Source of the DNA: Candidatus Obscuribacterales bacterium
Lineage (GTDB): Bacteria > Cyanobacteriota > Vampirovibrionia > Obscuribacterales > Obscuribacteraceae
Direction of reading: 5' to 3'
DNA: 64,000 bases
NCBI GenBank assembly: GCA_019750335.1
Contig: JAIEOQ010000008.1
Location: forward strand, 496,001 to 560,000
The translations under genes and the position numbers were made by a program. Below are positions 1-64,000 of the stretch, in pieces. The notes beneath the pieces were generated by a model, which saw nothing but the letters and a program-made list of their open reading frames with translations, was not told the DNA's origin and did no database searches. Position 1 is the stretch's first letter, and the number at the start of each line of letters is the position of its first letter.

Positions 1-1148
1 TCTGAAACCGGCTCTTCGGCAAGCTTTTTCAGTTCAGCATAAATAGCGGTTTCCACTTCTTCAAAGCTCTTTTCCGGAGCTAAAGTTGCACCCAACAAGA
101 AGAGATGAGGATCGTGGTTTTCGCTGGATTGACTGAAGCATGAAGTAGCCAATCCGCTTTCCATCAAAGCTGTGTATAAGCGGCTCGAACGTTTGCCAGC
201 ATCACCAAGAATCGAACTGGCAAGTGACAAAGCATAAGTATCGGCGTGATCTGCTTCCGGCGTGTGATAACCGATCATTAACTGGGGCAGGTCGCCGCCG
301 CGACGAAGCTCCAAGCGACGCTCACCTTCTTGGGGCGGTTCCACTGTATAGACTTCGGGAATTTCATGAGGCGAAGTCGGGATTTTGCCGAAATATTTAT
401 CGATTAAAGCCAGAGCTTGATCGTTTTCAAAATCACCGACAGCAATTACTGTGGCGTTGTTTGGCCAGTAATATGTTTGATAAAACTCACGCATGCGCTC
501 CAGTGGTACACACTCAACATCCGAACGCCAACCGATTGTCGGATGGTGATATGGATGCTCGCGAAAAGCAATGCTGACGAGCTCTTTATACAAAGCACTG
601 GTTGGGCTGTTTTCACCCCGCTCAAACTCATTGCGTACTACGGTCATTTCGGAGTCGCGGTCTTCTTGGCGCAAGTTCAAATTGCGCATTCGATCGGCTT
701 CCAGTTGAACGCAAAGCTCAAGATATTCAGAGCCGGCACATTCAAAATAATTGGTACGATCCATAGAAGTGGTCGCGTTGCGCAAAGCGCCGATAGCAGC
801 CAGGATCTCCATCACTCCGGTGCCGTTTGCTGGATTAAACTTCTTCGTGCCCTTGAACATCATATGTTCAAGAAAATGAGTTGAGCCGGTATAGCCGACT
901 GCTTCGTTACGGCTGCCCACTCGATAAACAATCATGAAAGAAACAACCGGAGCGCTTTTGTTCTGGCGCAAAAGGATTTTCAGACCGTTAGCCAAACGAT
1001 ATTCGACAACACCTGAAGCTTCGGCAATTTTCTTGATGCCGGATTTTTTGGCAGGCATTTTTTTAGCCGGTAATTTTTTGACCGGCGTCTTTTTGGCCGG
1101 CGCCTTTGCTGTCGCTTTGGTTTGTCTGGTTTTTGTCGCTGTGCCCAT
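1..1148 (-). CDS. M16 family zinc metallopeptidase (insulinase/pitrilysin-like), 3' end outside window
   Basis: The first 382 codons are visible; the gene runs off the left edge. The inverted zinc motif of M16 peptidases, HFLEH, is at residues 91-95, followed by the distal glutamate region around VVRNEFERG. The rest matches the usual N-terminal M16 domain and the start of the second domain. Family members degrade peptides or process other proteins, and the bacterial ones work in the periplasm or cytoplasm. I chose the ATG at 1148. It is followed by about 40 lysine- and alanine-rich residues with repeated AKK-P units, an unusual basic tail that could be disordered or bind nucleic acid or membrane. 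No signal peptide is visible. The gene is divergent from pepP. Confidence 0.92.
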   Translation of the reverse strand, partial: MGTATKTRQTKATAKAPAKKTPVKKLPAKKMPAKKSGIKKIAEASGVVEYRLANGLKILLRQNKSAPVVSFMIVYRVGSRNEAVGYTGSTHFLEHMMFKGTKKFNPANGTGVMEILAAIGALRNATTSMDRTNYFECAGSEYLELCVQLEADRMRNLNLRQEDRDSEMTVVRNEFERGENSPTSALYKELVSIAFREHPYHHPTIGWRSDVECVPLERMREFYQTYYWPNNATVIAVGDFENDQALALIDKYFGKIPTSPHEIPEVYTVEPPQEGERRLELRRGGDLPQLMIGYHTPEADHADTYALSLASSILGDAGKRSSRLYTALMESGLATSCFSQSSENHDPHLFLLGATLAPEKSFEEVETAIYAELKKLAEEPVS

Positions 1149-1226
1149 GCTTGACTCCTGTTCCTGACAACACTAGCTAAAATCGGCTTCCAGCCCAGAT
1201 TTTAAAGTAACTGACTTCTCAAAGTG

Positions 1227-1254
1227 AAAGCTAAACCGATAACGGTTTAGCTTT
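1227..1254. promoter_or_regulatory. Perfect 12-bp stem hairpin in the divergent peptidase intergenic region
   Basis: Arms AAAGCTAAACCG and CGGTTTAGCTTT enclose the loop ATAA, with T-rich sequence on both sides. By shape it could be a bidirectional terminator, but it sits between two divergent starts where nothing needs terminating. An operator or a leader structure is as likely. Confidence 0.5.
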
Positions 1255-1264
1255 TAAACACAAG

Positions 1265-1284
1265 CGTGAACACATGTGTTCACG
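1265..1284. promoter_or_regulatory. Perfect 20-bp palindrome upstream of pepP
   Basis: The half-site CGTGAACACA is followed directly by its exact complement TGTGTTCACG, with no spacer. It lies 60 bases before the pepP start and about 117 bases from the M16 start. The symmetry suggests a dimeric repressor or activator site; the regulator is unknown. The GAAC-N6-GTTC spacing is wrong for a Gram-positive or cyanobacterial LexA box. Confidence 0.5.
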
Positions 1285-1343
1285 TTGCCAAGCGCCGCTT
1301 TTTGCGACCAGCTTGCCTCTTTCAGCCCTGAAAGGAAAAGTAT

Positions 1344-2738
1344 ATGCAATTGCTCGATCGACTACAGAGCTCTACTCTGCGTCACGGTCCGGCAACCCCG
1401 GCCGCTGCTTATAAAACCCGTTTGCAACGCTTTTGGGAGCAACTTAAGCCCAATACTATTGCCATTCTGGTCAGCAACCCGGAACGTACCCGCAGCAACG
1501 ACACCGAGTTTACTTATCGTCAAAGTTCGGATCTTGTTTACCTGAACGGCTTCCCCGAACCCGATTCGATTTTGGTCGTCTCCAAGCTCGAAGGGCGCCA
1601 AGAAGTAATTATGTTCGTCCAGCCGAAAGATCGCGAAAAGGAGATCTGGACCGGCATTCGCGAAGGCATCGAAGGGGCGAAAGCACGCTACTTCGCCGAC
1701 AAAGCTTATCCGATTGGTGAGTTCGAAAAGGAGATTGGCAAGCTCCTGAATGCCGCCGACGGTGTTTATTATCGCTTCCGCAACAATCATCGTATCGACG
1801 CACGCTTTCGCAAACTTTGGGAAGTAGCACAAAAGGATCTTTTGAACCCCGACGACATTTTGCACGAAATGCGCTTGTTCAAAAGCGGTGACGAAGTAAG
1901 CTTAATTCGTCACGCCAGCGCTATCTCAGCCGAAGCACACAAACAAGCAATGCTTGCCTGTCGCCCAGGTTTGAGCGAAAACCATCTGGAAGCTGTGCTT
2001 TCTTTTGTGTTTCGTGCTTGCGGAGCTCTTGCACCTTCATACAACAGTATTGTCGCTTCCGGTAACAATGCTGTGATTCTGCATTACACCCGCAACGACG
2101 ATTTGCTGCGCGACGGCGATTTGGTACTGATCGATGCTGCTTGCGAATATGGCAGCAACGGTGGCGGTTACGCTTCGGACATCACTCGTTGCTTCCCGGT
2201 GAACGGCAAATTCAGCGAAGCACAACGTGAGATTTATCAGCTCGTGCTCGACTCTCAATTAGCGGCTATTGCCGCTTGCAAACCCGGTGCTCAACTAATC
2301 GATGCTCATGCTGCTGCTTGCAAAGTTTTGGAAGCCGGACTTTATCGCTTAAACATTATCCCCGGCGAGGAAGTCGTACCTTTCCGTCATTTCGGTCAAC
2401 CGGTGAAAAAGCCGCCGGTGCTGCGCGACTTTTTCATGCACGGCACGAGCCATTGGCTCGGTATTGACGTGCATGACGTCGGACGCTACGACGAAAAGGA
2501 CGGTTCAAACGATCGCCGCGCTTCGTTGAAGCGACGCATCCTCAAGCCTGGCATGGTCTTCACTGTGGAACCCGGTCTTTATTTCGATAAAGACGATAAG
2601 CGGGTACCGGAAAAATATCGCGGCATCGGCGTGCGCATTGAAGACGATGTGCTAATCACCGATACCGGCTGCGAGATTCTGACCACCGACGTACCGAAGA
2701 CTGTGGCTGAAATCGAAGCTTTGATGGACCGTTGCTAG
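1344..2738 (+). CDS. pepP: Xaa-Pro aminopeptidase (M24B, PepP-like)
   Basis: A 464-aa cytosolic metallopeptidase that removes N-terminal residues preceding proline. The N-terminal AMP_N-type domain covers about residues 15-170 and the pita-bread catalytic domain about 180-455. The five metal ligands are all visible: D264 in VLIDAACEYG, D279 in GYASDITR, H370 in HGTSHWLG, E409 in TVEPGLYF and E433 in VRIEDDV. Length and order match the family. The start is the ATG after GGAAAAGTAT. A strong terminator follows the stop. Confidence 0.95.
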   Translation: MQLLDRLQSSTLRHGPATPAAAYKTRLQRFWEQLKPNTIAILVSNPERTRSNDTEFTYRQSSDLVYLNGFPEPDSILVVSKLEGRQEVIMFVQPKDREKEIWTGIREGIEGAKARYFADKAYPIGEFEKEIGKLLNAADGVYYRFRNNHRIDARFRKLWEVAQKDLLNPDDILHEMRLFKSGDEVSLIRHASAISAEAHKQAMLACRPGLSENHLEAVLSFVFRACGALAPSYNSIVASGNNAVILHYTRNDDLLRDGDLVLIDAACEYGSNGGGYASDITRCFPVNGKFSEAQREIYQLVLDSQLAAIAACKPGAQLIDAHAAACKVLEAGLYRLNIIPGEEVVPFRHFGQPVKKPPVLRDFFMHGTSHWLGIDVHDVGRYDEKDGSNDRRASLKRRILKPGMVFTVEPGLYFDKDDKRVPEKYRGIGVRIEDDVLITDTGCEILTTDVPKTVAEIEALMDRC

Positions 2739-2759
2739 TTCTTTCTTAGCTGATTTTGA

Positions 2760-2796
2760 CAAAAGAGCTGACTTAACCCCAGCTCTTTTGTTTTTG
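2760..2796 (+). terminator. Rho-independent terminator of pepP
   Basis: The 10-bp perfect stem CAAAAGAGCT / AGCTCTTTTG has an 11-base loop and is followed by TTTTTG. It lies 21 bases after the pepP stop. Confidence 0.9.
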
Positions 2797-2828
2797 AATT
2801 TTTACTATTACATATAATAATATTCCGT

Positions 2829-2885
2829 AAAAAAGAACCGGTTGTCGTTAGCGGTCGAAACATGTTCGACATAACGACAACCGGT
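2829..2885 (-). terminator. Large terminator hairpin ending the minus-strand helicase operon
   Basis: The arms at 2837-2850 and 2872-2885 are a perfect 14-bp inverted repeat (ACCGGTTGTCGTTA). An inner stem GTCGAA/TTCGAC extends it. Read on the minus strand it is followed by TTCTTTTTT, so it ends transcription of the gene at 2926-4200. Confidence 0.85.
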
Positions 2886-2925
2886 CCACAAACTGGTTAT
2901 CACCGTGAACAACACTTTGAAAAAA

Positions 2926-4200
2926 CTAACCGCGGACGATTTGGCAAAGGGTCCGCAGTTTACGACCACCGTTATATAAATCAAGCCCTTCGCTGTTTCC
3001 CTTGCTGGAGAGCTGCTTCAAGAGCAGTTCAAGCTCGGTCAAAAGCGTAAGAGCATTATTCAGGTTATTATCCTCGGGCAGCGCTTCAAGCTGCACGAGG
3101 AGTTTTTCCGACAGACCATCTAACAGTTCCTTCAAAGCCGCGGCGTTACCTGCCGTCGCGTAGAAAGAGCTTACTACCAGCGTTTCCGCCGCTTCGTTCC
3201 ATTTGATCACGGCGATGGACTTGTTGAAATTCAAGTCCCAATACGCTTTCTCCTGAGCTGTGATTGCCGTCACGCTGGCAGCCAGTGCTGGCTGCTTTTT
3301 GTGAAGCGCTTTCACCTTCAGTAACTCCGCAAGCAGCGCGTCGGCCGTCTCCTTATGACCGTCGCGTTTGGCTTGATTGGCAGCAGAGGCAGCGCTTGCA
3401 GCCGCATTGAGAGCGGCTGTTTGAGCGCTGGTTACTTCCCGACGCCGAACCTCTTCGCGTAGCTCCGCCAGACGAGACACGCTTGCCTCGTACACTTCCT
3501 CAGCTTGGCTGCGGTCAAGACACCAGGAGCCATGAAAAGAACGCGACCAGGAATAGCACTCAACCACGCCGTAAGCCAGAAGCTTGACGCCGGTATACGC
3601 ACATTGTCCGTACTCAAACTCGACAATCGCCGGCAAAGCTTCGTCGCTTTCGACGACGGGCATTACAAGAGCCGGCAAAGAGGCTTGCGCCGCCCGCCAG
3701 GCTATGTCGTTAACCCGTCGCCGACATTTTTCTTTCAACGCCGGCATATCGGTATCGGCAATGTCGCCAGACCAGTTGTCGAGCCGAATATACACCGCTA
3801 CCAGCCGGCCTTGAGGAAGTTTGACTCCCTCATCGGGCAGTTGTTCAAACTGCAAACCGGTAAGAAACGCCGCCTTCACATTCAGCCGCGGCGCACTACC
3901 GTCTGCTCGGTATTCCAGGGGATGCGACTCACCAAGCAGCTCAATCGTATCCGGATTGTCGTGCAGAACCCGCTCGACAAGAGCCGGATCAAGCGGCGGT
4001 AAGCACAAAGATTCAAGATCCCGCACCGCCGCCACCGAGCCGGCACCATTCAAGCGAGTACTCAACCAGGCTTTCAGCTCTTCCCGGCTGAGCACCGGAA
4101 ACAGCTCTTGTCCGGCGCGCCGATTCAGATCCCGGGCGCGTTGCTGCTGAGCTTTGTTCTCAGCAGCGATAGCCAGAAAACGTTCCATGTTGTTAGACAT
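2926..4200 (-). CDS. Helicase-associated protein downstream of the DEAH helicase (unrecognised)
   Basis: 424 aa, soluble. The first about 200 residues (including SREELKAWLS, PLEYRADGSAPRL and LPQGRLVAVYI) loosely recall the C-terminal DUF3418-type extension of large HrpA helicases, but I could not align it firmly. Residues 235-330 are alanine- and glutamate-rich and look coiled-coil. The gene follows the helicase core by 141 bases on the same strand and is closed by a strong terminator, so the two are probably co-expressed. The inference is that the extension domain of a long RNA helicase is here a separate subunit. The start after GAGGATAAC is used; a second ATG lies 12 bases inside. Confidence 0.7.
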   Translation of the reverse strand: MSNNMERFLAIAAENKAQQQRARDLNRRAGQELFPVLSREELKAWLSTRLNGAGSVAAVRDLESLCLPPLDPALVERVLHDNPDTIELLGESHPLEYRADGSAPRLNVKAAFLTGLQFEQLPDEGVKLPQGRLVAVYIRLDNWSGDIADTDMPALKEKCRRRVNDIAWRAAQASLPALVMPVVESDEALPAIVEFEYGQCAYTGVKLLAYGVVECYSWSRSFHGSWCLDRSQAEEVYEASVSRLAELREEVRRREVTSAQTAALNAAASAASAANQAKRDGHKETADALLAELLKVKALHKKQPALAASVTAITAQEKAYWDLNFNKSIAVIKWNEAAETLVVSSFYATAGNAAALKELLDGLSEKLLVQLEALPEDNNLNNALTLLTELELLLKQLSSKGNSEGLDLYNGGRKLRTLCQIVRG

Positions 4201-4224
4201 GTTATCCTCAACGTAAATGTGAGC

Positions 4225-4246
4225 ACTGCGCGTGTATGCGCGCAGT
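4225..4246 (-). other. 8-bp hairpin in the leader of the helicase-associated gene
   Basis: A perfect stem ACTGCGCG / CGCGCAGT with a 6-base loop, 24 bases before the start of the downstream gene. It has no U-tract. It could stabilise the mRNA end or mark a processing site between the two genes. Confidence 0.45.
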
Positions 4247-4341
4247 ATTCACCTGTTATTTAGAAAGCAATATCAAAAACGGCTGGCGGCGGTGACGCGA
4301 CATCCGGTTTTACCCGTGAGCCGCAACACCGCCGCTGCCGA

Positions 4342-6312
4342 TTAGCACATCTGAAGCGTCGCCCAGTCGGCAAAGAGTTCAGCTGCTCCGGGGTTAGCGG
4401 AGTCAACCACCTCTTCCCGACCGATTGGACGTCCGGCGAAAGACACTTGCGCGTATGAAACGCAAGCATCTCGTGCCGAATCGTAGCGCATACCCGAACG
4501 CTCAGCGCTGACTTGCACCAAATGCGGTGCAAGCTCAACGAGGAGCTGCGGCGTCACTTCCGTAACCAAACGCAGCAGACGCAAGGTTTTCGGAAAGCCG
4601 AACTTACCTTTCACTTCCAAGTCCCAGGGCTGCCCGACCACTAACGTAGCGCCCATAACCACGCTACCTTGCGTCTGCTCGCGGTATACACCTTGAGCGT
4701 TGCCGAAACAGCCGTTCTGTCCCTGATACAGCAGGTTGAGCATGCCGGCGACAACCGAGCGGATGATATCCTCTCGCTTACCCGTGCTTTTGAGCTCCAT
4801 CTTACCGCGCAAGGCTTCAACCAGACGTTGCCGTTGGTCTCGCGCCTTGTAATAGGCCACAGGACGAATGCCCTTGCCTTCCATGTCATTACGGGTCAGG
4901 CGGCGATCGCACACCGCTTTGAACACCGCCAGTTGAGCCAGAGCGTCCGACTCATCCTCACCGGCAACCAAGCTGCCCCAGAAAGGCAACTTATGATCCG
5001 TCAGCTCGCCGGTTTCCATAATCGCGGCGACAGTTAGCACGTCATCCGTGACGCCCAGTTTTTCAGCTTCGACCAGGGCACGGCCGACGCCGACTCCCAT
5101 GGGGAGCTGGGCGACTTTGTCACCGATGGTGGTGACCTTGCCGACTGCATCCATGCAGCCAAGCATTTTTAACGTCTCACGAGCTTCGCTGAGCTCGAGA
5201 GGCGAAGGTTGATGAAAGAAGGGCAACGACTCCGCGTCGAAACCCGCGCGAGCCACCCGTAAAACCATCTGATCCAGTCGCACGCGCTGGATCTCCGGTG
5301 TTGGATATTCAGCTCGATCAGCGCCCTGCTCCGGGCAACAGTCGATATAAACCCCTTCCGAAACACGTCCCGTACGCCCGCGCCGTTGCTTAGCGCGAGC
5401 CTTGGCGATGGGCTTGAGATAAAGCCCTTCCACACCGCCAACCACTTCCTTTCGGCGCTCCATGCCCGAGTCAACCACGGCAAGCTGCCGGCCTTTGGAC
5501 GGCAAAAGAGTACGCCCTGTTTCCAGAGCGTTGGTTGAGACAACGACCTTCGGACGACCGTAGGACCGGTAAGCTCGATCTTTAGCCCCCCGCTCCAAAC
5601 CGCCGTGAAAAGGGATAAGCTCCGCGTCGATCCCCGACTTTTGCAAGCCGTGAAGCAACTCGTCGATTTCGGCCTTGCCCGGCATGAAAACAAGAACGTC
5701 AAAGTTCTCGGACACCAGACCGCGAACATCCATGATCAGCGAACCCGAGGACTGCCGATCTTCAATCGGGTGCTGGCGCCCCGGCACCCTAAACACTGGC
5801 GCGTTCCCCCGCTGCCGCGAGAGTTCAGCCGAGTCGATGGTTGCCGATAGCACGATTACTTTCTTGAAAGGCGTGGTGCCGTCCAAAAGACCTTGCCAGG
5901 ACCAAGCTTCAAGCACCGATTGATCGAGCCGCCACTCGTGCAGCTCGTCGATAACAAGAGTGTCGAAGCGGCGGTTGTGCCCGCAAAGTTCGCGAATGAG
6001 CGTGAGCTCGGTGGTAGCGTAAAGAATCCGGCTGTCCGGTGAATCCTTACGGAAACTTCCGGTGCGGTAACCGATCTTGCTGCCGACCTCTTCGCCTTCG
6101 AGGCTGGCAGCGTATTCACCTGTGCCGATCACAGTCTCGACAAGCGGCTCGGCAACGAGCGCACGATGGCCGGCGTGCATCAACCAGCGCGGCACTTCGG
6201 TTGATTTGCCGGCGCCGGTTTCGGCTTCGACGATGATGTAAGGCGCATTGCAGGTCATGATTGCATTGCGAAAAGCAGCAATCGGAAGAACTTCGGCAAA
6301 ATTCGTAGTCAT
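4342..6312 (-). CDS. DEAH-family (HrpA/HrpB-like) ATP-dependent helicase core
   Basis: 656 aa. The superfamily 2 motifs appear in order: Walker A ETGAGKST around 31-38, motif II as DELH at 122-125 instead of DEAH, motif III SAT at 156-158, motif V STNALETG at 259-266, and motif VI QRRGRTGR at 309-316. A helicase-associated helical region follows. HrpA and HrpB proteins normally run to about 800-1300 aa, so this copy lacks the long C-terminal extension; the next gene may supply it. Such enzymes unwind or remodel RNA in the cytosol. The start ATG follows AGGAGTTCCTGTT. Confidence 0.9.
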   Translation of the reverse strand: MTTNFAEVLPIAAFRNAIMTCNAPYIIVEAETGAGKSTEVPRWLMHAGHRALVAEPLVETVIGTGEYAASLEGEEVGSKIGYRTGSFRKDSPDSRILYATTELTLIRELCGHNRRFDTLVIDELHEWRLDQSVLEAWSWQGLLDGTTPFKKVIVLSATIDSAELSRQRGNAPVFRVPGRQHPIEDRQSSGSLIMDVRGLVSENFDVLVFMPGKAEIDELLHGLQKSGIDAELIPFHGGLERGAKDRAYRSYGRPKVVVSTNALETGRTLLPSKGRQLAVVDSGMERRKEVVGGVEGLYLKPIAKARAKQRRGRTGRVSEGVYIDCCPEQGADRAEYPTPEIQRVRLDQMVLRVARAGFDAESLPFFHQPSPLELSEARETLKMLGCMDAVGKVTTIGDKVAQLPMGVGVGRALVEAEKLGVTDDVLTVAAIMETGELTDHKLPFWGSLVAGEDESDALAQLAVFKAVCDRRLTRNDMEGKGIRPVAYYKARDQRQRLVEALRGKMELKSTGKREDIIRSVVAGMLNLLYQGQNGCFGNAQGVYREQTQGSVVMGATLVVGQPWDLEVKGKFGFPKTLRLLRLVTEVTPQLLVELAPHLVQVSAERSGMRYDSARDACVSYAQVSFAGRPIGREEVVDSANPGAAELFADWATLQMC

Positions 6313-6612
6313 AACAGGAACTCCTGAAACGAATAAAACTGACTTGGTTGGTAAGGTGGTTTACTGCTGCCGGTTATGACCGGAAAGCAGGTTAGACAAT
6401 AAGTGCGCTGTTAGAGGCTTTTGACTTTGAAGTCCAATATAAATAAAAGAGAGAAGATGATCTCACTCTAATAATTCTATGTATATATAACCAAGTTAAA
6501 TAAGAGTCTCGCGAAAGCTAATTATGGGAATTACCGTAAAAAACAAAGTAAAGCCTTTTTGTTAGCTAGCGCTATTTTTTAGCAAAACAACCATATGATA
6601 TAGTTATTGCCT
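6313..6612. other. AT-rich intergenic region, probable helicase promoter
   Basis: No supported gene. Sequence around 6420-6560 is much richer in A+T than its surroundings (for example TATGTATATATAACC) and probably holds the promoter for the helicase pair on the minus strand. I could not fix a -35/-10 pair. Confidence 0.4.
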
Positions 6613-6666
6613 TCAAAAAACGCGAGAGGGGAAGACGCAAAAATGCTGCGTCTCCCCTCTCGCGTT
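6613..6666 (-). terminator. Long terminator hairpin after the soluble coiled-coil gene
   Basis: A stem of about 20 bp (AACGCGAGAGGGG against CCCCTCTCGCGTT, continuing to GACGCA/TGCGTC) with one bulged base and a short loop. On the minus strand it is followed by TTTTTTG. It separates the coiled-coil gene from the helicase pair. Confidence 0.9.
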
Positions 6667-6682
6667 GTAATCGAAAGCCTGA

Positions 6683-8212
6683 TTAATAGTCTACAAAACC
6701 GGGTTTCTCTTCTTTGACCTCGAAGGCGCTTGCGTAAATACTGCCGTGCAGCTTTTGCAGCTTGCGCACGACAATCATCACCACCCGAAATTGATCCGAC
6801 ATCGGCTTCAGAGTCCGTTCCATAATCGTGGCACCTTCCACACACTTGCCGGAAACTTCACGAGCCATCTCACAACGAGCCGAATAAGCGTCGTAAGCGA
6901 TCTGCACTTGGGCCCGCTGGCGGTCATTGCGTGCTCGCACTTCTTCCATCTGCAAAAGGTAGCTGTCCATGCTGTCGAAAGCGCCAACATAGCTGAAGTT
7001 TTGCAGGCTTTGACCGGAATAAGTAACCTTCTCATCCTCAAACTTTTTATCTCTGATCTCTTTGTACTTAGCATGAGCGATACACTTATTGGCTACGCTC
7101 ACGCCGACGTTCTTGATCTTAAGCTGCAAAGTTTCGATGAACTCCGGCTCTTGCTCGCCCATGTCGTGCACCGGCTCCGAATCGTCAAACTTGCGCCCAC
7201 GCCACTCTTCCACATCCTTGCGATAGTTGCGAATGATGTTGTTCACATAGTCGTTGATTTCACGAGCATTAAGAACAACAGCATCAACATCCGGCTCGGT
7301 TGCCCGAAACGCAAGATATCTTGTTTTACGCAAAAGCGGCGCCATGTTTTTAACAGCAATCTCAAGAGCGAGCAAATGCTTGCGAAAGAGAAGCACCTCA
7401 GCGGCAGCAGCTCTTTGAGCAGGCAGATAAAGCCGGCTCCATTCGTCAAGCTCTTTCAAATAACGCGACACTTCTTCCGCCGACGGTTTTCTCGGCTCGC
7501 TGAAGCGCTGCTCATCAAGCTCTTTTACAGCGTAGACAGCCCGTTGTGTCTGACAATGCGCTTCTTCAGTTTTAGCATGAACCTCGATTACCGTGTTCAG
7601 AGCCGCTGACAGCTTCTTAACCACAGCGTCATAACGCCGGCGCGCCGGCGCTTTTCGACGCTTGTCTCGCGCTTCGTGCAAAAACTCCCGCCAACCGGCA
7701 AGATTCGACTCGTTCATATTGTCGCGCCGTACTTGCAGCAAAGACAGAAGATTATGTACCAGCGACATTGCCGCCTGCAACGGAAGCGGTGTCGGTTCTC
7801 CGTTAAATGAAAGTCCCAAACTGGAAAGAGAGGTTGTCGAAAGTGCATCGTAAGTTACTTGCACATGGGCAAGAGCTTGCTTGAACTCTTCCATATGCAG
7901 CGGCAGCTCAGCACGTCCGCGAGCAAGATTTTCGCGATGCTCTTTTCTCTTCCGGCACCACTCAAAAAGCATTTCGCCATAGCCGCACGGACCCGAGTCC
8001 CTATCAACCTCATCTTCAATGTCTCGAAGCGCGCTACTGATGCTGCTTCCCGCTTTCAGGCAAAGCTTATGCTTGGCGCTCAGCACGCTAAGAGCATCGT
8101 ATGCCGCTTGCATGCGCGCCGTAATTTCAGAAACCGTTTTAGCAATCATTGCCGGTGAGGGCAAATCAGGCGGGCTTGAAGCCTCAGCCACCACAAGAGC
8201 CGGATCCCACAT
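6683..8212 (-). CDS. Coiled-coil protein of unknown function, soluble
   Basis: 509 aa with no recognised domain. Most of the chain is charged and helical, with heptad-like stretches around 30-150, 190-290 and 390-500, and no membrane segment or signal peptide. The start at 8212 follows AAGGAGCCCCTA. It is the fourth gene after the AAA+ ATPase and the membrane VWA gene and resembles the 715-aa coiled-coil gene before it in composition and in alternating helical blocks. It is therefore likely to belong to the same system, perhaps as a scaffold. I do not assign a function. Confidence 0.75.
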   Translation of the reverse strand: MWDPALVVAEASSPPDLPSPAMIAKTVSEITARMQAAYDALSVLSAKHKLCLKAGSSISSALRDIEDEVDRDSGPCGYGEMLFEWCRKRKEHRENLARGRAELPLHMEEFKQALAHVQVTYDALSTTSLSSLGLSFNGEPTPLPLQAAMSLVHNLLSLLQVRRDNMNESNLAGWREFLHEARDKRRKAPARRRYDAVVKKLSAALNTVIEVHAKTEEAHCQTQRAVYAVKELDEQRFSEPRKPSAEEVSRYLKELDEWSRLYLPAQRAAAAEVLLFRKHLLALEIAVKNMAPLLRKTRYLAFRATEPDVDAVVLNAREINDYVNNIIRNYRKDVEEWRGRKFDDSEPVHDMGEQEPEFIETLQLKIKNVGVSVANKCIAHAKYKEIRDKKFEDEKVTYSGQSLQNFSYVGAFDSMDSYLLQMEEVRARNDRQRAQVQIAYDAYSARCEMAREVSGKCVEGATIMERTLKPMSDQFRVVMIVVRKLQKLHGSIYASAFEVKEEKPGFVDY

Positions 8213-8944
8213 TAGGGGCTCCTTTCGAAGATAGTGAATGAAACATATACAACCAATTGCAGCCGCATCGCGGCACGCTCAACTGATCGGATAAACGAAA
8301 CGTCGCTTAGAGCAATGTTTTATACAGCTAACGGATCGGTGCCGCCAAACAGCTTACGCTGTTGGACAACAAAATGAATCCGCAAGCCTAATTCGGTATT
8401 TAAACCAGCGTCAAATAAACGCCTTAAGCCCATCCTCAATCAACTTCAAAGCCGGGGCTAAGCCGGTTTTATCCGGCTCTCAAATCAGCTTGGAAGCAAC
8501 CTTACTTTTTAGCGACATTTCGCCACCGAATATTGTCGTTCTTTTTCCTTCCAGGCGGGTTCAGCGCAACGTCGGTTCGGGTTGAAATGGAACCGGGTTG
8601 CGCTCCAGTAAAGCTCACCTTTTCAGGCTTACTTCACTGAAAGTTATCGACTTACAATTAAGGTCTGGCTTTCCTGGAAAAGCCACCTTACGCCTAAGTT
8701 ATTATCTGCTCCCCAATCAGGAGTCAAAGTAAGTCTCTTCCCGCTTCGATCCGGTGCTTGATGCTTGCGCAGCTAGCACTCAAATCAAGGCGGACGATCT
8801 CCTTACCCATTCCATTGCACAGATATTAAAGGTTAGCAGCGCCGGCAATTGAGTGCTTACCAGCGTAAGTCTGCTGCTAATTTATTAGGAACGACAACGT
8901 GAGCGCACCGCGACACGGCTGCAACAGCCATATCAATCGGCCAA
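8213..8944. other. 732-bp gap with no gene; one good stem-loop at 8563-8604
   Basis: I found no ORF with a ribosome site on either strand. The clearest structure is AGCGCAAC (8563-8570) pairing with GTTGCGCT (8597-8604), with an inner GGTTC/GAACC stem. The gap separates two similar coiled-coil genes and may hold a promoter for the downstream one, or the remains of a lost gene. Confidence 0.4.
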
Positions 8945-11092
8945 TCAGAGCTCAGGAACATGCTCTTTGTAAGAAAAGGCCATGCTGAGAGCGCCGGCAG
9001 CCAAAATCAAGACGGATAACTGATTGGAAACCTCTAAGCGAAAGCGTCTTCGTTGCTGGAGAAAGTCTTTCAATGCCTTTCGACATTCTTCAGCCTTCTG
9101 CCGACGCTCCTCAAAAGCTCTTGAAGCTAAAGCAAGATCTTCGCGATTCTTTTCGCATTCACCGTTGTACTTCTCCATTTTGACAAGATGAGCTTCCATG
9201 CCAGCTACCAACTGGACAAAATCACAAGGCGGACACAAACATTCATCAGTCGCAGCCGGCAGCGTCGGTGCTTTGGGCTGAGATGGTCTTTTTCCTGATT
9301 GCACTTTAAGACATTTGTTTTTAGCCACTTCGCGCTGGGCCAAAGCAAAAGCAAAAGAGCGCATCTTAGCCTGCAGTTCAGCAAGTGCGTCGCTTTCACC
9401 ACCGTCCTCAGCCGGTTTAGTAAAAGTTACGCAATGATTTGTCAAAGGAGCGATTTTATGCCGGAGGTCAGCAAGCTTAGCCTCCAACCAAGCTGAAAAT
9501 GAATTACAAACAGTAACCGCTGTCACCACATTCGTAGTCTTTTTCTGACAATCAAGATCGTCTAAAGCCGACATCCCATTCTCGAAAGATTCGACGACCG
9601 CTTTTACGCGCGCCTCTTCTTCTTCAATTGAGCGCACCCTTTCACAAAAAATCTGAGCCGCCGACATTTCAGCTGCCGCCCGTTCTCGAAAGAGTGAGAG
9701 GCAATCGGCAACTTCTTTTTCAGCTGGCTTTTGCGGGCAAGTCATACCAGCATAAGAGAAGTCCAGCAGTTTTTGCCATGGCTCTTGAACAAGTTCAATT
9801 TGCCCATCCAAAGCAAAGCAGGCGTTCACAGCCGCCTGCAGAAGCTCTTTTATACCAGGCAATATTGCTGCCAATTTCGTGTCGTCTGCTTCGCTCGCCT
9901 CGACAGAGGACAACAAAACAGTCTTCAGTGAACCCAGAGCCTGGGATAAATCATTGATGCCCGATTGAAATGTAAAGGAAGCATAACTGCAAACATGCTT
10001 GATTGCCTCAAGCTCAGCGGTTAAAGACTGATGCTCCCGCAAAGGATTAACCAATGCCTCAAACTTATTTTTAGCCTCCCCCACTCTTATTATGGCTGCC
10101 TCGAACTGCTTGATCTCAGTTTCAAATTGCCAGCCGGCTTGTAAGAACTCAAGCTTCTGTCCACGCTTGCGAATGAACATCTCTTCAAAAGAACCGGCAT
10201 CAGCCAACTGCAAAGGAGAATCAACATGCTCTTGAGCTTCTAAGTATCTCTTTTTGCTTCCTGCGCAAGAACTGCCAACTTCAGCCGCCTCGTTCAACAA
10301 TGAAAGCACCAGAACAGCTTGCTCTTTGACTTTGGCTGCCAGATCAACCAACTCCGGCGACTGAGGGGCATCCGGCTCACGATGGGTCTCTTTCATCCCC
10401 TTACGCTGTGACTTAGCTTGAGTCGGCAGAGTCCTGATGTCATCTTCACGCAGATAGTTCGACTGTTTGAGAAGAAGCTCTTCAACGACACGGCGCACAA
10501 CCACCAATCGACGCGGAAGCGTATAAGGGCTAAGGCTGGCAACCGGCTTTACAAGACGCTTCAATTCTTGCCCGCCAGCGGCAGCTTGAGAAATGAGCCG
10601 AGCAAATTCGGGCGGATTCAGAATAAGCACTTGGGCTTCAAGCAATTCTCGCCAACGTTCGCGCCGCAGCAAAACAGCCGACTCGAAGGACTTTATGTCA
10701 GCTGGATTGATGCTAAAACTAGAACTCAATACATTGTAGAGATAGGCTTGAAAGTTACGAACCGCTTTCTTCCAGGGCTCATGGGCTTTGCGTAACGCTT
10801 CCGTTTTAGCAAGCACCACTTGCATTTGCGCTTCTAGCTTGGCGGCAAGAAGCTCAGCCTGTTCTTCAGACATAGCCATAACCGGCGGTTTTGGTGTATA
10901 CCAATTCCGCAGCGGCAATGTTCTTTCTGGCAATTCTTTTTGATCAACAACAGCAGCAGCCGGCGCTGCTGCCACAGCCTGCGCTCGCTTTTTGCGCCGC
11001 GCAAGCTCTTGCTGCTTCCAACGCTTAGTGACAAAGTGCCCGCCAACAGGCACCAGTACAAGCGTAAGCAGCAAAAGAATAATTAAAGCCAT
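8945..11092 (-). CDS. Membrane-anchored coiled-coil protein of unknown function
   Basis: 715 aa. One N-terminal membrane helix (about 2-23, LIILLLLTLVLVPVGGHF) is followed at once by a basic stretch (KRWKQQELARRKK). Most of the rest is charged and helical with coiled-coil character, and a weakly hydrophobic stretch lies near the C-terminus (about 690-705). With basic residues after the helix the bulk is probably cytoplasmic. The start ATG follows GGAGAAGGTT. It lies 128 bases after the VWA gene across a terminator-like hairpin. The context suggests a partner or substrate of the AAA+/VWA machine. Confidence 0.78.
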   Translation of the reverse strand: MALIILLLLTLVLVPVGGHFVTKRWKQQELARRKKRAQAVAAAPAAAVVDQKELPERTLPLRNWYTPKPPVMAMSEEQAELLAAKLEAQMQVVLAKTEALRKAHEPWKKAVRNFQAYLYNVLSSSFSINPADIKSFESAVLLRRERWRELLEAQVLILNPPEFARLISQAAAGGQELKRLVKPVASLSPYTLPRRLVVVRRVVEELLLKQSNYLREDDIRTLPTQAKSQRKGMKETHREPDAPQSPELVDLAAKVKEQAVLVLSLLNEAAEVGSSCAGSKKRYLEAQEHVDSPLQLADAGSFEEMFIRKRGQKLEFLQAGWQFETEIKQFEAAIIRVGEAKNKFEALVNPLREHQSLTAELEAIKHVCSYASFTFQSGINDLSQALGSLKTVLLSSVEASEADDTKLAAILPGIKELLQAAVNACFALDGQIELVQEPWQKLLDFSYAGMTCPQKPAEKEVADCLSLFRERAAAEMSAAQIFCERVRSIEEEEARVKAVVESFENGMSALDDLDCQKKTTNVVTAVTVCNSFSAWLEAKLADLRHKIAPLTNHCVTFTKPAEDGGESDALAELQAKMRSFAFALAQREVAKNKCLKVQSGKRPSQPKAPTLPAATDECLCPPCDFVQLVAGMEAHLVKMEKYNGECEKNREDLALASRAFEERRQKAEECRKALKDFLQQRRRFRLEVSNQLSVLILAAGALSMAFSYKEHVPEL

Positions 11093-11120
11093 AACCTTCT
11101 CCTCAATCAGATGAATGAAG

Positions 11121-11176
11121 AAAAAACCACCGCCGAAAACAGCGTGTCTTGGAAAAACAACGCTGCTTCCGGCGGT
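11121..11176 (-). terminator. Terminator-like hairpin between the VWA gene and the coiled-coil gene
   Basis: Outer arms ACCGCCG/CGGCGGT with an inner AGCGTGTC-type stem. On the minus strand it runs into GGTTTTTTC. It may act as an attenuator that lowers expression of the coiled-coil gene relative to the VWA gene. Confidence 0.65.
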
Positions 11177-11220
11177 TTAGTTAATCCGGCAAACACCTTA
11201 AGGACTAGGTGTTGCCTTGC

Positions 11221-13710
11221 TTACACTGCGGCAATCAAGCTCGATTCAAAGATGCGCCCGAGACTGCCCGCCGCATCCAAAAGCGGCTTAGAATGCAGAT
11301 CAACCACATTCCAGGGCAGAGGAGCATCATGGTTACTATCGACAGCAACCTGGATCACGACGATGCCATCTTGGGTCAGCTGCCAACCGAGCGCATTCAA
11401 AGCACCCCAGCTGCAATCAGCCGGCTGCATGTCCGAAACGATCACAATCGCTCGAACCGAAGCCGGACGAGAGAGCAATGACTGCGAAGCATGCCAAAGA
11501 GCCGCAGCGTCGTTGTTACCGCCAGCGGTTTGCAAACCGGAAGCACGTTCGCCGCCGGCGCTACCGCAATCATAAATCTCGCTTGCGGTGAAGCCCCAGG
11601 TTTGCAGCGAAACTCCTCGCTTGCCGCGAACCGCCGCTTCAAGAGCCAAAGCAATCATTTTGCTGCGCTGGAATTTCTGCCCGCGCGCCAAAAGACTCGT
11701 CGGCTCTGTTTGCGAATCGGAACAATCGATCAGCACGTCGATAGCCAACGACATACGCCGTTTCGGCTTTTCGGCCACAAGCACGTTCACTTCGCCGGCA
11801 AGCACCAACTCAAGCTCGTCAATCAGATCATCGCCTTCCGGACAATAATCTTTTTCAGCCGAAGTAATGCCGATTCTGGTCAAGCTGTCGCTGAGCACTC
11901 GCGCCGCTTCAAGAACTTCGGCAGCCGTACGCTCAACAAAGCCGGCGTCGGCATTCACCGGAATCACGGTCTCGATAGCGCTAAAACCGGTGGTGGTTTT
12001 ATCCACCGGCAAAGTGCAGGCAACATCGTGATCGACCTCTTCGTCGTTAAACATATCGACCAAAAGGAAGCGCTTGATTGCTTTACGATAGACCCAAGTA
12101 AGACCAAGCATCACCACCCAGAACCCTACCATCATCACCAGCTGCCAAAGCATAAGCTTAGTGCTGAAGAAGGCGACGGCATAAACGGTGGCAAGCACCA
12201 TGGCAATCGGCAAAGCGACAATAACCAAACGCAAGCTTGGATTGCGCCAGAGCAAGAAAACAGTGCGCGAGCACCAAGCTCCGAAACCACAAATCAAGCT
12301 GACTAAGCCGGCACGCAAATGAATCATCAAAGCCGATCGCCAGAAGCGATCTTTCGTCTCGCAAATTCCGTCCCAACGATCTAAGACAAACCCGCGAACA
12401 TTTGCCCAGCCTCGACGACAAAGGTTGGTAAAGGACGTCCAAACTCCATCAATCAAAAATTCCCAGGTACACGTAGCGCCGCGGCAAATCGCTTCCCAAC
12501 GAAGAGAGGCAAAAGCACCGATGGCACCGCCGATAATAGCAAGTGGCAAAAGACCGATGCCTGACAGAACAAGTCCGACAAGCAATCCAGCTAAGGCACC
12601 GACTAGAACGCCAAAGCTAAGCTGGAATCCGCCGACATACTGCACGCGGAACGGCAACCAGCCGAAAAGAATCTCTCCCAAACTTCGTCGTGGTAGGCGC
12701 GGAGCACGAGTACCATCGTTTTCGCGACGGGTTCGGTATCGATTGCGCACGGCGACAGCGCCAGCAAGCAAAGCAACAGCGCTGCCGACCGATCCGGTCC
12801 AGAACAAGCCGAGCCAGAAATTGACACCGAAAGAAAGACAGACGACAAGCCAAACCAGAACTGCGGTGAAAAGCGTAATGTACGACCAGCGCGAGCCGAG
12901 CACAACTTGCCACCAACGCGGATCGACCGGATTGAGCGCCAAGATCGGATCTTCGACAGCAGCATCCTCGGCCACTTCGTCGCCCGCGGCTTCGTCCAAA
13001 GGCAGAACCGCTTGAATCGGCTCAACAACCGTCTTTTTCGGCACGGCAACGTCGCGAGCCAAAATCGTCTGCACTTGAAGAGCCAATTGCAGCACTTGGT
13101 CTTTGCTCAACTCTTTCAAGTCGTCAGGGACGTAAGCCAGAGCTTCAGCCACCACCGCATCGACATTGTCGGAGGTAGGCAAGTGGCGGCGCAGATAGTA
13201 AGCGAACTCGTTAACCCGGCGGAAATAAGCAGCACAGCTACCTCCACCGTTAGCGCTGCCGCCGGCAATTTCGGTAATGCCGTCGCTGCGTTGGCGAGTG
13301 GCAGAGCGATAAACGTAACCGGTCAAGCTTTGGAAAAGCGAACCGAGATTGGCATCGCGCGACATAGCACAACGCTCGTCGTGCTCGTCGTTGAGCAACA
13401 AAAACACCGGACGACAATTGGCGTCTTCGGCAGACTTCAGTTGTTCAACGGCCGGGGTGAGCAGGCGTTGAAGTTGAAAGAAAGCGATGGCACGCCAAAT
13501 AGTGCACGCAGTTTCTTCGTTGCGCACTTTGGCTAGAATGCCCGGATCCAAAACCACGCGCAAAGCTTGTCTGGAATCAGCCCCGAAAGCAGTTTGCAAA
13601 TGCGGTCCACCTTTGAGCTCAATGCGAACCGGACGATCGGCATAGCGAGCCAAATCAGCAGCTAAGAGCGTCGTCTGCTCTTTCACAAAGGGAGAGTTTT
13701 TAACGTCCAT
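11221..13710 (-). CDS. Polytopic membrane protein with C-terminal VWA (CobT-like) domain
   Basis: 829 aa from the ATG at 13710, chosen because GAGGA lies 5 bases before it; an ATG 12 bases upstream lacks a ribosome site. The N-terminal part (about 1-250) is soluble and contains LLNDEHDERCAM, similar in feel to the scaffold region of CobT/VWA proteins. About seven to eight membrane helices lie between 275 and 560. The last about 175 residues form a VWA domain: MIDAS motif DCSDS near 662, GGNND near 730, and IVIVSDMQ as the third metal motif. CobT-type and MoxR-associated VWA proteins bind Mg2+ and work with an AAA+ ring, and the gene just upstream encodes one. A VWA domain joined to so many membrane helices with a CobT-like layout is unusual. 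Confidence 0.88.
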   Translation of the reverse strand: MDVKNSPFVKEQTTLLAADLARYADRPVRIELKGGPHLQTAFGADSRQALRVVLDPGILAKVRNEETACTIWRAIAFFQLQRLLTPAVEQLKSAEDANCRPVFLLLNDEHDERCAMSRDANLGSLFQSLTGYVYRSATRQRSDGITEIAGGSANGGGSCAAYFRRVNEFAYYLRRHLPTSDNVDAVVAEALAYVPDDLKELSKDQVLQLALQVQTILARDVAVPKKTVVEPIQAVLPLDEAAGDEVAEDAAVEDPILALNPVDPRWWQVVLGSRWSYITLFTAVLVWLVVCLSFGVNFWLGLFWTGSVGSAVALLAGAVAVRNRYRTRRENDGTRAPRLPRRSLGEILFGWLPFRVQYVGGFQLSFGVLVGALAGLLVGLVLSGIGLLPLAIIGGAIGAFASLRWEAICRGATCTWEFLIDGVWTSFTNLCRRGWANVRGFVLDRWDGICETKDRFWRSALMIHLRAGLVSLICGFGAWCSRTVFLLWRNPSLRLVIVALPIAMVLATVYAVAFFSTKLMLWQLVMMVGFWVVMLGLTWVYRKAIKRFLLVDMFNDEEVDHDVACTLPVDKTTTGFSAIETVIPVNADAGFVERTAAEVLEAARVLSDSLTRIGITSAEKDYCPEGDDLIDELELVLAGEVNVLVAEKPKRRMSLAIDVLIDCSDSQTEPTSLLARGQKFQRSKMIALALEAAVRGKRGVSLQTWGFTASEIYDCGSAGGERASGLQTAGGNNDAAALWHASQSLLSRPASVRAIVIVSDMQPADCSWGALNALGWQLTQDGIVVIQVAVDSNHDAPLPWNVVDLHSKPLLDAAGSLGRIFESSLIAAV

Positions 13711-13770
13711 GAGGTTCCTCATCGGAAGAAGTTAGGCTGGAGAAGCGCCACGACGGCAACTTTCTCAAAG

Positions 13771-14889
13771 TCAGGTCTTTTTAACGATATCTTCGATGTT
13801 CTTACCTTCCAGCGCTTCGCGAATTTTGTTGGCGACACGAGCGCGCTGGGATTTGTCGTTATTCATACGACCAGAAAACTGATTGGCAACAGCGGTGATC
13901 ATGGCTGTTTTGATCTCGATCCCGGCAGCCAAAAACATAGTTACGCTTTCAATCATGCGCGAACAGATGCATTTGGAAAGATGCATCTCGGGGCTGATTT
14001 TGCGCAAAGAAAAAATCACTTTCAGGGCTTTTTCCAGACCCTCACGCGGGCAATCCGGATATTTGCGCAAACAATCCTTGAGCTGGGCATCGTAAGGCAT
14101 GTAGTCGACTTCAAAGACCACCCAGCGGCTGGCGTTGGCGTCGTCTTGGTCTTTGACAGTGAAGCCCGAGCCGACATTGCCCGCCGCCATCCAACGAATA
14201 TTGGAGGGAATATGGATGATTTCCGGCTTCGGCGTTTGCAACTGCCGATCTTCACCTTCAATAACACCCAAAAGAACGTCCCGCGCATCTTCGTCAATAC
14301 GGGTGTATTCGTCGATCATGGTCAAGAAAATTTTGTCCGGATTTTTGATCGCTTCACGGATAATCTTGACCAGAGGCGAATCTTCGAAAACAAATTGCAC
14401 TTGCCCATCGACAATCGTTTGCTGAGTGCGTCCGTACATCTGGCGGTAGCTCTTGATTTGAGCGCCCTGTACCAGACGAAATTCCCAATTCAAACGCTTA
14501 GCCAAAGACCGCGAAATTGTGGTCTTGCCGCAACCTTGGGGACCTTCAAGAAACAAGTTTTTAAAGCGGTTCTGCAAAACCACAGACATCAGCTGGGCCT
14601 GTTCCGGGTCAATCCAGACATTGTCGAAACTGCAGTCAATCTGCTGGGAGACCGGACGCACGATGATGGCACCGTTACGCTCAGAGCGCGGCTTGGTTAT
14701 GCGCACGATTTCGCAAAGCCATCTTTGACCGGCTTGGGGCGCGATAACATCGCTTCCGCCCTGCTCGCACAAAATAATCTTCGGAGAACGTGCGCCGCTT
14801 GCCCGGTTGGACTTAACGCCACCGGAGGAGGGGTTCGCCTCCCAATCAACAATCAGTCTGCTTCCTTGCTCAAATGAAACAGCAGTCAT
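13771..14889 (-). CDS. CobS/MoxR-like AAA+ ATPase
   Basis: 372 aa. Walker A GPQGCGKTT is at about 116-124, Walker B LTMIDEYTRI at 189-198, and sensor 1 asparagine in WMAAGN near 238, followed by a helical lid. This is the CobS/MoxR branch of AAA+ proteins, which remodel or insert cofactors into partners together with a VWA protein. The ATG at 14889 is preferred because AGGAG ends 6 bases before it; the ATG at 14895 abuts the ribosome site. It is the first gene of the minus-strand set, 60 bases before the VWA gene, so the pair is very likely one functional unit. Confidence 0.92.
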   Translation of the reverse strand: MTAVSFEQGSRLIVDWEANPSSGGVKSNRASGARSPKIILCEQGGSDVIAPQAGQRWLCEIVRITKPRSERNGAIIVRPVSQQIDCSFDNVWIDPEQAQLMSVVLQNRFKNLFLEGPQGCGKTTISRSLAKRLNWEFRLVQGAQIKSYRQMYGRTQQTIVDGQVQFVFEDSPLVKIIREAIKNPDKIFLTMIDEYTRIDEDARDVLLGVIEGEDRQLQTPKPEIIHIPSNIRWMAAGNVGSGFTVKDQDDANASRWVVFEVDYMPYDAQLKDCLRKYPDCPREGLEKALKVIFSLRKISPEMHLSKCICSRMIESVTMFLAAGIEIKTAMITAVANQFSGRMNNDKSQRARVANKIREALEGKNIEDIVKKT

Positions 14890-15526
14890 GATCATCTCCT
14901 GTGTTCAGAGACAAAACAATCTGAAATAAGCTGCACTAGATAGTTGAGAAGTTTCTACCGCCTAAAGAACGTGTATTGAAAAAACAGAACAATTTACCGT
15001 AGCTAGTGCGCTTAAACTGCCACAACAAACGTGAAGTTAGGCTTTAATCAGCATTATGCAAAACAGGCGCAAATCAACCAAATATTGACAACATCTTATG
15101 AGCAGGAAACCTCGCGCGATTGCGCTAGTTTCCAAGAGTCCGTATTCAAGGCTTTATTAGCGCTAGCTCACAAAAACGCTTATTAGGCCATTTATGGTGC
15201 TTCTCCCATATGTGATCCAGTTAAGATTCTCTTTTAACTATGCTTCTAGTGCTCTAAGTAGCTAGGTTCTGATCATCCCCCTTATACACATCTCTTTTTC
15301 AAAAAGAACCAGAACATAACTCTTTTCACTAATAAAACCATTGTCCCGCCAGGCGCGTCGCCCGGACGGGTTATCTCTTCGTTCCTTCACTGCAAGCAAA
15401 GGAGAACGCCAAAGTGAAGTAAAAATCGCATTGCATCGATATTTCGTGTGTTGTGTCTGTATTTTGCATTTTCGATTCCATGTTCTGCCCAATGTGCAGA
15501 ACCAACTTGAACTGGAGAAATCCATT
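14890..15526. other. AT-rich divergent intergenic region
   Basis: No supported gene. It lies between the AAA+ ATPase (minus) and the large membrane protein (plus) and must carry both promoters. The plus-strand reading frame stays open back to 15341, but the stretch 15341-15526 has no ribosome site and non-coding-like composition, so I treat it as leader. Confidence 0.5.
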
Positions 15527-17575
15527 ATGTTTTCCACTCTCGGTCTGGTAACCGCGCTCGTTTGCGCCGGCGTCGCCGCCGCCATCGCCGCCTATATGGC
15601 CGCCACGGCCACCCACTACCTCAACTTCGCCGACAGCTCTCCGACTAAAATTGAGCCCGCCTATCGTCCGGTGGTCGTTCGTCGCGCCGCTCTCGTGGCC
15701 GGCATCGTCACCTTCATCGCCACCAAACTGATCGGCTACTACGAAATGCCCGTCACCGTCGGACCTTTCGCCGGCTACGGCTTTCACCTATTAGCCACGC
15801 TACTTCCGGCTTTCGCTTCCGGGTTGGTCTTCAGCGCCGGGCGCGGTCGGAATTGGTTGATCGTCGGAATCACACTGGCAGCGTTGCCGTTCTACAGTGC
15901 CGTGGTCTATCTGATTTACGGCGTTGCCGACTGCGGCATCTACACCTTGCTGCTCCTGCCTTTCTTGGTTGGAATCGGCGTCTACACCTTCTTCGCTTCC
16001 GGCTTCTTGAAGGGTGTTCTGCGGCTGGTCAGCTGCTTGGCTGTCCTGACGCTGCTGGTCTTCTTCGTCGGCAATCCGATTGCTCACAACTTTGCCGTCG
16101 AAAACGCCAAGACGCTGGCTTCATTGCCCAAAATCAATGAGGCTCCGAAAGGCAGCACGATTCCGCCGAGCGATCCTAACCACTTGCTTTTGACCACCGG
16201 CAGCATCGCCCGGTTCAAAGGCGAAACTGCTCTTGCCACCCTCGGTGACAAGGAACACGGTAACCTCTCGAGCAAGTACAAAATCGGTGAGTACGACAAG
16301 CAAGCCGTCGGCGGCAAGCGGTATTGGATCGCACCGTTGACTCTGGCCAACTCCAAGGACCAGTGGAACATCGGCAGTCCGTACAGTCCGGGTTATGTGG
16401 TGGTCGATGCTGAAGATCCGGAAGCTCCGGCTCAAATCAAGCTCGGTTACCACATTCGCCATTTCGAAGACCAAGACTGGGGGCTTTATCTCTCCCGCTT
16501 CCTCTACGAAAGCGGCTTCAGCGGCGGCTACCTGGAAGATCCGAAGTTCGAAGTGAATGATGCCTGGGAACCGTACTGGGTGATTAGCTACCTGAAGCCG
16601 GTGATCGGCAACGTTGAAGGACGAGTGATCGAAAAGACCATTCTCGTCAAAGAAACCGAAGCCGAAGCCCAAATCTCGAGCTATGACCCGAACAATGCGA
16701 AGGAACGTACCGAAAATGCTTGGGTTGATCGGGTGATGAGTTACGGTCTCGTGAAAGAATACATGACCAACTGGGGCATGTATCAAGGCAGCTTCGCCCA
16801 GAATCACTTCTGGCAAGTGTTCTTCAACGTCGATCGGACCGGCACCCTGCAACCGGGCAACATCGACCTCTGCTATACCAAAGCCGAGGAAAATGTTTGG
16901 GTGATTCCGATGACCTCCACCAAACCTGGCTCGCATGGCGTGACCGGCTTGATGGTCTATGAAACTAACCGAAACGAAGCTACCTGGTATCCGGAAATCC
17001 AGGGCTTCAACATCGGTTCGAGCGTGATTCAAACCATGGAAAAAGCGCGCGACAACGTGCGCGGATACCACGTGGAACACGTTCAGTTGATGTCGATCTA
17101 CGGCGAGCTGACTTGGGTAGGCATTTACACTGCTCCCCAAAGCACCGGCTCTTCTTTCGGCGGTGTCGGTTTTCTCCATGCTCATGCTCAGAATCCGTCC
17201 GATGTGGTCTTCGCCGATAAAAAGGCTACGGCACTCCAACGTTACGCGGACCAGCTGGCCAACGGTCATACCGGCGGCGGCAACATTTCGCAAACGGCGG
17301 AGTTGAGCAAAGAGATTTCAGGGAAAGTCATATCGATTGCGGCGCTGCCTTCCAACAGCGGTGCTTCGACCTGGCTCTTCAAGGTGGAAGGTCAGTCTCG
17401 TTCCTTCACGATCACCCGCGATGTCTACAGCGACATCCCGCTAGTCAAGGAAGGTCACGAAGTGAAATTCACCTACATCGACACCCACACACACGACGTA
17501 CCCGTGAACAGCTTCAAGTGCCCGTTCTTCGATAACATCAAGGACACGACACCGGAAGTGCAACCGCAGAAGTAG
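15527..17575 (+). CDS. Large membrane protein with extracytoplasmic domain, unrecognised
   Basis: 682 aa. The start at 15527 is set by GGAGAAATCCATT before the ATG. Five to six membrane helices fill residues 1-190 (for example LVTALVCAGVAAAIAAYMA). They are followed by an about 490-residue soluble domain rich in Trp, Tyr and Gly, which from its position probably faces the outside. No catalytic motif stands out; THTHD near the C-terminus could bind metal. A perfect terminator follows, so the gene is its own unit. It opens the plus-strand array of mostly unknown genes. Confidence 0.82.
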   Translation: MFSTLGLVTALVCAGVAAAIAAYMAATATHYLNFADSSPTKIEPAYRPVVVRRAALVAGIVTFIATKLIGYYEMPVTVGPFAGYGFHLLATLLPAFASGLVFSAGRGRNWLIVGITLAALPFYSAVVYLIYGVADCGIYTLLLLPFLVGIGVYTFFASGFLKGVLRLVSCLAVLTLLVFFVGNPIAHNFAVENAKTLASLPKINEAPKGSTIPPSDPNHLLLTTGSIARFKGETALATLGDKEHGNLSSKYKIGEYDKQAVGGKRYWIAPLTLANSKDQWNIGSPYSPGYVVVDAEDPEAPAQIKLGYHIRHFEDQDWGLYLSRFLYESGFSGGYLEDPKFEVNDAWEPYWVISYLKPVIGNVEGRVIEKTILVKETEAEAQISSYDPNNAKERTENAWVDRVMSYGLVKEYMTNWGMYQGSFAQNHFWQVFFNVDRTGTLQPGNIDLCYTKAEENVWVIPMTSTKPGSHGVTGLMVYETNRNEATWYPEIQGFNIGSSVIQTMEKARDNVRGYHVEHVQLMSIYGELTWVGIYTAPQSTGSSFGGVGFLHAHAQNPSDVVFADKKATALQRYADQLANGHTGGGNISQTAELSKEISGKVISIAALPSNSGASTWLFKVEGQSRSFTITRDVYSDIPLVKEGHEVKFTYIDTHTHDVPVNSFKCPFFDNIKDTTPEVQPQK

Positions 17576-17607
17576 TTCGTTCGGTCCGATTCGCAGTTCG
17601 TTTATAA

Positions 17608-17648
17608 CGAGAGGCTCGGACTCTACATCCGAGCCTCTCGTTTGTTTT
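17608..17648 (+). terminator. Rho-independent terminator after the large membrane protein
   Basis: The 13-bp perfect stem CGAGAGGCTCGGA / TCCGAGCCTCTCG with a 7-base loop is followed by TTTGTTTT. Confidence 0.93.
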
Positions 17649-17682
17649 CTGACTTCAACAACCGCAATTCGAAAGAAAAATC

Positions 17683-17961
17683 ATGACGATTATTTTTGGG
17701 TTGGTAGTTTTGTCGGGCGTAGTCGCGCTCGTTTCGGCAATCATCGGCATATTTGCCTACGAGTGTGGGGATGAACTCGTGACCAACATCTGCGGCGCCA
17801 TCGCCAGCTTCGGCGTTTCAGTGTTTGGAGCACTGCCGGCAGTTGCCACCGGACTTTTGGATTGGCAAGCTTATGTCATTCCGGCTGCTTTCGCTGCCGG
17901 CGGAATCTTCTTTCTCTGCTGCCTCCTGGGCGAGCTCAAGCGTAGAAAGGCCGCTTCATAA
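17683..17961 (+). CDS. Small membrane protein, three helices
   Basis: 92 aa, almost entirely hydrophobic, with three predicted membrane helices (about 3-25, 34-56, 64-83) and a basic end KRRKAAS. GAAAG lies 8 bases before the start. The stop codon is one base away from the next ATG, so the two genes are translationally coupled. Function unknown. Confidence 0.78.
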   Translation: MTIIFGLVVLSGVVALVSAIIGIFAYECGDELVTNICGAIASFGVSVFGALPAVATGLLDWQAYVIPAAFAAGGIFFLCCLLGELKRRKAAS

Positions 17962-17962
17962 G

Positions 17963-18199
17963 ATGGAAAGCCTTCCCACAATCGTCGCCCGACTCAAGGA
18001 CAGCTTTCGCGCTTACTTGAGCTTTGGCACTGTTGCCGCCAGTTTATACGTCTTCCAAGAAGTTGTTTCGCTACCCCTTGTACTGACGTTCCTTGTGCTT
18101 GGCGGCACCGGCGTTTGTACTTTGCTGGCGATGCTCTTTCTTTGGTTCATTCGCTCGGACATCCTGCTTCTGGAAAAGACGTTGAACGAGAAGAACTGA
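17963..18199 (+). CDS. Small membrane protein, two helices
   Basis: 78 aa. The start at 17963 is chosen because it sits one base after the previous stop (TAAGATG), a typical coupling arrangement; the longer upstream frame only overlaps the previous gene. Two membrane helices (about 22-38 and 42-64) and a charged C-terminus. Probably forms a complex with the preceding 92-aa protein. Confidence 0.72.
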   Translation: MESLPTIVARLKDSFRAYLSFGTVAASLYVFQEVVSLPLVLTFLVLGGTGVCTLLAMLFLWFIRSDILLLEKTLNEKN

Positions 18200-18256
18200 A
18201 CTGTTTCTGTTGTTGCTCCACTCACACACTGCTAGTTAACAGAAAGAAAAATACCT

Positions 18257-18685
18257 ATGTTCAAACAAATGCTCCGCCACTCGGCAAAGTTCGGCTTCAT
18301 CATGGCGTTTATCGCCGCGGTCTGCCTTTTCACCGCCTTGTTGGTGGTGCCCGAAGGTCCGAAGGTTCCATTCACAGCCGGCCGCATCCTCATGAACCTG
18401 GCCCGCATTGGGCTTGTGACCGCCGCCGCCTACGCCATCGGCTGGGCCTTCGCCAACTGGACCAGCGGGAACAAGAACAAGCAAGCCATCCGGCTTAAGT
18501 TGCTCTTTTACACCGCTTTATCCATAGCGGTTGGGCTGATAACGCTCACGTTCATCGGGCAGAACATCGGACTGCTCGCAAGAACTCTCAGCCTGATCGC
18601 CGTGCAGAGCATGTTGATGGCAGTGCCGTTCGCCGTGGGCTACTACAAGTTCACCAAGCTGCACCCGCAGCCGGCGGCATCCTAA
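18257..18685 (+). CDS. Four-helix membrane protein, tandem family member 1
   Basis: 142 aa. It starts FKQMLRHSAKFGF, has four membrane helices, a GWAFANWTSGN turn after helix 2, and ends with a VGYYKFTKL motif. The next two genes share the same layout (KQM.WHS.KFG at the start, GW..AK.SW in the middle, GYRKF.KV near the end), so this is a tandem family. AGAAAG lies upstream. No known family recognised. Confidence 0.8.
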   Translation: MFKQMLRHSAKFGFIMAFIAAVCLFTALLVVPEGPKVPFTAGRILMNLARIGLVTAAAYAIGWAFANWTSGNKNKQAIRLKLLFYTALSIAVGLITLTFIGQNIGLLARTLSLIAVQSMLMAVPFAVGYYKFTKLHPQPAAS

Positions 18686-18748
18686 GCAACGCCGCGCAGC
18701 AAAGAGTTTCGATTCAGTCCTATCACTCGTTTCAGAAAGTTCACTGCA

Positions 18749-19183
18749 ATGAATAAACAAATGTTCTGGCACTCGTTGAAGTTCGGCGTGATCATGACGA
18801 CAATCATTTTCGCCTTGCTGTACGCCTTGGTGCAATTGGCGCCGGCAGCACCCGAGCCCAAGAAGACTCTGAGTTATACCGACATCAGCTTGAACCTTGC
18901 CTACCTGGCGCTCTTCACCGGCGCCATGCACGCCGTGGGTTGGTCCTTTGCAAAATGGTCCTGGCAGGAAATGCGCAAATACGCGCCGTTTGTCGAGACA
19001 CTGCTGTTCACGACCTTTGTCTCTCTCCTGTTTTTCCTGACTTATGCCCTCGGCGCCGAAAACAACGGAATGCTGATCGGAGCAGCAATCATCACTGCCT
19101 TCAACGGCGTGTTGGTAGCAATTCCTTTCTTTTGCGGCTATAGAAAATTCCGCAAGGTCTTCTTGCAACGATGGCCGCTCTGA
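18749..19183 (+). CDS. Four-helix membrane protein, tandem family member 2
   Basis: 144 aa. Its motifs match its neighbours: NKQMFWHSLKFGV at the start, GWSFAKWSW near 68-76 and CGYRKFRKV near the end. Four membrane helices. Its ribosome site CAGAAAGTTCA is nearly identical to that of member 3, so the duplication included the leader. Function unknown. Confidence 0.82.
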   Translation: MNKQMFWHSLKFGVIMTTIIFALLYALVQLAPAAPEPKKTLSYTDISLNLAYLALFTGAMHAVGWSFAKWSWQEMRKYAPFVETLLFTTFVSLLFFLTYALGAENNGMLIGAAIITAFNGVLVAIPFFCGYRKFRKVFLQRWPL

Positions 19184-19242
19184 GCCCTACGCAGCAAACA
19201 ATTCGCTCGAACTAATCACCCAAATTCAGAAAGTTCAAAAAG

Positions 19243-19704
19243 ATGTCGACAAAACAAATGCTCTGGCACTCGGCGAAGTTCGGCGTTCTGGGCACCATCG
19301 TCCTCGTCGCCTTCGCCGTCCTACTCCGGCTCTGTCTCGGGCTGGAAGCTCTGGCCAAACCGCTGAGCAGCGAGTTCGCCTCAAGCTGCTTCTACACGAT
19401 GCTCGCCCTGGCGATACCGTACCTGTCGGGCTGGGACACCGCAAAGCATTCCTGGCAGAAGAACAAGAAGTACTCGCCTATGCGCGAAACGCTGATGTGC
19501 TTCTTGGGGCTAACAGGTCTGCTGATGGTAGTCGTGGGTACACTCGGTCTGCTGCACAGCCCGGATCTCGAAATGCTCGTCACCGTCGCGCTTTTCAGCA
19601 TAGCCGCCGGCTGCGCCGGAGCTATACCTTACGGGTTCGGCTACCGTAAGTTCGCCAAGGTCATGTACCCGCGAACTTACAACGTGCTGATCAACCCGAG
19701 TTGA
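19243..19704 (+). CDS. Four-helix membrane protein, tandem family member 3
   Basis: 153 aa. It begins STKQMLWHSAKFGVL, has GWDTAKHSWQKNKKYSP in the middle and GYRKFAKV near the end, and four membrane helices. It carries an extra about 10 residues after the shared motif. The same CAGAAAGTTCA leader occurs before its ATG. Confidence 0.82.
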   Translation: MSTKQMLWHSAKFGVLGTIVLVAFAVLLRLCLGLEALAKPLSSEFASSCFYTMLALAIPYLSGWDTAKHSWQKNKKYSPMRETLMCFLGLTGLLMVVVGTLGLLHSPDLEMLVTVALFSIAAGCAGAIPYGFGYRKFAKVMYPRTYNVLINPS

Positions 19705-19746
19705 CTTTTCTCCGTAACTTTAACCACTGTTTTTGAAAGCATGACA

Positions 19747-20283
19747 ATGAACGAAAAGTTGCATGTGGATATCGACGAAACCCTGGTCAAAACCAGGCAT
19801 CTTGCTCCCGATGAACCGGTGAAACCCGGTTGGAATCTGATTGAGTTCCGGAAGGGCGACAAGCTCTTTCGGTACCAAAGCATTGTCCGCCCAAGCGCCC
19901 GCGCCTTTCTCGAGCGCATGCAACAGTACCAGCCGGATATCAGCACCAGCGGTGGCGCTGAATTCCAGATTCAGGTACTCGAGCTGCATGGCTTGCGTTC
20001 GTTAGTCGGCAACGTCTACGGGGGCGATTACTCGGAAGTGCTCACCCTGCAAGGTCCCTGGGTGCTGCTCGATGACCTGCCGGCTTTTCCTTGCAACGGC
20101 ATCGTGCAAAAGTTTCGGCGTTGCGGGCTCGGCGACACCGGCTTCAATCCAAGTAACGAAGTATGGATGCCGCTCATTCAGCGGCATCTGGTTCGTCCCG
20201 AAATTTTCGAAGGCGAAGAAGACCCGCAGCCGCTGACCGATTTGATCCCGCTTATCGAAGAGCGCTTCGCCCTTCAACGATAA
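19747..20283 (+). CDS. HAD-superfamily phosphatase (FCP1/NIF-like), putative
   Basis: 178 aa. The HAD motif I HVDIDETLV (DxDxT) is near the N-terminus, motif II is represented by ISTSGG near 70, and the acidic motif IV by VLLDDLPAF near 115. Together these are the nucleophile and Mg2+ sites of HAD phosphatases, which hydrolyse phosphate esters on proteins, nucleotides or nucleic acid ends. I prefer the ATG at 19747 because GAAAG ends 7 bases before it; the ATG at 19741 is too close. In this array it may act with the kinase-phosphatase at 22.2 kb, but that is inference. Confidence 0.8.
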   Translation: MNEKLHVDIDETLVKTRHLAPDEPVKPGWNLIEFRKGDKLFRYQSIVRPSARAFLERMQQYQPDISTSGGAEFQIQVLELHGLRSLVGNVYGGDYSEVLTLQGPWVLLDDLPAFPCNGIVQKFRRCGLGDTGFNPSNEVWMPLIQRHLVRPEIFEGEEDPQPLTDLIPLIEERFALQR

Positions 20284-20370
20284 GCAAACCAGTCAGGCAG
20301 CACGGATGCTGCCTCATCCTCGGCAGGAGGCTGGTTGTTCGATGTTACTTCAGCAGCAGAAAGATCAATC

Positions 20371-20523
20371 ATGAATGCGCACGGAAACAATGATCACACG
20401 CCGCCAGTCGTAGAGGAGGAGCTGGACGGCGTTCAGGAGGATGCGGAACAAGAAGCCGAAGACGAGCGGACCATTGACCTGCAAGGTTACGTCCCGATCC
20501 CCGGCGTCGACATTCCACAGTAA
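20371..20523 (+). CDS. Small acidic protein
   Basis: 50 aa, strongly acidic in the middle (EEELDGVQEDAEQEAEDE). GAAAG lies 7 bases before the ATG. It has no membrane helix or motif. The composition resembles small acidic inhibitors or DNA mimics, but that is only a resemblance. Confidence 0.6.
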   Translation: MNAHGNNDHTPPVVEEELDGVQEDAEQEAEDERTIDLQGYVPIPGVDIPQ

Positions 20524-20606
20524 CAGTTCGATTGCAGTTGTTTTTCTGAATCAAACTTTGTGCCTGGCTGGAGCCTGGCACGTCTCATTCGCAAAAGGAA
20601 ATGTTC

Positions 20607-21245
20607 ATGAATTACGCCTCGTATCTCGGTTCGATGACGTTCGGATTGTTCGTTTGCATGATCGCCGGCGCTGTGCTCCTGCGCAAGTACGCGCGTTGGA
20701 AAGGCATCCAGCCGGTGAACTACGAATACGCCGACCGTCGCCAACAGACTCGTCTCGAAGCGATCAGCTCGATGGTCTACTCAGCCATCTGCGACATCAC
20801 CACCCTCAACTGCTCCGCTGAAGAGTTGCGGAACACCGGCATGTTTTGGGGCGGCGTCGTCGGGCTTATCCTCGGCGCGCTAACCGCCTGGCTTACGCCG
20901 GCGGCAGCCATGATCATCACAGCCTATGTCGGCTTGTTTTGCCTGGTGATCTTCGGCAAAGCCGCCTACAAAGATGTGATCTTGCGCATCTTGCCGGCAA
21001 TCGATGCATTGGAACACCTGCAAATCGGTCGTCGTCCAGCTTTTGCCGCCGACCAAATGGTCGAGGTCAACACCGCCGAAGACGGGCAAGAAGCACGGTG
21101 GATGCCGGCTTGCGTCAAAGAGGTACCGGGACCGAACCGTACCAATTACGGCGTGATGTTCGATCCCACCGGGCGAGAAGTACACGACTATCCCGCTTCC
21201 AAAGTGCGCGCCAAACAACCGGCAACCGCTACGGCGGCAACGTAA
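20607..21245 (+). CDS. Membrane protein with C-terminal soluble domain
   Basis: 212 aa. The ATG at 20607 is preferred over 20601 because AAGGA lies 7 bases upstream. One helix near the N-terminus (about 7-24) and two in the middle (about 72-115), then a soluble C-terminal region of about 90 residues with a possible SH3/Tudor-like barrel (QEARWMPACVKEV, NYGVMFDPTGREV). The barrel reading is inference from spacing of hydrophobic residues. Confidence 0.75.
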   Translation: MNYASYLGSMTFGLFVCMIAGAVLLRKYARWKGIQPVNYEYADRRQQTRLEAISSMVYSAICDITTLNCSAEELRNTGMFWGGVVGLILGALTAWLTPAAAMIITAYVGLFCLVIFGKAAYKDVILRILPAIDALEHLQIGRRPAFAADQMVEVNTAEDGQEARWMPACVKEVPGPNRTNYGVMFDPTGREVHDYPASKVRAKQPATATAAT

Positions 21246-21287
21246 CAACCACCGCACATAAGCGGTTCGACAAGTTTGTGATTGAAA

Positions 21288-21330
21288 GTGCCGGCTGCGC
21301 GACAAGAGCTCTTGCTTGCGCAGCCGGCAC
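21288..21330 (+). terminator. Strong intergenic hairpin
   Basis: A perfect 13-bp stem GTGCCGGCTGCGC / GCGCAGCCGGCAC with a 17-base loop, followed by CATGTATTTTG. The T-tract is weak and displaced, so it may be an attenuator or a 3'-end stabiliser instead of a full terminator. Confidence 0.65.
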
Positions 21331-21401
21331 CATGTATTTTGATTCTGTTTCCTTGCGGCACACTTCTTGCGTTGCCGTGCATTACTCTGGAAAGATTGAT
21401 T

Positions 21402-22076
21402 ATGAACCGATGGAACCAACATAACCGGCGCATTCCGCGACCGGAACTGGAAGTGATCGATCCCGGTCGAGTTTGGACTTTGCGCATCGATTACATGAAT
21501 GGGGCGAAAGGCAGCTCCGCTCGTGATGAAAAAAGCAGCACCGACTCATTCGGCTTCGGGCAGTGCGTCTATGTCGATTACATGATGCTGGCGGTGCGCA
21601 AAGCGTTGGCTTACATCAAAGCTAACGGCTGGTATCTGGGCACCAATCTCACCACCGTCGCCGATGTGACGATGCTCGTTTATCGGCCGAATGTTTTCGG
21701 AGAGGCGCCGATCCGAGCGCTCAAAGACATCGTCCCGGCTCCGCACTACAGCGATAACATCATTGACCCTTGCTTCTATTGCGGCAAGCCGCGCAAAGCC
21801 TGGGGCAAGCCGAACGAAAACTGCCCGGCGTTTCTCGAAGCGATGGGCTACCCTGTCGAGCGTCCGCTCTTCGAAGGTCCGGACGCCGTGCCCGAGCGTT
21901 ACGTCACTTTGCAAAACAAGTGGCGGGGCGTCACGGCCAACAGCAAAAGCGGCAAACGGCGCCGGCTCCACAAGCTGCGTCACTTTGCGCGCCGCTTCCA
22001 AGCTGATGAAATGGCGACGGCGCAAGGCAATGCTCGTCGTGTGGAATTGATCGCCAGTTTGAACACGGGCTCCTGA
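21402..22076 (+). CDS. Unrecognised soluble protein with Cys pair
   Basis: 224 aa from the ATG at 21402 (GGAAAG 9 bases upstream). A CFYCGK motif near residue 126 and a further Cys at about 143 (ENCPAF) look like part of a zinc site, but a fourth ligand is not obvious. The C-terminus is basic (KSGKRRRLHKLRHFARRF), suggesting contact with nucleic acid. The next feature is a tRNA gene 16 bases downstream. Confidence 0.75.
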   Translation: MNRWNQHNRRIPRPELEVIDPGRVWTLRIDYMNGAKGSSARDEKSSTDSFGFGQCVYVDYMMLAVRKALAYIKANGWYLGTNLTTVADVTMLVYRPNVFGEAPIRALKDIVPAPHYSDNIIDPCFYCGKPRKAWGKPNENCPAFLEAMGYPVERPLFEGPDAVPERYVTLQNKWRGVTANSKSGKRRRLHKLRHFARRFQADEMATAQGNARRVELIASLNTGS

Positions 22077-22092
22077 GCATAATCAGAAGCTA

Positions 22093-22165
22093 GCCCTTGT
22101 AGCTCAAACGGCAGAGCAACGGTTTTGTAAACCGTTGGTTGCGGGTTCGACCCCCGCCAAGGGCT
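22093..22165 (+). tRNA. tRNA-Thr (anticodon TGT)
   Basis: 73 bases with a full cloverleaf: acceptor GCCCTTG/CAAGGGC, D stem GCTC/GAGC, anticodon stem ACGGT/ACCGT with loop TTTGTAA (anticodon UGU), 5-base variable loop, T arm GCGGG/CCCGC. The discriminator is T and CCA is not encoded. The sequence differs clearly from the two later tRNA-Thr(UGU) genes, so it is an independent copy. Confidence 0.96.
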
Positions 22166-22194
22166 TTTCAACAACAGTCATTATCGAGGTCATT

Positions 22195-23589
22195 ATGAAT
22201 ACTCCGCTCAGTGCCGAACAGTTTACGCAACTGCTCGGCGACATGCCGGACGGTGGGCTTGTAATGCTCATCGGCTTACCGGCATCCGGCAAGAGCAATC
22301 TGGCACAACAGATGGCGGCGCTCGGATTCGAACATCTGTGCGCCGACCTGATCCGGCTTGAAATTCTCGGCAATGAAGCCGATCAAAGCCAGCCAGGCAA
22401 AATAAACAGTATCGTGCGCCAACGCCTTGAGTCAGCCTTGGCGCACAACAAGCGGGTTGTTCTGGATATGGCTAACGCCACCAGAAAAACTCGTCGTCAA
22501 TGGATTGAGCAAGCACGCAGCCATGGCAAGCCGATTCATCTGGTGGTACTGGATACGCCACTAGATGTCTGCGTGCGCCGCAACAGCCAACGCAGTCGGG
22601 TCGTGCCCGTCGAAGTGATTCGCGGCATGTACAACTCGATGCTGCAAAGCGGCGCACCGGGAGATGACGAAGGCAAGCTTCACGTCTTGCAGCCCGGTCC
22701 GAATGCTGAGCACTACATTCTCGGCGACGTCGATGAGTATCGGCGGCGCCGTCCGGAATCCTGCAAGAAAGGTCGCTGCGCGCCCGTCGACACGAGCAAA
22801 GACGACGAACGTTTAATCGTCCGCTGGATCGATGAAGACGTCAAACTCGACATCATCGGCGACGTGCACGGCTGCTACGACGAGCTTCTCGAATTGATCG
22901 ACTTGCTTGGCTACAAGCTTGCTTTCAAAATTGAGGAAGACGGCAGCTTAAGCGGGTTCAACTTAGTGCCCCCGGAGCCTGATCGCCGGCTGGCTTTCGT
23001 CGGAGATTTCAGCGATCGCGGTCCTGCTTCGGACAAGGTGCTGGCTCTGGTCATGCATCTTTGCCAAGCAAACCTCGCCATCGCCGTGCGCGGCAATCAC
23101 GACGAAAAGCTGCGTCGCTATCTCAAAGGTAATCCGGTTGAGGTCAAGGGCAGCCTTGCCGCAACAGCAACTCAGGTGGACGCTCGCGGACAAGCTTTCC
23201 GCCAACGTCTTCTCGCTTTCTTGAGCGAGCTGCCGATCATCTATGAAACGGCAGACTTGATCATGGTTCATGGCGCCTATCGCCATGGTGCTTCGCCTGC
23301 CGTAACCCGAAAGCTTTGCCTCTACGGCGAAACCGACGGTTCGAAAGACGAGCACGGATTCACGCGACGATTGCACCTCTGGGAGCAGGATTACACCGGC
23401 GACAAATACATCGTGCGTGGTCACGATGTGGTGCGTAAGCCGCGTTTCCGCCTGACGCCCAGCGGCAAAGCAATCGTCAACGTCGATACCGGCTGCGCTT
23501 TCGGCAGGCGACTCACCGCACTGCGCTTCCCTGAAGTGAAGCTCTTTTCGGTGCCCGCCCGCCGCGAGTACAGCAAACTGTTTGGTTAA
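22195..23589 (+). CDS. Polynucleotide kinase-phosphatase (Pnkp-like, no ligase domain)
   Basis: 464 aa. The N-terminal P-loop kinase has Walker A GLPASGKS at 27-34, with the lid arginines in RRNSQRSR at 128-135. The C-terminal metallophosphatase has GDVHG at 222-226, GDFSDRG at 270-276, GNHD at 300-303, VHG at 358-360 and RGHD at 408-411. This is the domain order of bacterial Pnkp, the RNA-end healing enzyme of Hen1-Pnkp repair, which phosphorylates 5'-OH and removes 3' or 2',3'-cyclic phosphate. Pnkp is usually about 850 aa with a ligase domain that is absent here, and no Hen1 is seen nearby. The start at 22195 follows a GAGGT site. It lies 29 bases after a tRNA-Thr gene, which fits a role on tRNA ends. 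Confidence 0.9.
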   Translation: MNTPLSAEQFTQLLGDMPDGGLVMLIGLPASGKSNLAQQMAALGFEHLCADLIRLEILGNEADQSQPGKINSIVRQRLESALAHNKRVVLDMANATRKTRRQWIEQARSHGKPIHLVVLDTPLDVCVRRNSQRSRVVPVEVIRGMYNSMLQSGAPGDDEGKLHVLQPGPNAEHYILGDVDEYRRRRPESCKKGRCAPVDTSKDDERLIVRWIDEDVKLDIIGDVHGCYDELLELIDLLGYKLAFKIEEDGSLSGFNLVPPEPDRRLAFVGDFSDRGPASDKVLALVMHLCQANLAIAVRGNHDEKLRRYLKGNPVEVKGSLAATATQVDARGQAFRQRLLAFLSELPIIYETADLIMVHGAYRHGASPAVTRKLCLYGETDGSKDEHGFTRRLHLWEQDYTGDKYIVRGHDVVRKPRFRLTPSGKAIVNVDTGCAFGRRLTALRFPEVKLFSVPARREYSKLFG

Positions 23590-23630
23590 TGAGTTTCAAC
23601 AAGCTTTCTCGAATTCAGAAAGACAACCTT

Positions 23631-24077
23631 ATGTCGTCCCCTAACTCTTTCGTCTTCACCAATCTCCGCTTACACACTGAGAAAGGATGCTTAGTAAATG
23701 TCCAGGCAATTTTTTCCCTGGGCAAAGAAACTCCGCAGCCGGCAACACCAGCTGCGAACTGGTTAGTCAACGAATGGCAACATTCGGTGGAACGCCAACA
23801 AGCGTACCGCCTGATGATTGCCGAGGGTCTGCAACAGATGCGCGACAAGCTGCGCATCGCCAATATCGAGTTCACAGATGGCGGCGATGTTACCGCTACG
23901 GTCCGAATCGAGCAGGAGTACTTTCCTGTTCTGGGCCATGGCCGGCAGCACCACTACACACCCGGACTGATCGTCGAACTCGAAGTTCACCTTGTCGGGC
24001 TGAAAGCGGCGTTCGCTGCGGACCAGCTACGTGATGCGCGGTTCAGCGGGCACGACCCGTTTGCTCGCGCCAGTTAG
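23631..24077 (+). CDS. Unrecognised soluble protein
   Basis: 148 aa from the ATG at 23631, preceded by CAGAAAGACAACCTT; an in-frame ATG at 23589 overlaps the previous stop (TAATG) but lacks a ribosome site. Mixed alpha/beta composition with a histidine cluster GRQHHYTPG near 113. Follows the kinase-phosphatase by 41 bases and may be co-transcribed. Confidence 0.7.
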   Translation: MSSPNSFVFTNLRLHTEKGCLVNVQAIFSLGKETPQPATPAANWLVNEWQHSVERQQAYRLMIAEGLQQMRDKLRIANIEFTDGGDVTATVRIEQEYFPVLGHGRQHHYTPGLIVELEVHLVGLKAAFAADQLRDARFSGHDPFARAS

Positions 24078-24139
24078 TAAGCTTTGAGTCTGCGTTTTTT
24101 CCGTAATTCCAAAACCGTTCTTATCTAAGGAACCTGATC

Positions 24140-24577
24140 ATGAAACGATTGCCTCTTCTCGCTCTATTCCTCGTCGCTGCCGCCCTCTGCACCGGCTGCT
24201 CCCGCGGTCCCAGCAAGCAAGACATCGCCAGCTCGCAGGTCGGTGTGCTGATCGACAAAGAGTTCGAGGAGAAAACTTTCCTCGACGAAGGCAAGACCGG
24301 ACAGATCGACCCTTGGGGCCAAGAAATCTCCTGGCTACTCAAGGAAAGCACCTTCGGCTACACTCTGGAGGTGCGCTCCGCCGGCCCGGACCAGCTGCCC
24401 AAAACCCGAGACGACATTTTCCGGACCAAAGGAATACGCACCGGCGAAGGTATGTCCGAACGCCTGGCGAAGGGTCTCAGCCGCGGCACCATACGCGGTA
24501 TCAAGGAAGGCTTGTTCTCCAAGTCCACCCAAAAGGACGAGAAGCCCAAGCCGAAAGCGCAGCCCACAAGCGATTAA
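24140..24577 (+). CDS. Lipoprotein with a GspG-like C-terminal motif
   Basis: 145 aa. The signal sequence LPLLALFLVAAALCTGC ends in a lipobox-like CTGC, so Cys 20 is the likely lipidated residue. Residues 53-95 contain DPWG, then a hydrophobic stretch, then RSAGPDQ and TRDDI. This spacing is typical of the Ca2+-binding C-terminal domain of type II secretion major pseudopilins (GspG), here on a lipoprotein without a pilin helix. The tail after 100 is basic. Confidence 0.78.
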   Translation: MKRLPLLALFLVAAALCTGCSRGPSKQDIASSQVGVLIDKEFEEKTFLDEGKTGQIDPWGQEISWLLKESTFGYTLEVRSAGPDQLPKTRDDIFRTKGIRTGEGMSERLAKGLSRGTIRGIKEGLFSKSTQKDEKPKPKAQPTSD

Positions 24578-24630
24578 CCGTCGCCGCATCACTTCTTTTA
24601 CCACCATCAAGCAACCTTTGCGAGGTACCA

Positions 24631-24963
24631 ATGAAACCGTTTAGTGAAGCGCTTCCGATCAACGGGATTCTGCTTTATTCCGAGCCGGGAGCCTGCGGTC
24701 GCCGTCTTGGTGCCGCTCAGAAACCCGGTTACGCGTTGGTCCTGAATCACCGAGACACCGAACGTACTCAATCCATCGCCTTCATTCCCGGCGATTATGC
24801 CGGCGCCAAAGCCGTCATCGAAAGGTTGGCGGATGGAACGCCGGTCGAGTACTCGGGCGGCGAGAAGTGCACCATGTTCTGGATTGGTTCCAGCAGCGAT
24901 TCTTCGTCGCCCACCGGCACGCTGAGCCGCCGGGAGGCACGAGAAGACATCGTCAAGGAATAG
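24631..24963 (+). CDS. Unrecognised small soluble protein
   Basis: 110 aa from the ATG at 24631 after GCGAGGTACCA. No membrane segment. Residues 30-90 have alternating hydrophobic strands (YALVLNHRD, QSIAFIPGDY, KCTMFWIG). It is the last gene of the first plus-strand block and is followed by a perfect terminator. Confidence 0.7.
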   Translation: MKPFSEALPINGILLYSEPGACGRRLGAAQKPGYALVLNHRDTERTQSIAFIPGDYAGAKAVIERLADGTPVEYSGGEKCTMFWIGSSSDSSSPTGTLSRREAREDIVKE

Positions 24964-25018
24964 TCCTTTCAAACCGCCGAAGGCAGAAAGAGCCTTAACT
25001 GCTCTATAAGCCGAAGAG

Positions 25019-25056
25019 AACGGCACCGGATTGACGAAATCCGGTGCCGTTTTTCT
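25019..25056 (+). terminator. Terminator at end of the first plus-strand block
   Basis: A 14-bp stem AACGGCACCGGATT / AATCCGGTGCCGTT with a 5-base loop, followed by TTTTC. Confidence 0.93.
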
Positions 25057-25089
25057 TTGCCAGCAACAACTATAAAAGATAGTATTTAA

Positions 25090-25131
25090 ACCGTAAAGAC
25101 GAAAAGACCAGAATTGCTCCCGGTCTTTTCG
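25090..25131 (-). terminator. Minus-strand terminator facing the plus block
   Basis: A 10-bp perfect stem CGAAAAGACC / GGTCTTTTCG with a 12-base loop, followed on the minus strand by TCTTTACGG. It closes the minus-strand insert at 25.1-28.1 kb. Confidence 0.8.
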
Positions 25132-25143
25132 CTCTGGCAAGTG

Positions 25144-25557
25144 TCAGTTCCACCGCCAACTCCAATTCCAGTATCCAATCAGGCGATTTTTCACCAGATC
25201 GGACACAAAGGGATGCGCAGACAAGCATCGACGCCACGCATCAGGAAGCAACGAGATCACCTTGCCTGCAACCTTCTTATGGTGATGCAAGTAAGTCCGC
25301 AGTCCCTCCACATTCACGGCATAAGGCCACTCGGTCTTCCAGAGATCGAATGGCTGTTCATCCCGGTAGTGATTGAGATCCAACTGATAAATCTCGCCGT
25401 CAGTGCCGAGCAAGAGTCCTCCGCCGCAGCCGGAATACTTGCTGTCACGGTCCGCTTCCTCGTACTCATAGACCATCCAGGTGTAATGGTCCGTCTCAAC
25501 AGCCTCGCGAACGTACTCTTCAGACAACTCATGTAGACCGACGGAATAGATTTCCAT
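25144..25557 (-). CDS. Unrecognised soluble protein
   Basis: 137 aa from the ATG at 25557, chosen because GGGAG ends 6 bases before it; the ATG at 25563 abuts the ribosome site. The protein has GCGGGLLLGTDGEIYQLDLN near 48-67, a beta-hairpin-like stretch, and ends in an aromatic tail WNWSWRWN. A much longer open frame upstream to 26106 has arginine/serine-rich composition and antisense character and is rejected as coding. Confidence 0.72.
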   Translation of the reverse strand: MEIYSVGLHELSEEYVREAVETDHYTWMVYEYEEADRDSKYSGCGGGLLLGTDGEIYQLDLNHYRDEQPFDLWKTEWPYAVNVEGLRTYLHHHKKVAGKVISLLPDAWRRCLSAHPFVSDLVKNRLIGYWNWSWRWN

Positions 25558-25690
25558 ACGCATCTCCCTGTGATGCCTCAAGCGAAGAGACCGATCCGGC
25601 GCCGAAGTGACGCTTTCACGGTACTCTTCATCTTGAAACGATTCGCGAAGGATGTGATCCCTCGCTGATTTTGTCACAGGAGTTGTCTGA

Positions 25691-25972
25691 CTAGAACGAA
25701 CCGCAAATGCCGCGCTCGGTGATGACGATATCCTCGGGATTGTCGATGCCGAGGGCGTCAGCAAGAGCAAGGCGCGCAACGTCGAGGTCGATGCAGGAAA
25801 CATCGACGACGATGTCGAGCCAGCCGTCGTCAGCCGCAGGCGGGTCACCGAACTCGGCGCGGGCAGAGTCGAACTCCGCCTTGGTGAGAATGGTGACGTG
25901 GGGATAGCGGCTGTCGCAAGAGAAGAAATCCTCCCAGGAGGCAGGGAGGGAGCCAGGAATGGAATAAACCAT
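25691..25972 (-). CDS. Unrecognised small acidic protein
   Basis: 93 aa. The start follows AAGGAAGAGGAC. Acidic, with DIVVDVSCIDLDVARLALAD in the centre and GIDNPEDIVI near the end. No motif recognised. It lies 133 bases before the 137-aa gene on the same strand. Confidence 0.75.
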   Translation of the reverse strand: MVYSIPGSLPASWEDFFSCDSRYPHVTILTKAEFDSARAEFGDPPAADDGWLDIVVDVSCIDLDVARLALADALGIDNPEDIVITERGICGSF

Positions 25973-26109
25973 GTCCTCTTCCTTTCATAAGGAAGACATT
26001 CTCGCCAGCGATGAAAAAACCGCCGGCTAAGAAAGAATGTCCACTTAACGAAAGGGCTTGTTGGTGCCGACGCGCATCTGACGCTCCTTGTGAAGTACAA
26101 GACCATTTA

Positions 26110-26176
26110 AAAGACAGAAAGAGGCGGGTTCGCGATCTAGGTATAGAAAGGTTGGGCCTAGTCGACGAACCCGCCT
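26110..26176 (-). terminator. Terminator with long loop after the 177-aa gene
   Basis: Arms AGGCGGGTTCG (26122-26132) and its complement (26166-26176) form an 11-bp stem, with an inner CTAGG/CCTAG pairing. On the minus strand the sequence continues CTTTCTGTCTTTT. Confidence 0.75.
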
Positions 26177-26196
26177 GTTATCTGCTTTTTCCGGCA

Positions 26197-26730
26197 CTAA
26201 GCCGGAGACGTCTCGCCCGAAGGCGTTTGCAACGGGTCCGGCGACGCCTGCACCTCGAAGAAGTGCGCGGCGAGCCAAGCCCATTGTTCGTCCCAACATT
26301 CGGGGACGAAGAGCGGCTGCTCTCCGTCCTGAACGCGGGGAAAGTGCTCCGCCACCAAGTCGAAGACGCCGACCGCTTGCAGGTAGCGCTTGAGGAACTG
26401 GTTGAACAGTTCGTTCACGGCAACCACCTGATCCACGGTCATGTCTTCGTACATGGTGGACTTGCCACCGTTGCGCGCCCGGTCCTCGGTCTCGTCCTTG
26501 CGGATTTGATCCAAGTTACCGATGCCCTGCCCGACGTGCCAGCAGACCGTCTGCAAGGCCTCGAGCGAGGCCTTGCAGCGGCGCGCCAACACCATCGGGA
26601 CGAAGAGCGCCAGCAGGCCAATCAGCTCCTGCAGGTTGTTGCGCAACTCGTAGGCTTCGAGCCATTCCGCCGCGCGGATGTCCCGACCCAACTGGAAGAG
26701 CACCTTCTTGTTCAAACGAAAACCCTTCAT
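26197..26730 (-). CDS. Unrecognised helical protein
   Basis: 177 aa from the ATG at 26730 (GGAG 7 bases upstream). Mostly helical, with a hydrophobic helix around 40-56 (LIGLLALFVPMVLARR) that is probably buried in the fold. Aromatic-rich C-terminal part (CWDEQWAWLAAHFFEV). It lies 123 bases after the S1 gene across a terminator. Confidence 0.72.
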   Translation of the reverse strand: MKGFRLNKKVLFQLGRDIRAAEWLEAYELRNNLQELIGLLALFVPMVLARRCKASLEALQTVCWHVGQGIGNLDQIRKDETEDRARNGGKSTMYEDMTVDQVVAVNELFNQFLKRYLQAVGVFDLVAEHFPRVQDGEQPLFVPECWDEQWAWLAAHFFEVQASPDPLQTPSGETSPA

Positions 26731-26799
26731 CTGAAAGCTCCGTACAAATGGATGGGAAGAGCTGCCGGCATCAGCTCCTCCCACCCGCAATCAATAGAA

Positions 26800-26846
26800 T
26801 GCCGGTGGTTAACTGTTAGTTAAAGGAAACAACAACTCCACCGGCA
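26800..26846 (-). terminator. Terminator after the S1-repeat gene
   Basis: A 9-bp outer stem TGCCGGTGG / CCACCGGCA and an inner TTAACT/AGTTAA stem. On the minus strand it is followed by TTCTATTG. It ends 8 bases before the S1 gene stop. Confidence 0.7.
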
Positions 26847-26853
26847 GACGACG

Positions 26854-28086
26854 TTAGCTCGCGCTCTCGTCGCTGCTGGTGGCCTCCGCCGCAGCAGCCT
26901 TCTCGGCGTTGCGGAACTCACCGGCGTTGACGCGCTTCACCGTCACCGAGGCGTCTTCCGACTTGATCTCGGTCACCTTGGTGTAGATCGTCTTGCCGAC
27001 GGTGGCGATGGTCGCTCGCGGCGCGTTGATGTTGGCCTCCGGCAGGAAAGCTTCGAGCAAGCCGTGAGCATCGAGCGTCACGACCAACCCGTTACCGACA
27101 CCGAGATCGCGCACCACCCGACCTTGGCAGTAGCTGCCGACGGCGAGCGATTCGAGCAGGGCGCCGGCTTGCTCTTCGCGAGCTTGCTTTTGCGCCAGAC
27201 GAACCGCACCGCTTTCCGACAAGCTGAACAAGGTCTGGCCGCGCTCGCCCTTGACCGCCGGTTCCTTCACCGTCACCCGGTCGATCAGCACGTTCAGCGT
27301 CTGACCGATGACGAGATTCTCCGAACGCACCGGCAGATCCGCATGTTCCGGACCGCGTTCCGCTTCGCTGCTCGGCAGTTGACCACGGAAGTGCAGCAGA
27401 CCGTCGACAACGACCAGCTCGCCATCGACCTCGGCCGAGGCGATCCGGACGAAGTGACCGCAGAGCTTTCGGCCGTCGGCCATTTTGCCGAAGTACTCGC
27501 CGACGACCACCGCATCGGGGATCAGCTTACCCGCTTCGAGGCCGGCGATCAGCTGATCGCGAGCCGTGTCGAGAGCGACACGCTTGTCGAGGAGCAGCTG
27601 TTTCCGCGAAGCGATGATGCGCGCATCGCGGCCCTCCTCTTCGTTCACCGTCAAGACGACGGCGTCGAACTCGTCGCCCGGCTTGGCGTTGGCGTATTGC
27701 TCGTCGCGGTCCTTCACGCGCAACGAGTGCAGCTCGCTCACCGGGACGAGGGCATTGCGGCCACCCACCTCGATGAAGCTGACGAGCAGGTTGCCCGGCT
27801 TGCCGTCCGGTCGGTCGAGCTTTTTGACGACCCGGACCTTGTGACGCTCACCCACGGCGACCTTCACCGGTTGCGTCTTGCGCGCCGGACCGCGATGCTG
27901 CGGTTTGGCCGGAGCCGGCGAGGACGAATGCGCGCCGATGACGAGGCCGACCGTTTCGGCACCGGGTTCGCCAACGCGAATTTCGGTGACGCCGGGGGCG
28001 ACCTGTTCGGTGACGGCGGGGGCCGGAGCGGCGACGGCGGCGGCGACATCCGAGGCGACGACGGTGGTGTTCAAATCATGCGACAT
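26854..28086 (-). CDS. S1-domain-like RNA-binding protein
   Basis: 410 aa from the ATG at 28086 (GGGAG 7 bases upstream). At least two S1-type OB folds are visible. One is around 77-165 (VGERHKVRVVKKLD through RIIASRKQLL, with VPVSELHSL in the position of the usual hVSELs motif). A second is around 310-385 (VGSYCQGRVVRDLG, EAFLPEANINAPRAT, KTIYTKVTEI). A divergent one may lie between them. Ribosomal protein S1 and relatives bind mRNA and help translation initiation. The alanine- and proline-rich first 65 residues look disordered. It is not the standard rpsA length or layout. Confidence 0.8.
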   Translation of the reverse strand: MSHDLNTTVVASDVAAAVAAPAPAVTEQVAPGVTEIRVGEPGAETVGLVIGAHSSSPAPAKPQHRGPARKTQPVKVAVGERHKVRVVKKLDRPDGKPGNLLVSFIEVGGRNALVPVSELHSLRVKDRDEQYANAKPGDEFDAVVLTVNEEEGRDARIIASRKQLLLDKRVALDTARDQLIAGLEAGKLIPDAVVVGEYFGKMADGRKLCGHFVRIASAEVDGELVVVDGLLHFRGQLPSSEAERGPEHADLPVRSENLVIGQTLNVLIDRVTVKEPAVKGERGQTLFSLSESGAVRLAQKQAREEQAGALLESLAVGSYCQGRVVRDLGVGNGLVVTLDAHGLLEAFLPEANINAPRATIATVGKTIYTKVTEIKSEDASVTVKRVNAGEFRNAEKAAAAEATSSDESAS

Positions 28087-29033
28087 GGTAGATCTCCCTA
28101 GTACAGAAAGTGATTTCGGACAAATGCAGAAGATGCCGATTGCTGTCCAGGCAAATCGACATTCCATTTCCGCGCGACAGCGCATACTCACTTCAGGTCC
28201 AAATCCGATAAGAAGCCCATGTCCCGAACCTCAATAGAGGTATTTTTGGGATGCTGTAATAGCCATTGGGTCTTGAAAGGGATTTGAGCCGGACCTGTTT
28301 TGAGTTGGAAATGAAGGAATAACTAACGCTATGAAATTGAAAGGACTAAATACAACTAAATAGTGGCACCCCATATATATGAATAACTAAAGTGACTGAG
28401 ATCCTCTTCTCAAGCCGGCTTAGGAGAATCATTTCTATAGAGAAGCGTTCGCAAACGCAGTAAATTCGTGACTGCTTAAAAGAAGGAAGATGGGAAAATC
28501 ACCACTGAGATTCAAGTGCGCTCAACTAACTCAGCTAGAGAAGTATCTAATCTTTGTTTGAAAATGGCTAAATCATGGGATTTCAGAAGATCACTTCAAT
28601 TTTCCAAAATTAGCAAACCAAAACGGACTGATTCTTTGGTCAGCAAAAAATTTTGCTCGCAAACAGCTAGTTAAAAATCCGCGCTAGCTAGTGAATACGT
28701 TGCAAAGAAAACTGCCGAAAAACGGCTATATTAGAGGGTTGCAGAAGTTAGTATAAAGACTTAAAAGTCATGATCTGGGAGAAACCGTAGATCACCACCT
28801 GTTTCTCAACAGGATTAACCTCAGATCATCTTTCTATCTATTAGTTATATACGTTAGGGTCAGATTATCTCTTATCCCTCTTTCAATTACGGTCTTTCGA
28901 ACAAGCGCAATTTCAATAAAAAAACCTCGCCCATATATCAGCACACGCTGACCGGGCTGCGCATTTGTTTATGACTGTGCTTGAAAGATGGATAAGCATG
29001 AGTTTCACCAACTGTTTTTCCGGGAGATTTGCC
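28087..29033. other. 947-bp non-coding divergent region
   Basis: No supported gene. It separates the S1 gene (minus) from the FN-repeat cluster (plus). It is A+T rich with many stop codons in all frames, and must hold two promoters. A structured stretch lies at 28770-28829. Confidence 0.45.
28770..28829 (+). other. Two-stem structured element upstream of the FN-repeat cluster
   Basis: An outer 8-bp stem ATGATCTG / CAGATCAT encloses a perfect 6-bp hairpin CCTGTT-TCTC-AACAGG. It lies about 200 bases before the first FN-repeat gene. It could be a leader RNA element or a DNA site; strand is not certain. Confidence 0.4.
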
Positions 29034-29456
29034 ATGCGCACGACGACGAAAAGTTTTGCTGCTTTGAACCGCGCTCTTGCCGGATTCGGCTACAGCTTAG
29101 CGGACATGGTCAAACACGGCGTCGACCTCGATGCCTTGAACGACCACTTCATCCACGCACCGGAACCGCTGGTTTTCTTAGCAGCGTTCATCGACGCCCT
29201 GGACGAAGATCGTATCAACCTGGAGGACTTCAACGGTCGTCTCGACCTCGAAGAACTCACCACCGCCGAAGCTCGCTTGAATTGCGGCGTGTACACCCAA
29301 GGATTACTCGCACTCAACGAGGACATCTATCACGGGCTACCCGACTGCCCCTTCAAGCGAGTGCTGATCGCTTGCTACGATGAGCCGCGCTGCCGCACGA
29401 CTCCTCGTAAGTGCGCCGCCAATCGTTCGCTTGCCTGCCTAGGCGAAAGCATTTAG
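29034..29456 (+). CDS. FN-repeat family protein 1
   Basis: 140 aa from the ATG at 29034 (GGGAG 7 bases upstream). It contains one copy of a helical unit shared by six genes in this cluster: a GFGYSLADM lead helix, then VDLDALNDHF, then a helix, then NLEDFNGRLDLEEL and a closing helix ending in LALNED. The C-terminal 25 residues are Cys- and Arg-rich (RCRTTPRKCAANR) and may bind metal or nucleic acid. No known family recognised. Confidence 0.8.
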   Translation: MRTTTKSFAALNRALAGFGYSLADMVKHGVDLDALNDHFIHAPEPLVFLAAFIDALDEDRINLEDFNGRLDLEELTTAEARLNCGVYTQGLLALNEDIYHGLPDCPFKRVLIACYDEPRCRTTPRKCAANRSLACLGESI

Positions 29457-29477
29457 CCGGCAAGAATTGTCAACCCC

Positions 29478-29507
29478 AGGGCGGGAGGAGAATTTTTCTC
29501 CCGCCCT
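29478..29507 (+). other. Intergenic hairpin after FN-repeat gene 1
   Basis: Stem AGGGCGGGAG / CTCCCGCCCT with a 10-base loop. No T-tract follows (CATCAAG), so it is more likely a processing or stabilising hairpin than a simple terminator. Confidence 0.6.
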
Positions 29508-29601
29508 CATCAAGTATGTGTTACCTTGGCGGCCGCCTGGCCGTCTTGTTTCTGTTCTGAAAGTCTGTTTCTCAACCCTCTGTTTTAAAGGAGAACTGGT
29601 T

Positions 29602-30006
29602 ATGGTCGCTATGATTTCGAATGATTCCGCCTTTCGTCAGTCCCTGAGCCGCTCGCAATGGAATCGGGTCCTCGCCGGCATGAGCTTCGATATCGCCAGT
29701 TACACGGCGATGGGCTTCAGCCGCCGCAAGGTACTCGACATCGTTCGGGCCGGCTACGCCGCCGACTTCGAGAAAGCCGTCAACAACGGCCTGCTCGTGT
29801 CGGAGTTCAACCAGGCGGATCTGACCGAAGAATACATGGAGAGCCTCGCGCTCTTCAATGACGTCGCCAGGCTCGCCGCCGCCAGCCCCTACGATCGGGC
29901 GACGACGATGATGGAAGGCGTTGCTCACTTGCTCGAAGCGCCGACGCGCCCGTACAACCGGGTGCTGCGCGTCCTCGAAGAAGTGTTCGATCGCCACACG
30001 CTCTAG
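29602..30006 (+). CDS. FN-repeat family protein 2
   Basis: 134 aa from the ATG at 29602 (AAAGGAG 8 bases upstream). It carries the unit in a shifted form: GFSRRKVLDIV, then AVNNGLLVSEFNQADLTEEYMES, then a closing helix ending in LFNDVARL. The EFNQ-LTEE part matches protein 3 closely. Function unknown. Confidence 0.8.
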   Translation: MVAMISNDSAFRQSLSRSQWNRVLAGMSFDIASYTAMGFSRRKVLDIVRAGYAADFEKAVNNGLLVSEFNQADLTEEYMESLALFNDVARLAAASPYDRATTMMEGVAHLLEAPTRPYNRVLRVLEEVFDRHTL

Positions 30007-30035
30007 AGTCGGAGCGCCAAGCCTAATGCCAACCA

Positions 30036-30065
30036 GAAGAGAGGCGGAGCAATCCGCCTCTCTTC
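30036..30065 (+). other. Intergenic hairpin after FN-repeat gene 2
   Basis: A perfect 13-bp stem GAAGAGAGGCGGA / TCCGCCTCTCTTC with GCAA loop (a GNRA tetraloop), followed by TTCG. Weak as a terminator; very stable as an RNA hairpin. Confidence 0.65.
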
Positions 30066-30118
30066 TTCGACAAGCGTATTGATTTCTGATTTTTACTTCT
30101 GCATAGAAAGACACTCTC

Positions 30119-30727
30119 ATGATCCCCATGGATCAAACGAAAGCCACGAAAGTAATCCGCGAAGCCGGCCTCAACTTGGAAGCGATGCTCGAAGTCGAGC
30201 TCGAATTGATCGCGCTGGGCAACTTCCTCGACGACGGCGGCGACGCCATCGTGCTGAAAGAAGCAGTGGAACAAGGCGAACTTAACGTCGCCGACTTCAA
30301 TTGGCGCAACCTGACGGAGGAAGATTACTTCTCCCGTCGCAAGCGAATCGGTGAGTTCAACGACGAGCTGCGCCTTGCCGTCGGACGCCCGACCGCCAAC
30401 GAACTGATTTCGTCGGCGCTACTCGGCACGGAGTACGACCTCGAGCAGATCATCAAGAGCGGGATTCGTCCGGATCCCCTGGCTCGAGGGCTCGAAGTCG
30501 GACTGGATCGCGATTTGTTCTTGGAAGCGCTGGGGAAACACCTCGATCCTCAGTGGTTCAACGAGCAAAATTTCGGCTTGTCCGGCGCGGAATGCACTCG
30601 GGCATTGCCGGGATTCTTCACCATGACCGAGTCGCCGACCCGGCTTCTGCCAGTCGACTGCTCTCCACGTCCCAACCCTCTGCAGGTCGCCGAGTTGCTG
30701 GCAGCGTTGCACGCCGAAACGGTTTAG
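30119..30727 (+). CDS. FN-repeat family protein 3 (two units)
   Basis: 202 aa. GAAAG lies 8 bases before the ATG. Two copies of the unit are visible. The first is at about 28-92, with LNVADFNWRNLTEEDY and a closing helix ending EFNDEL. The second is at about 120-180, with IRPDPLARGLEVGLDRDLF then PQWFNEQNFGLSGAE. The internal duplication shows the unit can be repeated within a chain. Confidence 0.8.
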   Translation: MIPMDQTKATKVIREAGLNLEAMLEVELELIALGNFLDDGGDAIVLKEAVEQGELNVADFNWRNLTEEDYFSRRKRIGEFNDELRLAVGRPTANELISSALLGTEYDLEQIIKSGIRPDPLARGLEVGLDRDLFLEALGKHLDPQWFNEQNFGLSGAECTRALPGFFTMTESPTRLLPVDCSPRPNPLQVAELLAALHAETV

Positions 30728-30772
30728 TGTTGTTTCTACCAATTTCACTTTTGCACGAAAGAAATTTCGATC

Positions 30773-31081
30773 ATGACGACTTCATCTGCAACTGATCGCG
30801 GCGCCGCTCTGGCAATCCTGCTCCAAGGTCGCGAGACCCAGGCCGCCGAACGGATTACCGAAGCCTTCGTCCAGCACAAGCTCAACACCGAAGAGCTAGT
30901 GGTGCAAGGCTTCGATCTCGACGTGCTGTGCGATCACCTCGCGCACAGCGAGTTCGACGTCCAAGTACTGTTCAACGCCGTCTTCAACGACTACCCGGTC
31001 AACTCGTTCAACGAGCACGAAGTGGGTAGCGCGGAGGAAATGCGCGAGTTCATGGAGGAATTGCGCGGCTACAACAGCTAA
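30773..31081 (+). CDS. FN-repeat family protein 4
   Basis: 102 aa. The unit is clear at about 43-102: GFDLDVLCDHLAHSEFDV, LFNAVFNDYPVNSFNEHEV, SAEEMREFMEELRGYN. The start ATG follows CGAAAGAAATTTCGATC. It is the shortest and cleanest example of one unit preceded by a 42-residue helical lead. Confidence 0.82.
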   Translation: MTTSSATDRGAALAILLQGRETQAAERITEAFVQHKLNTEELVVQGFDLDVLCDHLAHSEFDVQVLFNAVFNDYPVNSFNEHEVGSAEEMREFMEELRGYNS

Positions 31082-31117
31082 GCGCAGCATACTGCTCCAA
31101 AGCGCATAACCTGCGCG

Positions 31118-31165
31118 CCGCTCGTGGGTTGAAACGCCCACGCAAATCCGACGGTAATACTCGGA
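31118..31165 (+). repeat. 48-bp conserved double-hairpin element before tRNA, copy 1
   Basis: Matches 38924-38971 at 41 of 48 positions. It folds into GTGGG-N8-CCCAC and CCGA-N9-TCGG hairpins in both copies, and most differences fall in loops or flanks. It ends 4 bases before a tRNA-Thr gene. Confidence 0.75.
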
Positions 31166-31169
31166 TCGG

Positions 31170-31242
31170 GCTCTCATAGCTCAGTTGGCAGAGCGACGGA
31201 TTTGTAATCCGTAGGTCGTCGGTTCGAGCCCGACTGGGAGCT
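31170..31242 (+). tRNA. tRNA-Thr (anticodon TGT)
   Basis: 73 bases: acceptor GCTCTCA/TGGGAGC, D stem GCTC/GAGC, anticodon stem ACGGA/TCCGT with loop TTTGTAA, T arm GTCGG/CCGAC. Discriminator T, no encoded CCA. It differs from the copy at 31970 at only 4 positions. Confidence 0.96.
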
Positions 31243-31307
31243 CTTGTGTTTGTTCCGTTACTCAATTTTGCCCGCAACCGTTTCACCCCTATTTGGAGAT
31301 CACTGCC

Positions 31308-31943
31308 ATGCCTCAAGCTCGCAACACCATTGCAATCGCCGAAGCCGCCCTTAAGCCGTTCGGCTTCTCGCTGGCCTATCTCGTCCAGCGCTTCCGCTTG
31401 GACGTCGATGCCTTCGCCGACCACGTCGACGCCGGACTGAACGTGCCGCTCTTTCTGCGCGCTATGTTCGTCCACGACCTCGTGACCGAGCTGAACGAAT
31501 CGAAAGCTCCGGATAACTGCCGAGGCTACAACGTTTGGCTGCAAAGTCTCATCGAAGCCGCCGAAGCGGACGAGATGATGGTTTTCCGCTTCCACGAGAT
31601 CGACCGCCAAGAAATGCTCAGCCTCGGCATCGACTTGAACGTGCTCCTGCAGCACCTCAAGTACGGTCTCGACAAAGAGCTGCTCTTCGACGCGATCTTC
31701 GGTGACTTCGACATCGCCGGCTTCAACGCCCGCAAGCTCGAAGGCAGCGACGAAGAGTGCCTGCGTCAGGTCGCCGAGTACAACGCCAGCTTGGCTGCGT
31801 ACAACGGCGACGTCGAGTCGGTGCACGCGCATCCGGTCGACAGCGATGAAGTCTTGGTCTGCATCATCGTGATCGCGCCGGAGCCGACGCTTGTGGAACA
31901 GTTGGCCGCCAGCAGTCCGGCGACCAATTTCGCGAGCAACTAG
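31308..31943 (+). CDS. FN-repeat family protein 5 (two units)
   Basis: 211 aa from the ATG at 31308 (GGAG 9 bases upstream). The first unit begins GFSLAYLVQRFRLDVDAF and ends CRGYNVWLQSL. The second is GIDLNVLLQHLKYGLDKE, LFDAIFGDFDIAGFNAR, then SDEECLRQVAEYNASL. The C-terminal 45 residues form a separate short region with hydrophobic strand EVLVCIIVIAPE. It lies between two tRNA-Thr genes. Confidence 0.82.
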   Translation: MPQARNTIAIAEAALKPFGFSLAYLVQRFRLDVDAFADHVDAGLNVPLFLRAMFVHDLVTELNESKAPDNCRGYNVWLQSLIEAAEADEMMVFRFHEIDRQEMLSLGIDLNVLLQHLKYGLDKELLFDAIFGDFDIAGFNARKLEGSDEECLRQVAEYNASLAAYNGDVESVHAHPVDSDEVLVCIIVIAPEPTLVEQLAASSPATNFASN

Positions 31944-31969
31944 TTCAGGTCGAAAACGCATCTTGCGTG

Positions 31970-32042
31970 GCTCTCGTAGCTCAGTTGGTAGAGCGACGGA
32001 TTTGTAATCCGTAGGTCGTCGGTTCGAATCCGACTGGGAGCT
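31970..32042 (+). tRNA. tRNA-Thr (anticodon TGT), near-duplicate
   Basis: 73 bases: acceptor GCTCTCG/TGGGAGC (last pair G-T), anticodon loop TTTGTAA, T arm GTCGG/CCGAC. Identical to the gene at 31170 except at 4 positions, so the two come from a recent duplication. The upstream 48-bp element is not duplicated with it. Confidence 0.96.
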
Positions 32043-32083
32043 TTGTTCTAAACCTTCACTTTTCTACCCCGAGGAATAACAAT

Positions 32084-32503
32084 ATGTCTTCCGAACTCAA
32101 CCTCGACAAGCGCCTGGCAGCATTCTGGGTGCAGCTGACAATGAGCCGTGAGAATGCCGAACGGCGGCGCATCTGTTCGCAGCAGAACGTAAACGACAAA
32201 GAAAAAGACTGGTCGTTCCGAATGCTGCACTTTCGCTCGCTTCAACTGTGCCTGGCAAGTTTGACTCTGCTACGCACCGCTGAAGAATGCCTGGTCGGCA
32301 AACTACGCGGCTGGGATCTGAGCGACGAAGAAGAGAAAAACACCTGGTTGAAAGACCATGTAAAAGATTTGGCCGACAGAAGCGGCTTAGCTGCCGACCT
32401 TTTGCTCGATGCCATGGTTAGCGTCGCCGAGGCTATTCTCGCCGACGCTAACCACAAGTATGCGCTTTCGTTTGAAACCACGACCGACCGGACTTTCACT
32501 TAA
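32084..32503 (+). CDS. Unrecognised helical protein
   Basis: 139 aa, helical and charged, starting 41 bases after a tRNA gene; CCGAGGAATAACAAT precedes the ATG. It lacks the FN unit although it lies inside that cluster. The central helix around 50-70 (FRSLQLCLASLTLLRTAEEC) is amphipathic. Function unknown. Confidence 0.72.
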   Translation: MSSELNLDKRLAAFWVQLTMSRENAERRRICSQQNVNDKEKDWSFRMLHFRSLQLCLASLTLLRTAEECLVGKLRGWDLSDEEEKNTWLKDHVKDLADRSGLAADLLLDAMVSVAEAILADANHKYALSFETTTDRTFT

Positions 32504-32528
32504 CCATTTGCAAGAAAGGGGTTTCGCG

Positions 32529-32807
32529 ATGATCGACACTAACCTGGCCGTTGAAGAAGTTTTGGAAAACCTCGGCTTCAACACCGGCGACTTGCTCGAC
32601 AAGCACGTCGACCTCGAAGCGTTGCTGCAACGTCTCGACGAAGGGTTGCCGACGGCGACCGTTCAACAAGCGCTTGCCGCCGACATCGACCTGGCCGAAT
32701 TCGACGCCCGCCACGGCGGCGACACGCTTTCGGACTACGAAGCGGCTCTCGACCAGTTCTGCACCGACGCCAGCAGTCGCACCACGGCGGTTACTTCGGA
32801 AGACTAG
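32529..32807 (+). CDS. FN-repeat family protein 6
   Basis: 92 aa from the ATG at 32529 (AAGGGG 7 bases upstream). One unit: NLGFNTGDLLDKHVDLEALL, LDEGLPTATVQQALAADI, DLAEFDARHGGDTLSDYE. The FN of the family is FD here. It is strongly acidic. Confidence 0.82.
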   Translation: MIDTNLAVEEVLENLGFNTGDLLDKHVDLEALLQRLDEGLPTATVQQALAADIDLAEFDARHGGDTLSDYEAALDQFCTDASSRTTAVTSED

Positions 32808-32860
32808 TCATCAACGCGAGACAGGCGGTCTCGCATTTCAGAAGAACGAAAGGAAACGTT

Positions 32861-33241
32861 ATGCAGTTGAAAGATTTGCGCGAATTGGCGGCGCGCAAAA
32901 TGTGTGAATGCTCGGTTGGCGGGAATCGTCCCGCCAACCCTATGGCATTGCTCTTGGCTCTGGATGCAAGCTCGCTCGGATGCAGTCCGGCAGACTTTAT
33001 CACTCAGCCTGCTGTCAATACGTTGGCGCAACGTGCTTTCGATAAAGTGGCGATGCTCGCCGCTCTCGGACGCAGAAGCGCCATCGCTGCTTCGCCGAAC
33101 TTGCGAAATCAACAGCTCGCTTGCGAGCCTTGGTATCGCTTTTGGCAAATCGTCAACGAAGCCGCCGTCTCCGCTCAATCGCTGCCCATCAAAGAAAGCG
33201 ACATCGAGCAAGCAATGGCTGTCGTCAATCAGATGCGTTAG
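32861..33241 (+). CDS. Unrecognised small protein
   Basis: 126 aa; CGAAAGGAAACGTT precedes the ATG. Helical, with a GGNRPANPMALLLALDASSL segment near 20-40. No motif recognised. A short hairpin (GCGAGAC/GTCTCGC) lies in the gap before it. Confidence 0.7.
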   Translation: MQLKDLRELAARKMCECSVGGNRPANPMALLLALDASSLGCSPADFITQPAVNTLAQRAFDKVAMLAALGRRSAIAASPNLRNQQLACEPWYRFWQIVNEAAVSAQSLPIKESDIEQAMAVVNQMR

Positions 33242-33274
33242 TTTCAATCACATTCTCCAGAGGCTAGTTTCGAC

Positions 33275-33601
33275 ATGTCCGTTGCCACGACAAACCTACC
33301 TTTCAAGTTGGATGTTCTCATCTCCATCCTAAAAGGTAAATATATCGGCGAAGCCACGTTCTTCGCCGTGTTCGATTTGATCAAGCACTTGGGTTGCCCA
33401 AACCGGTTACAGCTCTTCGATGTGCAAGTTTTGCCTCATGCGGTTAACTACTGCAAAGCGGCAATCGAAGCACAACTCGAAGAACTGGCTACGCTGGTGG
33501 CTTCCCACGACGACGAACACGTGCTCACCGAAGCACGCTTCCGGTTCGGCGACACGCTTGAGCTGAGCGGCACCGGTCCTCGCGCCGATGTCGTTCTCTG
33601 A
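33275..33601 (+). CDS. Unrecognised small protein
   Basis: 108 aa, mostly helical, with VLISILKGKYIGEATFFAVF near the N-terminus and a strand-rich tail (ARFRFGDTLELSG). Weak ribosome site (CCAGAGGCTAGTTTCGAC). Function unknown. Confidence 0.68.
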   Translation: MSVATTNLPFKLDVLISILKGKYIGEATFFAVFDLIKHLGCPNRLQLFDVQVLPHAVNYCKAAIEAQLEELATLVASHDDEHVLTEARFRFGDTLELSGTGPRADVVL

Positions 33602-33664
33602 TAGTTGAGTTGATTTCATACCACCGAACGCCGCCTATGCGGCTCTTTATGGAGAGTTGGTTTC

Positions 33665-34453
33665 ATGATTAAGGAAACGATTAAGCAAACGTATTTCCGC
33701 GTGAAAAAGGGCGTGAAAGAAGAACAAGGGGAAGAAACCAAAACGAGCGTCGGCGAAGCGCTGATGCTCATTTGGAGTGACTACTACAGCCCCGAAGGAC
33801 CGTCCACCGGGCGCTGCCAGCAGATCACGCCGACCATGGTCGAAATCTTCGCCGAAGGGATCGGCTTCGACACCATTACGGTGTTCGAAGGCGAAGAGTC
33901 CGAAATGCGCCTGCTCGTGCTTGCTTGCCAAGCCGCGGAGGAAGCATTGCTGCGCATGGAAGCCGACCCGGAACTGCCGAACTCCTACCCGGCGACCTGC
34001 GCTTTGATGGCGGCATTCGAAGTGCAGGACGATCAGCAACGCGAGCTGCTGAAAGAGGCGAATGCGGACGGCAAGGTGTTGATGGCGGCGCTCTACATTC
34101 GGTTGAGCGGTCTCACCATCACCGAAGCGGCGAAGCATGTGATCGCCGCAATGCAGAAGTGCGTCCATTACGACAGCATTTGCCACTACGCCGAACTCGG
34201 CTACCGACACGGGGTATCCTTCGAACGGATGCTCGAAATCGGACAGCAGATCGGTGTGATGACGTTGTTCGATTACGATCGTCTCGCCGCGGAGATGTCG
34301 GTGCCCTTCGATTCGCTGCTTGCCGCCGGCAAGGTCGCTCACGAGCATCAATTGCCGATGTCTCACGACGACATGGAAGGGCTGATCAAGCTGGCTCAAG
34401 AGAGCAAACGGCCGCTTATCGATGTAATCGAAGAGATCGCCGTCGGCGAGTAG
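33665..34453 (+). CDS. Unrecognised helical-repeat-like protein
   Basis: 262 aa; GGAGAG lies before the ATG. It begins with a basic segment (KQTYFRVKKGVKEEQGEE), followed by a helical body. The second half (about 155-262) shows tandem helices with pattern YAELGYRHGVSFERML, QIGVMTLFDYDRLA and EMSVPFDSLLAAG, resembling a solenoid. It may be a distant relation of the FN proteins but lacks the FN signature. Confidence 0.75.
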   Translation: MIKETIKQTYFRVKKGVKEEQGEETKTSVGEALMLIWSDYYSPEGPSTGRCQQITPTMVEIFAEGIGFDTITVFEGEESEMRLLVLACQAAEEALLRMEADPELPNSYPATCALMAAFEVQDDQQRELLKEANADGKVLMAALYIRLSGLTITEAAKHVIAAMQKCVHYDSICHYAELGYRHGVSFERMLEIGQQIGVMTLFDYDRLAAEMSVPFDSLLAAGKVAHEHQLPMSHDDMEGLIKLAQESKRPLIDVIEEIAVGE

Positions 34454-34477
34454 CCAACGTTTGCTCAGTTCAAAACA

Positions 34478-34511
34478 CCGGGGAGCGTATCTTTTACGAG
34501 CCGCTCCCCGG
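34478..34511 (+). other. Intergenic hairpin
   Basis: A 10-bp perfect stem CCGGGGAGCG / CGCTCCCCGG with a 14-base loop, followed by TTCGATTTGTG. Same class as the other array hairpins without a T-run. Confidence 0.6.
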
Positions 34512-34559
34512 TTCGATTTGTGTTCGTGTTAGTTTCCACTACTTGTCCCGAGAACCACT

Positions 34560-34979
34560 ATGACCCCACAAATGGAAAAACGTACGTTGATTTTTGTCGC
34601 CGCGGCCACCCTGGTCATCTACCTCATCCACGCCGGATGCGGGTTGTTCAACGGCGCCCCCTTCGAGTTCGTGGCACCGGCATTCCTCTCCTGGGCCGCC
34701 GGCATCCTCTGCGGTTTTGCAAATCTTGTCGGACGGCTTTCCGCCGCCTACGACAACAAAGAGTCGACGATGTTTCCACGTCCCTTGGACGTCTCCCTCC
34801 GGCTCTGTACGGCATACGTGCTGATACTCATGCTCCTCCAGCTTGAGGTGCCCGTCTGTCTTGTGGTTGCGTTTGTGTTTGCGTTCTGTTCATATCTCGG
34901 TTACCGGAGCGAAGCGAATCATCTTCGTCCGGCCGCCGCTGTTGATGATTCACCTAAACCTATACCCGCGAAAATGTAG
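34560..34979 (+). CDS. Four-helix membrane protein
   Basis: 139 aa with four hydrophobic segments (about 9-25, 38-56, 83-98, 101-115) and a polar C-terminal tail of about 25 residues. CCGAGAACCACT precedes the ATG; a second ATG lies 12 bases in. Function unknown. Confidence 0.75.
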   Translation: MTPQMEKRTLIFVAAATLVIYLIHAGCGLFNGAPFEFVAPAFLSWAAGILCGFANLVGRLSAAYDNKESTMFPRPLDVSLRLCTAYVLILMLLQLEVPVCLVVAFVFAFCSYLGYRSEANHLRPAAAVDDSPKPIPAKM

Positions 34980-35005
34980 CGGGCTTTTCTTCAAGGACAA
35001 CTGTC

Positions 35006-36037
35006 ATGACTGCTGTTTTACCTGTTGATGAAACCCGGATCATGCTGGCTCGCCGCGACGAGATTCGCACCGAAGTCCAAGCCGATCCCGACAAGAAGTG
35101 GGACTTGAGTGAACTGCGTTCGCTCAATCAAGCGCTTAAAGCGCAAATCGAGCTGCACGTTGCTCTTCTCGAGCAATGGTCGGCACCGCCGGAAAAGCTG
35201 CGCAACGGCGTGCTGCACTCGCGTAGCCACGGCGACCTCGTCCAGAGCATGACTTATCATGAGCTGGACAGCCTGATCCGCGAAAGCCACGGCAACGAGG
35301 CAAGCCTGTACGACCGCGGAGTGCGCTTGTTCGCCAGCCCGGTTTGCAGCGCCGTCGATCTGATGGGCGGAGACTTCTTGCTGGTCGATACCCTCACCGG
35401 CAATTATCTCCTGCTCGACGCGACGGCGCGGTGCGATAAGAGCAGCATGGGCTTGCCGCAAGTGCGTTTGATGGGGCTGATCGCTAACAACGAGCTGGCC
35501 ATCCATCTGCGCGACTTCGGCATCAGCGATGCTGCATTCAGCTTGCGTAAGCGGCTTGTGCCGCGTCTGACCAAGCTGATGGCGACCCTGAAAGCGTCGC
35601 CGCTGAACCTGCTCGATCTGCGCTTGCCGCTGACCGAGTCGGTTGGTGTAGTCTGGACCCAAATCGACGAGCTGAAGCAAAACTTCGAAAGAAGCAAAGC
35701 CGACGCTCTGCTGGTGAAGCTGTCCCGCGCTGCGGAAAAGTTGAACGGTTTCTGCGTCGATTTGGAAGAGCGCGCTCAGCTCTTCCGCAACGACGACGAA
35801 TACGCTCAACTTACCGAGTTCGCTAAGCATCTTCGTGCTCCGCACGAAGACAAAGCGATCGCTGGTGCTTTGAGCTGTCTGCTCGGTGCGATTCGTTGCC
35901 TGAGCGAGCTGTCTCACAAGCGCTCGCAGTCGCCGTTTAAACGGCGCCAGGAAGCTCGCGTGGAGCGCATCCATCAAGTCTGGGCAGCTCAGGTTGTCGG
36001 AGAATCGGACGGCTTGCCGCCAACCTCCAGCAACTAG
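35006..36037 (+). CDS. Unrecognised soluble protein, coiled-coil ends
   Basis: 343 aa. Helical N-terminus (about 10-60), a central alpha/beta region (about 100-160, DLMGGDFLLVDTLTGNYLLL), then helices to the end with heptad character around 210-260 and a basic tail. AAGGACAACTGTC precedes the ATG. No family recognised. Confidence 0.78.
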   Translation: MTAVLPVDETRIMLARRDEIRTEVQADPDKKWDLSELRSLNQALKAQIELHVALLEQWSAPPEKLRNGVLHSRSHGDLVQSMTYHELDSLIRESHGNEASLYDRGVRLFASPVCSAVDLMGGDFLLVDTLTGNYLLLDATARCDKSSMGLPQVRLMGLIANNELAIHLRDFGISDAAFSLRKRLVPRLTKLMATLKASPLNLLDLRLPLTESVGVVWTQIDELKQNFERSKADALLVKLSRAAEKLNGFCVDLEERAQLFRNDDEYAQLTEFAKHLRAPHEDKAIAGALSCLLGAIRCLSELSHKRSQSPFKRRQEARVERIHQVWAAQVVGESDGLPPTSSN

Positions 36038-36055
36038 TTCGTCATGTTCTGAAAC

Positions 36056-36089
36056 AGAGGAGGCAGGGGCTTCGGCTCCTGCCTCCTCT
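36056..36089 (+). other. Very stable UUCG-type hairpin
   Basis: A 15-bp stem, with one mismatch, AGAGGAGGCAGGGGC / GCTCCTGCCTCCTCT, capped by TTCG. It follows the 343-aa gene by 18 bases and is followed by TGGTGTATTCTG. Confidence 0.7.
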
Positions 36090-36136
36090 TGGTGTATTCT
36101 GATTTATTCGTGAAACGCTTACAAAAGAGAACTGTC

Positions 36137-36493
36137 ATGACTTCGAATCATTCCGCCGCTCCTCGCCGTTACATCGTCGACATCATCGGCGGTTGCGGTA
36201 GTGCGGATCTGCCCGGGACGGCGGCTATGCTGCGCGGGTTTCTGCCTTTGTCGACAATGCTTCTGTCGGGAGCGACAGCGTTTGCGATGCGTCCGTCACT
36301 GGGTGAGATTCCCGGCGGACCGGTCACCATCAAGATGCCGGACGACGGCAGCGGCAACACCATCCAAGCGACTCGACAGGAATTCCCTCTCGTCGTTGCT
36401 CGTGAGTCGGTGGGTTACGGCTGGCAACCGCTCCCCGACTCGGTCCCGCTCTTTATCGGCGACTCCCGCGTCCTCGATATGCCCCGCGCCTAG
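36137..36493 (+). CDS. Unrecognised small protein
   Basis: 118 aa from the ATG at 36137 (AAGAGAACTGTC upstream). Glycine- and proline-rich with a hydrophobic stretch around 35-50. No signal peptide at the N-terminus. Function unknown. Confidence 0.68.
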   Translation: MTSNHSAAPRRYIVDIIGGCGSADLPGTAAMLRGFLPLSTMLLSGATAFAMRPSLGEIPGGPVTIKMPDDGSGNTIQATRQEFPLVVARESVGYGWQPLPDSVPLFIGDSRVLDMPRA

Positions 36494-36591
36494 CGAAGCA
36501 ACAAGTCCGTAGAGTTATGGCTCGCATTCAGTGAAAGAGACAGGGCGTTCAACCCTGCCTAACAAAGATCCCTCACAGAAGAGCCATTCAC

Positions 36592-37017
36592 ATGATCCAG
36601 TCTTTCCCGCCTTCCATTTTGAAGATACTTGATTCTTTCTACATTGATGATGTGAGCGTGTCTTCTTACAAAGAAGTGTTCAATCTCAATGATTTGAAGG
36701 GCAAGATCAGACAAACGCTTGTGGAAGGCGGTCTTACCGTTTCCGGCAAGGCAGCAAGAGGAGATGCACATTTATGTTGCACTTTGATTATTTCGCCCTG
36801 CACATATCACGGCAACTGTCCCACTGCTTTTGCTTTTGCCTGTCATATGTACCTGCTATGTGCGGCGCCCGGTTGTCCGGAAACAGACCTGTATTGCGTT
36901 TTTAGTCATACCGGTCTGGGCACTTGCTCCTCCGAACGACTAAACCGCATGGTTACGGAATTGCTGGTAGAGATTACTAAGCTCACGGCTAATACCATTG
37001 TTAAAAGCCGCCGCTAG
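36592..37017 (+). CDS. Cysteine-rich protein, unrecognised
   Basis: 141 aa with 9 cysteines, eight of them between residues 61 and 111 (LCCTLIISPCTYHGNC, CHMYLLCAAPGC, YCVF, GTCSS). The spacing does not match a zinc finger I know. Composition and codon feel differ from its neighbours (more A+T). It may bind metal or form disulfides if exported, but no signal peptide is seen. Confidence 0.68.
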   Translation: MIQSFPPSILKILDSFYIDDVSVSSYKEVFNLNDLKGKIRQTLVEGGLTVSGKAARGDAHLCCTLIISPCTYHGNCPTAFAFACHMYLLCAAPGCPETDLYCVFSHTGLGTCSSERLNRMVTELLVEITKLTANTIVKSRR

Positions 37018-37069
37018 ATTCGTTTTGGTTTCGAAGAACCACAACTTATTCACGAAATGGAATTTCCTG

Positions 37070-37483
37070 ATGAACCTCTTCTTTCGTTCGCTGCTGGTCG
37101 CCTTCTATTTGTTTGTCGTCATCTTCGCCGGCGTCCTTTTGTTTGCCGTCGGGACGATTCAACCGCAGATCATCGCCACCTGCCTGCCGGCGACGATTGG
37201 GCTATCGCTCTTCGTCGGCCTCGCGCATTACGCCGGCGCAGCAATGGCGCACAACACCAAACCGAGCCCGCTTTTCACTCCGGCTACGGCTCAGATGTGC
37301 GCAACATTGACGCTGATCTGCTTGTGCTTCACCAGCATGTTCCTCTGGCGGCTCGGCTTTTCATCCGACACACTCGGTGAAGCACTGCTTGCCAGCGCCG
37401 TCATGTCGTGCATCTTCGGAACCGTCGGCTGCATCGGCTATAACTCCTATATGAAAAGTCGGTACGAAAGCAATTCCACCTGA
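37070..37483 (+). CDS. Four-helix membrane protein
   Basis: 137 aa from the ATG at 37070 (GGAATTTCCTG upstream). Four hydrophobic segments at about 5-27, 31-54, 74-92 and 105-124, and a polar tail. Function unknown. Confidence 0.75.
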   Translation: MNLFFRSLLVAFYLFVVIFAGVLLFAVGTIQPQIIATCLPATIGLSLFVGLAHYAGAAMAHNTKPSPLFTPATAQMCATLTLICLCFTSMFLWRLGFSSDTLGEALLASAVMSCIFGTVGCIGYNSYMKSRYESNST

Positions 37484-37540
37484 CCGATCTTCTCCTTCAA
37501 CTCTTGAACTAAACCAACCGATTCAAACAGAGAGGTTCTC

Positions 37541-37855
37541 ATGATCGTTTGCTACCTTCTCACCTTCCTCCTCGCGTTCATCACCGAGTACAAGATCATG
37601 GTCAAGATCTTGGAAGGAGCCGGACGAACGCCTAAAGACACCGGCAGCATGGATGATCTCCCGGTCTTGTTCATGTCCTTGGTCTTCGGCGTCGCAAGCG
37701 TGGTCGGGACATACTATCTCTCGACCTACATCTCTTACGGCGCGGCCCTTGGAACAGTCTTGACCGTTCCCGCGGTGGTCGTCGTCATGCTCGTGCTCAA
37801 ACACGGCATTGCCTGCATTCGCTGGCTGATCCGCGCCGGCACCAGTCGCTTCTAA
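37541..37855 (+). CDS. Small membrane protein, three helices
   Basis: 104 aa; CAGAGAGGTTCTC precedes the ATG. Hydrophobic segments at about 2-14, 40-62 and 70-92, and a basic C-terminus (RAGTSRF). Function unknown. Confidence 0.73.
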   Translation: MIVCYLLTFLLAFITEYKIMVKILEGAGRTPKDTGSMDDLPVLFMSLVFGVASVVGTYYLSTYISYGAALGTVLTVPAVVVVMLVLKHGIACIRWLIRAGTSRF

Positions 37856-37892
37856 CAATTCAAACAAATCTGCCACAAGAGAGAACTGCCCC

Positions 37893-38366
37893 ATGAGAAG
37901 AGTGTTTCAAATCATTCTCAGCCTCGCCGCCGCGCTCACGTTCGTCCAAGAGTACGAGCGGTCGGCCTTAGCGACCACGCCGTCGGCGCGGAGTGAGCGA
38001 GAAAAAGGCGTCAGCGATCTGATCGATCAGATGATGCCGTACATGACGCCGGAGACCTGCACGCCGGCCAACCAAGAGAAGATGGCGAAGATTCTGGACG
38101 CCGCCCACAAACGCGGCACTTCGTACCAGAACATCATCTTCCTCGCTATCGAGCGCAACTGGAAATTGCGCGAGGAGGGAAAACCACATTACCGCTATCG
38201 CGTGGAAGCCGGCAACGATGCCGTCATCGGGGTCAGCCACCCGGACCCCAAGGATCCACTCCGTTCTCTACCCGGACGCCAGATACTGTTGAAGTTCAAG
38301 CCGTCGCAAGACGGTAAGTCCATTCAATCCGACGGACACAAGACGCGAGACATTCCCGCGGAGTAG
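37893..38366 (+). CDS. Secreted paralogue A (MMPYMTP family)
   Basis: 157 aa with an N-terminal signal-like segment (VFQIILSLAAALTFVQ). Shared core with the next gene: DLIDQMMPYMTPETCTPANQ, then KILDAAHKRGTS, a helix, EEGKPHYRYR and the tail QDGKSIQSDG. No known family. The two genes are 51 bases apart, a tandem duplicate pair. Confidence 0.8.
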   Translation: MRRVFQIILSLAAALTFVQEYERSALATTPSARSEREKGVSDLIDQMMPYMTPETCTPANQEKMAKILDAAHKRGTSYQNIIFLAIERNWKLREEGKPHYRYRVEAGNDAVIGVSHPDPKDPLRSLPGRQILLKFKPSQDGKSIQSDGHKTRDIPAE

Positions 38367-38417
38367 CAAGAGAAGATTTGCTTCGATTCTCACTAAACTT
38401 CATTCAAGGATTGTTCC

Positions 38418-38894
38418 ATGAACTACCTGTCCAAGCTCGCTCTGATTCTTCTGTGCGCCGCCTGCTTCTTCGGCTCCGTCGGAATGTCGTCGGCAATCGC
38501 CGCCGACCCGCAAGCGGAAGACGGCATCAGTGATCTCGTTGATCAGATGATGCCGTACATGACGCCGACGACCTGCACGCCGGCCAATCAAGAACAGATG
38601 CGGAAGATTCTGGACGCAGCCCAAAAGCGCGGCGTCTCGATCTACAAGATGTGGTTTATCGTTCTCGATCGCAATGAAAAGTTGCTGAACGAAGGAAAAC
38701 CACATTTTTGGTATCACTCCGGGGGCAATAGCAGCTGGACCTGCATCGCCGTGCACTACCCGGATCCCAACAATCGGAACCGCTGCATCGCCGGCTGTAA
38801 AGCACGGTTGAAGTTCAAGCTGTCGGACGACGGTAAATCCGTTCAATCCGACGGCAGCGAACCGTATTCGAAGGAATTCCTCGAGAAGAAATAA
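38418..38894 (+). CDS. Secreted paralogue B (MMPYMTP family)
   Basis: 158 aa with a clear signal peptide (LALILLCAACFFGSVGMSSAIAA, predicted cleavage near 31). Core motifs match paralogue A: DLVDQMMPYMTPTTCTPANQ, KILDAAQKRGVS, NEGKPHFWY and DDGKSVQSDG. It has four cysteines after the signal peptide, against one in A, so the paralogues have diverged in disulfide potential. Confidence 0.82.
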   Translation: MNYLSKLALILLCAACFFGSVGMSSAIAADPQAEDGISDLVDQMMPYMTPTTCTPANQEQMRKILDAAQKRGVSIYKMWFIVLDRNEKLLNEGKPHFWYHSGGNSSWTCIAVHYPDPNNRNRCIAGCKARLKFKLSDDGKSVQSDGSEPYSKEFLEKK

Positions 38895-38923
38895 TCGGGG
38901 AATAAATGCGCTTAACGGCGCTG

Positions 38924-38971
38924 CCGCTTGTGGGTTGAGAAGCCCACGTAAAGCCGACGGCAATGCTCGGA
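38924..38971 (+). repeat. 48-bp conserved double-hairpin element before tRNA, copy 2
   Basis: 41 of 48 positions match 31118-31165. Both hairpins (GTGGG/CCCAC and CCGA/TCGG) are kept. It ends 5 bases before tRNA-Arg. The tRNAs downstream of the two copies are different, so the element did not simply travel as part of a tRNA duplication. Confidence 0.75.
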
Positions 38972-38976
38972 GTAAG

Positions 38977-39049
38977 CGGTTCGTAGCTCAGTGGATAGAG
39001 CGGCGGTTTCCTAAACCGCAGGTCGCAGGTTCGAATCCTGTCGGACCGA
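38977..39049 (+). tRNA. tRNA-Arg (anticodon CCT)
   Basis: 73 bases: acceptor CGGTTCG/CGGACCG, D stem GCTC/GAGC, anticodon stem GCGGT/ACCGC with loop TTCCTAA (anticodon CCU, decodes AGG), T arm GCAGG/CCTGT with one G-T pair, discriminator A. AGG is usually a rare Arg codon. Confidence 0.95.
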
Positions 39050-39095
39050 TCAGTTTAACGAGAGTTTTGAAACAACTATTGACCGAAAGGTTTTT

Positions 39096-39800
39096 ATGTA
39101 TCGCAGAAACAAAATCAACCAAGTTCGACCCGATTGCACTTTCGCCAGTTTTGAGCCGCGGCACGCGACTCAGGAACAAGCGCTCACAGTCCTGCGGGCC
39201 TTGTCCGACGCTATCGCCGGCAAAGCGAACGAGATCTCGCAGCTCGAACATCCTTTCCCCAATGCCGCGCTCCTCTTCTTGTACGGAGGACCGGGACGAG
39301 GAAAGTCACACCTGGCTGAAGCGTTGATCAACGACGTACGCATCCGCGCGCCGGATGTTTACGCGCGCATGGTTCTTTCGCGCGGAGAGTTCTACTACGA
39401 CTTCCAAACGGACAGCAATCCCTACGGTGAAGCACCAATCGTAGTAATCGACGACATGTTTCACAACAAATCGTCGGTTGACGAGCTGCATTCGGCTACC
39501 GAAATCCAATCGTTCATGAATTTCGTGAGCGATTTGTACGACAACCATCGCTTGTGCATCGTCACAAGCAATTTCTCTTTGTTGCAGGCAGGCGGCATTT
39601 TGAGCCGAGTTCGTCAGGTCGATAAGATCGGTCGCATCGCTTCGCGTTGCCAGGAAATCCTAAGCAACGCCGGAGAGATCGAGCTGCTCGGCGACGACTT
39701 CCGCGAAGAGCTGGCACGTCGTCGTAAAGATAAGACTCCGGGAGGAACCCCTTCCGGGACCTTCTTGTTCCAAACAAGGAGTCTTGACGGCACCAACTAG
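39096..39800 (+). CDS. DnaC/IstB-like AAA+ ATPase
   Basis: 234 aa. Walker A GGPGRGKSH is at 64-72, Walker B VVIDD at 116-120, sensor 1 TSN at 157-159, and an arginine-rich C-terminal helix includes the expected arginine finger area (ILSRVRQVDKIGRIASR). The size and motif order fit DnaC, IstB or DnaA-like helicase loaders and ZapE-like ATPases. GAAAGG precedes the ATG. No replicative helicase or transposase is next to it, so its partner is unknown. Confidence 0.85.
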   Translation: MYRRNKINQVRPDCTFASFEPRHATQEQALTVLRALSDAIAGKANEISQLEHPFPNAALLFLYGGPGRGKSHLAEALINDVRIRAPDVYARMVLSRGEFYYDFQTDSNPYGEAPIVVIDDMFHNKSSVDELHSATEIQSFMNFVSDLYDNHRLCIVTSNFSLLQAGGILSRVRQVDKIGRIASRCQEILSNAGEIELLGDDFREELARRRKDKTPGGTPSGTFLFQTRSLDGTN

Positions 39801-39871
39801 AAGATCCAAGAACGACAACTGTGTTGATTTGACTGCTGCGTTTTCTGAATTTCTCTTACGGAGATTTTGAT

Positions 39872-40678
39872 ATGTTGCACGAAGCCCACGATGAATTCGG
39901 TTTCGATATCGAGGCAGCCCTGGCGCTTGCTCTCGAACTCGACCCGGAGCTCAAATACGACCAGAGCATGTTCTACGACGAGGACGACCTGCTGGCGGAA
40001 TGGCACGCCTACCAGTACGACCTCGTCGAAGAAGAGATCGCTAATGCCTGGCGAATCCACGACGAATGGTCGGCGCGCAAAACGCCACGCAAAGGTTTCA
40101 TCTTGCCCGGTCAAAACGGCAAGATGAAAGTGCTGCGCGGCGGGCACTACGGGCGAATCCAAAAGACTCTGCGCCCGAAGCTTGCGCAATCGGTCTATCG
40201 CCGACTGTACTGGGGGCATCCGCTCGACGAGAACGACTTGTACGCAGTCGATGAAGGCGTCACGATTCAGCCGGAAGTCGAGGACAAGCCCACGGAGATC
40301 CTCTGCGGGCGAGACATCGTAGCCACCGCCGTTTACGACGAGCGGGGGCACATGCAGAAAGCTTCTTGCGGCCGAGTGCGCGACTACTTCATTTTCGAAG
40401 CCTCGAGCGACCCGCTCCCGGCCCCGAAATCCAAGAAGAGTCGACGCAACTTGCGCCGCAAGCAACGAGCCGGTAAGAATGAACGACGCGAGCAGCAAAA
40501 GCGCAGCAGCAGCTACTCGACGACGGTGCGCGAGCGCCGTCGTTTCGCCGCCCAGCGGCTTCACCAGCTCGAGCAAAGTTTTGGCCATGCCTTAAACAAG
40601 GAGGAGATCAAAAAACTGCAAAAGGAATTCGCGGGACGCACTCCCAAGTGCAACCGCAAAAAGCGGCGCAAACTGTAA
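39872..40678 (+). CDS. Protein with acidic N-terminus and very basic C-terminus
   Basis: 268 aa. The first 60 residues are acidic (ELDPELKYDQ, YDEDDLLAEW). The last about 85 are strongly basic (KKSRRNLRRKQRAGK, CNRKKRRKL). The basic tail suggests binding to nucleic acid or the ribosome. CGGAGATTTTGAT precedes the ATG. It follows the AAA+ ATPase by 71 bases. Confidence 0.78.
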   Translation: MLHEAHDEFGFDIEAALALALELDPELKYDQSMFYDEDDLLAEWHAYQYDLVEEEIANAWRIHDEWSARKTPRKGFILPGQNGKMKVLRGGHYGRIQKTLRPKLAQSVYRRLYWGHPLDENDLYAVDEGVTIQPEVEDKPTEILCGRDIVATAVYDERGHMQKASCGRVRDYFIFEASSDPLPAPKSKKSRRNLRRKQRAGKNERREQQKRSSSYSTTVRERRRFAAQRLHQLEQSFGHALNKEEIKKLQKEFAGRTPKCNRKKRRKL

Positions 40679-40763
40679 GGCAACCGCCGCTATCAGTAAT
40701 GTCCGGTCCGAGTGATCGAGTTTCATCTGTTTCAACATTCATTTCGAAATGGGAGTATCTGCA

Positions 40764-41216
40764 ATGACCCCGGTTCAAACCACCCGTACCCAAACGAACG
40801 CCACCTTCCTCTTCATCCGCTGGTTGCTCAGCATGATCGCCGGCATTGCCATCGGCTGCTTCATGGTCAACTGCTACCAGCCGGAAGCCAAAGCCAACCT
40901 CGAATTCGTGATCGCGCTCTGCGGCGCCGGCTTGTTTTTCGGCTGGATGATCCTCACCGCATGCGAAGTGCCCCAGCACTGCACCCTGATCTGGATCCTC
41001 TCCGCCGCCGTCGGCACGACCGCCGTAACGTTCTTTCTCGGCGGTCCCTATTTGGTGGCCATGGCTCAAGACTTCATCAGTCGCTTGTTCGTCTTCGGTC
41101 TGCCGATGATTCTTGGAGCCTCCATGGGATTGACCAGCGGTCTGGTGAACAAGCTGCTTACTTACCGCTACGACCGGGCGGCGTTGACCGCAGACGGCTT
41201 CCCGATTTGGCTCTGA
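40764..41216 (+). CDS. Four-helix membrane protein
   Basis: 150 aa from the ATG at 40764 (GGGAG 8 bases upstream; the ATG at 40749 overlaps the ribosome site). Four hydrophobic segments at about 13-34, 43-62, 72-95 and 105-127. Function unknown. Confidence 0.76.
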   Translation: MTPVQTTRTQTNATFLFIRWLLSMIAGIAIGCFMVNCYQPEAKANLEFVIALCGAGLFFGWMILTACEVPQHCTLIWILSAAVGTTAVTFFLGGPYLVAMAQDFISRLFVFGLPMILGASMGLTSGLVNKLLTYRYDRAALTADGFPIWL

Positions 41217-41389
41217 GCAGAAATCAAGGCCGCTGAACTGCCCGATGTTCTGATTTAGTTTCTGATTTGTCTCTCTAACAATTGCCACGGTGCCTCCTTC
41301 AGGCGCCGCGGTAACTAGGGCGCCGGTGCAAAGCTGCCTGGGAGCAGCGCCGGCGTCAAACTTTTCCCAGGTACGAAGGAAACCTATCT

Positions 41390-41929
41390 ATGTCCATTTT
41401 GACCGACAATCACAAACTGCTGCTCGAGTACGCCGCGTTGCTGCCCTTTGTGCCGGTGTCCAAAGGGCGACTCAAAGACTTGAGCGAAGCCTTCACAACG
41501 CTTCTCCAACACTGGGAGATGTGCAAGGACTTGCTGCAAAACGCCAAACAAAGAAAGGGCGAAATCCCCGACGCCAAGCCGCGGCCCGGTGTTCTTCACC
41601 AACGAGAACTGCGGGTGAAACGCCATCTCGCTGCCAGCATCGCTCAGCTCTGGTTGGCCGAAAGCTGGACTTTGGTAAATGCTGCGCGTAAAGAATTGCG
41701 CGGCAGCATAGCTGCGATCAAACAAGTCCTGGAGATGGCCAAAGACGACGAAGACCTCGGTCTTTATCCGGGGCGGACCGAGATTGAGCGAGTGGTGGCA
41801 CAATCCAACTGTCTCTCTGCGCAAAACTTGTGCACCATGGTCGATACCTGGCACCAACAGGAGATGGAGCGCAGCAGTCAGCTCTGCTTCATCGCCCCGC
41901 CGATTGCCGCCAGTACCCCGGTGAACTGA
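41390..41929 (+). CDS. Unrecognised helical protein
   Basis: 179 aa, soluble, almost all helical. CGAAGGAAACCTATCT precedes the ATG. The overlapping open frame starting at 41290 is out of phase and rejected. No motif recognised. Confidence 0.74.
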   Translation: MSILTDNHKLLLEYAALLPFVPVSKGRLKDLSEAFTTLLQHWEMCKDLLQNAKQRKGEIPDAKPRPGVLHQRELRVKRHLAASIAQLWLAESWTLVNAARKELRGSIAAIKQVLEMAKDDEDLGLYPGRTEIERVVAQSNCLSAQNLCTMVDTWHQQEMERSSQLCFIAPPIAASTPVN

Positions 41930-41988
41930 CTGTAAGAAATCAGTTTTTCTAAATTCCATCAACTTTATTCGAACAAGGAACTTTTTCC

Positions 41989-42651
41989 ATGCACAAGAAA
42001 TCCCGCTTGGCTCTCCTCGCCATTCTCGTCATCGTCGGCGTTGGTGCCGGCACTTGGTGTACTTTCAACAAGACCGAAGCGACGCCGGTCATCGCCGCGA
42101 CTACGCCCGAACCCTTCGACAGCGAAGTCGTGCTGCTCGGCAGCGGCGAAGTGCAGTTCTTCGGCTACGCGCGCGGCACCATGAGCATCGACGGCGGCGA
42201 GCCGTTCTTCGTCGATGGCGGGCAGTTCAAAAAGGTGGAACCGGACGGTTCGTTCCAGTACACGGCGCTGCCGACGTATCAAGTGAAGGAACGCGCCATC
42301 GTCCGGCTACAACACGGCGACTTCCGGTTTTCCGTGGCCGAAAAGGGCATGGTTCGCCTCGAAAACCATGGTTCCTTAAACATAACAGGCAATGCCCGCT
42401 GCAACGTGCATAAGGATGGTTATCTCTACGCCGACGGCGTCGCCGCCTTCCAAGCGGAGAACATCCGCACCCTTTCCATCGCCGAAACGATCCGCCAAGA
42501 CGACGGCTTCTTGCCGATCGGCAGTTTGCACGCCAAAAACTGCGACCAGATTGTGTTCTGCGGTAAATCACTGCCGCCGACAAGTGATCACGAAGTCGAT
42601 GTTCATTACGACCAGGCTAACGACCGGGTCGTGACCAACATCATCAAGTAG
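41989..42651 (+). CDS. Membrane-anchored beta-rich protein
   Basis: 220 aa. One N-terminal hydrophobic segment (LALLAILVIVGVGAGTW, about 7-23) is a signal anchor. The rest is beta-rich with repeated short strands (GSGEVQFFGYARGTMSI, AEKGMVRLENHGSLNI) resembling a small beta-solenoid. AAGGAACTTTTTCC precedes the ATG. Function unknown. Confidence 0.76.
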   Translation: MHKKSRLALLAILVIVGVGAGTWCTFNKTEATPVIAATTPEPFDSEVVLLGSGEVQFFGYARGTMSIDGGEPFFVDGGQFKKVEPDGSFQYTALPTYQVKERAIVRLQHGDFRFSVAEKGMVRLENHGSLNITGNARCNVHKDGYLYADGVAAFQAENIRTLSIAETIRQDDGFLPIGSLHAKNCDQIVFCGKSLPPTSDHEVDVHYDQANDRVVTNIIK

Positions 42652-42708
42652 GGTTCGAGCTTCGATTCCGAATTTTTGATTCATCCATTCACCAGGAGCA
42701 GTTTACTT

Positions 42709-43365
42709 ATGTCGCAGCCTGTTGGTTTCACGAAGGCGCAAGGTTTCACGGATTTGGTGAAGAAAGGTGTCCGCAAAGATTGCAGCAACGGCGTCTGGAT
42801 CGTCACCTTCGGCGATCCGCTAGATGCCGAGTCATTCGCCAAATACGTCGGCGGCTTCATCCGCCGAGTTTGCCCGAAAGCGAATACGCGCGCTTCGTCC
42901 ACTATGTCGGACAGGCATCAGGCGTACGTAGCAACCCAGCGAATCCAGTTTCCCTGGGGCACCGTCGAGGGCGCCGTGATCTTCTGGGGCGAAAATACTT
43001 GCGGCATTGCCATCAAGAACGAGAAGGCCGGCAAGCAGATCATGCTGCCGATCCGGCCCCACACCTCGTTCTGCACTACCGAAAGCGGATCGCTGTACGT
43101 CAAGTTCGACGACGGCAACGCCTTCTGCATTTCGGTGGAGAATGGCGTGCAGCCTTGTGCCCAGGCGCTGTACTTTGCCTTGTCCAGCACCGAAGCGGAC
43201 CGCGTCCAAAGAGAGGGCGAGGAGCTTCACGTGTCGGAAGTGCCGACGGTCGGTGCCTATCCGATCTACGGCGATAAGGCGGAGCCCGGAACCCACGGGC
43301 GAATGCGCTTTAAGCAAGGCAGCTTCCGCATCGGCACCAAGATCCGGAGCATAACTCACGCCTAA
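42709..43365 (+). CDS. Unrecognised soluble protein
   Basis: 218 aa from the ATG at 42709 (GGAG upstream, 10-base spacing). Alpha/beta composition, no motif recognised. Last gene of the second plus-strand block. The sequence just before and after the stop folds as TCACGCC-TAA-GGGCGTGA, so the stop codon forms the loop of a hairpin. Confidence 0.74.
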   Translation: MSQPVGFTKAQGFTDLVKKGVRKDCSNGVWIVTFGDPLDAESFAKYVGGFIRRVCPKANTRASSTMSDRHQAYVATQRIQFPWGTVEGAVIFWGENTCGIAIKNEKAGKQIMLPIRPHTSFCTTESGSLYVKFDDGNAFCISVENGVQPCAQALYFALSSTEADRVQREGEELHVSEVPTVGAYPIYGDKAEPGTHGRMRFKQGSFRIGTKIRSITHA

Positions 43366-43507
43366 GGGCGTGAATCTCCCTTGCTCAAGGGAAGAGGAAT
43401 CGGCTAGCCCATCCTCGCCAAAGTAATGTATCAGGATCAAACCTGCTGCATTATTTTGGTGGGAGATATAACTATATTCAATAGTATTATTCGGTCAAAA
43501 AGCAGAG

Positions 43508-44065
43508 TTAATACTCAGCATTCTGATTCATATTTATAGACGGCAAACCGCGATGCTCCAGCTCAAGATTCATCTTCTTGAAGAAGTCCTCAAAGCCTTG
43601 CATATAAGGAGAGACCCAAATACTTTTACCGCTCTTGTCCGTCAATCGAAACATTTGTGCCCATTCGACATATTGCGCACCGGCTAAGTCTGCCCACAAA
43701 AAATTATGCTTACGCCCAATCAGATCTGCGCCGTAAACAGCCTGATCAGACCAACGTGTAAGCGAACGATCCATAAGCCAAATCGAAACAATACTGAGCA
43801 AAGCAAAGCCGACAAAAAGCAGAATCACCACAGGAAGCGCAGCCGGATCAGTTTTGCCAGGAAAACGCCAGGCTAAAAATGCTATGCCAGAAAACAACAC
43901 CGCACATACATAAAGCAAAATCTTGAACCCGCGAGAATATTTCATCACAACAAACTCGCCATCAATAATTGCTTTTTCGTTTGACGCCGAAAGCTTGTTC
44001 AAAAGCCATGGCACCAGAATAACGGTCGCTAATGTAGATATGAAAATGCGTGTTGCTGAATCCAT
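43508..44065 (-). CDS. Membrane protein with C-terminal cytosolic domain
   Basis: 185 aa from the ATG at 44065 (AGG 7 bases upstream); an in-frame ATG at 44155 is possible. Three hydrophobic segments (about 7-20, 46-64, 75-96) are followed by an about 85-residue soluble tail (NFLWADLAGAQYVEWAQMF) that resembles a PH-like fold in rhythm. Function unknown. Confidence 0.7.
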   Translation of the reverse strand: MDSATRIFISTLATVILVPWLLNKLSASNEKAIIDGEFVVMKYSRGFKILLYVCAVLFSGIAFLAWRFPGKTDPAALPVVILLFVGFALLSIVSIWLMDRSLTRWSDQAVYGADLIGRKHNFLWADLAGAQYVEWAQMFRLTDKSGKSIWVSPYMQGFEDFFKKMNLELEHRGLPSINMNQNAEY

Positions 44066-44177
44066 GCTTTTGCCTAAACTTCGAAAACAATCACAAGCTA
44101 TATACCCAGCACAAAACAGTAAGGAAAAATCCGTCTGAGTTTTTGCACTAACCATTTGTCCTAACCGTAGAAACGGC

Positions 44178-44268
44178 CCTAGGTGCCGTTATTGAAAGGG
44201 TCATCACTAAACCAGATTGATGATCGATTTTTCTTCGGTTAATACTATTCTTTATGGTACATACAAAT
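44178..44268. repeat. Intergenic repeat element, copy A
   Basis: Shares a gapped alignment with 51388-51480: CTAGGT, TTATTGAAAGGG, a GATCGAT-like centre, GGTTAATACTATT and TTATGGTA. It sits directly beyond a minus-strand terminator, as does copy B. Confidence 0.65.
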
Positions 44269-44310
44269 AAAAAGAAGAGGCAAAAAATTGGTTTCGTTCT
44301 TGCCTCTTCT
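44263..44310 (-). terminator. Terminator of the GIN-like repeat gene
   Basis: An 11-bp stem AGAAGAGGCAA / TTGCCTCTTCT. On the minus strand it runs into TTTTTATTTG. Confidence 0.85.
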
Positions 44311-44316
44311 CCGAGC

Positions 44317-45405
44317 TTACTTGATCGTCACCGATCCGCCCATGGACTGCTTCTTACTTATTGAGGCAAAACTGCCACGCAAAACAACATCACCGGACAT
44401 GGAGGCCTTAGCCGTGCCGCTTTGTGCTGAGCCAGCCTTAGCAGTAATGCTGCCAGACATGCTCGCGCTAGCCGTAAGGCTTGTCACTTCCAACACAGAA
44501 GTTTCGACTTCACCGTTTTGAGTAGCCTTGAGCTCGGCTTCTTTACCTTGAATTTTGCCGGCTTTGACTCCGCCGTTCTGACTGGCCTCGACAATAACCG
44601 AATCGACAGCCGAAAGATTATCGGCTTCAATCCGTCCGGTTTGACTGGACTTTGCTATGAGCTTCTTGCCGGCATGACAAAACAAAGCTTTGACAGTGCC
44701 ATTTTGGTTGGCGGTTAAGGATAAGTCTCCAGTCGCACACCACAAATTACCAACACCGACAGCAGCCGAGCGATCGGCTCTGATCGTAAGCTCGGTGACA
44801 GTCAACAGTCCACCGAGATCGATGCGGCTAGAGTGGTTCGCTTCAACAAACAACAGACCAAATAAAACCGAAAGGTCTTGGCCGATAATGCAACCATTCT
44901 CAGAAGTCGTGATCCTGGCGCTTCTTAAACCTACTTGTTTGCAAAGTTGAATCTGCCCTCTCACTTGGGCATTGGCCGTCAAAATCGCGCCAAGAGCTAG
45001 CCCCGCCTCGAGCTTAATCACACTAACCACATAGCTTAAAAGATGCAGCTGACCTGCATAGTTTGCCGGCAGCTCCACAATCAGCTCTTCCGGCTGCTCA
45101 GGTAGATCGACACGCACCGAATCAATGTGCAATACACCATCGACAAAAGAGAAAGAACGATAAGCCGACAGCCGATTGGCTTCAGCGTTTTTAGCAGCTA
45201 GATCAAGGGCATCGGCAACTTTGCCTCCACTCTCTCTGACCACACCATTTTTGATCGTCCAATAGGCCGGGGTATCGGCAAGAATATTGACTAACTGGAT
45301 GTCATCGTTCCTTGTCCGAATTGTCACCTTCGCGCTTAAAGCCTGCAAATCCGAAAACTCGGTCGCCGGAATTTGCCCGATCAATTGTTTTTTTGCAATT
45401 GACAT
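44317..45405 (-). CDS. GIN-like (DUF2807-type) repeat protein
   Basis: 362 aa. The C-terminal about 170 residues are made of short repeats alternating a polar turn with a strand: LTANQNGTVKA, AKSSQTGRIEA, VEASQNGGVKA, LKATQNGEVET, ASASMSGSITA, AKASMSGDVVL. These match the S/N-G turns of GIN/DUF2807 beta-solenoids, which are usually exported. No signal peptide is visible here (start MSIAKKQLIG), which is odd. The N-terminal 150 residues are a separate domain. Confidence 0.8.
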   Translation of the reverse strand: MSIAKKQLIGQIPATEFSDLQALSAKVTIRTRNDDIQLVNILADTPAYWTIKNGVVRESGGKVADALDLAAKNAEANRLSAYRSFSFVDGVLHIDSVRVDLPEQPEELIVELPANYAGQLHLLSYVVSVIKLEAGLALGAILTANAQVRGQIQLCKQVGLRSARITTSENGCIIGQDLSVLFGLLFVEANHSSRIDLGGLLTVTELTIRADRSAAVGVGNLWCATGDLSLTANQNGTVKALFCHAGKKLIAKSSQTGRIEADNLSAVDSVIVEASQNGGVKAGKIQGKEAELKATQNGEVETSVLEVTSLTASASMSGSITAKAGSAQSGTAKASMSGDVVLRGSFASISKKQSMGGSVTIK

Positions 45406-45421
45406 AGAAATATGTCTTTCT

Positions 45422-45459
45422 TAAAAGAATGGCGGGAGGCTCTAGTCAAGCCTCCCGCC
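45422..45459 (-). terminator. Terminator of the DUF4139 gene
   Basis: An 11-bp perfect stem GGCGGGAGGCT / AGCCTCCCGCC with a 7-base loop, followed on the minus strand by ATTCTTTTAAG. Confidence 0.85.
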
Positions 45460-45501
45460 GTGAAATTCTCAATGCAGAAACGCAATCAAAACAAAAAACG
45501 C

Positions 45502-47058
45502 TTAGCGAACCTGAATGGTGGTCTTGTACTGCAGCGTACTGTTGCTGCTCTTACCAGCCTTCACATGTGTAAAGGCTTCGGTCGCCGACTTCTTGGTCAG
45601 AGGCGCCGCAACATCTTGCGGGCTCGGCAAGTAGACTTCAACCTTGACCTCGACGTCGCGATCGGTCTTATAGTTGTAGACCTTCACTTCCCAGGTCTGC
45701 TCTTCAAAGACCGGATCTTGCTGATCCGTCGGCAGCGTGATCACACGGCCGTTACCAGTGCTGCGCGGCTGTCCGTTCGGCGTAGCCGAGCTTTTGGCCG
45801 CAGCCGCATTCGCCTTGTCCAGATTGTTGGTCTGGTGCGCGAGAACATGACTGAACTTGATATCGCTGGCGGTACCAATTACCACGTCGAAAATTTCGTC
45901 TTGAGCCTTATCGCCAAGGCTAGCACTGCCGGTTTGCTGCTGGATGCCAGCCGAGTTGTACTGATAAACCTTCACTTGTCCGGCCGGAAGAGCCTTGCCC
46001 AAGTTATGCTTTTCGCAGTTTTCCACGGTCAGACGAATCGAAACGTTCTTTTGATTGTCGCCTTCGCTGTAGTTGCCGACGGTAGCAAAATATTCACGCT
46101 TCACCGGCACGTCGCGCCCTTCCAAAAGCAGGATTTGACGAGTTTGTCCGTTAACGAGTTGGACCTTACCGGGGACGGTATAAGTCTTTTGATCGCCGAC
46201 GCTTTCAACGGTCGCTCCCGGAGCGGCATCAGCCATTTCCATAGGAGCTCCCGCCGCTCGCAACTTGTACATGCCGCCCGGAGCATCGTTCCCGGCAGCA
46301 GCGCTGGTGAGCAAGCGCAAGGTGGCATTCTCGAAAGAAGTGCCGGTGTTGTTCACGACCGAAACCACGGTTTGCCAGCTTTCCAGCTTGCTTGCCACGT
46401 CGTCATAAACAAGATTATGCTTCGCCGACCAGCCTAGTCCGGTGGTTTCGTAGCTGAAAGTCAGCTCGTAAGAAGCCGTTTCACCAGCAATCGCACCGGC
46501 CTTGAATCCGGCTTGGGCTTCAACGACGACCGCAGCGGTGTTGGAAAGACCGACCGGCGCTTGAGTGATCCGCACGTCAGAGCTGCTGACCAAGCGCATT
46601 TCGCCGTTGCCCGTGTCGATAGTCATATAACCACCGGCATAGGAAAGCAACTTGCCCTTGATTCCTTCCTTGTCGCGGAAGACTTCGACTTCTTTGCCGA
46701 CCGAGTCGCTAAGAATGCGCTCAACGGTTAGAGTTGCCGGCTGGTAAGTAGCCGAGAGAAAACTGAAGTGACCGCCATTGCTTCCCGGTGCAGCCTTGGC
46801 GCTGAGAACGCGCAAGCTATCCGGGCGATAGTTGGTGGCGATGCCGTCGAGAAGGATGCGGTTCGTACCTTCCTGCAGCTGGACCGTGCGCGTTTCTTGC
46901 ACCTGAGCCAAGCGATTGCCGTAAATCGTGATATCGACCTTACTTGCCGCCGGGTCCTTCACGAGAGGGCCAGCCTGAGCATGACCCGTTCCGCCGCCAG
47001 AGAAAAGTACCAGAGCTGACGCAGCCAGCAAGGAGAGTAGAGTATTGATTCGCTTCAT
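45502..47058 (-). CDS. Exported DUF4139 domain protein
   Basis: 518 aa from the ATG at 47058 (AGGAC 6 bases upstream; the ATG at 47124 lacks a site). Signal peptide LLSLLAASALVLFSGG with cleavage near HAQA (about 28). The body fits DUF4139: an N-terminal beta region with IYGNRLAQVQETRTVQL, and a C-terminal domain where YETTGLGWSAKHNLVYD and the ending STLQYKTTIQVR are typical. Function of the family is not established; it is periplasmic or surface-associated. Confidence 0.88.
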   Translation of the reverse strand: MKRINTLLSLLAASALVLFSGGGTGHAQAGPLVKDPAASKVDITIYGNRLAQVQETRTVQLQEGTNRILLDGIATNYRPDSLRVLSAKAAPGSNGGHFSFLSATYQPATLTVERILSDSVGKEVEVFRDKEGIKGKLLSYAGGYMTIDTGNGEMRLVSSSDVRITQAPVGLSNTAAVVVEAQAGFKAGAIAGETASYELTFSYETTGLGWSAKHNLVYDDVASKLESWQTVVSVVNNTGTSFENATLRLLTSAAAGNDAPGGMYKLRAAGAPMEMADAAPGATVESVGDQKTYTVPGKVQLVNGQTRQILLLEGRDVPVKREYFATVGNYSEGDNQKNVSIRLTVENCEKHNLGKALPAGQVKVYQYNSAGIQQQTGSASLGDKAQDEIFDVVIGTASDIKFSHVLAHQTNNLDKANAAAAKSSATPNGQPRSTGNGRVITLPTDQQDPVFEEQTWEVKVYNYKTDRDVEVKVEVYLPSPQDVAAPLTKKSATEAFTHVKAGKSSNSTLQYKTTIQVR

Positions 47059-47714
47059 TGTTTTGTCCTGAGCATGGACTTTCTGGTAGGCGCATCTACC
47101 AAAATGATGTTGTGATGTTTTCAAGGGATAAGCGCTTCCCTTCTCATTTCTTGTGCAATATCAATCCAAGCTCTTGGGTTTAAGTTGAAGTGAAATTTGA
47201 GCTTGGTTGGCTTAAAAGCGTGTTTCCGGCACAAAAAAAGAAATGAGGTGGACTATGGTTCTAACTAAGCGATAGCCAAAGACTCAAGAGATGACTCTCA
47301 CTGTTAACTGAATCATAGTTAAACGAGCATGAATTGCCGTTCTCAACGCTTGCGCAACAAGTGATTTCAACCTGCGCTAGCTTTTATTCAGAGATTGCTA
47401 AGAATGAATGTTTTTGTCCGAAACACATGCCAAGCGGAAAGCTAGCGGAACTGCACAAAAAGAAAAGGACAAGTCAAGTGTATTCGCGAGATTATTCTCG
47501 GGCTTTAAAGAGCTTCTTAAAGAGCTCTTCTTTGCTTATGGAAACTCTTCTTTTCTAGAGTAAACGTGAATCACTTTTTTACCTCTTGATAAATGCGACC
47601 GAACAACAACAGATAAGCATCTACACCATTAGTTTCGCTGCGGCTTGAGGCATTGCTCCAGCTGCGGGTTTTGTTCTTGACAATACTTTTCACCTCAACC
47701 TGAAGGAGAGTGCC
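47059..47714. other. 656-bp divergent intergenic region
   Basis: No supported gene; the open frames at 47334-47558 (plus) and 47571-47774 (minus) have no ribosome site and odd composition. It must hold the promoters of the DUF4139 gene and the M1 peptidase. TTGACA at about 47678 could be a -35 box, but no good -10 follows at 17 bases. Confidence 0.4.
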
Positions 47715-50318
47715 ATGAAAGGCAACCTCGTTGAGTCCGCTTGCACTTGCGGACATTTTCCCTGGTGGCGCCATGAATTTCTTGCTCCGCGCAAACCGTT
47801 TGCTCCCGCCGGAGTAGCCAAGCGCTACGCGCCGGATCTGCCGATTGCCGTTTCACACATCAAACTGATTTTGACGATTTCACCGGAAGACAAAAAGCTC
47901 ACCGGCATCTGCCACACCAAAATGAAAGTGGTCGCCGACGAGCTGACTCACGTTCATTTTGACAGCCGCGAAATGAAGATCAAGCGCGTGACTCTTGCCG
48001 GATCAGCCCTTGAGCTGAGCTTCGAAATGGAAAGCAACGGCTTTTCGGTCAAGCTGCCGAAAACGCTTAAGCGCGGCGACGAAGTGGAGATCGCCGTCGA
48101 ATACAGCGTCGTCAATCCGCGCGCTGGCATTTATTTCACCGGTCCAAGCGGATTGTATCCAGGCAAGCCGATGCAAATCTGGACCCAAGGCGAGGACGAA
48201 GACTCGCAGTATTGGTATCCGGTTGCCGGCGCCGACTTCCCGAACCACAAAATGACTTCGGAAGTGTTCGCCACTGTTCCCGAGCAGTATATAGCACTTT
48301 CCAACGGTCGTATGATTTTGGAAAACGCCGATACGGTCAACAAAACGAAGACCTATCACTGGCTTCAGGATCAGCCTCACGTCTGCTATCTGATTGCTTT
48401 GATCGTCGGCGACTTCGTCAAGTTTTCGGACAGTTTCGACGGGCTGCCCGTTGAATGCTACGCCGACCCCGGCGTCAAGAACGAGGCGAAAGCTTACTTC
48501 CAGGGCACCGCCGACCTGGTTGCTCTCTTCTCTCGTTTGTACCGCGTGAAGTACCCCTGGAAGAGCAAGTTCGCTCAAGTGCTCGTCCAGGAATTCATCT
48601 TCGGCGGCATGGAAAATACGACGATAGTGATCAACACTGATCGTATCCTTGCCGGCAGCACCGTCATCGGCGAATATCGGCGCTCGCAAGAACGCTTGAA
48701 CGCTCACGAACTGTGCCACCACTGGTGGGGCGACCTCGTCACTTGTCGTGACTGGTCTCACGCCTGGATCAACGAAGGCGGAGCCACTTACGGTGAAGTG
48801 GAAGCGATGGAGTTCCTCTACGGCAAGAAGCAGCGCGACTATTACGTCAAGGGACTCGCCGATATTTATTTCGGCGAAGACCGGCGTTATCGTCGCCCGA
48901 TCGTGTACAACCGTTACCGCGAGCCGATCGATCTTTTCGACCGTCACCTTTACCAAAAGGGCGGTCTGGTCCGTCACATGATCCGCTATATCCTGGGGGA
49001 TGAAGGCTATTACCGGTCTTGGGAAACATTCCTCACGGATCACGCTTTCCAAACCGCCGACACTCACGACATGATCAACTCGATTGAGAAGGCTACCGGC
49101 CGCAACTTGCGCGAGTTCTTCGATCAGTGGGTTTTCGCTGCCGGCTATCCGGAGTACAAGGTCACCTACAGCTTTGACGACCGCTCTAAGGTCGCTACGG
49201 TCCGCGTTCAGCAAGTGCAAAAGCTCGAAGAGAATACCGGTCTCTTCACGATGCCGGTGCGCTTCAGCTTTGCTTGCGCCGACGGCAAGACCCGCGACTT
49301 CACGGTCACGGTCAAGGAGAGCGACCAGTCTTTCAGCTTCAACACCGAATCGAAACCGCAAAGTTTCGCCTTCGATCCGGAAGGCTGGATTCTGAAGAAG
49401 CTCGATTTGAGCGGCGTGCCGCGAGGCATGCTCATCCACCAGCTGCACAACGATCCGGAAGTTGCTGCACGCGTGAATGCGGCTGAAGCTCTGGGCAAGC
49501 TCGGCGGCATTGAAGCGGTGGAAGCCTTGACCGCCGAAATGAAGCAGAGCATCCACTGGGGCGTACAGGCTGAAGCTGCAGCGGCTTTGGGTGAGATTGG
49601 TTCACCGGCGGCTCGCCAAGCTCTGATCGCTGGCGCCGACAATCCGACGCCGGAGGTGCGGCGCGCGGTTGTTTCGGCGTTGGGCAAGTTCCAAGACGAT
49701 GAAGCGGCGACTTTCCTGTCCTCGGTAATCGAGAGCGGGCAAGAAGCCTCCAACTTCGTCGTTGCCGACGCCGCAGCGGCCTTGGGTAAAACCAAGTCGA
49801 AGAAGGCGCTGGCTGTGTTGCGCAAAGCTTTGGACCTGCCGTCTTGGAGCGAAGTGATTCGCATCGGCGCTTTGAACGGTCTGGCTGAGCTGAATGACGA
49901 GCAAAGCTTGGAGCTGGTTTCGCTTGAAACGGCGGCCGGCAAATCCATGCATTCTCGTCCGGCGGCGATCAGCGCTCTCGGTAAGCTGGCCGGCAAACTG
50001 CCCAAGGCTGTCGAGGTGTTGCACGAACTGGCTGTTTCTCCGGAAGCGGATCAGTTCTCTCTGCAAATGGCTGTGGTCGGCGCTTTGGGTCAAGCAAAGA
50101 AAGCGGAATCGGCAAGCGTGCTTAGCCGTATTTCACGAACCTCAGCTGACGGACGCGTCAAGCGTGCGGCAGCCGAAACTTTGATTGATCTGGAAAGCAC
50201 GGGCAAGGGCGACTCGACCGCTCAAGTCGATGAGCTGAAGAGCCAACTCGCTAAGTTGTCCGAGCAAGTCCGCGGACTAAGCGAAGGTCAGGAACGCCTG
50301 ACTCTCGCTCATCACTAG
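47715..50318 (+). CDS. M1 family aminopeptidase with C-terminal HEAT repeats
   Basis: 867 aa. Exopeptidase motif GGMEN at 297-301 (usually GAMEN), zinc motif HELCH-x18-E with H331, E332, H335 and E354. The N-terminal beta domain covers about 40-235. The region after about 570 is a run of HEAT-like repeats (ARVNAAEALGKLGG, VQAEAAAALGEIG, VRRAVVSALGKFQ and others), seven or so, in place of the usual ERAP1-type helical domain. It ends in a short coiled coil. No signal peptide is seen. The start ATG follows AAGGAGAGTGCC. Confidence 0.93.
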   Translation: MKGNLVESACTCGHFPWWRHEFLAPRKPFAPAGVAKRYAPDLPIAVSHIKLILTISPEDKKLTGICHTKMKVVADELTHVHFDSREMKIKRVTLAGSALELSFEMESNGFSVKLPKTLKRGDEVEIAVEYSVVNPRAGIYFTGPSGLYPGKPMQIWTQGEDEDSQYWYPVAGADFPNHKMTSEVFATVPEQYIALSNGRMILENADTVNKTKTYHWLQDQPHVCYLIALIVGDFVKFSDSFDGLPVECYADPGVKNEAKAYFQGTADLVALFSRLYRVKYPWKSKFAQVLVQEFIFGGMENTTIVINTDRILAGSTVIGEYRRSQERLNAHELCHHWWGDLVTCRDWSHAWINEGGATYGEVEAMEFLYGKKQRDYYVKGLADIYFGEDRRYRRPIVYNRYREPIDLFDRHLYQKGGLVRHMIRYILGDEGYYRSWETFLTDHAFQTADTHDMINSIEKATGRNLREFFDQWVFAAGYPEYKVTYSFDDRSKVATVRVQQVQKLEENTGLFTMPVRFSFACADGKTRDFTVTVKESDQSFSFNTESKPQSFAFDPEGWILKKLDLSGVPRGMLIHQLHNDPEVAARVNAAEALGKLGGIEAVEALTAEMKQSIHWGVQAEAAAALGEIGSPAARQALIAGADNPTPEVRRAVVSALGKFQDDEAATFLSSVIESGQEASNFVVADAAAALGKTKSKKALAVLRKALDLPSWSEVIRIGALNGLAELNDEQSLELVSLETAAGKSMHSRPAAISALGKLAGKLPKAVEVLHELAVSPEADQFSLQMAVVGALGQAKKAESASVLSRISRTSADGRVKRAAAETLIDLESTGKGDSTAQVDELKSQLAKLSEQVRGLSEGQERLTLAHH

Positions 50319-50326
50319 TAACTTGT

Positions 50327-50370
50327 CGGCGCAGTCTTTGTTTCTCTCATAGCAAAGACTGCGCCGTTTT
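50327..50370 (+). terminator. Terminator of the M1 peptidase gene
   Basis: A 14-bp perfect stem CGGCGCAGTCTTTG / CAAAGACTGCGCCG with a 12-base loop, followed by TTTTAT. Confidence 0.93.
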
Positions 50371-50412
50371 ATCAAGACACCACCCACTCACTCCATTAAA
50401 CCGGGGGTCAAA

Positions 50413-50976
50413 ATGAGTCGTATTTGCTACACCGATCAAGCTCGGAATGCAGCTGATAAAGCCCAAGCGCTTATGACCGAAACGGCGCACAAAAAGATTG
50501 CTCTCACCGCCGCCAAGACTGTCGCTCGCTTGAACAGCTTGGCGAACATTCTGCTTGAGAGTCAAGAAACCGATGCTGCCGCCTCGATCAACCAGTTCGC
50601 GCAACAGCTTGTCGAACGCTTTCAAGTGCCGGCAGAAGCTGTCGATGCCGCTGCCTGGCAAATCGTCAATCCGCAGGAGCTGCGGAAAGCTATCGCCAAA
50701 AGCAAAGCTTCCTGGGGCAAACTTTTTGTCGACTGTCTCTGCCGGCTGCAAGCAAGCGCTTTTGCCGAAGACTTGATCTGCACGATCACCGTCAGCGACG
50801 AAGATGCAAAAGCGGTGCTTTACACCGGGCTTTCTTTTGTCGACAACGATCGCAATGTGGAAGCATCTCTGCTCTACGCTTTGGCTCGGGTCGAACCGGC
50901 TGAAGCAGCTGAGCTGCGAAGCCACGCCCTGGATCTTTGGGAGCAGCACCGTCAGGTGACGCTCAAAATCCAGTGA
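50413..50976 (+). CDS. Unrecognised helical protein
   Basis: 187 aa, soluble and alanine-rich helical. GGGGGTCAAA precedes the ATG. No motif recognised. Flanked by terminators on both sides, so an independent unit. Confidence 0.74.
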   Translation: MSRICYTDQARNAADKAQALMTETAHKKIALTAAKTVARLNSLANILLESQETDAAASINQFAQQLVERFQVPAEAVDAAAWQIVNPQELRKAIAKSKASWGKLFVDCLCRLQASAFAEDLICTITVSDEDAKAVLYTGLSFVDNDRNVEASLLYALARVEPAEAAELRSHALDLWEQHRQVTLKIQ

Positions 50977-50994
50977 TGCAGCCAATCGGCTTTA

Positions 50995-51036
50995 AATGGC
51001 GGGAGAGAAAGCAATTTTTCTTCCGTCATTTTTTTT
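50995..51036 (+). terminator. Terminator of the 187-aa gene
   Basis: A 10-bp stem with two G-U pairs, AATGGCGGGA against TTCCGTCATT, followed by TTTTTT. Confidence 0.75.
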
Positions 51037-51074
51037 ATTTGTATATACTATAAATATTAGTATATACAAATAAA
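51034..51074. repeat. 17-bp perfect AT-rich inverted repeat
   Basis: Arms TTTATTTGTATATACTA and its exact complement, separated by 7 bases. Almost pure A+T, unlike a terminator stem. One arm resembles the end of repeat copy A (TTATTTGTATGTACC). It could be a protein-binding or unwinding site. Confidence 0.6.
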
Positions 51075-51387
51075 ATATGATTATCCGCTCAATGCAACGT
51101 AGAGTATGTGGAACTCCTGCGGCGTCCCTAGGTACGGATGACAATTTATGGTCATTCTTAATAATCAATTTAATGCTGAAGTCCTCTATTTATCACCATT
51201 CTGACATCTGGGCGAATATTTCAATGGACACAATTTTGTCATCGGCACCTAGGCAGTTTGGAAACGGCCCTCGGTGCCGAGGCAGATTTACTGTCAAACT
51301 GAAATTCTAATCTAAGCGAAAACGCGCCCCCCTGCTAAATCTGATTGTAAATGTAAAGTTTGCAATGACAGGATTTCTTCCTCGACA

Positions 51388-51480
51388 CCTAGGTCCATTA
51401 TTGAAAGGGCGGTCACTGAACTTAGACTACTTATCGATTGTTCTCTGGTTAATACTATTTCTTATGGTATACAACAAACA
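51388..51480. repeat. Intergenic repeat element, copy B
   Basis: Aligns with 44178-44268: CCTAGGT, ATTATTGAAAGGG, TCACT, ATCGAT, GGTTAATACTATTTCTTATGG. It lies beyond the terminator of a minus-strand gene. Confidence 0.65.
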
Positions 51481-51541
51481 CAAAAAAAGGGGGGCTCTCC
51501 GGCTGTGCAAAGCAATTCTGCATTAACCGGAGAGCCATAAA

Positions 51542-51580
51542 ATAAAAAAAAGAAAAGCCGGTGGCATTCCCGGCTCTTCT
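51542..51580 (-). terminator. Terminator of paralogue B (454 aa)
   Basis: An 11-bp stem AGAAGAGCCGG / CCGGCTTTTCT (one G-T pair) with an 8-base loop, followed on the minus strand by TTTTTTTA. A second hairpin (GGCTCTCCGG stem) follows about 10 bases on. Confidence 0.85.
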
Positions 51581-51640
51581 CTCTGCTTCCAAACTCAATG
51601 GACGTGACGTTTACAGCGGCACGCCAGACTAAGTCGGAAA

Positions 51641-53005
51641 TTAAGCGGCAACCGGCGCCGACGCTAAAAGCTCCAAGAACTTTTTGATCGCACGATCGTA
51701 ATAGAGATCAAAGAAGTGCTCTCGGCCGGGGCTGTTCGGACCGCTGCCGGTATAGGCTCGATCGACTTTTGCCGTGACAAGCGACTTCACGATTTGGATG
51801 ACTGCATCAAAGGGCAAAGCATCAACATCAATTACCTTTTGCTCGGCAATCGTTGAGGCGGCTTTACTGGCAAAACTCAAAGTTGTTCCCAAAGCCTCCG
51901 ACTTGAACCTTTGGGCAAGCCCTTGGATCAGACCGGACACTTGCTTCCACGCCATCTGATCTCGCTCACGCCGGCCCAACAGTTTCGCCAGCTCATGGTA
52001 AGCCATTCTTTGATTCTCGGTGCTGTCAGCTCCCGACGTTCCAACTTCAATCAAACTGACAAGCCCGTTCTGCGGATCAAGAATCAACCAATTGACAAAT
52101 TCAACCCAGACATCTGACAGATCGCTGCCCGGCTTGATTGCCGACAGGAATTCTTCCGGAAACTTTTGCGCATCTTCCGCTTGCGGAATGATCTGAAAGA
52201 AAAACTCCTTCAGATACGCTAGAACGACAGGAATACCGAGCTGACTTTGGTAAAGACTCAGGTCTTCGCTGTGAATGGTACATCCGGTAGCGCTGCCGAA
52301 ATCGCCGCTCCAGATAAAACTGCTCTGAACCAACTGATTTGCTTCACGGTGCGCTCGCAGCTGCTCGAGCAAGCTAAACTTGCGCAAACGATCACCGAAG
52401 AAGGCACCCTTAGCATGAGGCGAAGCGACAGAAGTTTGCTCTTCGCTTTGAGTCCGCTCACCGCCGCAAGTACGCTGTTTGATCCGAGCGATGAGGTCCT
52501 CGGTGCGAACATTGTCTTTCAATCCTTGTGCCCGAGCAATCTTGATCTTGGTTTTTAACATGGTCACAATTGCTGCGCGCAAAGCCGGAGCAGCCTCACC
52601 TTGCAAATTGCTGACAAAACCACAGGACCAGGGATCAGACACTTTCGCTTCAGACAATTCGGTAGCACGCAACAAGCCAAGCCAAAGCTTCAGAAGACGA
52701 TTGTCGAGCGTCTTGTGTTCGAAGGGGATTCGGGTCGACAGCGGCAAACCCAATGCCTCGCTGAGCTGATTTTGTTGGCGAGCCAAAGCCTGGCAAGCCA
52801 GCTGCAGCAATTTGGTCAGCGCTTTAGGCGGAACCAGTTTCCAACTACCTCCCTTCCAGGAGGACGATTGTTCTACCTGAAGAGCAACGGTCGAAGGGCT
52901 TTGATCCAAATGATCGATGCAGATATTTAAGCGAGTCGGCACTTCGTCCGGCAGGAGAGCAGTTTGTCCGTTGAAGTAGATGCGGTGCCAATTGCTATTT
53001 TGCAT
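51641..53005 (-). CDS. Leader-RNA paralogue B, unrecognised about 450-aa protein
   Basis: 454 aa from the ATG at 53005, chosen because it aligns with the start of the paralogue at 56031 (both begin with a short tag, then SNWHR/QR-YFN). A conserved beta-rich N-terminal region of about 70 residues (RLNICIDHLD, VALQVEQS) is followed by helical domains, and the C-terminal YDRAIKKFLELLASAPVAA matches TQERLLLLMAASPVVV in the other copy. No known family. Both paralogues have the same structured leader. Confidence 0.8.
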   Translation of the reverse strand: MQNSNWHRIYFNGQTALLPDEVPTRLNICIDHLDQSPSTVALQVEQSSSWKGGSWKLVPPKALTKLLQLACQALARQQNQLSEALGLPLSTRIPFEHKTLDNRLLKLWLGLLRATELSEAKVSDPWSCGFVSNLQGEAAPALRAAIVTMLKTKIKIARAQGLKDNVRTEDLIARIKQRTCGGERTQSEEQTSVASPHAKGAFFGDRLRKFSLLEQLRAHREANQLVQSSFIWSGDFGSATGCTIHSEDLSLYQSQLGIPVVLAYLKEFFFQIIPQAEDAQKFPEEFLSAIKPGSDLSDVWVEFVNWLILDPQNGLVSLIEVGTSGADSTENQRMAYHELAKLLGRRERDQMAWKQVSGLIQGLAQRFKSEALGTTLSFASKAASTIAEQKVIDVDALPFDAVIQIVKSLVTAKVDRAYTGSGPNSPGREHFFDLYYDRAIKKFLELLASAPVAA

Positions 53006-53024
53006 GTGTGGGAATCCATTATTG

Positions 53025-53165
53025 CTCTTTGTTCCTGTTCGCAAGCCACTACCAACGCCGCCAGACAACGCTTAAACCGGCAGAGCAAGCCGGTAAGCAG
53101 CGTCAATCTGGCGGCGCCCGAAAAACATCGGGATGGCAGGCGAACTATAGGAAAAATGCGGAGTT
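53025..53165 (-). ncRNA. Conserved structured leader of paralogue B
   Basis: On the minus strand, three nested stems are shared with 56044-56180: CCGCCAG/CTGGCGG, ACGCT/AGCGT and ACCGGC/GCCGGT. The copies differ at paired positions in ways that keep pairing or give G-U. A CCCGA/TCGGG hairpin precedes them. The gene starts about 20 bases after the element. Putative cis-regulatory RNA; ligand unknown. Confidence 0.6.
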
Positions 53166-53210
53166 GAACAGTTCGTTCTAAAACCAGCATTTAACTCAGG
53201 TTCAAGTCTT

Positions 53211-53864
53211 CTACACCGTGACGATGGTACCGCGCTGCCAAAATGGGTCGTCGTTCGGCACGCCGATACCGCTGCTCTCACAAACAAGAAGAGTGTGAGT
53301 AGCGGTTCTGCGCATGATTTGGCAATATTGCCCAGCGCCAAAGTGGGCCTTTTCGTGCGAAACTCCGTACGAAAGATTTTCGTTCGGGACAAAATATTCG
53401 ACCGGCTCAGTCGGCGACAAAAACTCTTGACGACAAGCGACCTTCTCCTGAAGCTTCGCCTGAGATTCGAGTAACAGCTTTGCTGTTCTGCCATGCTCGG
53501 ACAAAGCATCGGCGCAATTTTCAGCTTGTCCCAAACGCCGCCACAAACTGCCGGCATAAGAGGCATCCGTCGCCAAACGCTGATCGTCGATACCGGCGAT
53601 CAAAGCTTCAATCGCTTCGATTTCAGCGATAATCTCTTTGCAAATCTCGCTAAGCCAAGGCTTGGCCAACTGCTTCTGATCGAGCCCGGCAAGAAAATCA
53701 GCGACCCGCGCCAAAGCGGAGACCGTTTTGGAGAGCCGATGGTTGCTAAACCAGATCGCCCGCTCTTGGCGATGATCGAAACGATCCGGATTCAGCTTTT
53801 GAACACGTTCACGATAAGCCGCCGCTCGTGCATTCCAATCCACAGACGTTTTAGTTTGACTCAC
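53211..53864 (-). CDS. Unrecognised helical protein, GTG start
   Basis: 217 aa. I chose the GTG at 53864 because GAGG lies 8 bases before it; another GTG at 53873 overlaps the ribosome site. Helical N-terminal two thirds, beta-rich end (HTLLVCESSGIGV). Lies between the membrane gene and paralogue B on the same strand. Confidence 0.72.
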   Translation of the reverse strand: MSQTKTSVDWNARAAAYRERVQKLNPDRFDHRQERAIWFSNHRLSKTVSALARVADFLAGLDQKQLAKPWLSEICKEIIAEIEAIEALIAGIDDQRLATDASYAGSLWRRLGQAENCADALSEHGRTAKLLLESQAKLQEKVACRQEFLSPTEPVEYFVPNENLSYGVSHEKAHFGAGQYCQIMRRTATHTLLVCESSGIGVPNDDPFWQRGTIVTV

Positions 53865-53917
53865 GCGTATCACCTCTTAGGGCTAGAAGACAAAGAAATC
53901 ACAGATAAAGTCTTTTC

Positions 53918-54658
53918 TCAATCCCAACTTCCGCTGCTCGAGCGAGCGATGGACTCGGTGATAGTCCGCAGCTCCTCGGCGTTGAGAAAGCCAACCCGGT
54001 AAGTGCCGATTTTATTTATCGGCTTACCGTCGCGATAATACTGTTTGACAAAAACAAACACGATCTCCTTGGGGCGCGGCTCCTCACCGATAAAGGTGCG
54101 ATAGCCTTCCGGACCGCCGGCGTAATAAGTCATGCCCGGACTGCAAGTCGTTTCCAGAAAACGAATCCACGCCTCGGACTGATCGTCCCAGTCCTCATGT
54201 TGCGGATCCGAGAACTGATAGACTTTGACTTCGGAGTGCACGTCCGGGGGCAGAAACTCGGCACTCAAACCCCAAACAATAAGAAAGCCCAGAGCAAAAG
54301 CCGGAAGCGGGCGCCAAGAAAAACGTCCAACAGCCGCGTTGCCCCAGCATGAGATTCCGCAGCCGAGCGCAAAACCAACCAAGATTACCCAAGGACACGA
54401 AGGCAAGTAAGCAAAAACCGGCCCGCGCAAAGGCAACCAGCCGGTCCATGTTCCAGCTTCAAGCAGATGGTCGAACAGAATCGGGTAGCCAGCATGAAAA
54501 AGTCCGGCACTGAACAACCCGACCAACAGCCCAATAAATGGCATCAGAACATTGGTAACAAGCGGCTCGCGGTCGTTGCGGCAAGCAAAGCCGCAGAGCA
54601 AACCGAAGAGTGCTGACCAGACCAAAGTCATAGCCAGACTGCCAACCCAAATAACCAT
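53918..54658 (-). CDS. Polytopic membrane protein with soluble C-terminal domain
   Basis: 246 aa from the ATG at 54658 (AAGGA 6 bases upstream). Four to five hydrophobic segments in residues 1-140, then an about 105-residue soluble domain (VKVYQFSDPQHEDW, PKEIVFVFVKQYYRDG). The end has an N-A-E-E-L pattern. Function unknown. It lies between the two about 450-aa paralogues. Confidence 0.76.
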   Translation of the reverse strand: MVIWVGSLAMTLVWSALFGLLCGFACRNDREPLVTNVLMPFIGLLVGLFSAGLFHAGYPILFDHLLEAGTWTGWLPLRGPVFAYLPSCPWVILVGFALGCGISCWGNAAVGRFSWRPLPAFALGFLIVWGLSAEFLPPDVHSEVKVYQFSDPQHEDWDDQSEAWIRFLETTCSPGMTYYAGGPEGYRTFIGEEPRPKEIVFVFVKQYYRDGKPINKIGTYRVGFLNAEELRTITESIARSSSGSWD

Positions 54659-54690
54659 GATTTTTCCTTTCACTGTTTGATACCGGCGGA

Positions 54691-56031
54691 CTAAACAACA
54701 ACCGGAGATGCGGCCATCAGCAAGAGCAACCTCTCTTGCGTGTTGGTGTAAAAGCGCGGATAACACTCTTCTTTCATCGGACCGTCATGGCCGCAGCCAG
54801 AATAAAGATTTTGAGCCAGAGCTTCAATCAGCACGTTAATGGCGGCACTTATCGTTTCAAAAGTCCAAGTGCCACCAGCTTCGCTCACCGCAACCATCAG
54901 AACAAGGAAATCGCAGAAGCTATCCAGCTCCAAAGCCCGACGGGGAAGCGAACACTTAAAATGGTTTGCTTCTTGCAAAATTTTCTGCCAACGCTGTTTG
55001 TCGATGCAATTTTCACGCAAAAGCTTGGCGGCAGCTTCAAGTTGTTCAAACGGCTTCTTATTAAGCGGGTATCCCGAGCCCAACCAATAGCCGTGCTTTT
55101 CCAAGCAAGAGGACAATCCATGACGCGGATCGGCAAGCAGCCAGACGAGCAGATCTTTCCAAACGTTAGAGAGATCGGCGCCGGCATGAGCCGCGGTGAC
55201 GAAATCAACGGGAAATTTCTTGGCCTCCGCCGGCGAAAGTTTTTGGAATAGGATTTCCTTGAGACAAGCCAACGCAAAAGGAATGCCGTACTTCAGTTCA
55301 TAATCCGCGAAATCTTCACTGTAGATTGCACAGCCTACAGCGCTGCCGAATTCGCCGCTCCAAATTAGCGAGTTCTGGACAAGTCGACCCTGCTTTTGAT
55401 GCTCCTTGAGTTGAGTCAAAAGCTGTTCGCGCAACAGACGATCGCCGAAGAAAGCCTCGGAAGCACGGCTTTCGTTAGGCTTACTTTTGCCCCCCGCCGT
55501 CTTCTGACCCAAACGAGCGTTGATCCGATCGATAATGTCTTGGGTACGGGCCTTGTCCGGCAAACCGACCGCTCTAGCCATAGCAGTCCGCGCTTTCATC
55601 ATGCTAACGAAAACATCTCGCAAAGCCGAAGTAACCTGAGTCCCGAAAAGATCAAGACCGACAAAAGTCCAACCATTTTTTTGCAGAGCCAGACTGAGCT
55701 GTCCAGGAGCACCGGCTTCAGTTATGTGAAAAATGCTGAATTCGCTAAACGGCTTGGGACCGCAAAGAGCAGTATCAATACTGCGCAAGTCAGCTGCCAA
55801 AGCACGACAAGCGACTTCCAGCCCTTCACGCAAGTCGGCGATTGGCGCCAATGTCCAACGCTTTGATTTCCAACCACCTTCGCCGGCAGGATATTCCAGC
55901 TGGATGGCCACTGTTCTAGGCGGCAGCTTCAGGTCGGTCAAGCGCAGGTTGAGTCGTGCCGGCAGCTCGGGACGCCCGGAGATCATTTGGCGGTTGAAAT
56001 AAAAGCGCTGCCAATTCGATTGATCGTTCAT
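54691..56031 (-). CDS. Leader-RNA paralogue A, unrecognised about 450-aa protein
   Basis: 446 aa from the ATG at 56031. The in-frame ATG at 56151 would add 40 residues encoded by the structured leader itself and is rejected, because the other paralogue has the same leader but a stop in that frame. Alignable with paralogue B over its length: beta-rich N-terminus (RLNLRLTDLK, VAIQLEYP), LIWSGEFGSAVGCAIYSEDF matching LIWSGDFGSATGCTIHSEDL, and the C-terminal helix. Function unknown. Confidence 0.82.
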   Translation of the reverse strand: MNDQSNWQRFYFNRQMISGRPELPARLNLRLTDLKLPPRTVAIQLEYPAGEGGWKSKRWTLAPIADLREGLEVACRALAADLRSIDTALCGPKPFSEFSIFHITEAGAPGQLSLALQKNGWTFVGLDLFGTQVTSALRDVFVSMMKARTAMARAVGLPDKARTQDIIDRINARLGQKTAGGKSKPNESRASEAFFGDRLLREQLLTQLKEHQKQGRLVQNSLIWSGEFGSAVGCAIYSEDFADYELKYGIPFALACLKEILFQKLSPAEAKKFPVDFVTAAHAGADLSNVWKDLLVWLLADPRHGLSSCLEKHGYWLGSGYPLNKKPFEQLEAAAKLLRENCIDKQRWQKILQEANHFKCSLPRRALELDSFCDFLVLMVAVSEAGGTWTFETISAAINVLIEALAQNLYSGCGHDGPMKEECYPRFYTNTQERLLLLMAASPVVV

Positions 56032-56043
56032 TTTGGAGATCCA

Positions 56044-56180
56044 TTTCGCTCTTTGTTCCTGTTCGCAAGCCAATAACGTCACCGCCAGTGACGCTACAAC
56101 CGACAGAGCAAGCCGGTTAGCAGCGTCAACCTGGCGGCGCCCGAAAAGCATCGGGATGGCCGGCGAACTATAGGAGAAAA
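56044..56180 (-). ncRNA. Conserved structured leader of paralogue A
   Basis: Same three nested stems as at 53025: CCGCCAG/CTGGCGG, GACGCT/AGCGTC and ACCGGC/GTCGGT. The outer TTGCGAACAGGAACAAAGAGC tract just before the start is also nearly identical in both. It lies 28 bases after the stop of the small Cys-rich gene. Confidence 0.6.
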
Positions 56181-56208
56181 TACAGAGTTGAACAGCTTTT
56201 TCTACCGA

Positions 56209-56388
56209 CTAGCTGTTGATGTCGACCGGGCGCTCGGTTTGTCCGGTTTGATTACGCCATTCGGACATCTTGCATTGATCGCAAGTAGTATTTTCGCTGC
56301 AGCGGCAGCCGCCGCGGTCATCGTCCGAAGACGATGAGCTGCTGTCATTACGGTCGTTCGCCGAGTTGCCCGAATTGCTTTTAGACAT
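56209..56388 (-). CDS. Small serine-rich, Cys-rich protein
   Basis: 59 aa. Polar serine/asparagine/aspartate N-terminus, then a CRC and CDQC motif pair (Cys at 28, 30, 36, 39), which could bind one zinc. The start follows GGAAGAAAAAATC. Too short for ordinary gene finders but has a good ribosome site and sensible composition. It precedes the leader of paralogue A on the same strand. Confidence 0.65.
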   Translation of the reverse strand: MSKSNSGNSANDRNDSSSSSSDDDRGGCRCSENTTCDQCKMSEWRNQTGQTERPVDINS

Positions 56389-56456
56389 GATTTTTTCTTC
56401 CTGCGGAAAGGGTACGGTTTTGTTTTCGAGAATTCAGAACTTAACTCTATCTCGTT

Positions 56457-56789
56457 TTACGAAATACGGTTCGCGGAACGCTTTGACGAGAAAAACAGAA
56501 ACCAGATGAAATACAAACTCAAACCGCTGATGCTCAAAAGCGCACCACCGATCAAGGCGGAAGGAAGCAGGTCGAAGCGATAAATCGCTACTGCTGCCAA
56601 AGTGATAACGGCATTGATCGCCGCATAACTTCCACGATAAACGGCAGATTCCGCCGGGCTCCAAAAGGGGAATGGGCAGAGCCATCTTTGCTCACACCAG
56701 CGCTGGAAAGCGCAGCCGACCGCCAGGAACACAATCGCTCCCAGAAGTAGTCCGGCAACCACCAAAATATGCGACCAAGGAAAAATCAT
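56457..56789 (-). CDS. Small membrane protein next to SLOG-like genes
   Basis: 110 aa with three hydrophobic segments (about 7-27, 56-72, 78-101) and a basic tail (SSKRSANRIS). It lies 103 bases after the SLOG-like gene at 56893 on the same strand. In other genomes SLOG proteins are often linked to small 2-TM effectors (SLATT); the size and place fit, but I see no family signature. Confidence 0.72.
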   Translation of the reverse strand: MIFPWSHILVVAGLLLGAIVFLAVGCAFQRWCEQRWLCPFPFWSPAESAVYRGSYAAINAVITLAAVAIYRFDLLPSALIGGALLSISGLSLYFIWFLFFSSKRSANRIS

Positions 56790-56830
56790 CGTTTCATCAC
56801 CTTTCGATCAAGAGTGACACTAGAACCACA

Positions 56831-56860
56831 GGAGGGGAGCTGCCGAAGCAACTCCCCTCC
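56831..56860 (-). other. Hairpin after the first SLOG-like gene
   Basis: A 9-bp stem GGAGGGGAG / CTCCCCTCC extended through TTGC-TTCG-GCAG, with no strong T-tract on the minus strand. Likely partial terminator between the SLOG-like gene and the membrane gene. Confidence 0.6.
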
Positions 56861-56892
56861 CGCTGAGCAAAACTTTCCTGCGGACTTGCCGA

Positions 56893-57864
56893 CTAGGCGG
56901 CGGCGAGGAAGCCACGAGCGACGAGCGCTTCGCGCAGCACCTTGGCGTCGCGCAGCAGAGTCTCTTCGTCCCACACAACCGGCTTGCCGCCGTCCGACGT
57001 CGCATTGGCGAAGCTCAGAGGAACGAGAGTGACCAAGCTACGGTCGATTTCGGCCAAGTCGACCTTGCACTGTTCGACTTCGGCGTCGATATCGGCGGTC
57101 GACTTTTGCTTGCTGACGAGCTTGGCTCGGGTTTCGGCGCCGGTGAGGCTGAAGTCGCCGTCGCGGTAAGCCTTGACGAAAGCGTCGGCTTCACGGCCGG
57201 AGCCTTCGATCACGATCACCGGCAGACCGAGCTTGAGCGCCTTGTAGATCTCACGCCGGCTGACGTCGCCGCCGTTCAGAACGAGGACCCCCGTCTTAAA
57301 GCCGGCTTGTTGCCAGCCTTCCATCATGCCGAGATAGAGATCGAGGTCGCCGTCCCAGTCGAAAACTTCGTCCAGAACGCTGGGTTGGGTCACCAACGCA
57401 CCGTGCTGGCGATGATCGATACGCCCACCGTAGTCGTCGACCACTACACCGCCGGCCCGACGGTCGAGAGCCATGTGCGCCGTACGCGGGGTCGTCGAAA
57501 TGGCGATGCAGCGATAAATCGCCGCCAAGTACGCCGGGGCGTTGGTGACCATGTCGTTCTTCAGGTCGCCGCTTTCATCGGCGTTAGCCGTGCCGCCGGA
57601 AAACACCGTGCCCGTGTATTCGCGAGTGGTGTTGCCGTCGGCGTCGACGAGACGGAAGGCTTCCTGAAAGTAACGCATCATTCCCGTCTGAAATTCGGCG
57701 GGCAAACCCTTGCAACCGCCGGCGATGCGGATCACTTCACGAGCCGCGCCCGGCGTGTTCACAAGCCCGGTGAAAGCAGCCGGAGCCGCCTGACCGCTGG
57801 ATTGAACGAAGAAAAGACAGCCACGCTTGTCGCCCGCGACGAGAGGAGAATTGGTCTTGGTCAT
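56893..57864 (-). CDS. SLOG-superfamily (LSDAT-like) protein 1
   Basis: 323 aa. A Rossmann-like layout with SGGTANAD at 89-96, VLVLNGGD near 193-200 and VIVIEGSGR at 216-224. These match the nucleotide-ligand site of SLOG/LSDAT domains related to the N-terminus of TRPM channels. Known SLOG proteins bind NAD- or nucleotide-derived signals. The C-terminal 90 residues are helical. AAGGAACTAATCC precedes the ATG. It is followed by a similar gene upstream at 57978. Confidence 0.75.
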   Translation of the reverse strand: MTKTNSPLVAGDKRGCLFFVQSSGQAAPAAFTGLVNTPGAAREVIRIAGGCKGLPAEFQTGMMRYFQEAFRLVDADGNTTREYTGTVFSGGTANADESGDLKNDMVTNAPAYLAAIYRCIAISTTPRTAHMALDRRAGGVVVDDYGGRIDHRQHGALVTQPSVLDEVFDWDGDLDLYLGMMEGWQQAGFKTGVLVLNGGDVSRREIYKALKLGLPVIVIEGSGREADAFVKAYRDGDFSLTGAETRAKLVSKQKSTADIDAEVEQCKVDLAEIDRSLVTLVPLSFANATSDGGKPVVWDEETLLRDAKVLREALVARGFLAAA

Positions 57865-57977
57865 GGATTAGTTCCTTTTCCGATTATGAAAGGAGCTGGG
57901 ACAAGAATGAAAATAGAAGCTCTCCCCGGTCCCTTTGGCGAAGAGCTTTTACCTAAAAAAAACAGACACAAAAACCC

Positions 57978-58787
57978 TTAACTCAGAGTCAGTGCCCCTA
58001 ACTCAAGTAACTTCTCACGCATGTGGTCCACGTTGTTCCGGCAAACGTGAACACCCGAATGCTCTGCCAAGAAGTCAGCGTCATTAGCCAGCTCATCGGC
58101 AATCCGTCCGCTGCCTTTGACAAGAAGCACACGCCAGAAAGGATCAATCTTGCTCATCTTGGCCCAGGCAAGAGTCTCCTGTTTGGCATACATGCCGCCG
58201 TTATAAACGACGAGCAAGCCACGCCAATCTCCGGGAGTCTCCTTAACCTCGCTGCAAATGCGCAAGCATTCTTTCCACTCATCCTCCCAAGGAGCCTTGC
58301 TGTCCACGCTTGGTTGCAGAATGGCACAGCTGGTCTGTTCCGGATGAATGATCGTGGCATATGGTTTATTCGGTTCGGATGAAATCAGAATGCCATGCGG
58401 CGTATACCGCATGTGACCAGATTTGACGATCACGCCCAAGGTTACGCAATGCGGGCAATATTTACTTAGCGCCGGAGCGACTTCGGTAATACCCGGAACG
58501 ATTTTAGCCGGATCGTCCTTGTAAACCATGCGGCTACCGCCGAACAAACAGAATCCAGCGAACGGGTTCCGCGGTGGACCAGAGGCAGTCCAACCGGTTA
58601 AAGCGTTGGTGAGATTCTGTAAGCCGATGGCATCGCTCGGTTCCATCAAACCGCATCCACCGGTAAGACGGAGAATGAAGCGGTCTTTGACATTGCGTAA
58701 GAAGTTAAAGCCAAACAGTTGCGACTTATCATCCCCTGTCTGCACGAAAAGAGTGGGCGAATCGTCAAAGAATGTTTTTGCTGACAT
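57978..58787 (-). CDS. SLOG-superfamily (LSDAT-like) protein 2
   Basis: 269 aa. The same layout as its neighbour: FGGSRMV near 88, LLVVYNGGM near 197-205 and VLLVKGSGRIADEL near 222-235. It also has CPHC near 111-114, a possible metal site not present in protein 1. GGGGATGAT precedes the ATG. The two genes are 113 bases apart and probably diverged after a duplication. Confidence 0.72.
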   Translation of the reverse strand: MSAKTFFDDSPTLFVQTGDDKSQLFGFNFLRNVKDRFILRLTGGCGLMEPSDAIGLQNLTNALTGWTASGPPRNPFAGFCLFGGSRMVYKDDPAKIVPGITEVAPALSKYCPHCVTLGVIVKSGHMRYTPHGILISSEPNKPYATIIHPEQTSCAILQPSVDSKAPWEDEWKECLRICSEVKETPGDWRGLLVVYNGGMYAKQETLAWAKMSKIDPFWRVLLVKGSGRIADELANDADFLAEHSGVHVCRNNVDHMREKLLELGALTLS

Positions 58788-58939
58788 ATCATCCCCTCCT
58801 TTCTTCAGAATGGGGTTTTTGATTGGTTCTAAAAGATCTGCCCACCCAGAGGGAGAGCAACAACAAGCTACTGAACATGCGCTGCCCTCCTTTCCGGTTA
58901 GGGCTTAGGTAATTTCAATTACGAACTCGAGCCGGCAGT

Positions 58940-59116
58940 TTAACCCCGGCGGAGACCACGCCGACCGCGCGATGCTTCAAAACCAACCAAACGCCTTTTG
59001 GCACGAAGACGGCTCCCAGGCATAGGCAAGAACTTCAACCAGCCTTGACGTTCGGCAAGCTGCTGGTCATCACGCAGATCTTTCGAAACTTCGCCTCGGG
59101 ACGAATCGACAGTCAT
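58940..59116 (-). CDS. Small basic protein, putative
   Basis: 58 aa: acidic first third (SRGEVSKDLRDDQQLAE), then a strongly basic end (RLRAKRRLVGF, SRGRRGLRRG). GAAAGAG lies 8 bases before the ATG. First gene of the SLOG-like set on the minus strand. Short, so less certain; the C-terminus would suit nucleic acid binding. Confidence 0.55.
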   Translation of the reverse strand: MTVDSSRGEVSKDLRDDQQLAERQGWLKFLPMPGSRLRAKRRLVGFEASRGRRGLRRG

Positions 59117-59445
59117 TTTCGAATCTCTTTCTGCCTTTCGGCATTACCGGATAAAGGACCACCCTGCAGAGAAAGTCACTGCATCAGGTACCTGTATCCA
59201 TCATGGTGGTGCTTGTAGCGGTTTTAATTCAGAGACTTATCACTAGGGGCTATAGGGAAGTAGACCCGTACCCTAGCGACCCGCCCAATCTCTTTACAAG
59301 CGCGAGCACCCATGTCTTTACATCCCGATAATTAGCTCTAGTTAGCCTAGCGTAGGTGTCCCACCTCGGACGCCAAGGAGTATGGCGCGACCCTCACCAA
59401 CCTGATTGGTTACTAACAGAATTTACGATTACTTATAGTAAAACA
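59117..59445. other. About 330-bp leader region of the SLOG-like operon
   Basis: No ORF. It is more G+C rich and structured-looking than a plain promoter, with several CTAG/CCTAG-like words and short inverted repeats. It would form a long 5' leader for the minus-strand genes. I could not match it to a known RNA class. Confidence 0.4.
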
Positions 59446-59490
59446 ATGAAAAAACATTAGGGGCTGCGACTCGAAAGCCACAACCCCTAA
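59446..59490 (-). terminator. Terminator of the 134-aa gene
   Basis: Stem TTAGGGG / CCCCTAA with an inner GTGGCT/AGTCGC pairing around TTCG, followed on the minus strand by TGTTTTTTC. Confidence 0.85.
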
Positions 59491-59510
59491 CTCAGCCAAA
59501 ACAATGCTGT

Positions 59511-59915
59511 TTAGCAATTCGGCTGAACCACCTGCGGATCAGCAAGGCGAGCACAGGGCTGCCTTTGTCCAACACCGATATAAATCGGAAACAGCGCAGA
59601 TGGCGCATAGTCGGCCACTACCGGCTCCGTCTCTTCCGATTTTTCCTCAGCAGCATACCGCAAGAGAACTCGCACAGAGGCAATTTGACGGGTCAAATCT
59701 TCAATTGCCGCAGCACCGTAGCCTAACTCTTCTGCCACTTGTTTTTCGTGCTCAAGAGTCTCCAGCTCGCTACGCAATTGTTCAGCATAGCTAGCGTCAA
59801 CGGTGCCATCAACCGGTACGGCAATTGCTGCACACATGGACGTAAATGACTTAGAGAAAATTGCAGCTGTGCCAAGAATTGCTGCAACCCCTAATAAGCC
59901 TACAATTTCGATCAT
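59511..59915 (-). CDS. Membrane-anchored small protein with coiled coil
   Basis: 134 aa. One N-terminal helix (EIVGLLGVAAILGTAAIF, about 3-20), then a coiled-coil segment around 44-90 (EQLRSELETLEHEKQVAEEL) and a proline-rich tail with two Cys. GGAGAAGGA precedes the ATG. Function unknown. Confidence 0.78.
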   Translation of the reverse strand: MIEIVGLLGVAAILGTAAIFSKSFTSMCAAIAVPVDGTVDASYAEQLRSELETLEHEKQVAEELGYGAAAIEDLTRQIASVRVLLRYAAEEKSEETEPVVADYAPSALFPIYIGVGQRQPCARLADPQVVQPNC

Positions 59916-60318
59916 TCCTTCTCCTCTTTCGGGAACAGGCTAAATGAAACATCCTCCCCGTTTTACCGAGCAACACCCCACCAGCTTTTGCCGGTATCAA
60001 AATTCTGAAATTGCTTTCTGGATCTGGGTTTTTGGTCTCAGTTCAGATTTGGGTAAAAGGGGAACGTCTGATTGAAACCGATAGCTGGTTGCGGCTCAAG
60101 GATTGTCAACACAAGTATCATTTGAACTAGTTCAGCCTCCTCTAGCACGCTGCCTAAGCAGCTTTATGAGAAGGGTCTAGCCTACGCTAGCTAGCACAAG
60201 GACTGATAATCTTGTTAATTGCCCTCATTTCACTTTGTTTCGAGGCTCTGAGCAGACAAGCGGGTATGTCTTATCTGTGACAGCAGAAACCGTTTGCTGA
60301 AGTGAATTCCCGAGATCG
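59916..60318. other. 403-bp divergent intergenic region
   Basis: No supported gene. Separates the 134-aa gene (minus) from the regulator (plus). CTAGC-like words recur at 60176-60200. Nothing else seen. Confidence 0.4.
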
Positions 60319-61962
60319 ATGCAAGAGTGGCAATCTAAATTTAACGTCCTACGTGAGCAATTCATCAATCGCTCCGCCGAGCGACTTGCCGCACTGGAAG
60401 CGATTATTGCTAATTTGCCTTTTCGTCCCGGCGACGCCTCTTTAATTAAAGACGCTCATCAACAATTTCATTGGTTAGCCGGTTCAGGCGGTGTTTACGG
60501 ATTCGAAGCAGCAACTAAATTCGCCCAAAACGGCGAAGAAGTTTGCGATTTTTTATTGCGCGACCGCATACCGGCAAGTCAGGCTGATTCCGAAAAGCTA
60601 ATGCGCATCGTTCAGCTGATCAGACAAAGCATCCATGAAGTTCCGGCCGGCGAAGAAAGCCCACCACAGCCAAAACCATCTTTATCACCAAGCAAACCAA
60701 CCGTGCTCTTGGCCGATAACAACAGCGCCGGGCTTGGTGCTTTAATTCACGAATTACACGGCAACGGCTGGGAAGTTCTACACGCCATGACTTTAAAAGC
60801 GGCTCACGACTTGGTGATGCAACGCATGCCCGAAGCACTGATTGTCAGCATTCCACTGGTTGATTGCCCGGGATATGAGCTGACCGAGCTGGTACGTTCT
60901 TTTCCTGGCGGCGATCGCATACCGGCAATAATCATCAGCCAGCAAACCGATTTTTTAGACAAAGTACAGGCGATTAGAAGCGGTGCTGATGCCTTTTTCG
61001 AACAACCGATTAACGAGAAAGAGATTTGCAACAAAATAAAACGCTTACGCGAAAAAGACGACCCCGAAACTTATCGCATCATGTCCGTGGAAGACGATCC
61101 GGATCAAGCCGCTTTCATCAAACTTACCCTAGAATCCGCCGGCTACAAAGTTCTCAGCTTGCAAGATCCGGCTAAATTTGAAGAAGCTTTTTTGCAATTC
61201 AATCCTGATTTGCTTTTGCTTGATGTAATGCTCGGGCCAATGACCGGTTTCGACTTGGCAAAATATGTGCGCCAGAAAGATCGTTACGCGACTTTGCCAG
61301 TAGTTTTTCTGACCACCGAGAATGCGCTTGATATGCACATATACAGCGCTAAAATTGGCGGAGACGACCACCTGATTAAACCAATCGCACCGCAACTTTT
61401 AGTTGCAGCTGTGGCAGGCAGACTGGAGCGTTCGCGCACATTGAACAAGTTAATCGAAAGGGATGGACTGACCAACTGCATGACCCACAGCGCTTTCATG
61501 GACAAAGCTTTGAAAGTCGCCGAACCGGATCCCCATCGTTTCTCTTTGACCCTTTTGCTGTTCGATATCGACGCCATGCACCAAATCAACGACCGTCTTG
61601 GTTATGCTGTCGGCGATAAAGTCATTGCTTCAGTTGGTCCGCTTTTGCAAAAAAGCTTTCGTAACGCTTCAGCCATCGGTCGTGTGGCCGGAGATCGTTT
61701 CGCGATTATTTTGGAGAATCTGGAAGATTTTCAGATTGAACGTCTCGCGGCTCAGTTAACAAGCGAGTTTTCGCAGATTTTACAGCATGCACAAGGCGAT
61801 ACGTTCCGCGCATCCCTTAGCGCCGGATTAGCCACTCATGACCATACTCTGGATTTACGCAGTTGGTTTAGCAAAGCCGAAGCATCTCTAAAAGAAGCAA
61901 AAGATGCTGGCGGTAACCGCATTATCACTCATTCTCAAGCCCCGGATCGCGAATTTCGCTAA
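60319..61962 (+). CDS. Hpt / pseudo-receiver / receiver / GGDEF-like regulator
   Basis: 547 aa. The Hpt-like domain holds His 51 in FHWLAGSGG (phosphotransfer histidine pattern). The first receiver (about 127-243) has lost the phospho-Asp: VSIPLVD in place of LLDxxMP. The second receiver (about 252-370) is canonical, with EDD at 258-260, D302 in LLLLDVML and K354 in HLIKPIAP. The C-terminal diguanylate-cyclase fold has AGDRF at 457-461 in place of GGDEF, so it is probably catalytically dead or changed. Such proteins connect phosphorelay to c-di-GMP signalling; here the output may be binding or regulation only. The ribosome site is modest (GAGATCG). Confidence 0.88.
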   Translation: MQEWQSKFNVLREQFINRSAERLAALEAIIANLPFRPGDASLIKDAHQQFHWLAGSGGVYGFEAATKFAQNGEEVCDFLLRDRIPASQADSEKLMRIVQLIRQSIHEVPAGEESPPQPKPSLSPSKPTVLLADNNSAGLGALIHELHGNGWEVLHAMTLKAAHDLVMQRMPEALIVSIPLVDCPGYELTELVRSFPGGDRIPAIIISQQTDFLDKVQAIRSGADAFFEQPINEKEICNKIKRLREKDDPETYRIMSVEDDPDQAAFIKLTLESAGYKVLSLQDPAKFEEAFLQFNPDLLLLDVMLGPMTGFDLAKYVRQKDRYATLPVVFLTTENALDMHIYSAKIGGDDHLIKPIAPQLLVAAVAGRLERSRTLNKLIERDGLTNCMTHSAFMDKALKVAEPDPHRFSLTLLLFDIDAMHQINDRLGYAVGDKVIASVGPLLQKSFRNASAIGRVAGDRFAIILENLEDFQIERLAAQLTSEFSQILQHAQGDTFRASLSAGLATHDHTLDLRSWFSKAEASLKEAKDAGGNRIITHSQAPDREFR

Positions 61963-62014
61963 GCGAAAGGACAAGCGAAACGACCACCACTTACTACAAC
62001 CAATAGTTGCAATA

Positions 62015-62058
62015 AACAAAAGAAAAGTGCGGTATGGCGACAGACACATACCGCACTT
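62015..62058 (-). terminator. Terminator of the exported paralogue pair
   Basis: A 12-bp perfect stem AAGTGCGGTATG / CATACCGCACTT with a 10-base loop, followed on the minus strand by TTCTTTTG. Confidence 0.9.
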
Positions 62059-62090
62059 CGGAATTCAATTCCTAAGCAACACCGGGGACA

Positions 62091-62633
62091 CTACTTACTG
62101 GTGAACGTGGCATCCACCGCGAACTTCAGGTTAGTGCTCAAGCTACCATCGGCGTTTTTAGTCACCGAGATTTCATCAAGCAAAATCTTACCGAGAGCCG
62201 GTTTATCGCCAGCAATAACAGTCACACCTTTAACCAACTTGAACTTGAGCAAGTCGGTAGCGCTTTTGTTGACCGTAATATCGAGTTCGACCGCGCTCTC
62301 AAGGTTAAGCTTGAAGCTCCGATCCAGAGTCACTTCTCCGGCAGTGCAATTCAGCGTCAACCGATCACCCTTACGGCTCAGACTAGTGACGTTGAGCTTT
62401 TTCACCAGTGCCTTTACATTCGCCGCGCTGACTTTCTTGAGGAAATCATCAACGGTAACGGTGCTGCCATCGGGCACAGCATCAATCACTTCTTTGACAA
62501 TATCCTGCACTTGCTGGACTTCGCTAGCATTAGCGGTCAAGTTCGTAGGCGTAGGCACCGCCGCCTGGCAGAAAGGCGCAAAAGCAAGCGAAGCAGCAAG
62601 CAAAAGAGCGAGAAGGGAAGGGATACGAAACAT
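62091..62633 (-). CDS. Exported beta-rich protein, paralogue 1
   Basis: 180 aa with a signal peptide (LLALLLAASLAFAPFCQAA, cleavage near 25). Shared with the next gene: a VIDAVPDGSTVTVDDFLKK segment, a SRKGDRLTLNC strand pair, and the closing VTKNADGS strand motif. No known family firmly recognised. Confidence 0.8.
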   Translation of the reverse strand: MFRIPSLLALLLAASLAFAPFCQAAVPTPTNLTANASEVQQVQDIVKEVIDAVPDGSTVTVDDFLKKVSAANVKALVKKLNVTSLSRKGDRLTLNCTAGEVTLDRSFKLNLESAVELDITVNKSATDLLKFKLVKGVTVIAGDKPALGKILLDEISVTKNADGSLSTNLKFAVDATFTSK

Positions 62634-62660
62634 GGTCTTCTCCGTGTGTTAATCGAACGC

Positions 62661-63215
62661 TTAAGGCGTCTTGGTTGGCGCAGGAAGAGTGATGTTGAAA
62701 GGCAAGCGCGGAATAAAACGCAACTTGCGCAGAACTCCGGAAATTTTCACCGATTGATCCGCGTTGCGCGTCATGGTTGCGCTTTCGAGCGTAGGCGTAC
62801 CAAGACCGGCCGGCATCTGGACCGTAACTCCGGTAATTGACTCCATCTTGATCGAATCCGGACCGGCAGTCAGATCACACTCGACTGTCTTGCCGAGGTT
62901 GACCGTAATACCGCCGTCAGTAACCGAAGGACCGGGCTGACATTCAAGAACGACGTGTCCGCCCTTGCGACTGATTTTAGTCGGCTTCATCAAGCGCAGA
63001 AGCCCGGCAACATCATCGCCAGCCTTCTTGCTGAAGTCTTCAAAAGAGATTGAGCCGCCGTCAGGCACCGCGTCCAAAAAGCGCTCACCGATAGTTTTAG
63101 TTGGCGATACAGCCGAAATTTCAGCAGCATTTTCTTCAGCGGCAGAAGCATTCAGCGAGGGAAGGAAGAAAGCAAAGAGAGAAAGCAAACAAGCACAACG
63201 AAATGCAAAAGGCAT
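62661..63215 (-). CDS. Exported beta-rich protein, paralogue 2
   Basis: 184 aa with a signal peptide (ACLLSLFAFFLPSLNASAA, cleavage near 26). Core motifs parallel paralogue 1: FLDAVPDGGSISFEDFSKK, ISRKGGHVVLEC and MTRNADQS. The genes are 27 bases apart and form one unit ending at 62015. Surface or periplasmic role, unknown. Confidence 0.8.
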   Translation of the reverse strand: MPFAFRCACLLSLFAFFLPSLNASAAEENAAEISAVSPTKTIGERFLDAVPDGGSISFEDFSKKAGDDVAGLLRLMKPTKISRKGGHVVLECQPGPSVTDGGITVNLGKTVECDLTAGPDSIKMESITGVTVQMPAGLGTPTLESATMTRNADQSVKISGVLRKLRFIPRLPFNITLPAPTKTP

Positions 63216-63704
63216 AAAAACCTCTTTTTGCGTTGAATTTTGGCTAAGGGTTGTGGTTGATGTAAGGCTGAATGCAATCCGTTGCTAATGCAGAGTAAAT
63301 GAGTACCCCCGCAACCTAGCTAAACCACGCCTCGTACCGCAAGTCTTAACGGACTGGTGTTATAGGCATTTCACCCAAGAAGAGATGTCATAAGCGGACT
63401 TAGCCCATTTGCACCTCGCACACCGCAATCATCCTGACAAGCCGCCAGGTAGGAACGCCTGCCAGCAAGGATTTCCGGGCTTCGATTCCAGCGCTTAAAA
63501 AACATGATCCTGGAACCGAGGAAGGGCTTTTTTCTAAGTTATTACAGCACTCTTATTACTTTTCAAATGCGAGATCAAGATTACTCAAAGTCACAGCTAA
63601 CCCACAAAACCGCTTTAAGTCAACCAGGAGCCCGTTTGCTACTTGCGTAGCCTCCTTAACTCAACGACGAGCGGAATTATCCGCTCAGGTTGGAGAACAT
63701 CAAC
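63216..63704. other. 489-bp intergenic region, structured-looking
   Basis: No ORF. Several short hairpins, including GAGCGGA-ATTA-TCCGCTC at about 63669-63686 just before the C39-like gene and AGGCG/CGCCT pairs near 63440-63470. It may be the leader of the downstream gene. No known riboswitch matched by eye. Confidence 0.4.
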
Positions 63705-64000
63705 ATGAGTACACACAAAATTCCGGCTGGCGCAATTAAAATCAATTTGCGTAACGTGCAACAAAACGACAATTTTTCTTGCGGTCCAGGCTCGGCAATG
63801 GCTGTTTTTGCTTGGTGCGGCGTTGGGCCGGAGACTTTGAACGAGTACCGGAAAGCACTTAAAACTACAAGCGATCACGGCACTCCCAGTCAAGAGATCG
63901 TCCGCTACGCCTTGGCGCTCGGACTGGATGCCACCGTACACAATGGCATGACCCGCGCTCAGCTCAAGCAATATCTTGACGAAGCCACCCCGGTAATACT
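63705..64000 (+). CDS. C39-like cysteine peptidase, 3' end outside window
   Basis: 98 codons visible. NDNFSCGPGSAMAVF around 24-38 holds the expected catalytic Cys in the Q-x(n)-C-G pattern of papain-like C39 peptidases. The rest continues as expected (YALALGLDATV and TRAQLKQYLDEATPVI), the usual 'control by inhibiting/limiting loop' region. GGAG lies 9 bases before the ATG. Function beyond protease-like fold is unknown; many such proteins process double-glycine peptides. Confidence 0.8.
   Translation, partial: MSTHKIPAGAIKINLRNVQQNDNFSCGPGSAMAVFAWCGVGPETLNEYRKALKTTSDHGTPSQEIVRYALALGLDATVHNGMTRAQLKQYLDEATPVI

Follow-up and report, generated by a model that had tools for sequence, protein, structure and literature searches.

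MoxR AAA+ ATPases paired with VWA proteins are widespread, and to our knowledge few of these pairs have a known client. One of them, NorQ-NorD, serves in the maturation of nitric oxide reductase (PMC13036017, PMC9976466), and in its structures the helix-2 insert of NorQ grips the finger of the VWA protein (PMC13036017). The locus described here lies in a 64,000-nucleotide stretch of DNA (the whole stretch analyzed, referred to below as the window) from a Candidatus Obscuribacterales MAG, an uncultured relative of cyanobacteria. Its basic engine is of this known kind; as far as we could find, the membrane version and the partner proteins are undescribed. We think that the locus probably encodes a MoxR/CobS-type remodeling machine anchored in the inner membrane and facing the cytoplasm, with two helical paralogues as its dedicated partners. 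The cassette consists of four neighboring genes on the minus strand, in the order AAA+, VWA, TM plus helical, and soluble helical:

13771..14895, minus strand: CobS/NorQ-type AAA+ ATPase P0004, 374 aa (Pfam, PDB profile, homologue identity)
14521..14544, minus strand: Walker A GPQGCGKT, P0004 residues 118-125 (alignment)
14377..14448, minus strand: helix-2-insert region with invariant GR, P0004 residues about 150-173 (homologue alignment)
11221..13722, minus strand: membrane VWA protein P0003, 833 aa, with zincin-like domain, membrane region and VWA domain
13033..13722, minus strand: N-terminal zincin-like domain with degenerate catalytic motif, P0003 residues 1-230
13465..13479, minus strand: degenerate HExxH, reading FQLQR, P0003 residues 82-86
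13372..13389, minus strand: retained DEHDER, second conserved motif of the zincin-like domain, P0003 residues 112-117
12100..12885, minus strand: membrane region of 6-7 predicted helices, P0003 residues 280-541 (hydropathy and loop charges, 10 homologues)
11224..11985, minus strand: pre-MIDAS segment and VWA domain, P0003 residues 580-833 (Foldseek, hhalign)
11713..11727, minus strand: MIDAS DxSxS, D666-S668-S670 of P0003 (alignment)
8945..11092, minus strand: helical protein P0002 with a one-helix anchor, 715 aa (helical-family member, A9)
8966..9754, minus strand: shared helical domain of P0002, about residues 447-709 (hhalign)
8213..8944, minus strand: 730-bp intergenic gap between the P0002 and P0001 genes
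6683..8212, minus strand: soluble helical protein P0001, 509 aa (helical-family member by hhalign)
6740..7636, minus strand: shared helical domain of P0001, about residues 193-491 (hhalign, model)

The initial annotation had proposed four minus-strand genes in this order, and the ORF coordinates bear it out. The genes are real and constrained, with all four under purifying selection, because dN/dS is low in the one close pair of relatives compared: about 0.01 for the AAA+ gene, about 0.05 for the VWA gene, and about 0.16 and 0.11 for the soluble and TM helical genes, respectively. The gap between the P0002 and P0001 genes makes a single transcript uncertain in the window, and the operon may be split there; promoter and terminator scans gave signal no better than that from shuffled sequence. 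In the five genomes that have a soluble-then-anchored gene order, the helical genes are tightly packed and, in one, overlap. Two genes that flank the cassette, a DEAH helicase (4342-6312) and a TM protein (15341-17575), were rejected as parts of the system, as their homologues are found elsewhere, away from the cassette. Nothing at the other cassette loci corresponds to a third flanking gene, a 424-aa ORF (2926-4200).

P0004 matches Pfam AAA_5 (1.1e-13), and its ATPase module matches PDB profiles of CobS (9ujv, 3.8e-8), NorQ (9qhd) and CbbQ (5c3c), in line with its earlier description as a CobS/MoxR-like AAA+ ATPase. It is 42-52% identical to homologues that adjoin other membrane-VWA genes, and the AAA+ core is kept in alignment A2, including Walker A and B, the sensor-1 Asn and the arginine finger. 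Within the helix-2-insert region, G155-R156 is invariant in nine homologues, and GR also recurs in most of the distant AAA+ partners. Several family members read GRLLP or GRLIP at this position; P0004 reads GRTQQT, so that GR alone is kept of the NorQ GRxLL/I motif.

Pfam did not detect the VWA fold in the window copy of P0003, and PDB sequence searches with the VWA and zincin-like profiles returned nothing useful. When the predicted model was compared with the whole PDB by Foldseek, the top match was NorD (9qhd, E 7.1e-7). The first four matches are all NorD chains in complex with NorQ, and the next are the MIDAS domains of Rea1/MDN1 (midasin), which likewise dock on AAA+ rings. By hhalign, the pre-MIDAS/VWA region aligns to a plasmid CobT-like VWA protein at 2.7e-12, and the pre-MIDAS segments of the two proteins are homologous; this 'finger' segment has low pLDDT in the P0003 model despite the overall match to NorD. 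The MIDAS comprises DxSxS and the late Asp; where Thr is usual, the whole family has an invariant Asn, which lies in a GNND motif. Taken together, a best match that is itself bound to an AAA+ ring, the retained GR and the pre-MIDAS homology are compatible with an interface that would fit the ATPase-VWA pairing proposed earlier.

The nearest structural and sequence neighbors of the AAA+/VWA pair, NorQ/NorD and CobS, are both metal-insertion machines, and the complex is predicted at the membrane. Both points would also suit a maturation chaperone that, like NorQD, inserts metal into a membrane metalloenzyme or opens its cofactor site, with the helical proteins as accessories. We consider this distinctly improbable: no metalloenzyme was recognized among the neighbors examined, and the linked helical pair would be left unexplained.

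The membrane region of P0003 is an insertion that separates the zincin-like domain from the VWA domain, and the VWA domain ends the protein at residue 833 with nothing fused after it. Where the initial annotation had described a VWA protein with about eight membrane helices, the VWA fold stands by its match to NorD and the helix number is revised to the predicted six or seven. In the 10 homologues, the short loops are predicted outside and the Arg/Lys-rich ones inside, and from sequence the zincin-like and VWA domains are both predicted to lie on the ring's side of the membrane.

Residues 60-130 of the zincin-like domain are modeled with confidence (pLDDT about 90), and E113 and R117 are invariant in 32 sequences. 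Nearly all relatives, soluble Myxococcota and Planctomycetota forms included, carry HExxHH and DExxER. In window P0003, both His and the Glu of HExxH are missing, and the motif is also degenerate in the sister copy of genome G013; the zinc-site motif is thus lost in the window's lineage. Three things were absent from the initial annotation: this domain, the finding that the helical genes are paralogues, and the soluble relatives with HEAT repeats described below. The intact motifs of the relatives, together with the HEAAH and EDIRIER of the plasmid CobT-like protein, could be read as signs of an ATP-driven membrane zinc protease, from which the window lineage would have derived a catalytically dead form that only remodels. 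This reading appears very improbable indeed: the similarity to Pfam Zincin_1 is marginal (best E 0.011, 3 of 17 members), zinc binding and proteolysis are putative, and zinc proteolysis cannot be the activity of the window copy because the three motif residues are gone.

P0001 and P0002 belong to one new family, in which their genes are diverged paralogues. Comparison of family alignments by hhalign gave 4e-12 for A7 against A6 and 2e-7 for A7 against A5, and P0001 itself aligned to A8 at 5e-11 and to A7 at 5e-6, with reversed controls at 0.1-0.2. Helix-rich composition alone was rejected as the source of this kinship, as reversed and column-shuffled controls stayed at background. P0002, like most anchored relatives, has a single predicted N-terminal helix, and the Arg/Lys-rich segment that follows places its helical part, by prediction, in the cytoplasm. 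The P0001 model is all-helical with long antiparallel helices (mean pLDDT 75). The proteins thus resemble what had been proposed, a one-helix membrane protein and a soluble protein of the long coiled-coil type that match nothing known: neither has a match in Pfam, PHROGs, NCBIfam or PADLOC. Because a PDB fold search with the P0001 model gave nothing significant (best E 0.2), we make no BAR, ESCRT or spectrin assignment. Homology between DUF3150 and the helical family was rejected (hhalign of a DUF3150 protein, E 0.62).

Among 50 genomes of the family, the membrane VWA gene occurs in 10, the helical family in 10 and both in nine, where they are adjacent every time (Fisher p 4e-8, phylogeny ignored). 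In these nine of the 10 membrane-VWA genomes, the helical genes lie downstream of the VWA gene; elsewhere in the family they occur in a single genome, where the gene sits at the edge of a contig. This pattern agrees with the gene set first suggested. Helical genes are missing from one genome with the AAA+/VWA pair (G023), and in another (G028) one helical gene was found and the second was not, so the helical pair is not strictly required. The AAA+ gene adjoins the VWA gene at all nine membrane-VWA loci at which the contig covers it fully; the tenth locus (G017) has an AAA+ fragment at the contig end. None of 385 other genomes sampled from the phylum contained the helical genes. The cassette's neighbors vary by genome (citrate synthase, prolyl-tRNA synthetase, a Usp protein, nucleoside hydrolase), and the genes that flank it in the window are found elsewhere without it. 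These unrelated neighborhoods indicate that the cassette is a discrete module.

Presence in only 10 of 50 genomes, in unrelated neighborhoods, and helical genes that diverge faster than the AAA+ gene would likewise be compatible with a conflict or defense system akin to the vWA-MoxR ternary systems, in which an AAA+/VWA switch would work with a fast-diverging helical sensor or effector; the third component of known MoxR-vWA conflict systems is mostly helical in the commonest kind (PMC7159879). We regard this as rather unlikely. No VMAP, iSTAND, FtsH or beta-propeller was recognized in the cassette (a divergent VMAP-like helical domain is possible), nor was any toxin-like or nuclease domain, and the effector position after the VWA domain is empty. 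In addition, neither the VWA protein nor the helical proteins matched PADLOC, and viral contigs held no relative of the VWA protein.

In the remodeling machine that we favor, P0004 would form the ring and P0003 would be its co-chaperone, held in the membrane by the helices between its zincin-like and VWA domains. By analogy with NorQD, the pre-MIDAS segment would enter the ring pore, and ATP hydrolysis would twist the VWA domain while the N-terminal and membrane part stays fixed. P0001 and P0002 would serve as dedicated partners, one soluble and one anchored, most likely as a client or adaptor assembly on which the ring acts at the membrane, by building it, opening it or taking it apart. Points against this model are that no linked substrate enzyme was found, the Thr-to-Asn replacement in the MIDAS, the low pLDDT of the finger segment, and the genomes G023 and G028. 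The linkage in nine of 10 genomes and the NorD match support the membrane-tethered AAA+/VWA version with coiled-coil partners that had initially been put forward. We see an even chance that Obscuribacterales harbor an undescribed class of inner-membrane AAA+ machine. It would consist of a CobT-like protein interrupted by a polytopic membrane insertion, the ring that works with it, and a new family of helical paralogues that the machine assembles or remodels at the membrane; in one lineage, the zinc-protease-like domain would have become a pseudoenzyme. Because two paralogues travel with the pair and are otherwise represented by a single contig-edge gene in the genomes searched, the cassette names candidate clients. 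It also suggests that a CobT-like adaptor became an integral membrane protein through an insertion between its domains. Most relatives have an intact zincin-like domain and the window lineage has a degenerate one, which offers a way to test what this domain does.

Compared with known systems, the cassette most resembles NorQ-NorD in pairing a MoxR-type AAA+ with an adjacent VWA co-chaperone that has an N-terminal domain, in the structural match of the VWA protein and in a putative helix-2 insert with GR. It differs in the 6-7-helix insertion, as NorD has no described membrane helices, and in its MIDAS Thr-to-Asn replacement, its lack of linked NOR genes and its two helical partners. From CobS-CobT come the alignment of the AAA+ protein to CobS and the contact of distant VWA relatives with Pfam CobT_C; however, the CobT equivalog model TIGR01651 does not match P0003 (a distant relative reaches 19.6 bits against a cut-off of 759), and no cobN or cobalamin genes were found among the sampled cassette neighbors. 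Phage CobT-like models match over alignments long enough for both soluble domains. A conjugative-plasmid module likewise combines an AAA+, a DUF3150 protein and a VWA protein with HEAAH, but the plasmid CobT-like protein examined has no membrane region, and the helical family is not related to its DUF3150 partner. RavA-ViaA also joins a MoxR AAA+ to a VWA partner that acts at the inner membrane (PMC9489729); ViaA reportedly reaches the membrane through lipid binding, whereas the cassette protein is predicted to be integral. The vWA-MoxR ternary conflict systems share the AAA+/VWA pair, a linked and often helical third component and a patchy distribution (PMC7159879), but the cassette lacks a recognized member of their four kinds of defining third component and an effector domain after the VWA. 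Finally, HEAT-zincin-VWA proteins with an adjacent CobS-like AAA+ are found in Myxococcota and Planctomycetota. Their zincin-like and VWA domains are homologous to those of the cassette, and the AAA+ partner (E about 1e-50) lies beside or near the VWA gene at many loci. By contrast, they are soluble, have no membrane region and no helical partner genes, and carry about 1,100 extra N-terminal residues that include the HEAT repeats. Membrane helices in the cassette and HEAT repeats in these soluble cousins thus provide a natural comparison of how such rings are aimed at their targets.

The window comes from contig 14 of a genome of 4.2 Mb. All four open reading frames lie where the initial annotation had placed them and follow one another on the minus strand:

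13771-14895, minus strand, AAA+ ATPase (P0004), 374 aa, 48 bp to the VWA gene
11221-13722, minus strand, membrane VWA protein (P0003), 833 aa, 128 bp to the anchored helical gene
8945-11092, minus strand, helical protein anchored by one helix (P0002), 715 aa, 730 bp to the soluble helical gene
6683-8212, minus strand, soluble helical protein (P0001), 509 aa, last gene in the cassette

Relatives labelled Candidatus Obscuribacter phosphatis, Ca. Obscuribacterales and Ca. Melainabacteria carry this cassette too, which places the host among the non-photosynthetic relatives of cyanobacteria. The genes around the cassette differ from locus to locus, and homologues of the helicase and the membrane protein that flank it in the window are found elsewhere without it. 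The cassette is a discrete module with a patchy distribution. Among the 50 available genomes of the host family, 10 carry the membrane VWA gene, 10 the helical family and 9 both (Fisher p 4e-8, uncorrected for relatedness, the genomes with hits spanning several genera); an eleventh VWA genome, G033, has a variant lacking membrane helices and is not counted among the 10. In all nine genomes with both, the helical genes lie downstream of the VWA gene and share its orientation. Genome G023 has the pair without helical genes; this locus (L036 3787-12799) neighbours genes reading as a lipid kinase and acyltransferases, and a PLD-domain protein, possibly by chance. In G020, which is 66% complete, a helical gene starts at the contig edge, and the G013 and G014 cassettes are cut by contig ends. 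G028 has one anchored helical gene, and a second was not found. Gene order is not constant across four-gene cassettes: soluble precedes anchored in five genomes, and anchored precedes soluble in the window. Across 386 sampled genomes of the phylum, the helical family was found in none beyond the window's own.

Elsewhere in the window we noticed a paralogous gene pair (51641-53068 and 54691-56151; 475 and 486 aa, E 7e-69) with short ORFs between, and three tRNA-Thr(TGT) genes within 10 kb (22092, 31170 and 31969), the copies at 31 and 32 kb being near-identical and flanking a 216-aa ORF. By eye, several short neighbouring ORFs at 28965-32807 have the pattern GLD...FN...L..EE in common; they resemble a tandem family that has diverged, and their similarity falls below the phmmer threshold used.

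Profile comparison identifies the two helical genes as paralogues and places those of all cassettes in one family. The soluble group matches the anchored group at 4e-11, the P0002 group matches the anchored group at 4e-12, and P0001 matches the G028/G014 group at 5e-11; these pairs score 50-120, column shuffles at most 24, and reversed profiles give E ~0.1 or worse. P0001 matches other soluble members weakly when compared directly (0.002-0.004) and joins them through the G028/G014 and P0002 groups. The family shares three landmarks: the stretches PxKPxxxEV....W and LRxxxRxxxFAxAQ, and DELR at the C-terminus. The soluble model consists of long antiparallel helices, and its fold search returned no significant match; the earlier label of coiled coil is therefore fair, though "new helical family" is preferable. 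A short aromatic tail closes several soluble proteins (YPVY, YPLY and FPVY among L034, L032 and L030; GFVDY in P0001); anchored members lack it, and it is possibly a docking peptide.

The AAA+ protein matches Pfam AAA_5 (1.1e-13), and over the ATPase module its family profile matches CobS (3.8e-8), NorQ (4.8e-6) and CbbQ in the PDB, with midasin aligned over a short part. Nine homologues keep Walker A/B, the sensor-1 Asn, an Arg at the finger position and a GR in the helix-2 insert, the element with which NorQ grips the VWA finger (PMC13036017).

The VWA domain of the window copy is invisible to a Pfam scan. In an AlphaFold2 model built from 32 homologues (mean pLDDT 73), the VWA domain is confident, the N-terminal domain mostly so and the membrane part less certain; in the PDB, the model is closest to NorD chains of NorQD complexes (7e-7), followed by Rea1/MDN1 MIDAS domains. 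The MIDAS site retains DxSxS and the late Asp, and its usual Thr is replaced by Asn within a GNND invariant in all VWA homologues, soluble and membrane forms alike. Alignments to viral CobT-like models have the length needed to reach across both soluble domains, and we therefore read the region of 6-7 predicted helices as inserted between the two domains of a CobT-like protein. From loop charges, the zincin-like and VWA domains are predicted to share the cytoplasmic side.

The zincin-like identity is suggested by motif and secondary-structure order, Pfam similarity being marginal. HExxH followed by DExxER is conserved in soluble cousins from Myxococcota, Planctomycetota and one Wenzhouxiangella, and in the Obscuribacterales proteins with three exceptions: the window protein (FQLQR), its G013 sister (FQQLF; 39% identity overall) and the G033 variant, from which the domain is missing. 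Because the window copy clusters with that of G013 (support 100/99), HExxH was most simply lost before their split. That shared loss, together with complete ORFs and a retained VWA site in both, points to a retained pseudoenzyme rather than a decaying gene. A conjugative Marinobacter salarius plasmid, pHL2708Z5, carries an AAA+/hypothetical/DUF3150/VWA module (L130:3812-8302) whose VWA protein has the same pattern intact (HEAAH and EDIRIER); 309 plasmid records gave AAA+ matches.

A GTDB genome scan found nine loci in Obscuribacterales and 34 in Myxococcota, Planctomycetota and a few others. In the latter set, full-length VWA proteins mostly run to ~1,600-1,900 aa, with N-terminal HEAT repeats and C-terminal zincin-like and VWA domains, and many have a CobS-like AAA+ gene close by. 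They lie at loci L073-L106 (Myxococcota, Planctomycetota, Wenzhouxiangella), often beside the AAA+ gene, as in the pair L084:6293-11605 and L084:11639-12784; the one protein tested had no NCBIfam name above cut-off. Unlike the Obscuribacterales form, these cousins have no membrane region, and a search next to their VWA genes revealed no helical partner. In a midpoint-rooted tree all membrane forms fall into a single clade (100/100).

On the NorQD model, the pore of the ring would hold the VWA finger, and ATP hydrolysis would rotate the VWA domain against a protein part held elsewhere; in the membrane VWA protein, that anchor would be built into the membrane. Judged from linkage alone, the helical paralogues, predicted to be cytoplasmic and with one of them anchored, are the obvious candidates for the client that is pulled on or for an adaptor to the true client. 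Neither the membrane architecture nor the helical family is described in the open-access papers or in the Pfam, PHROGs, NCBIfam and PADLOC libraries that were searched, and the family has no match in any of these four. The AAA+/VWA engine is already known, and the four MoxR-vWA ternary conflict systems (PMC7159879) have third components other than this helical family.
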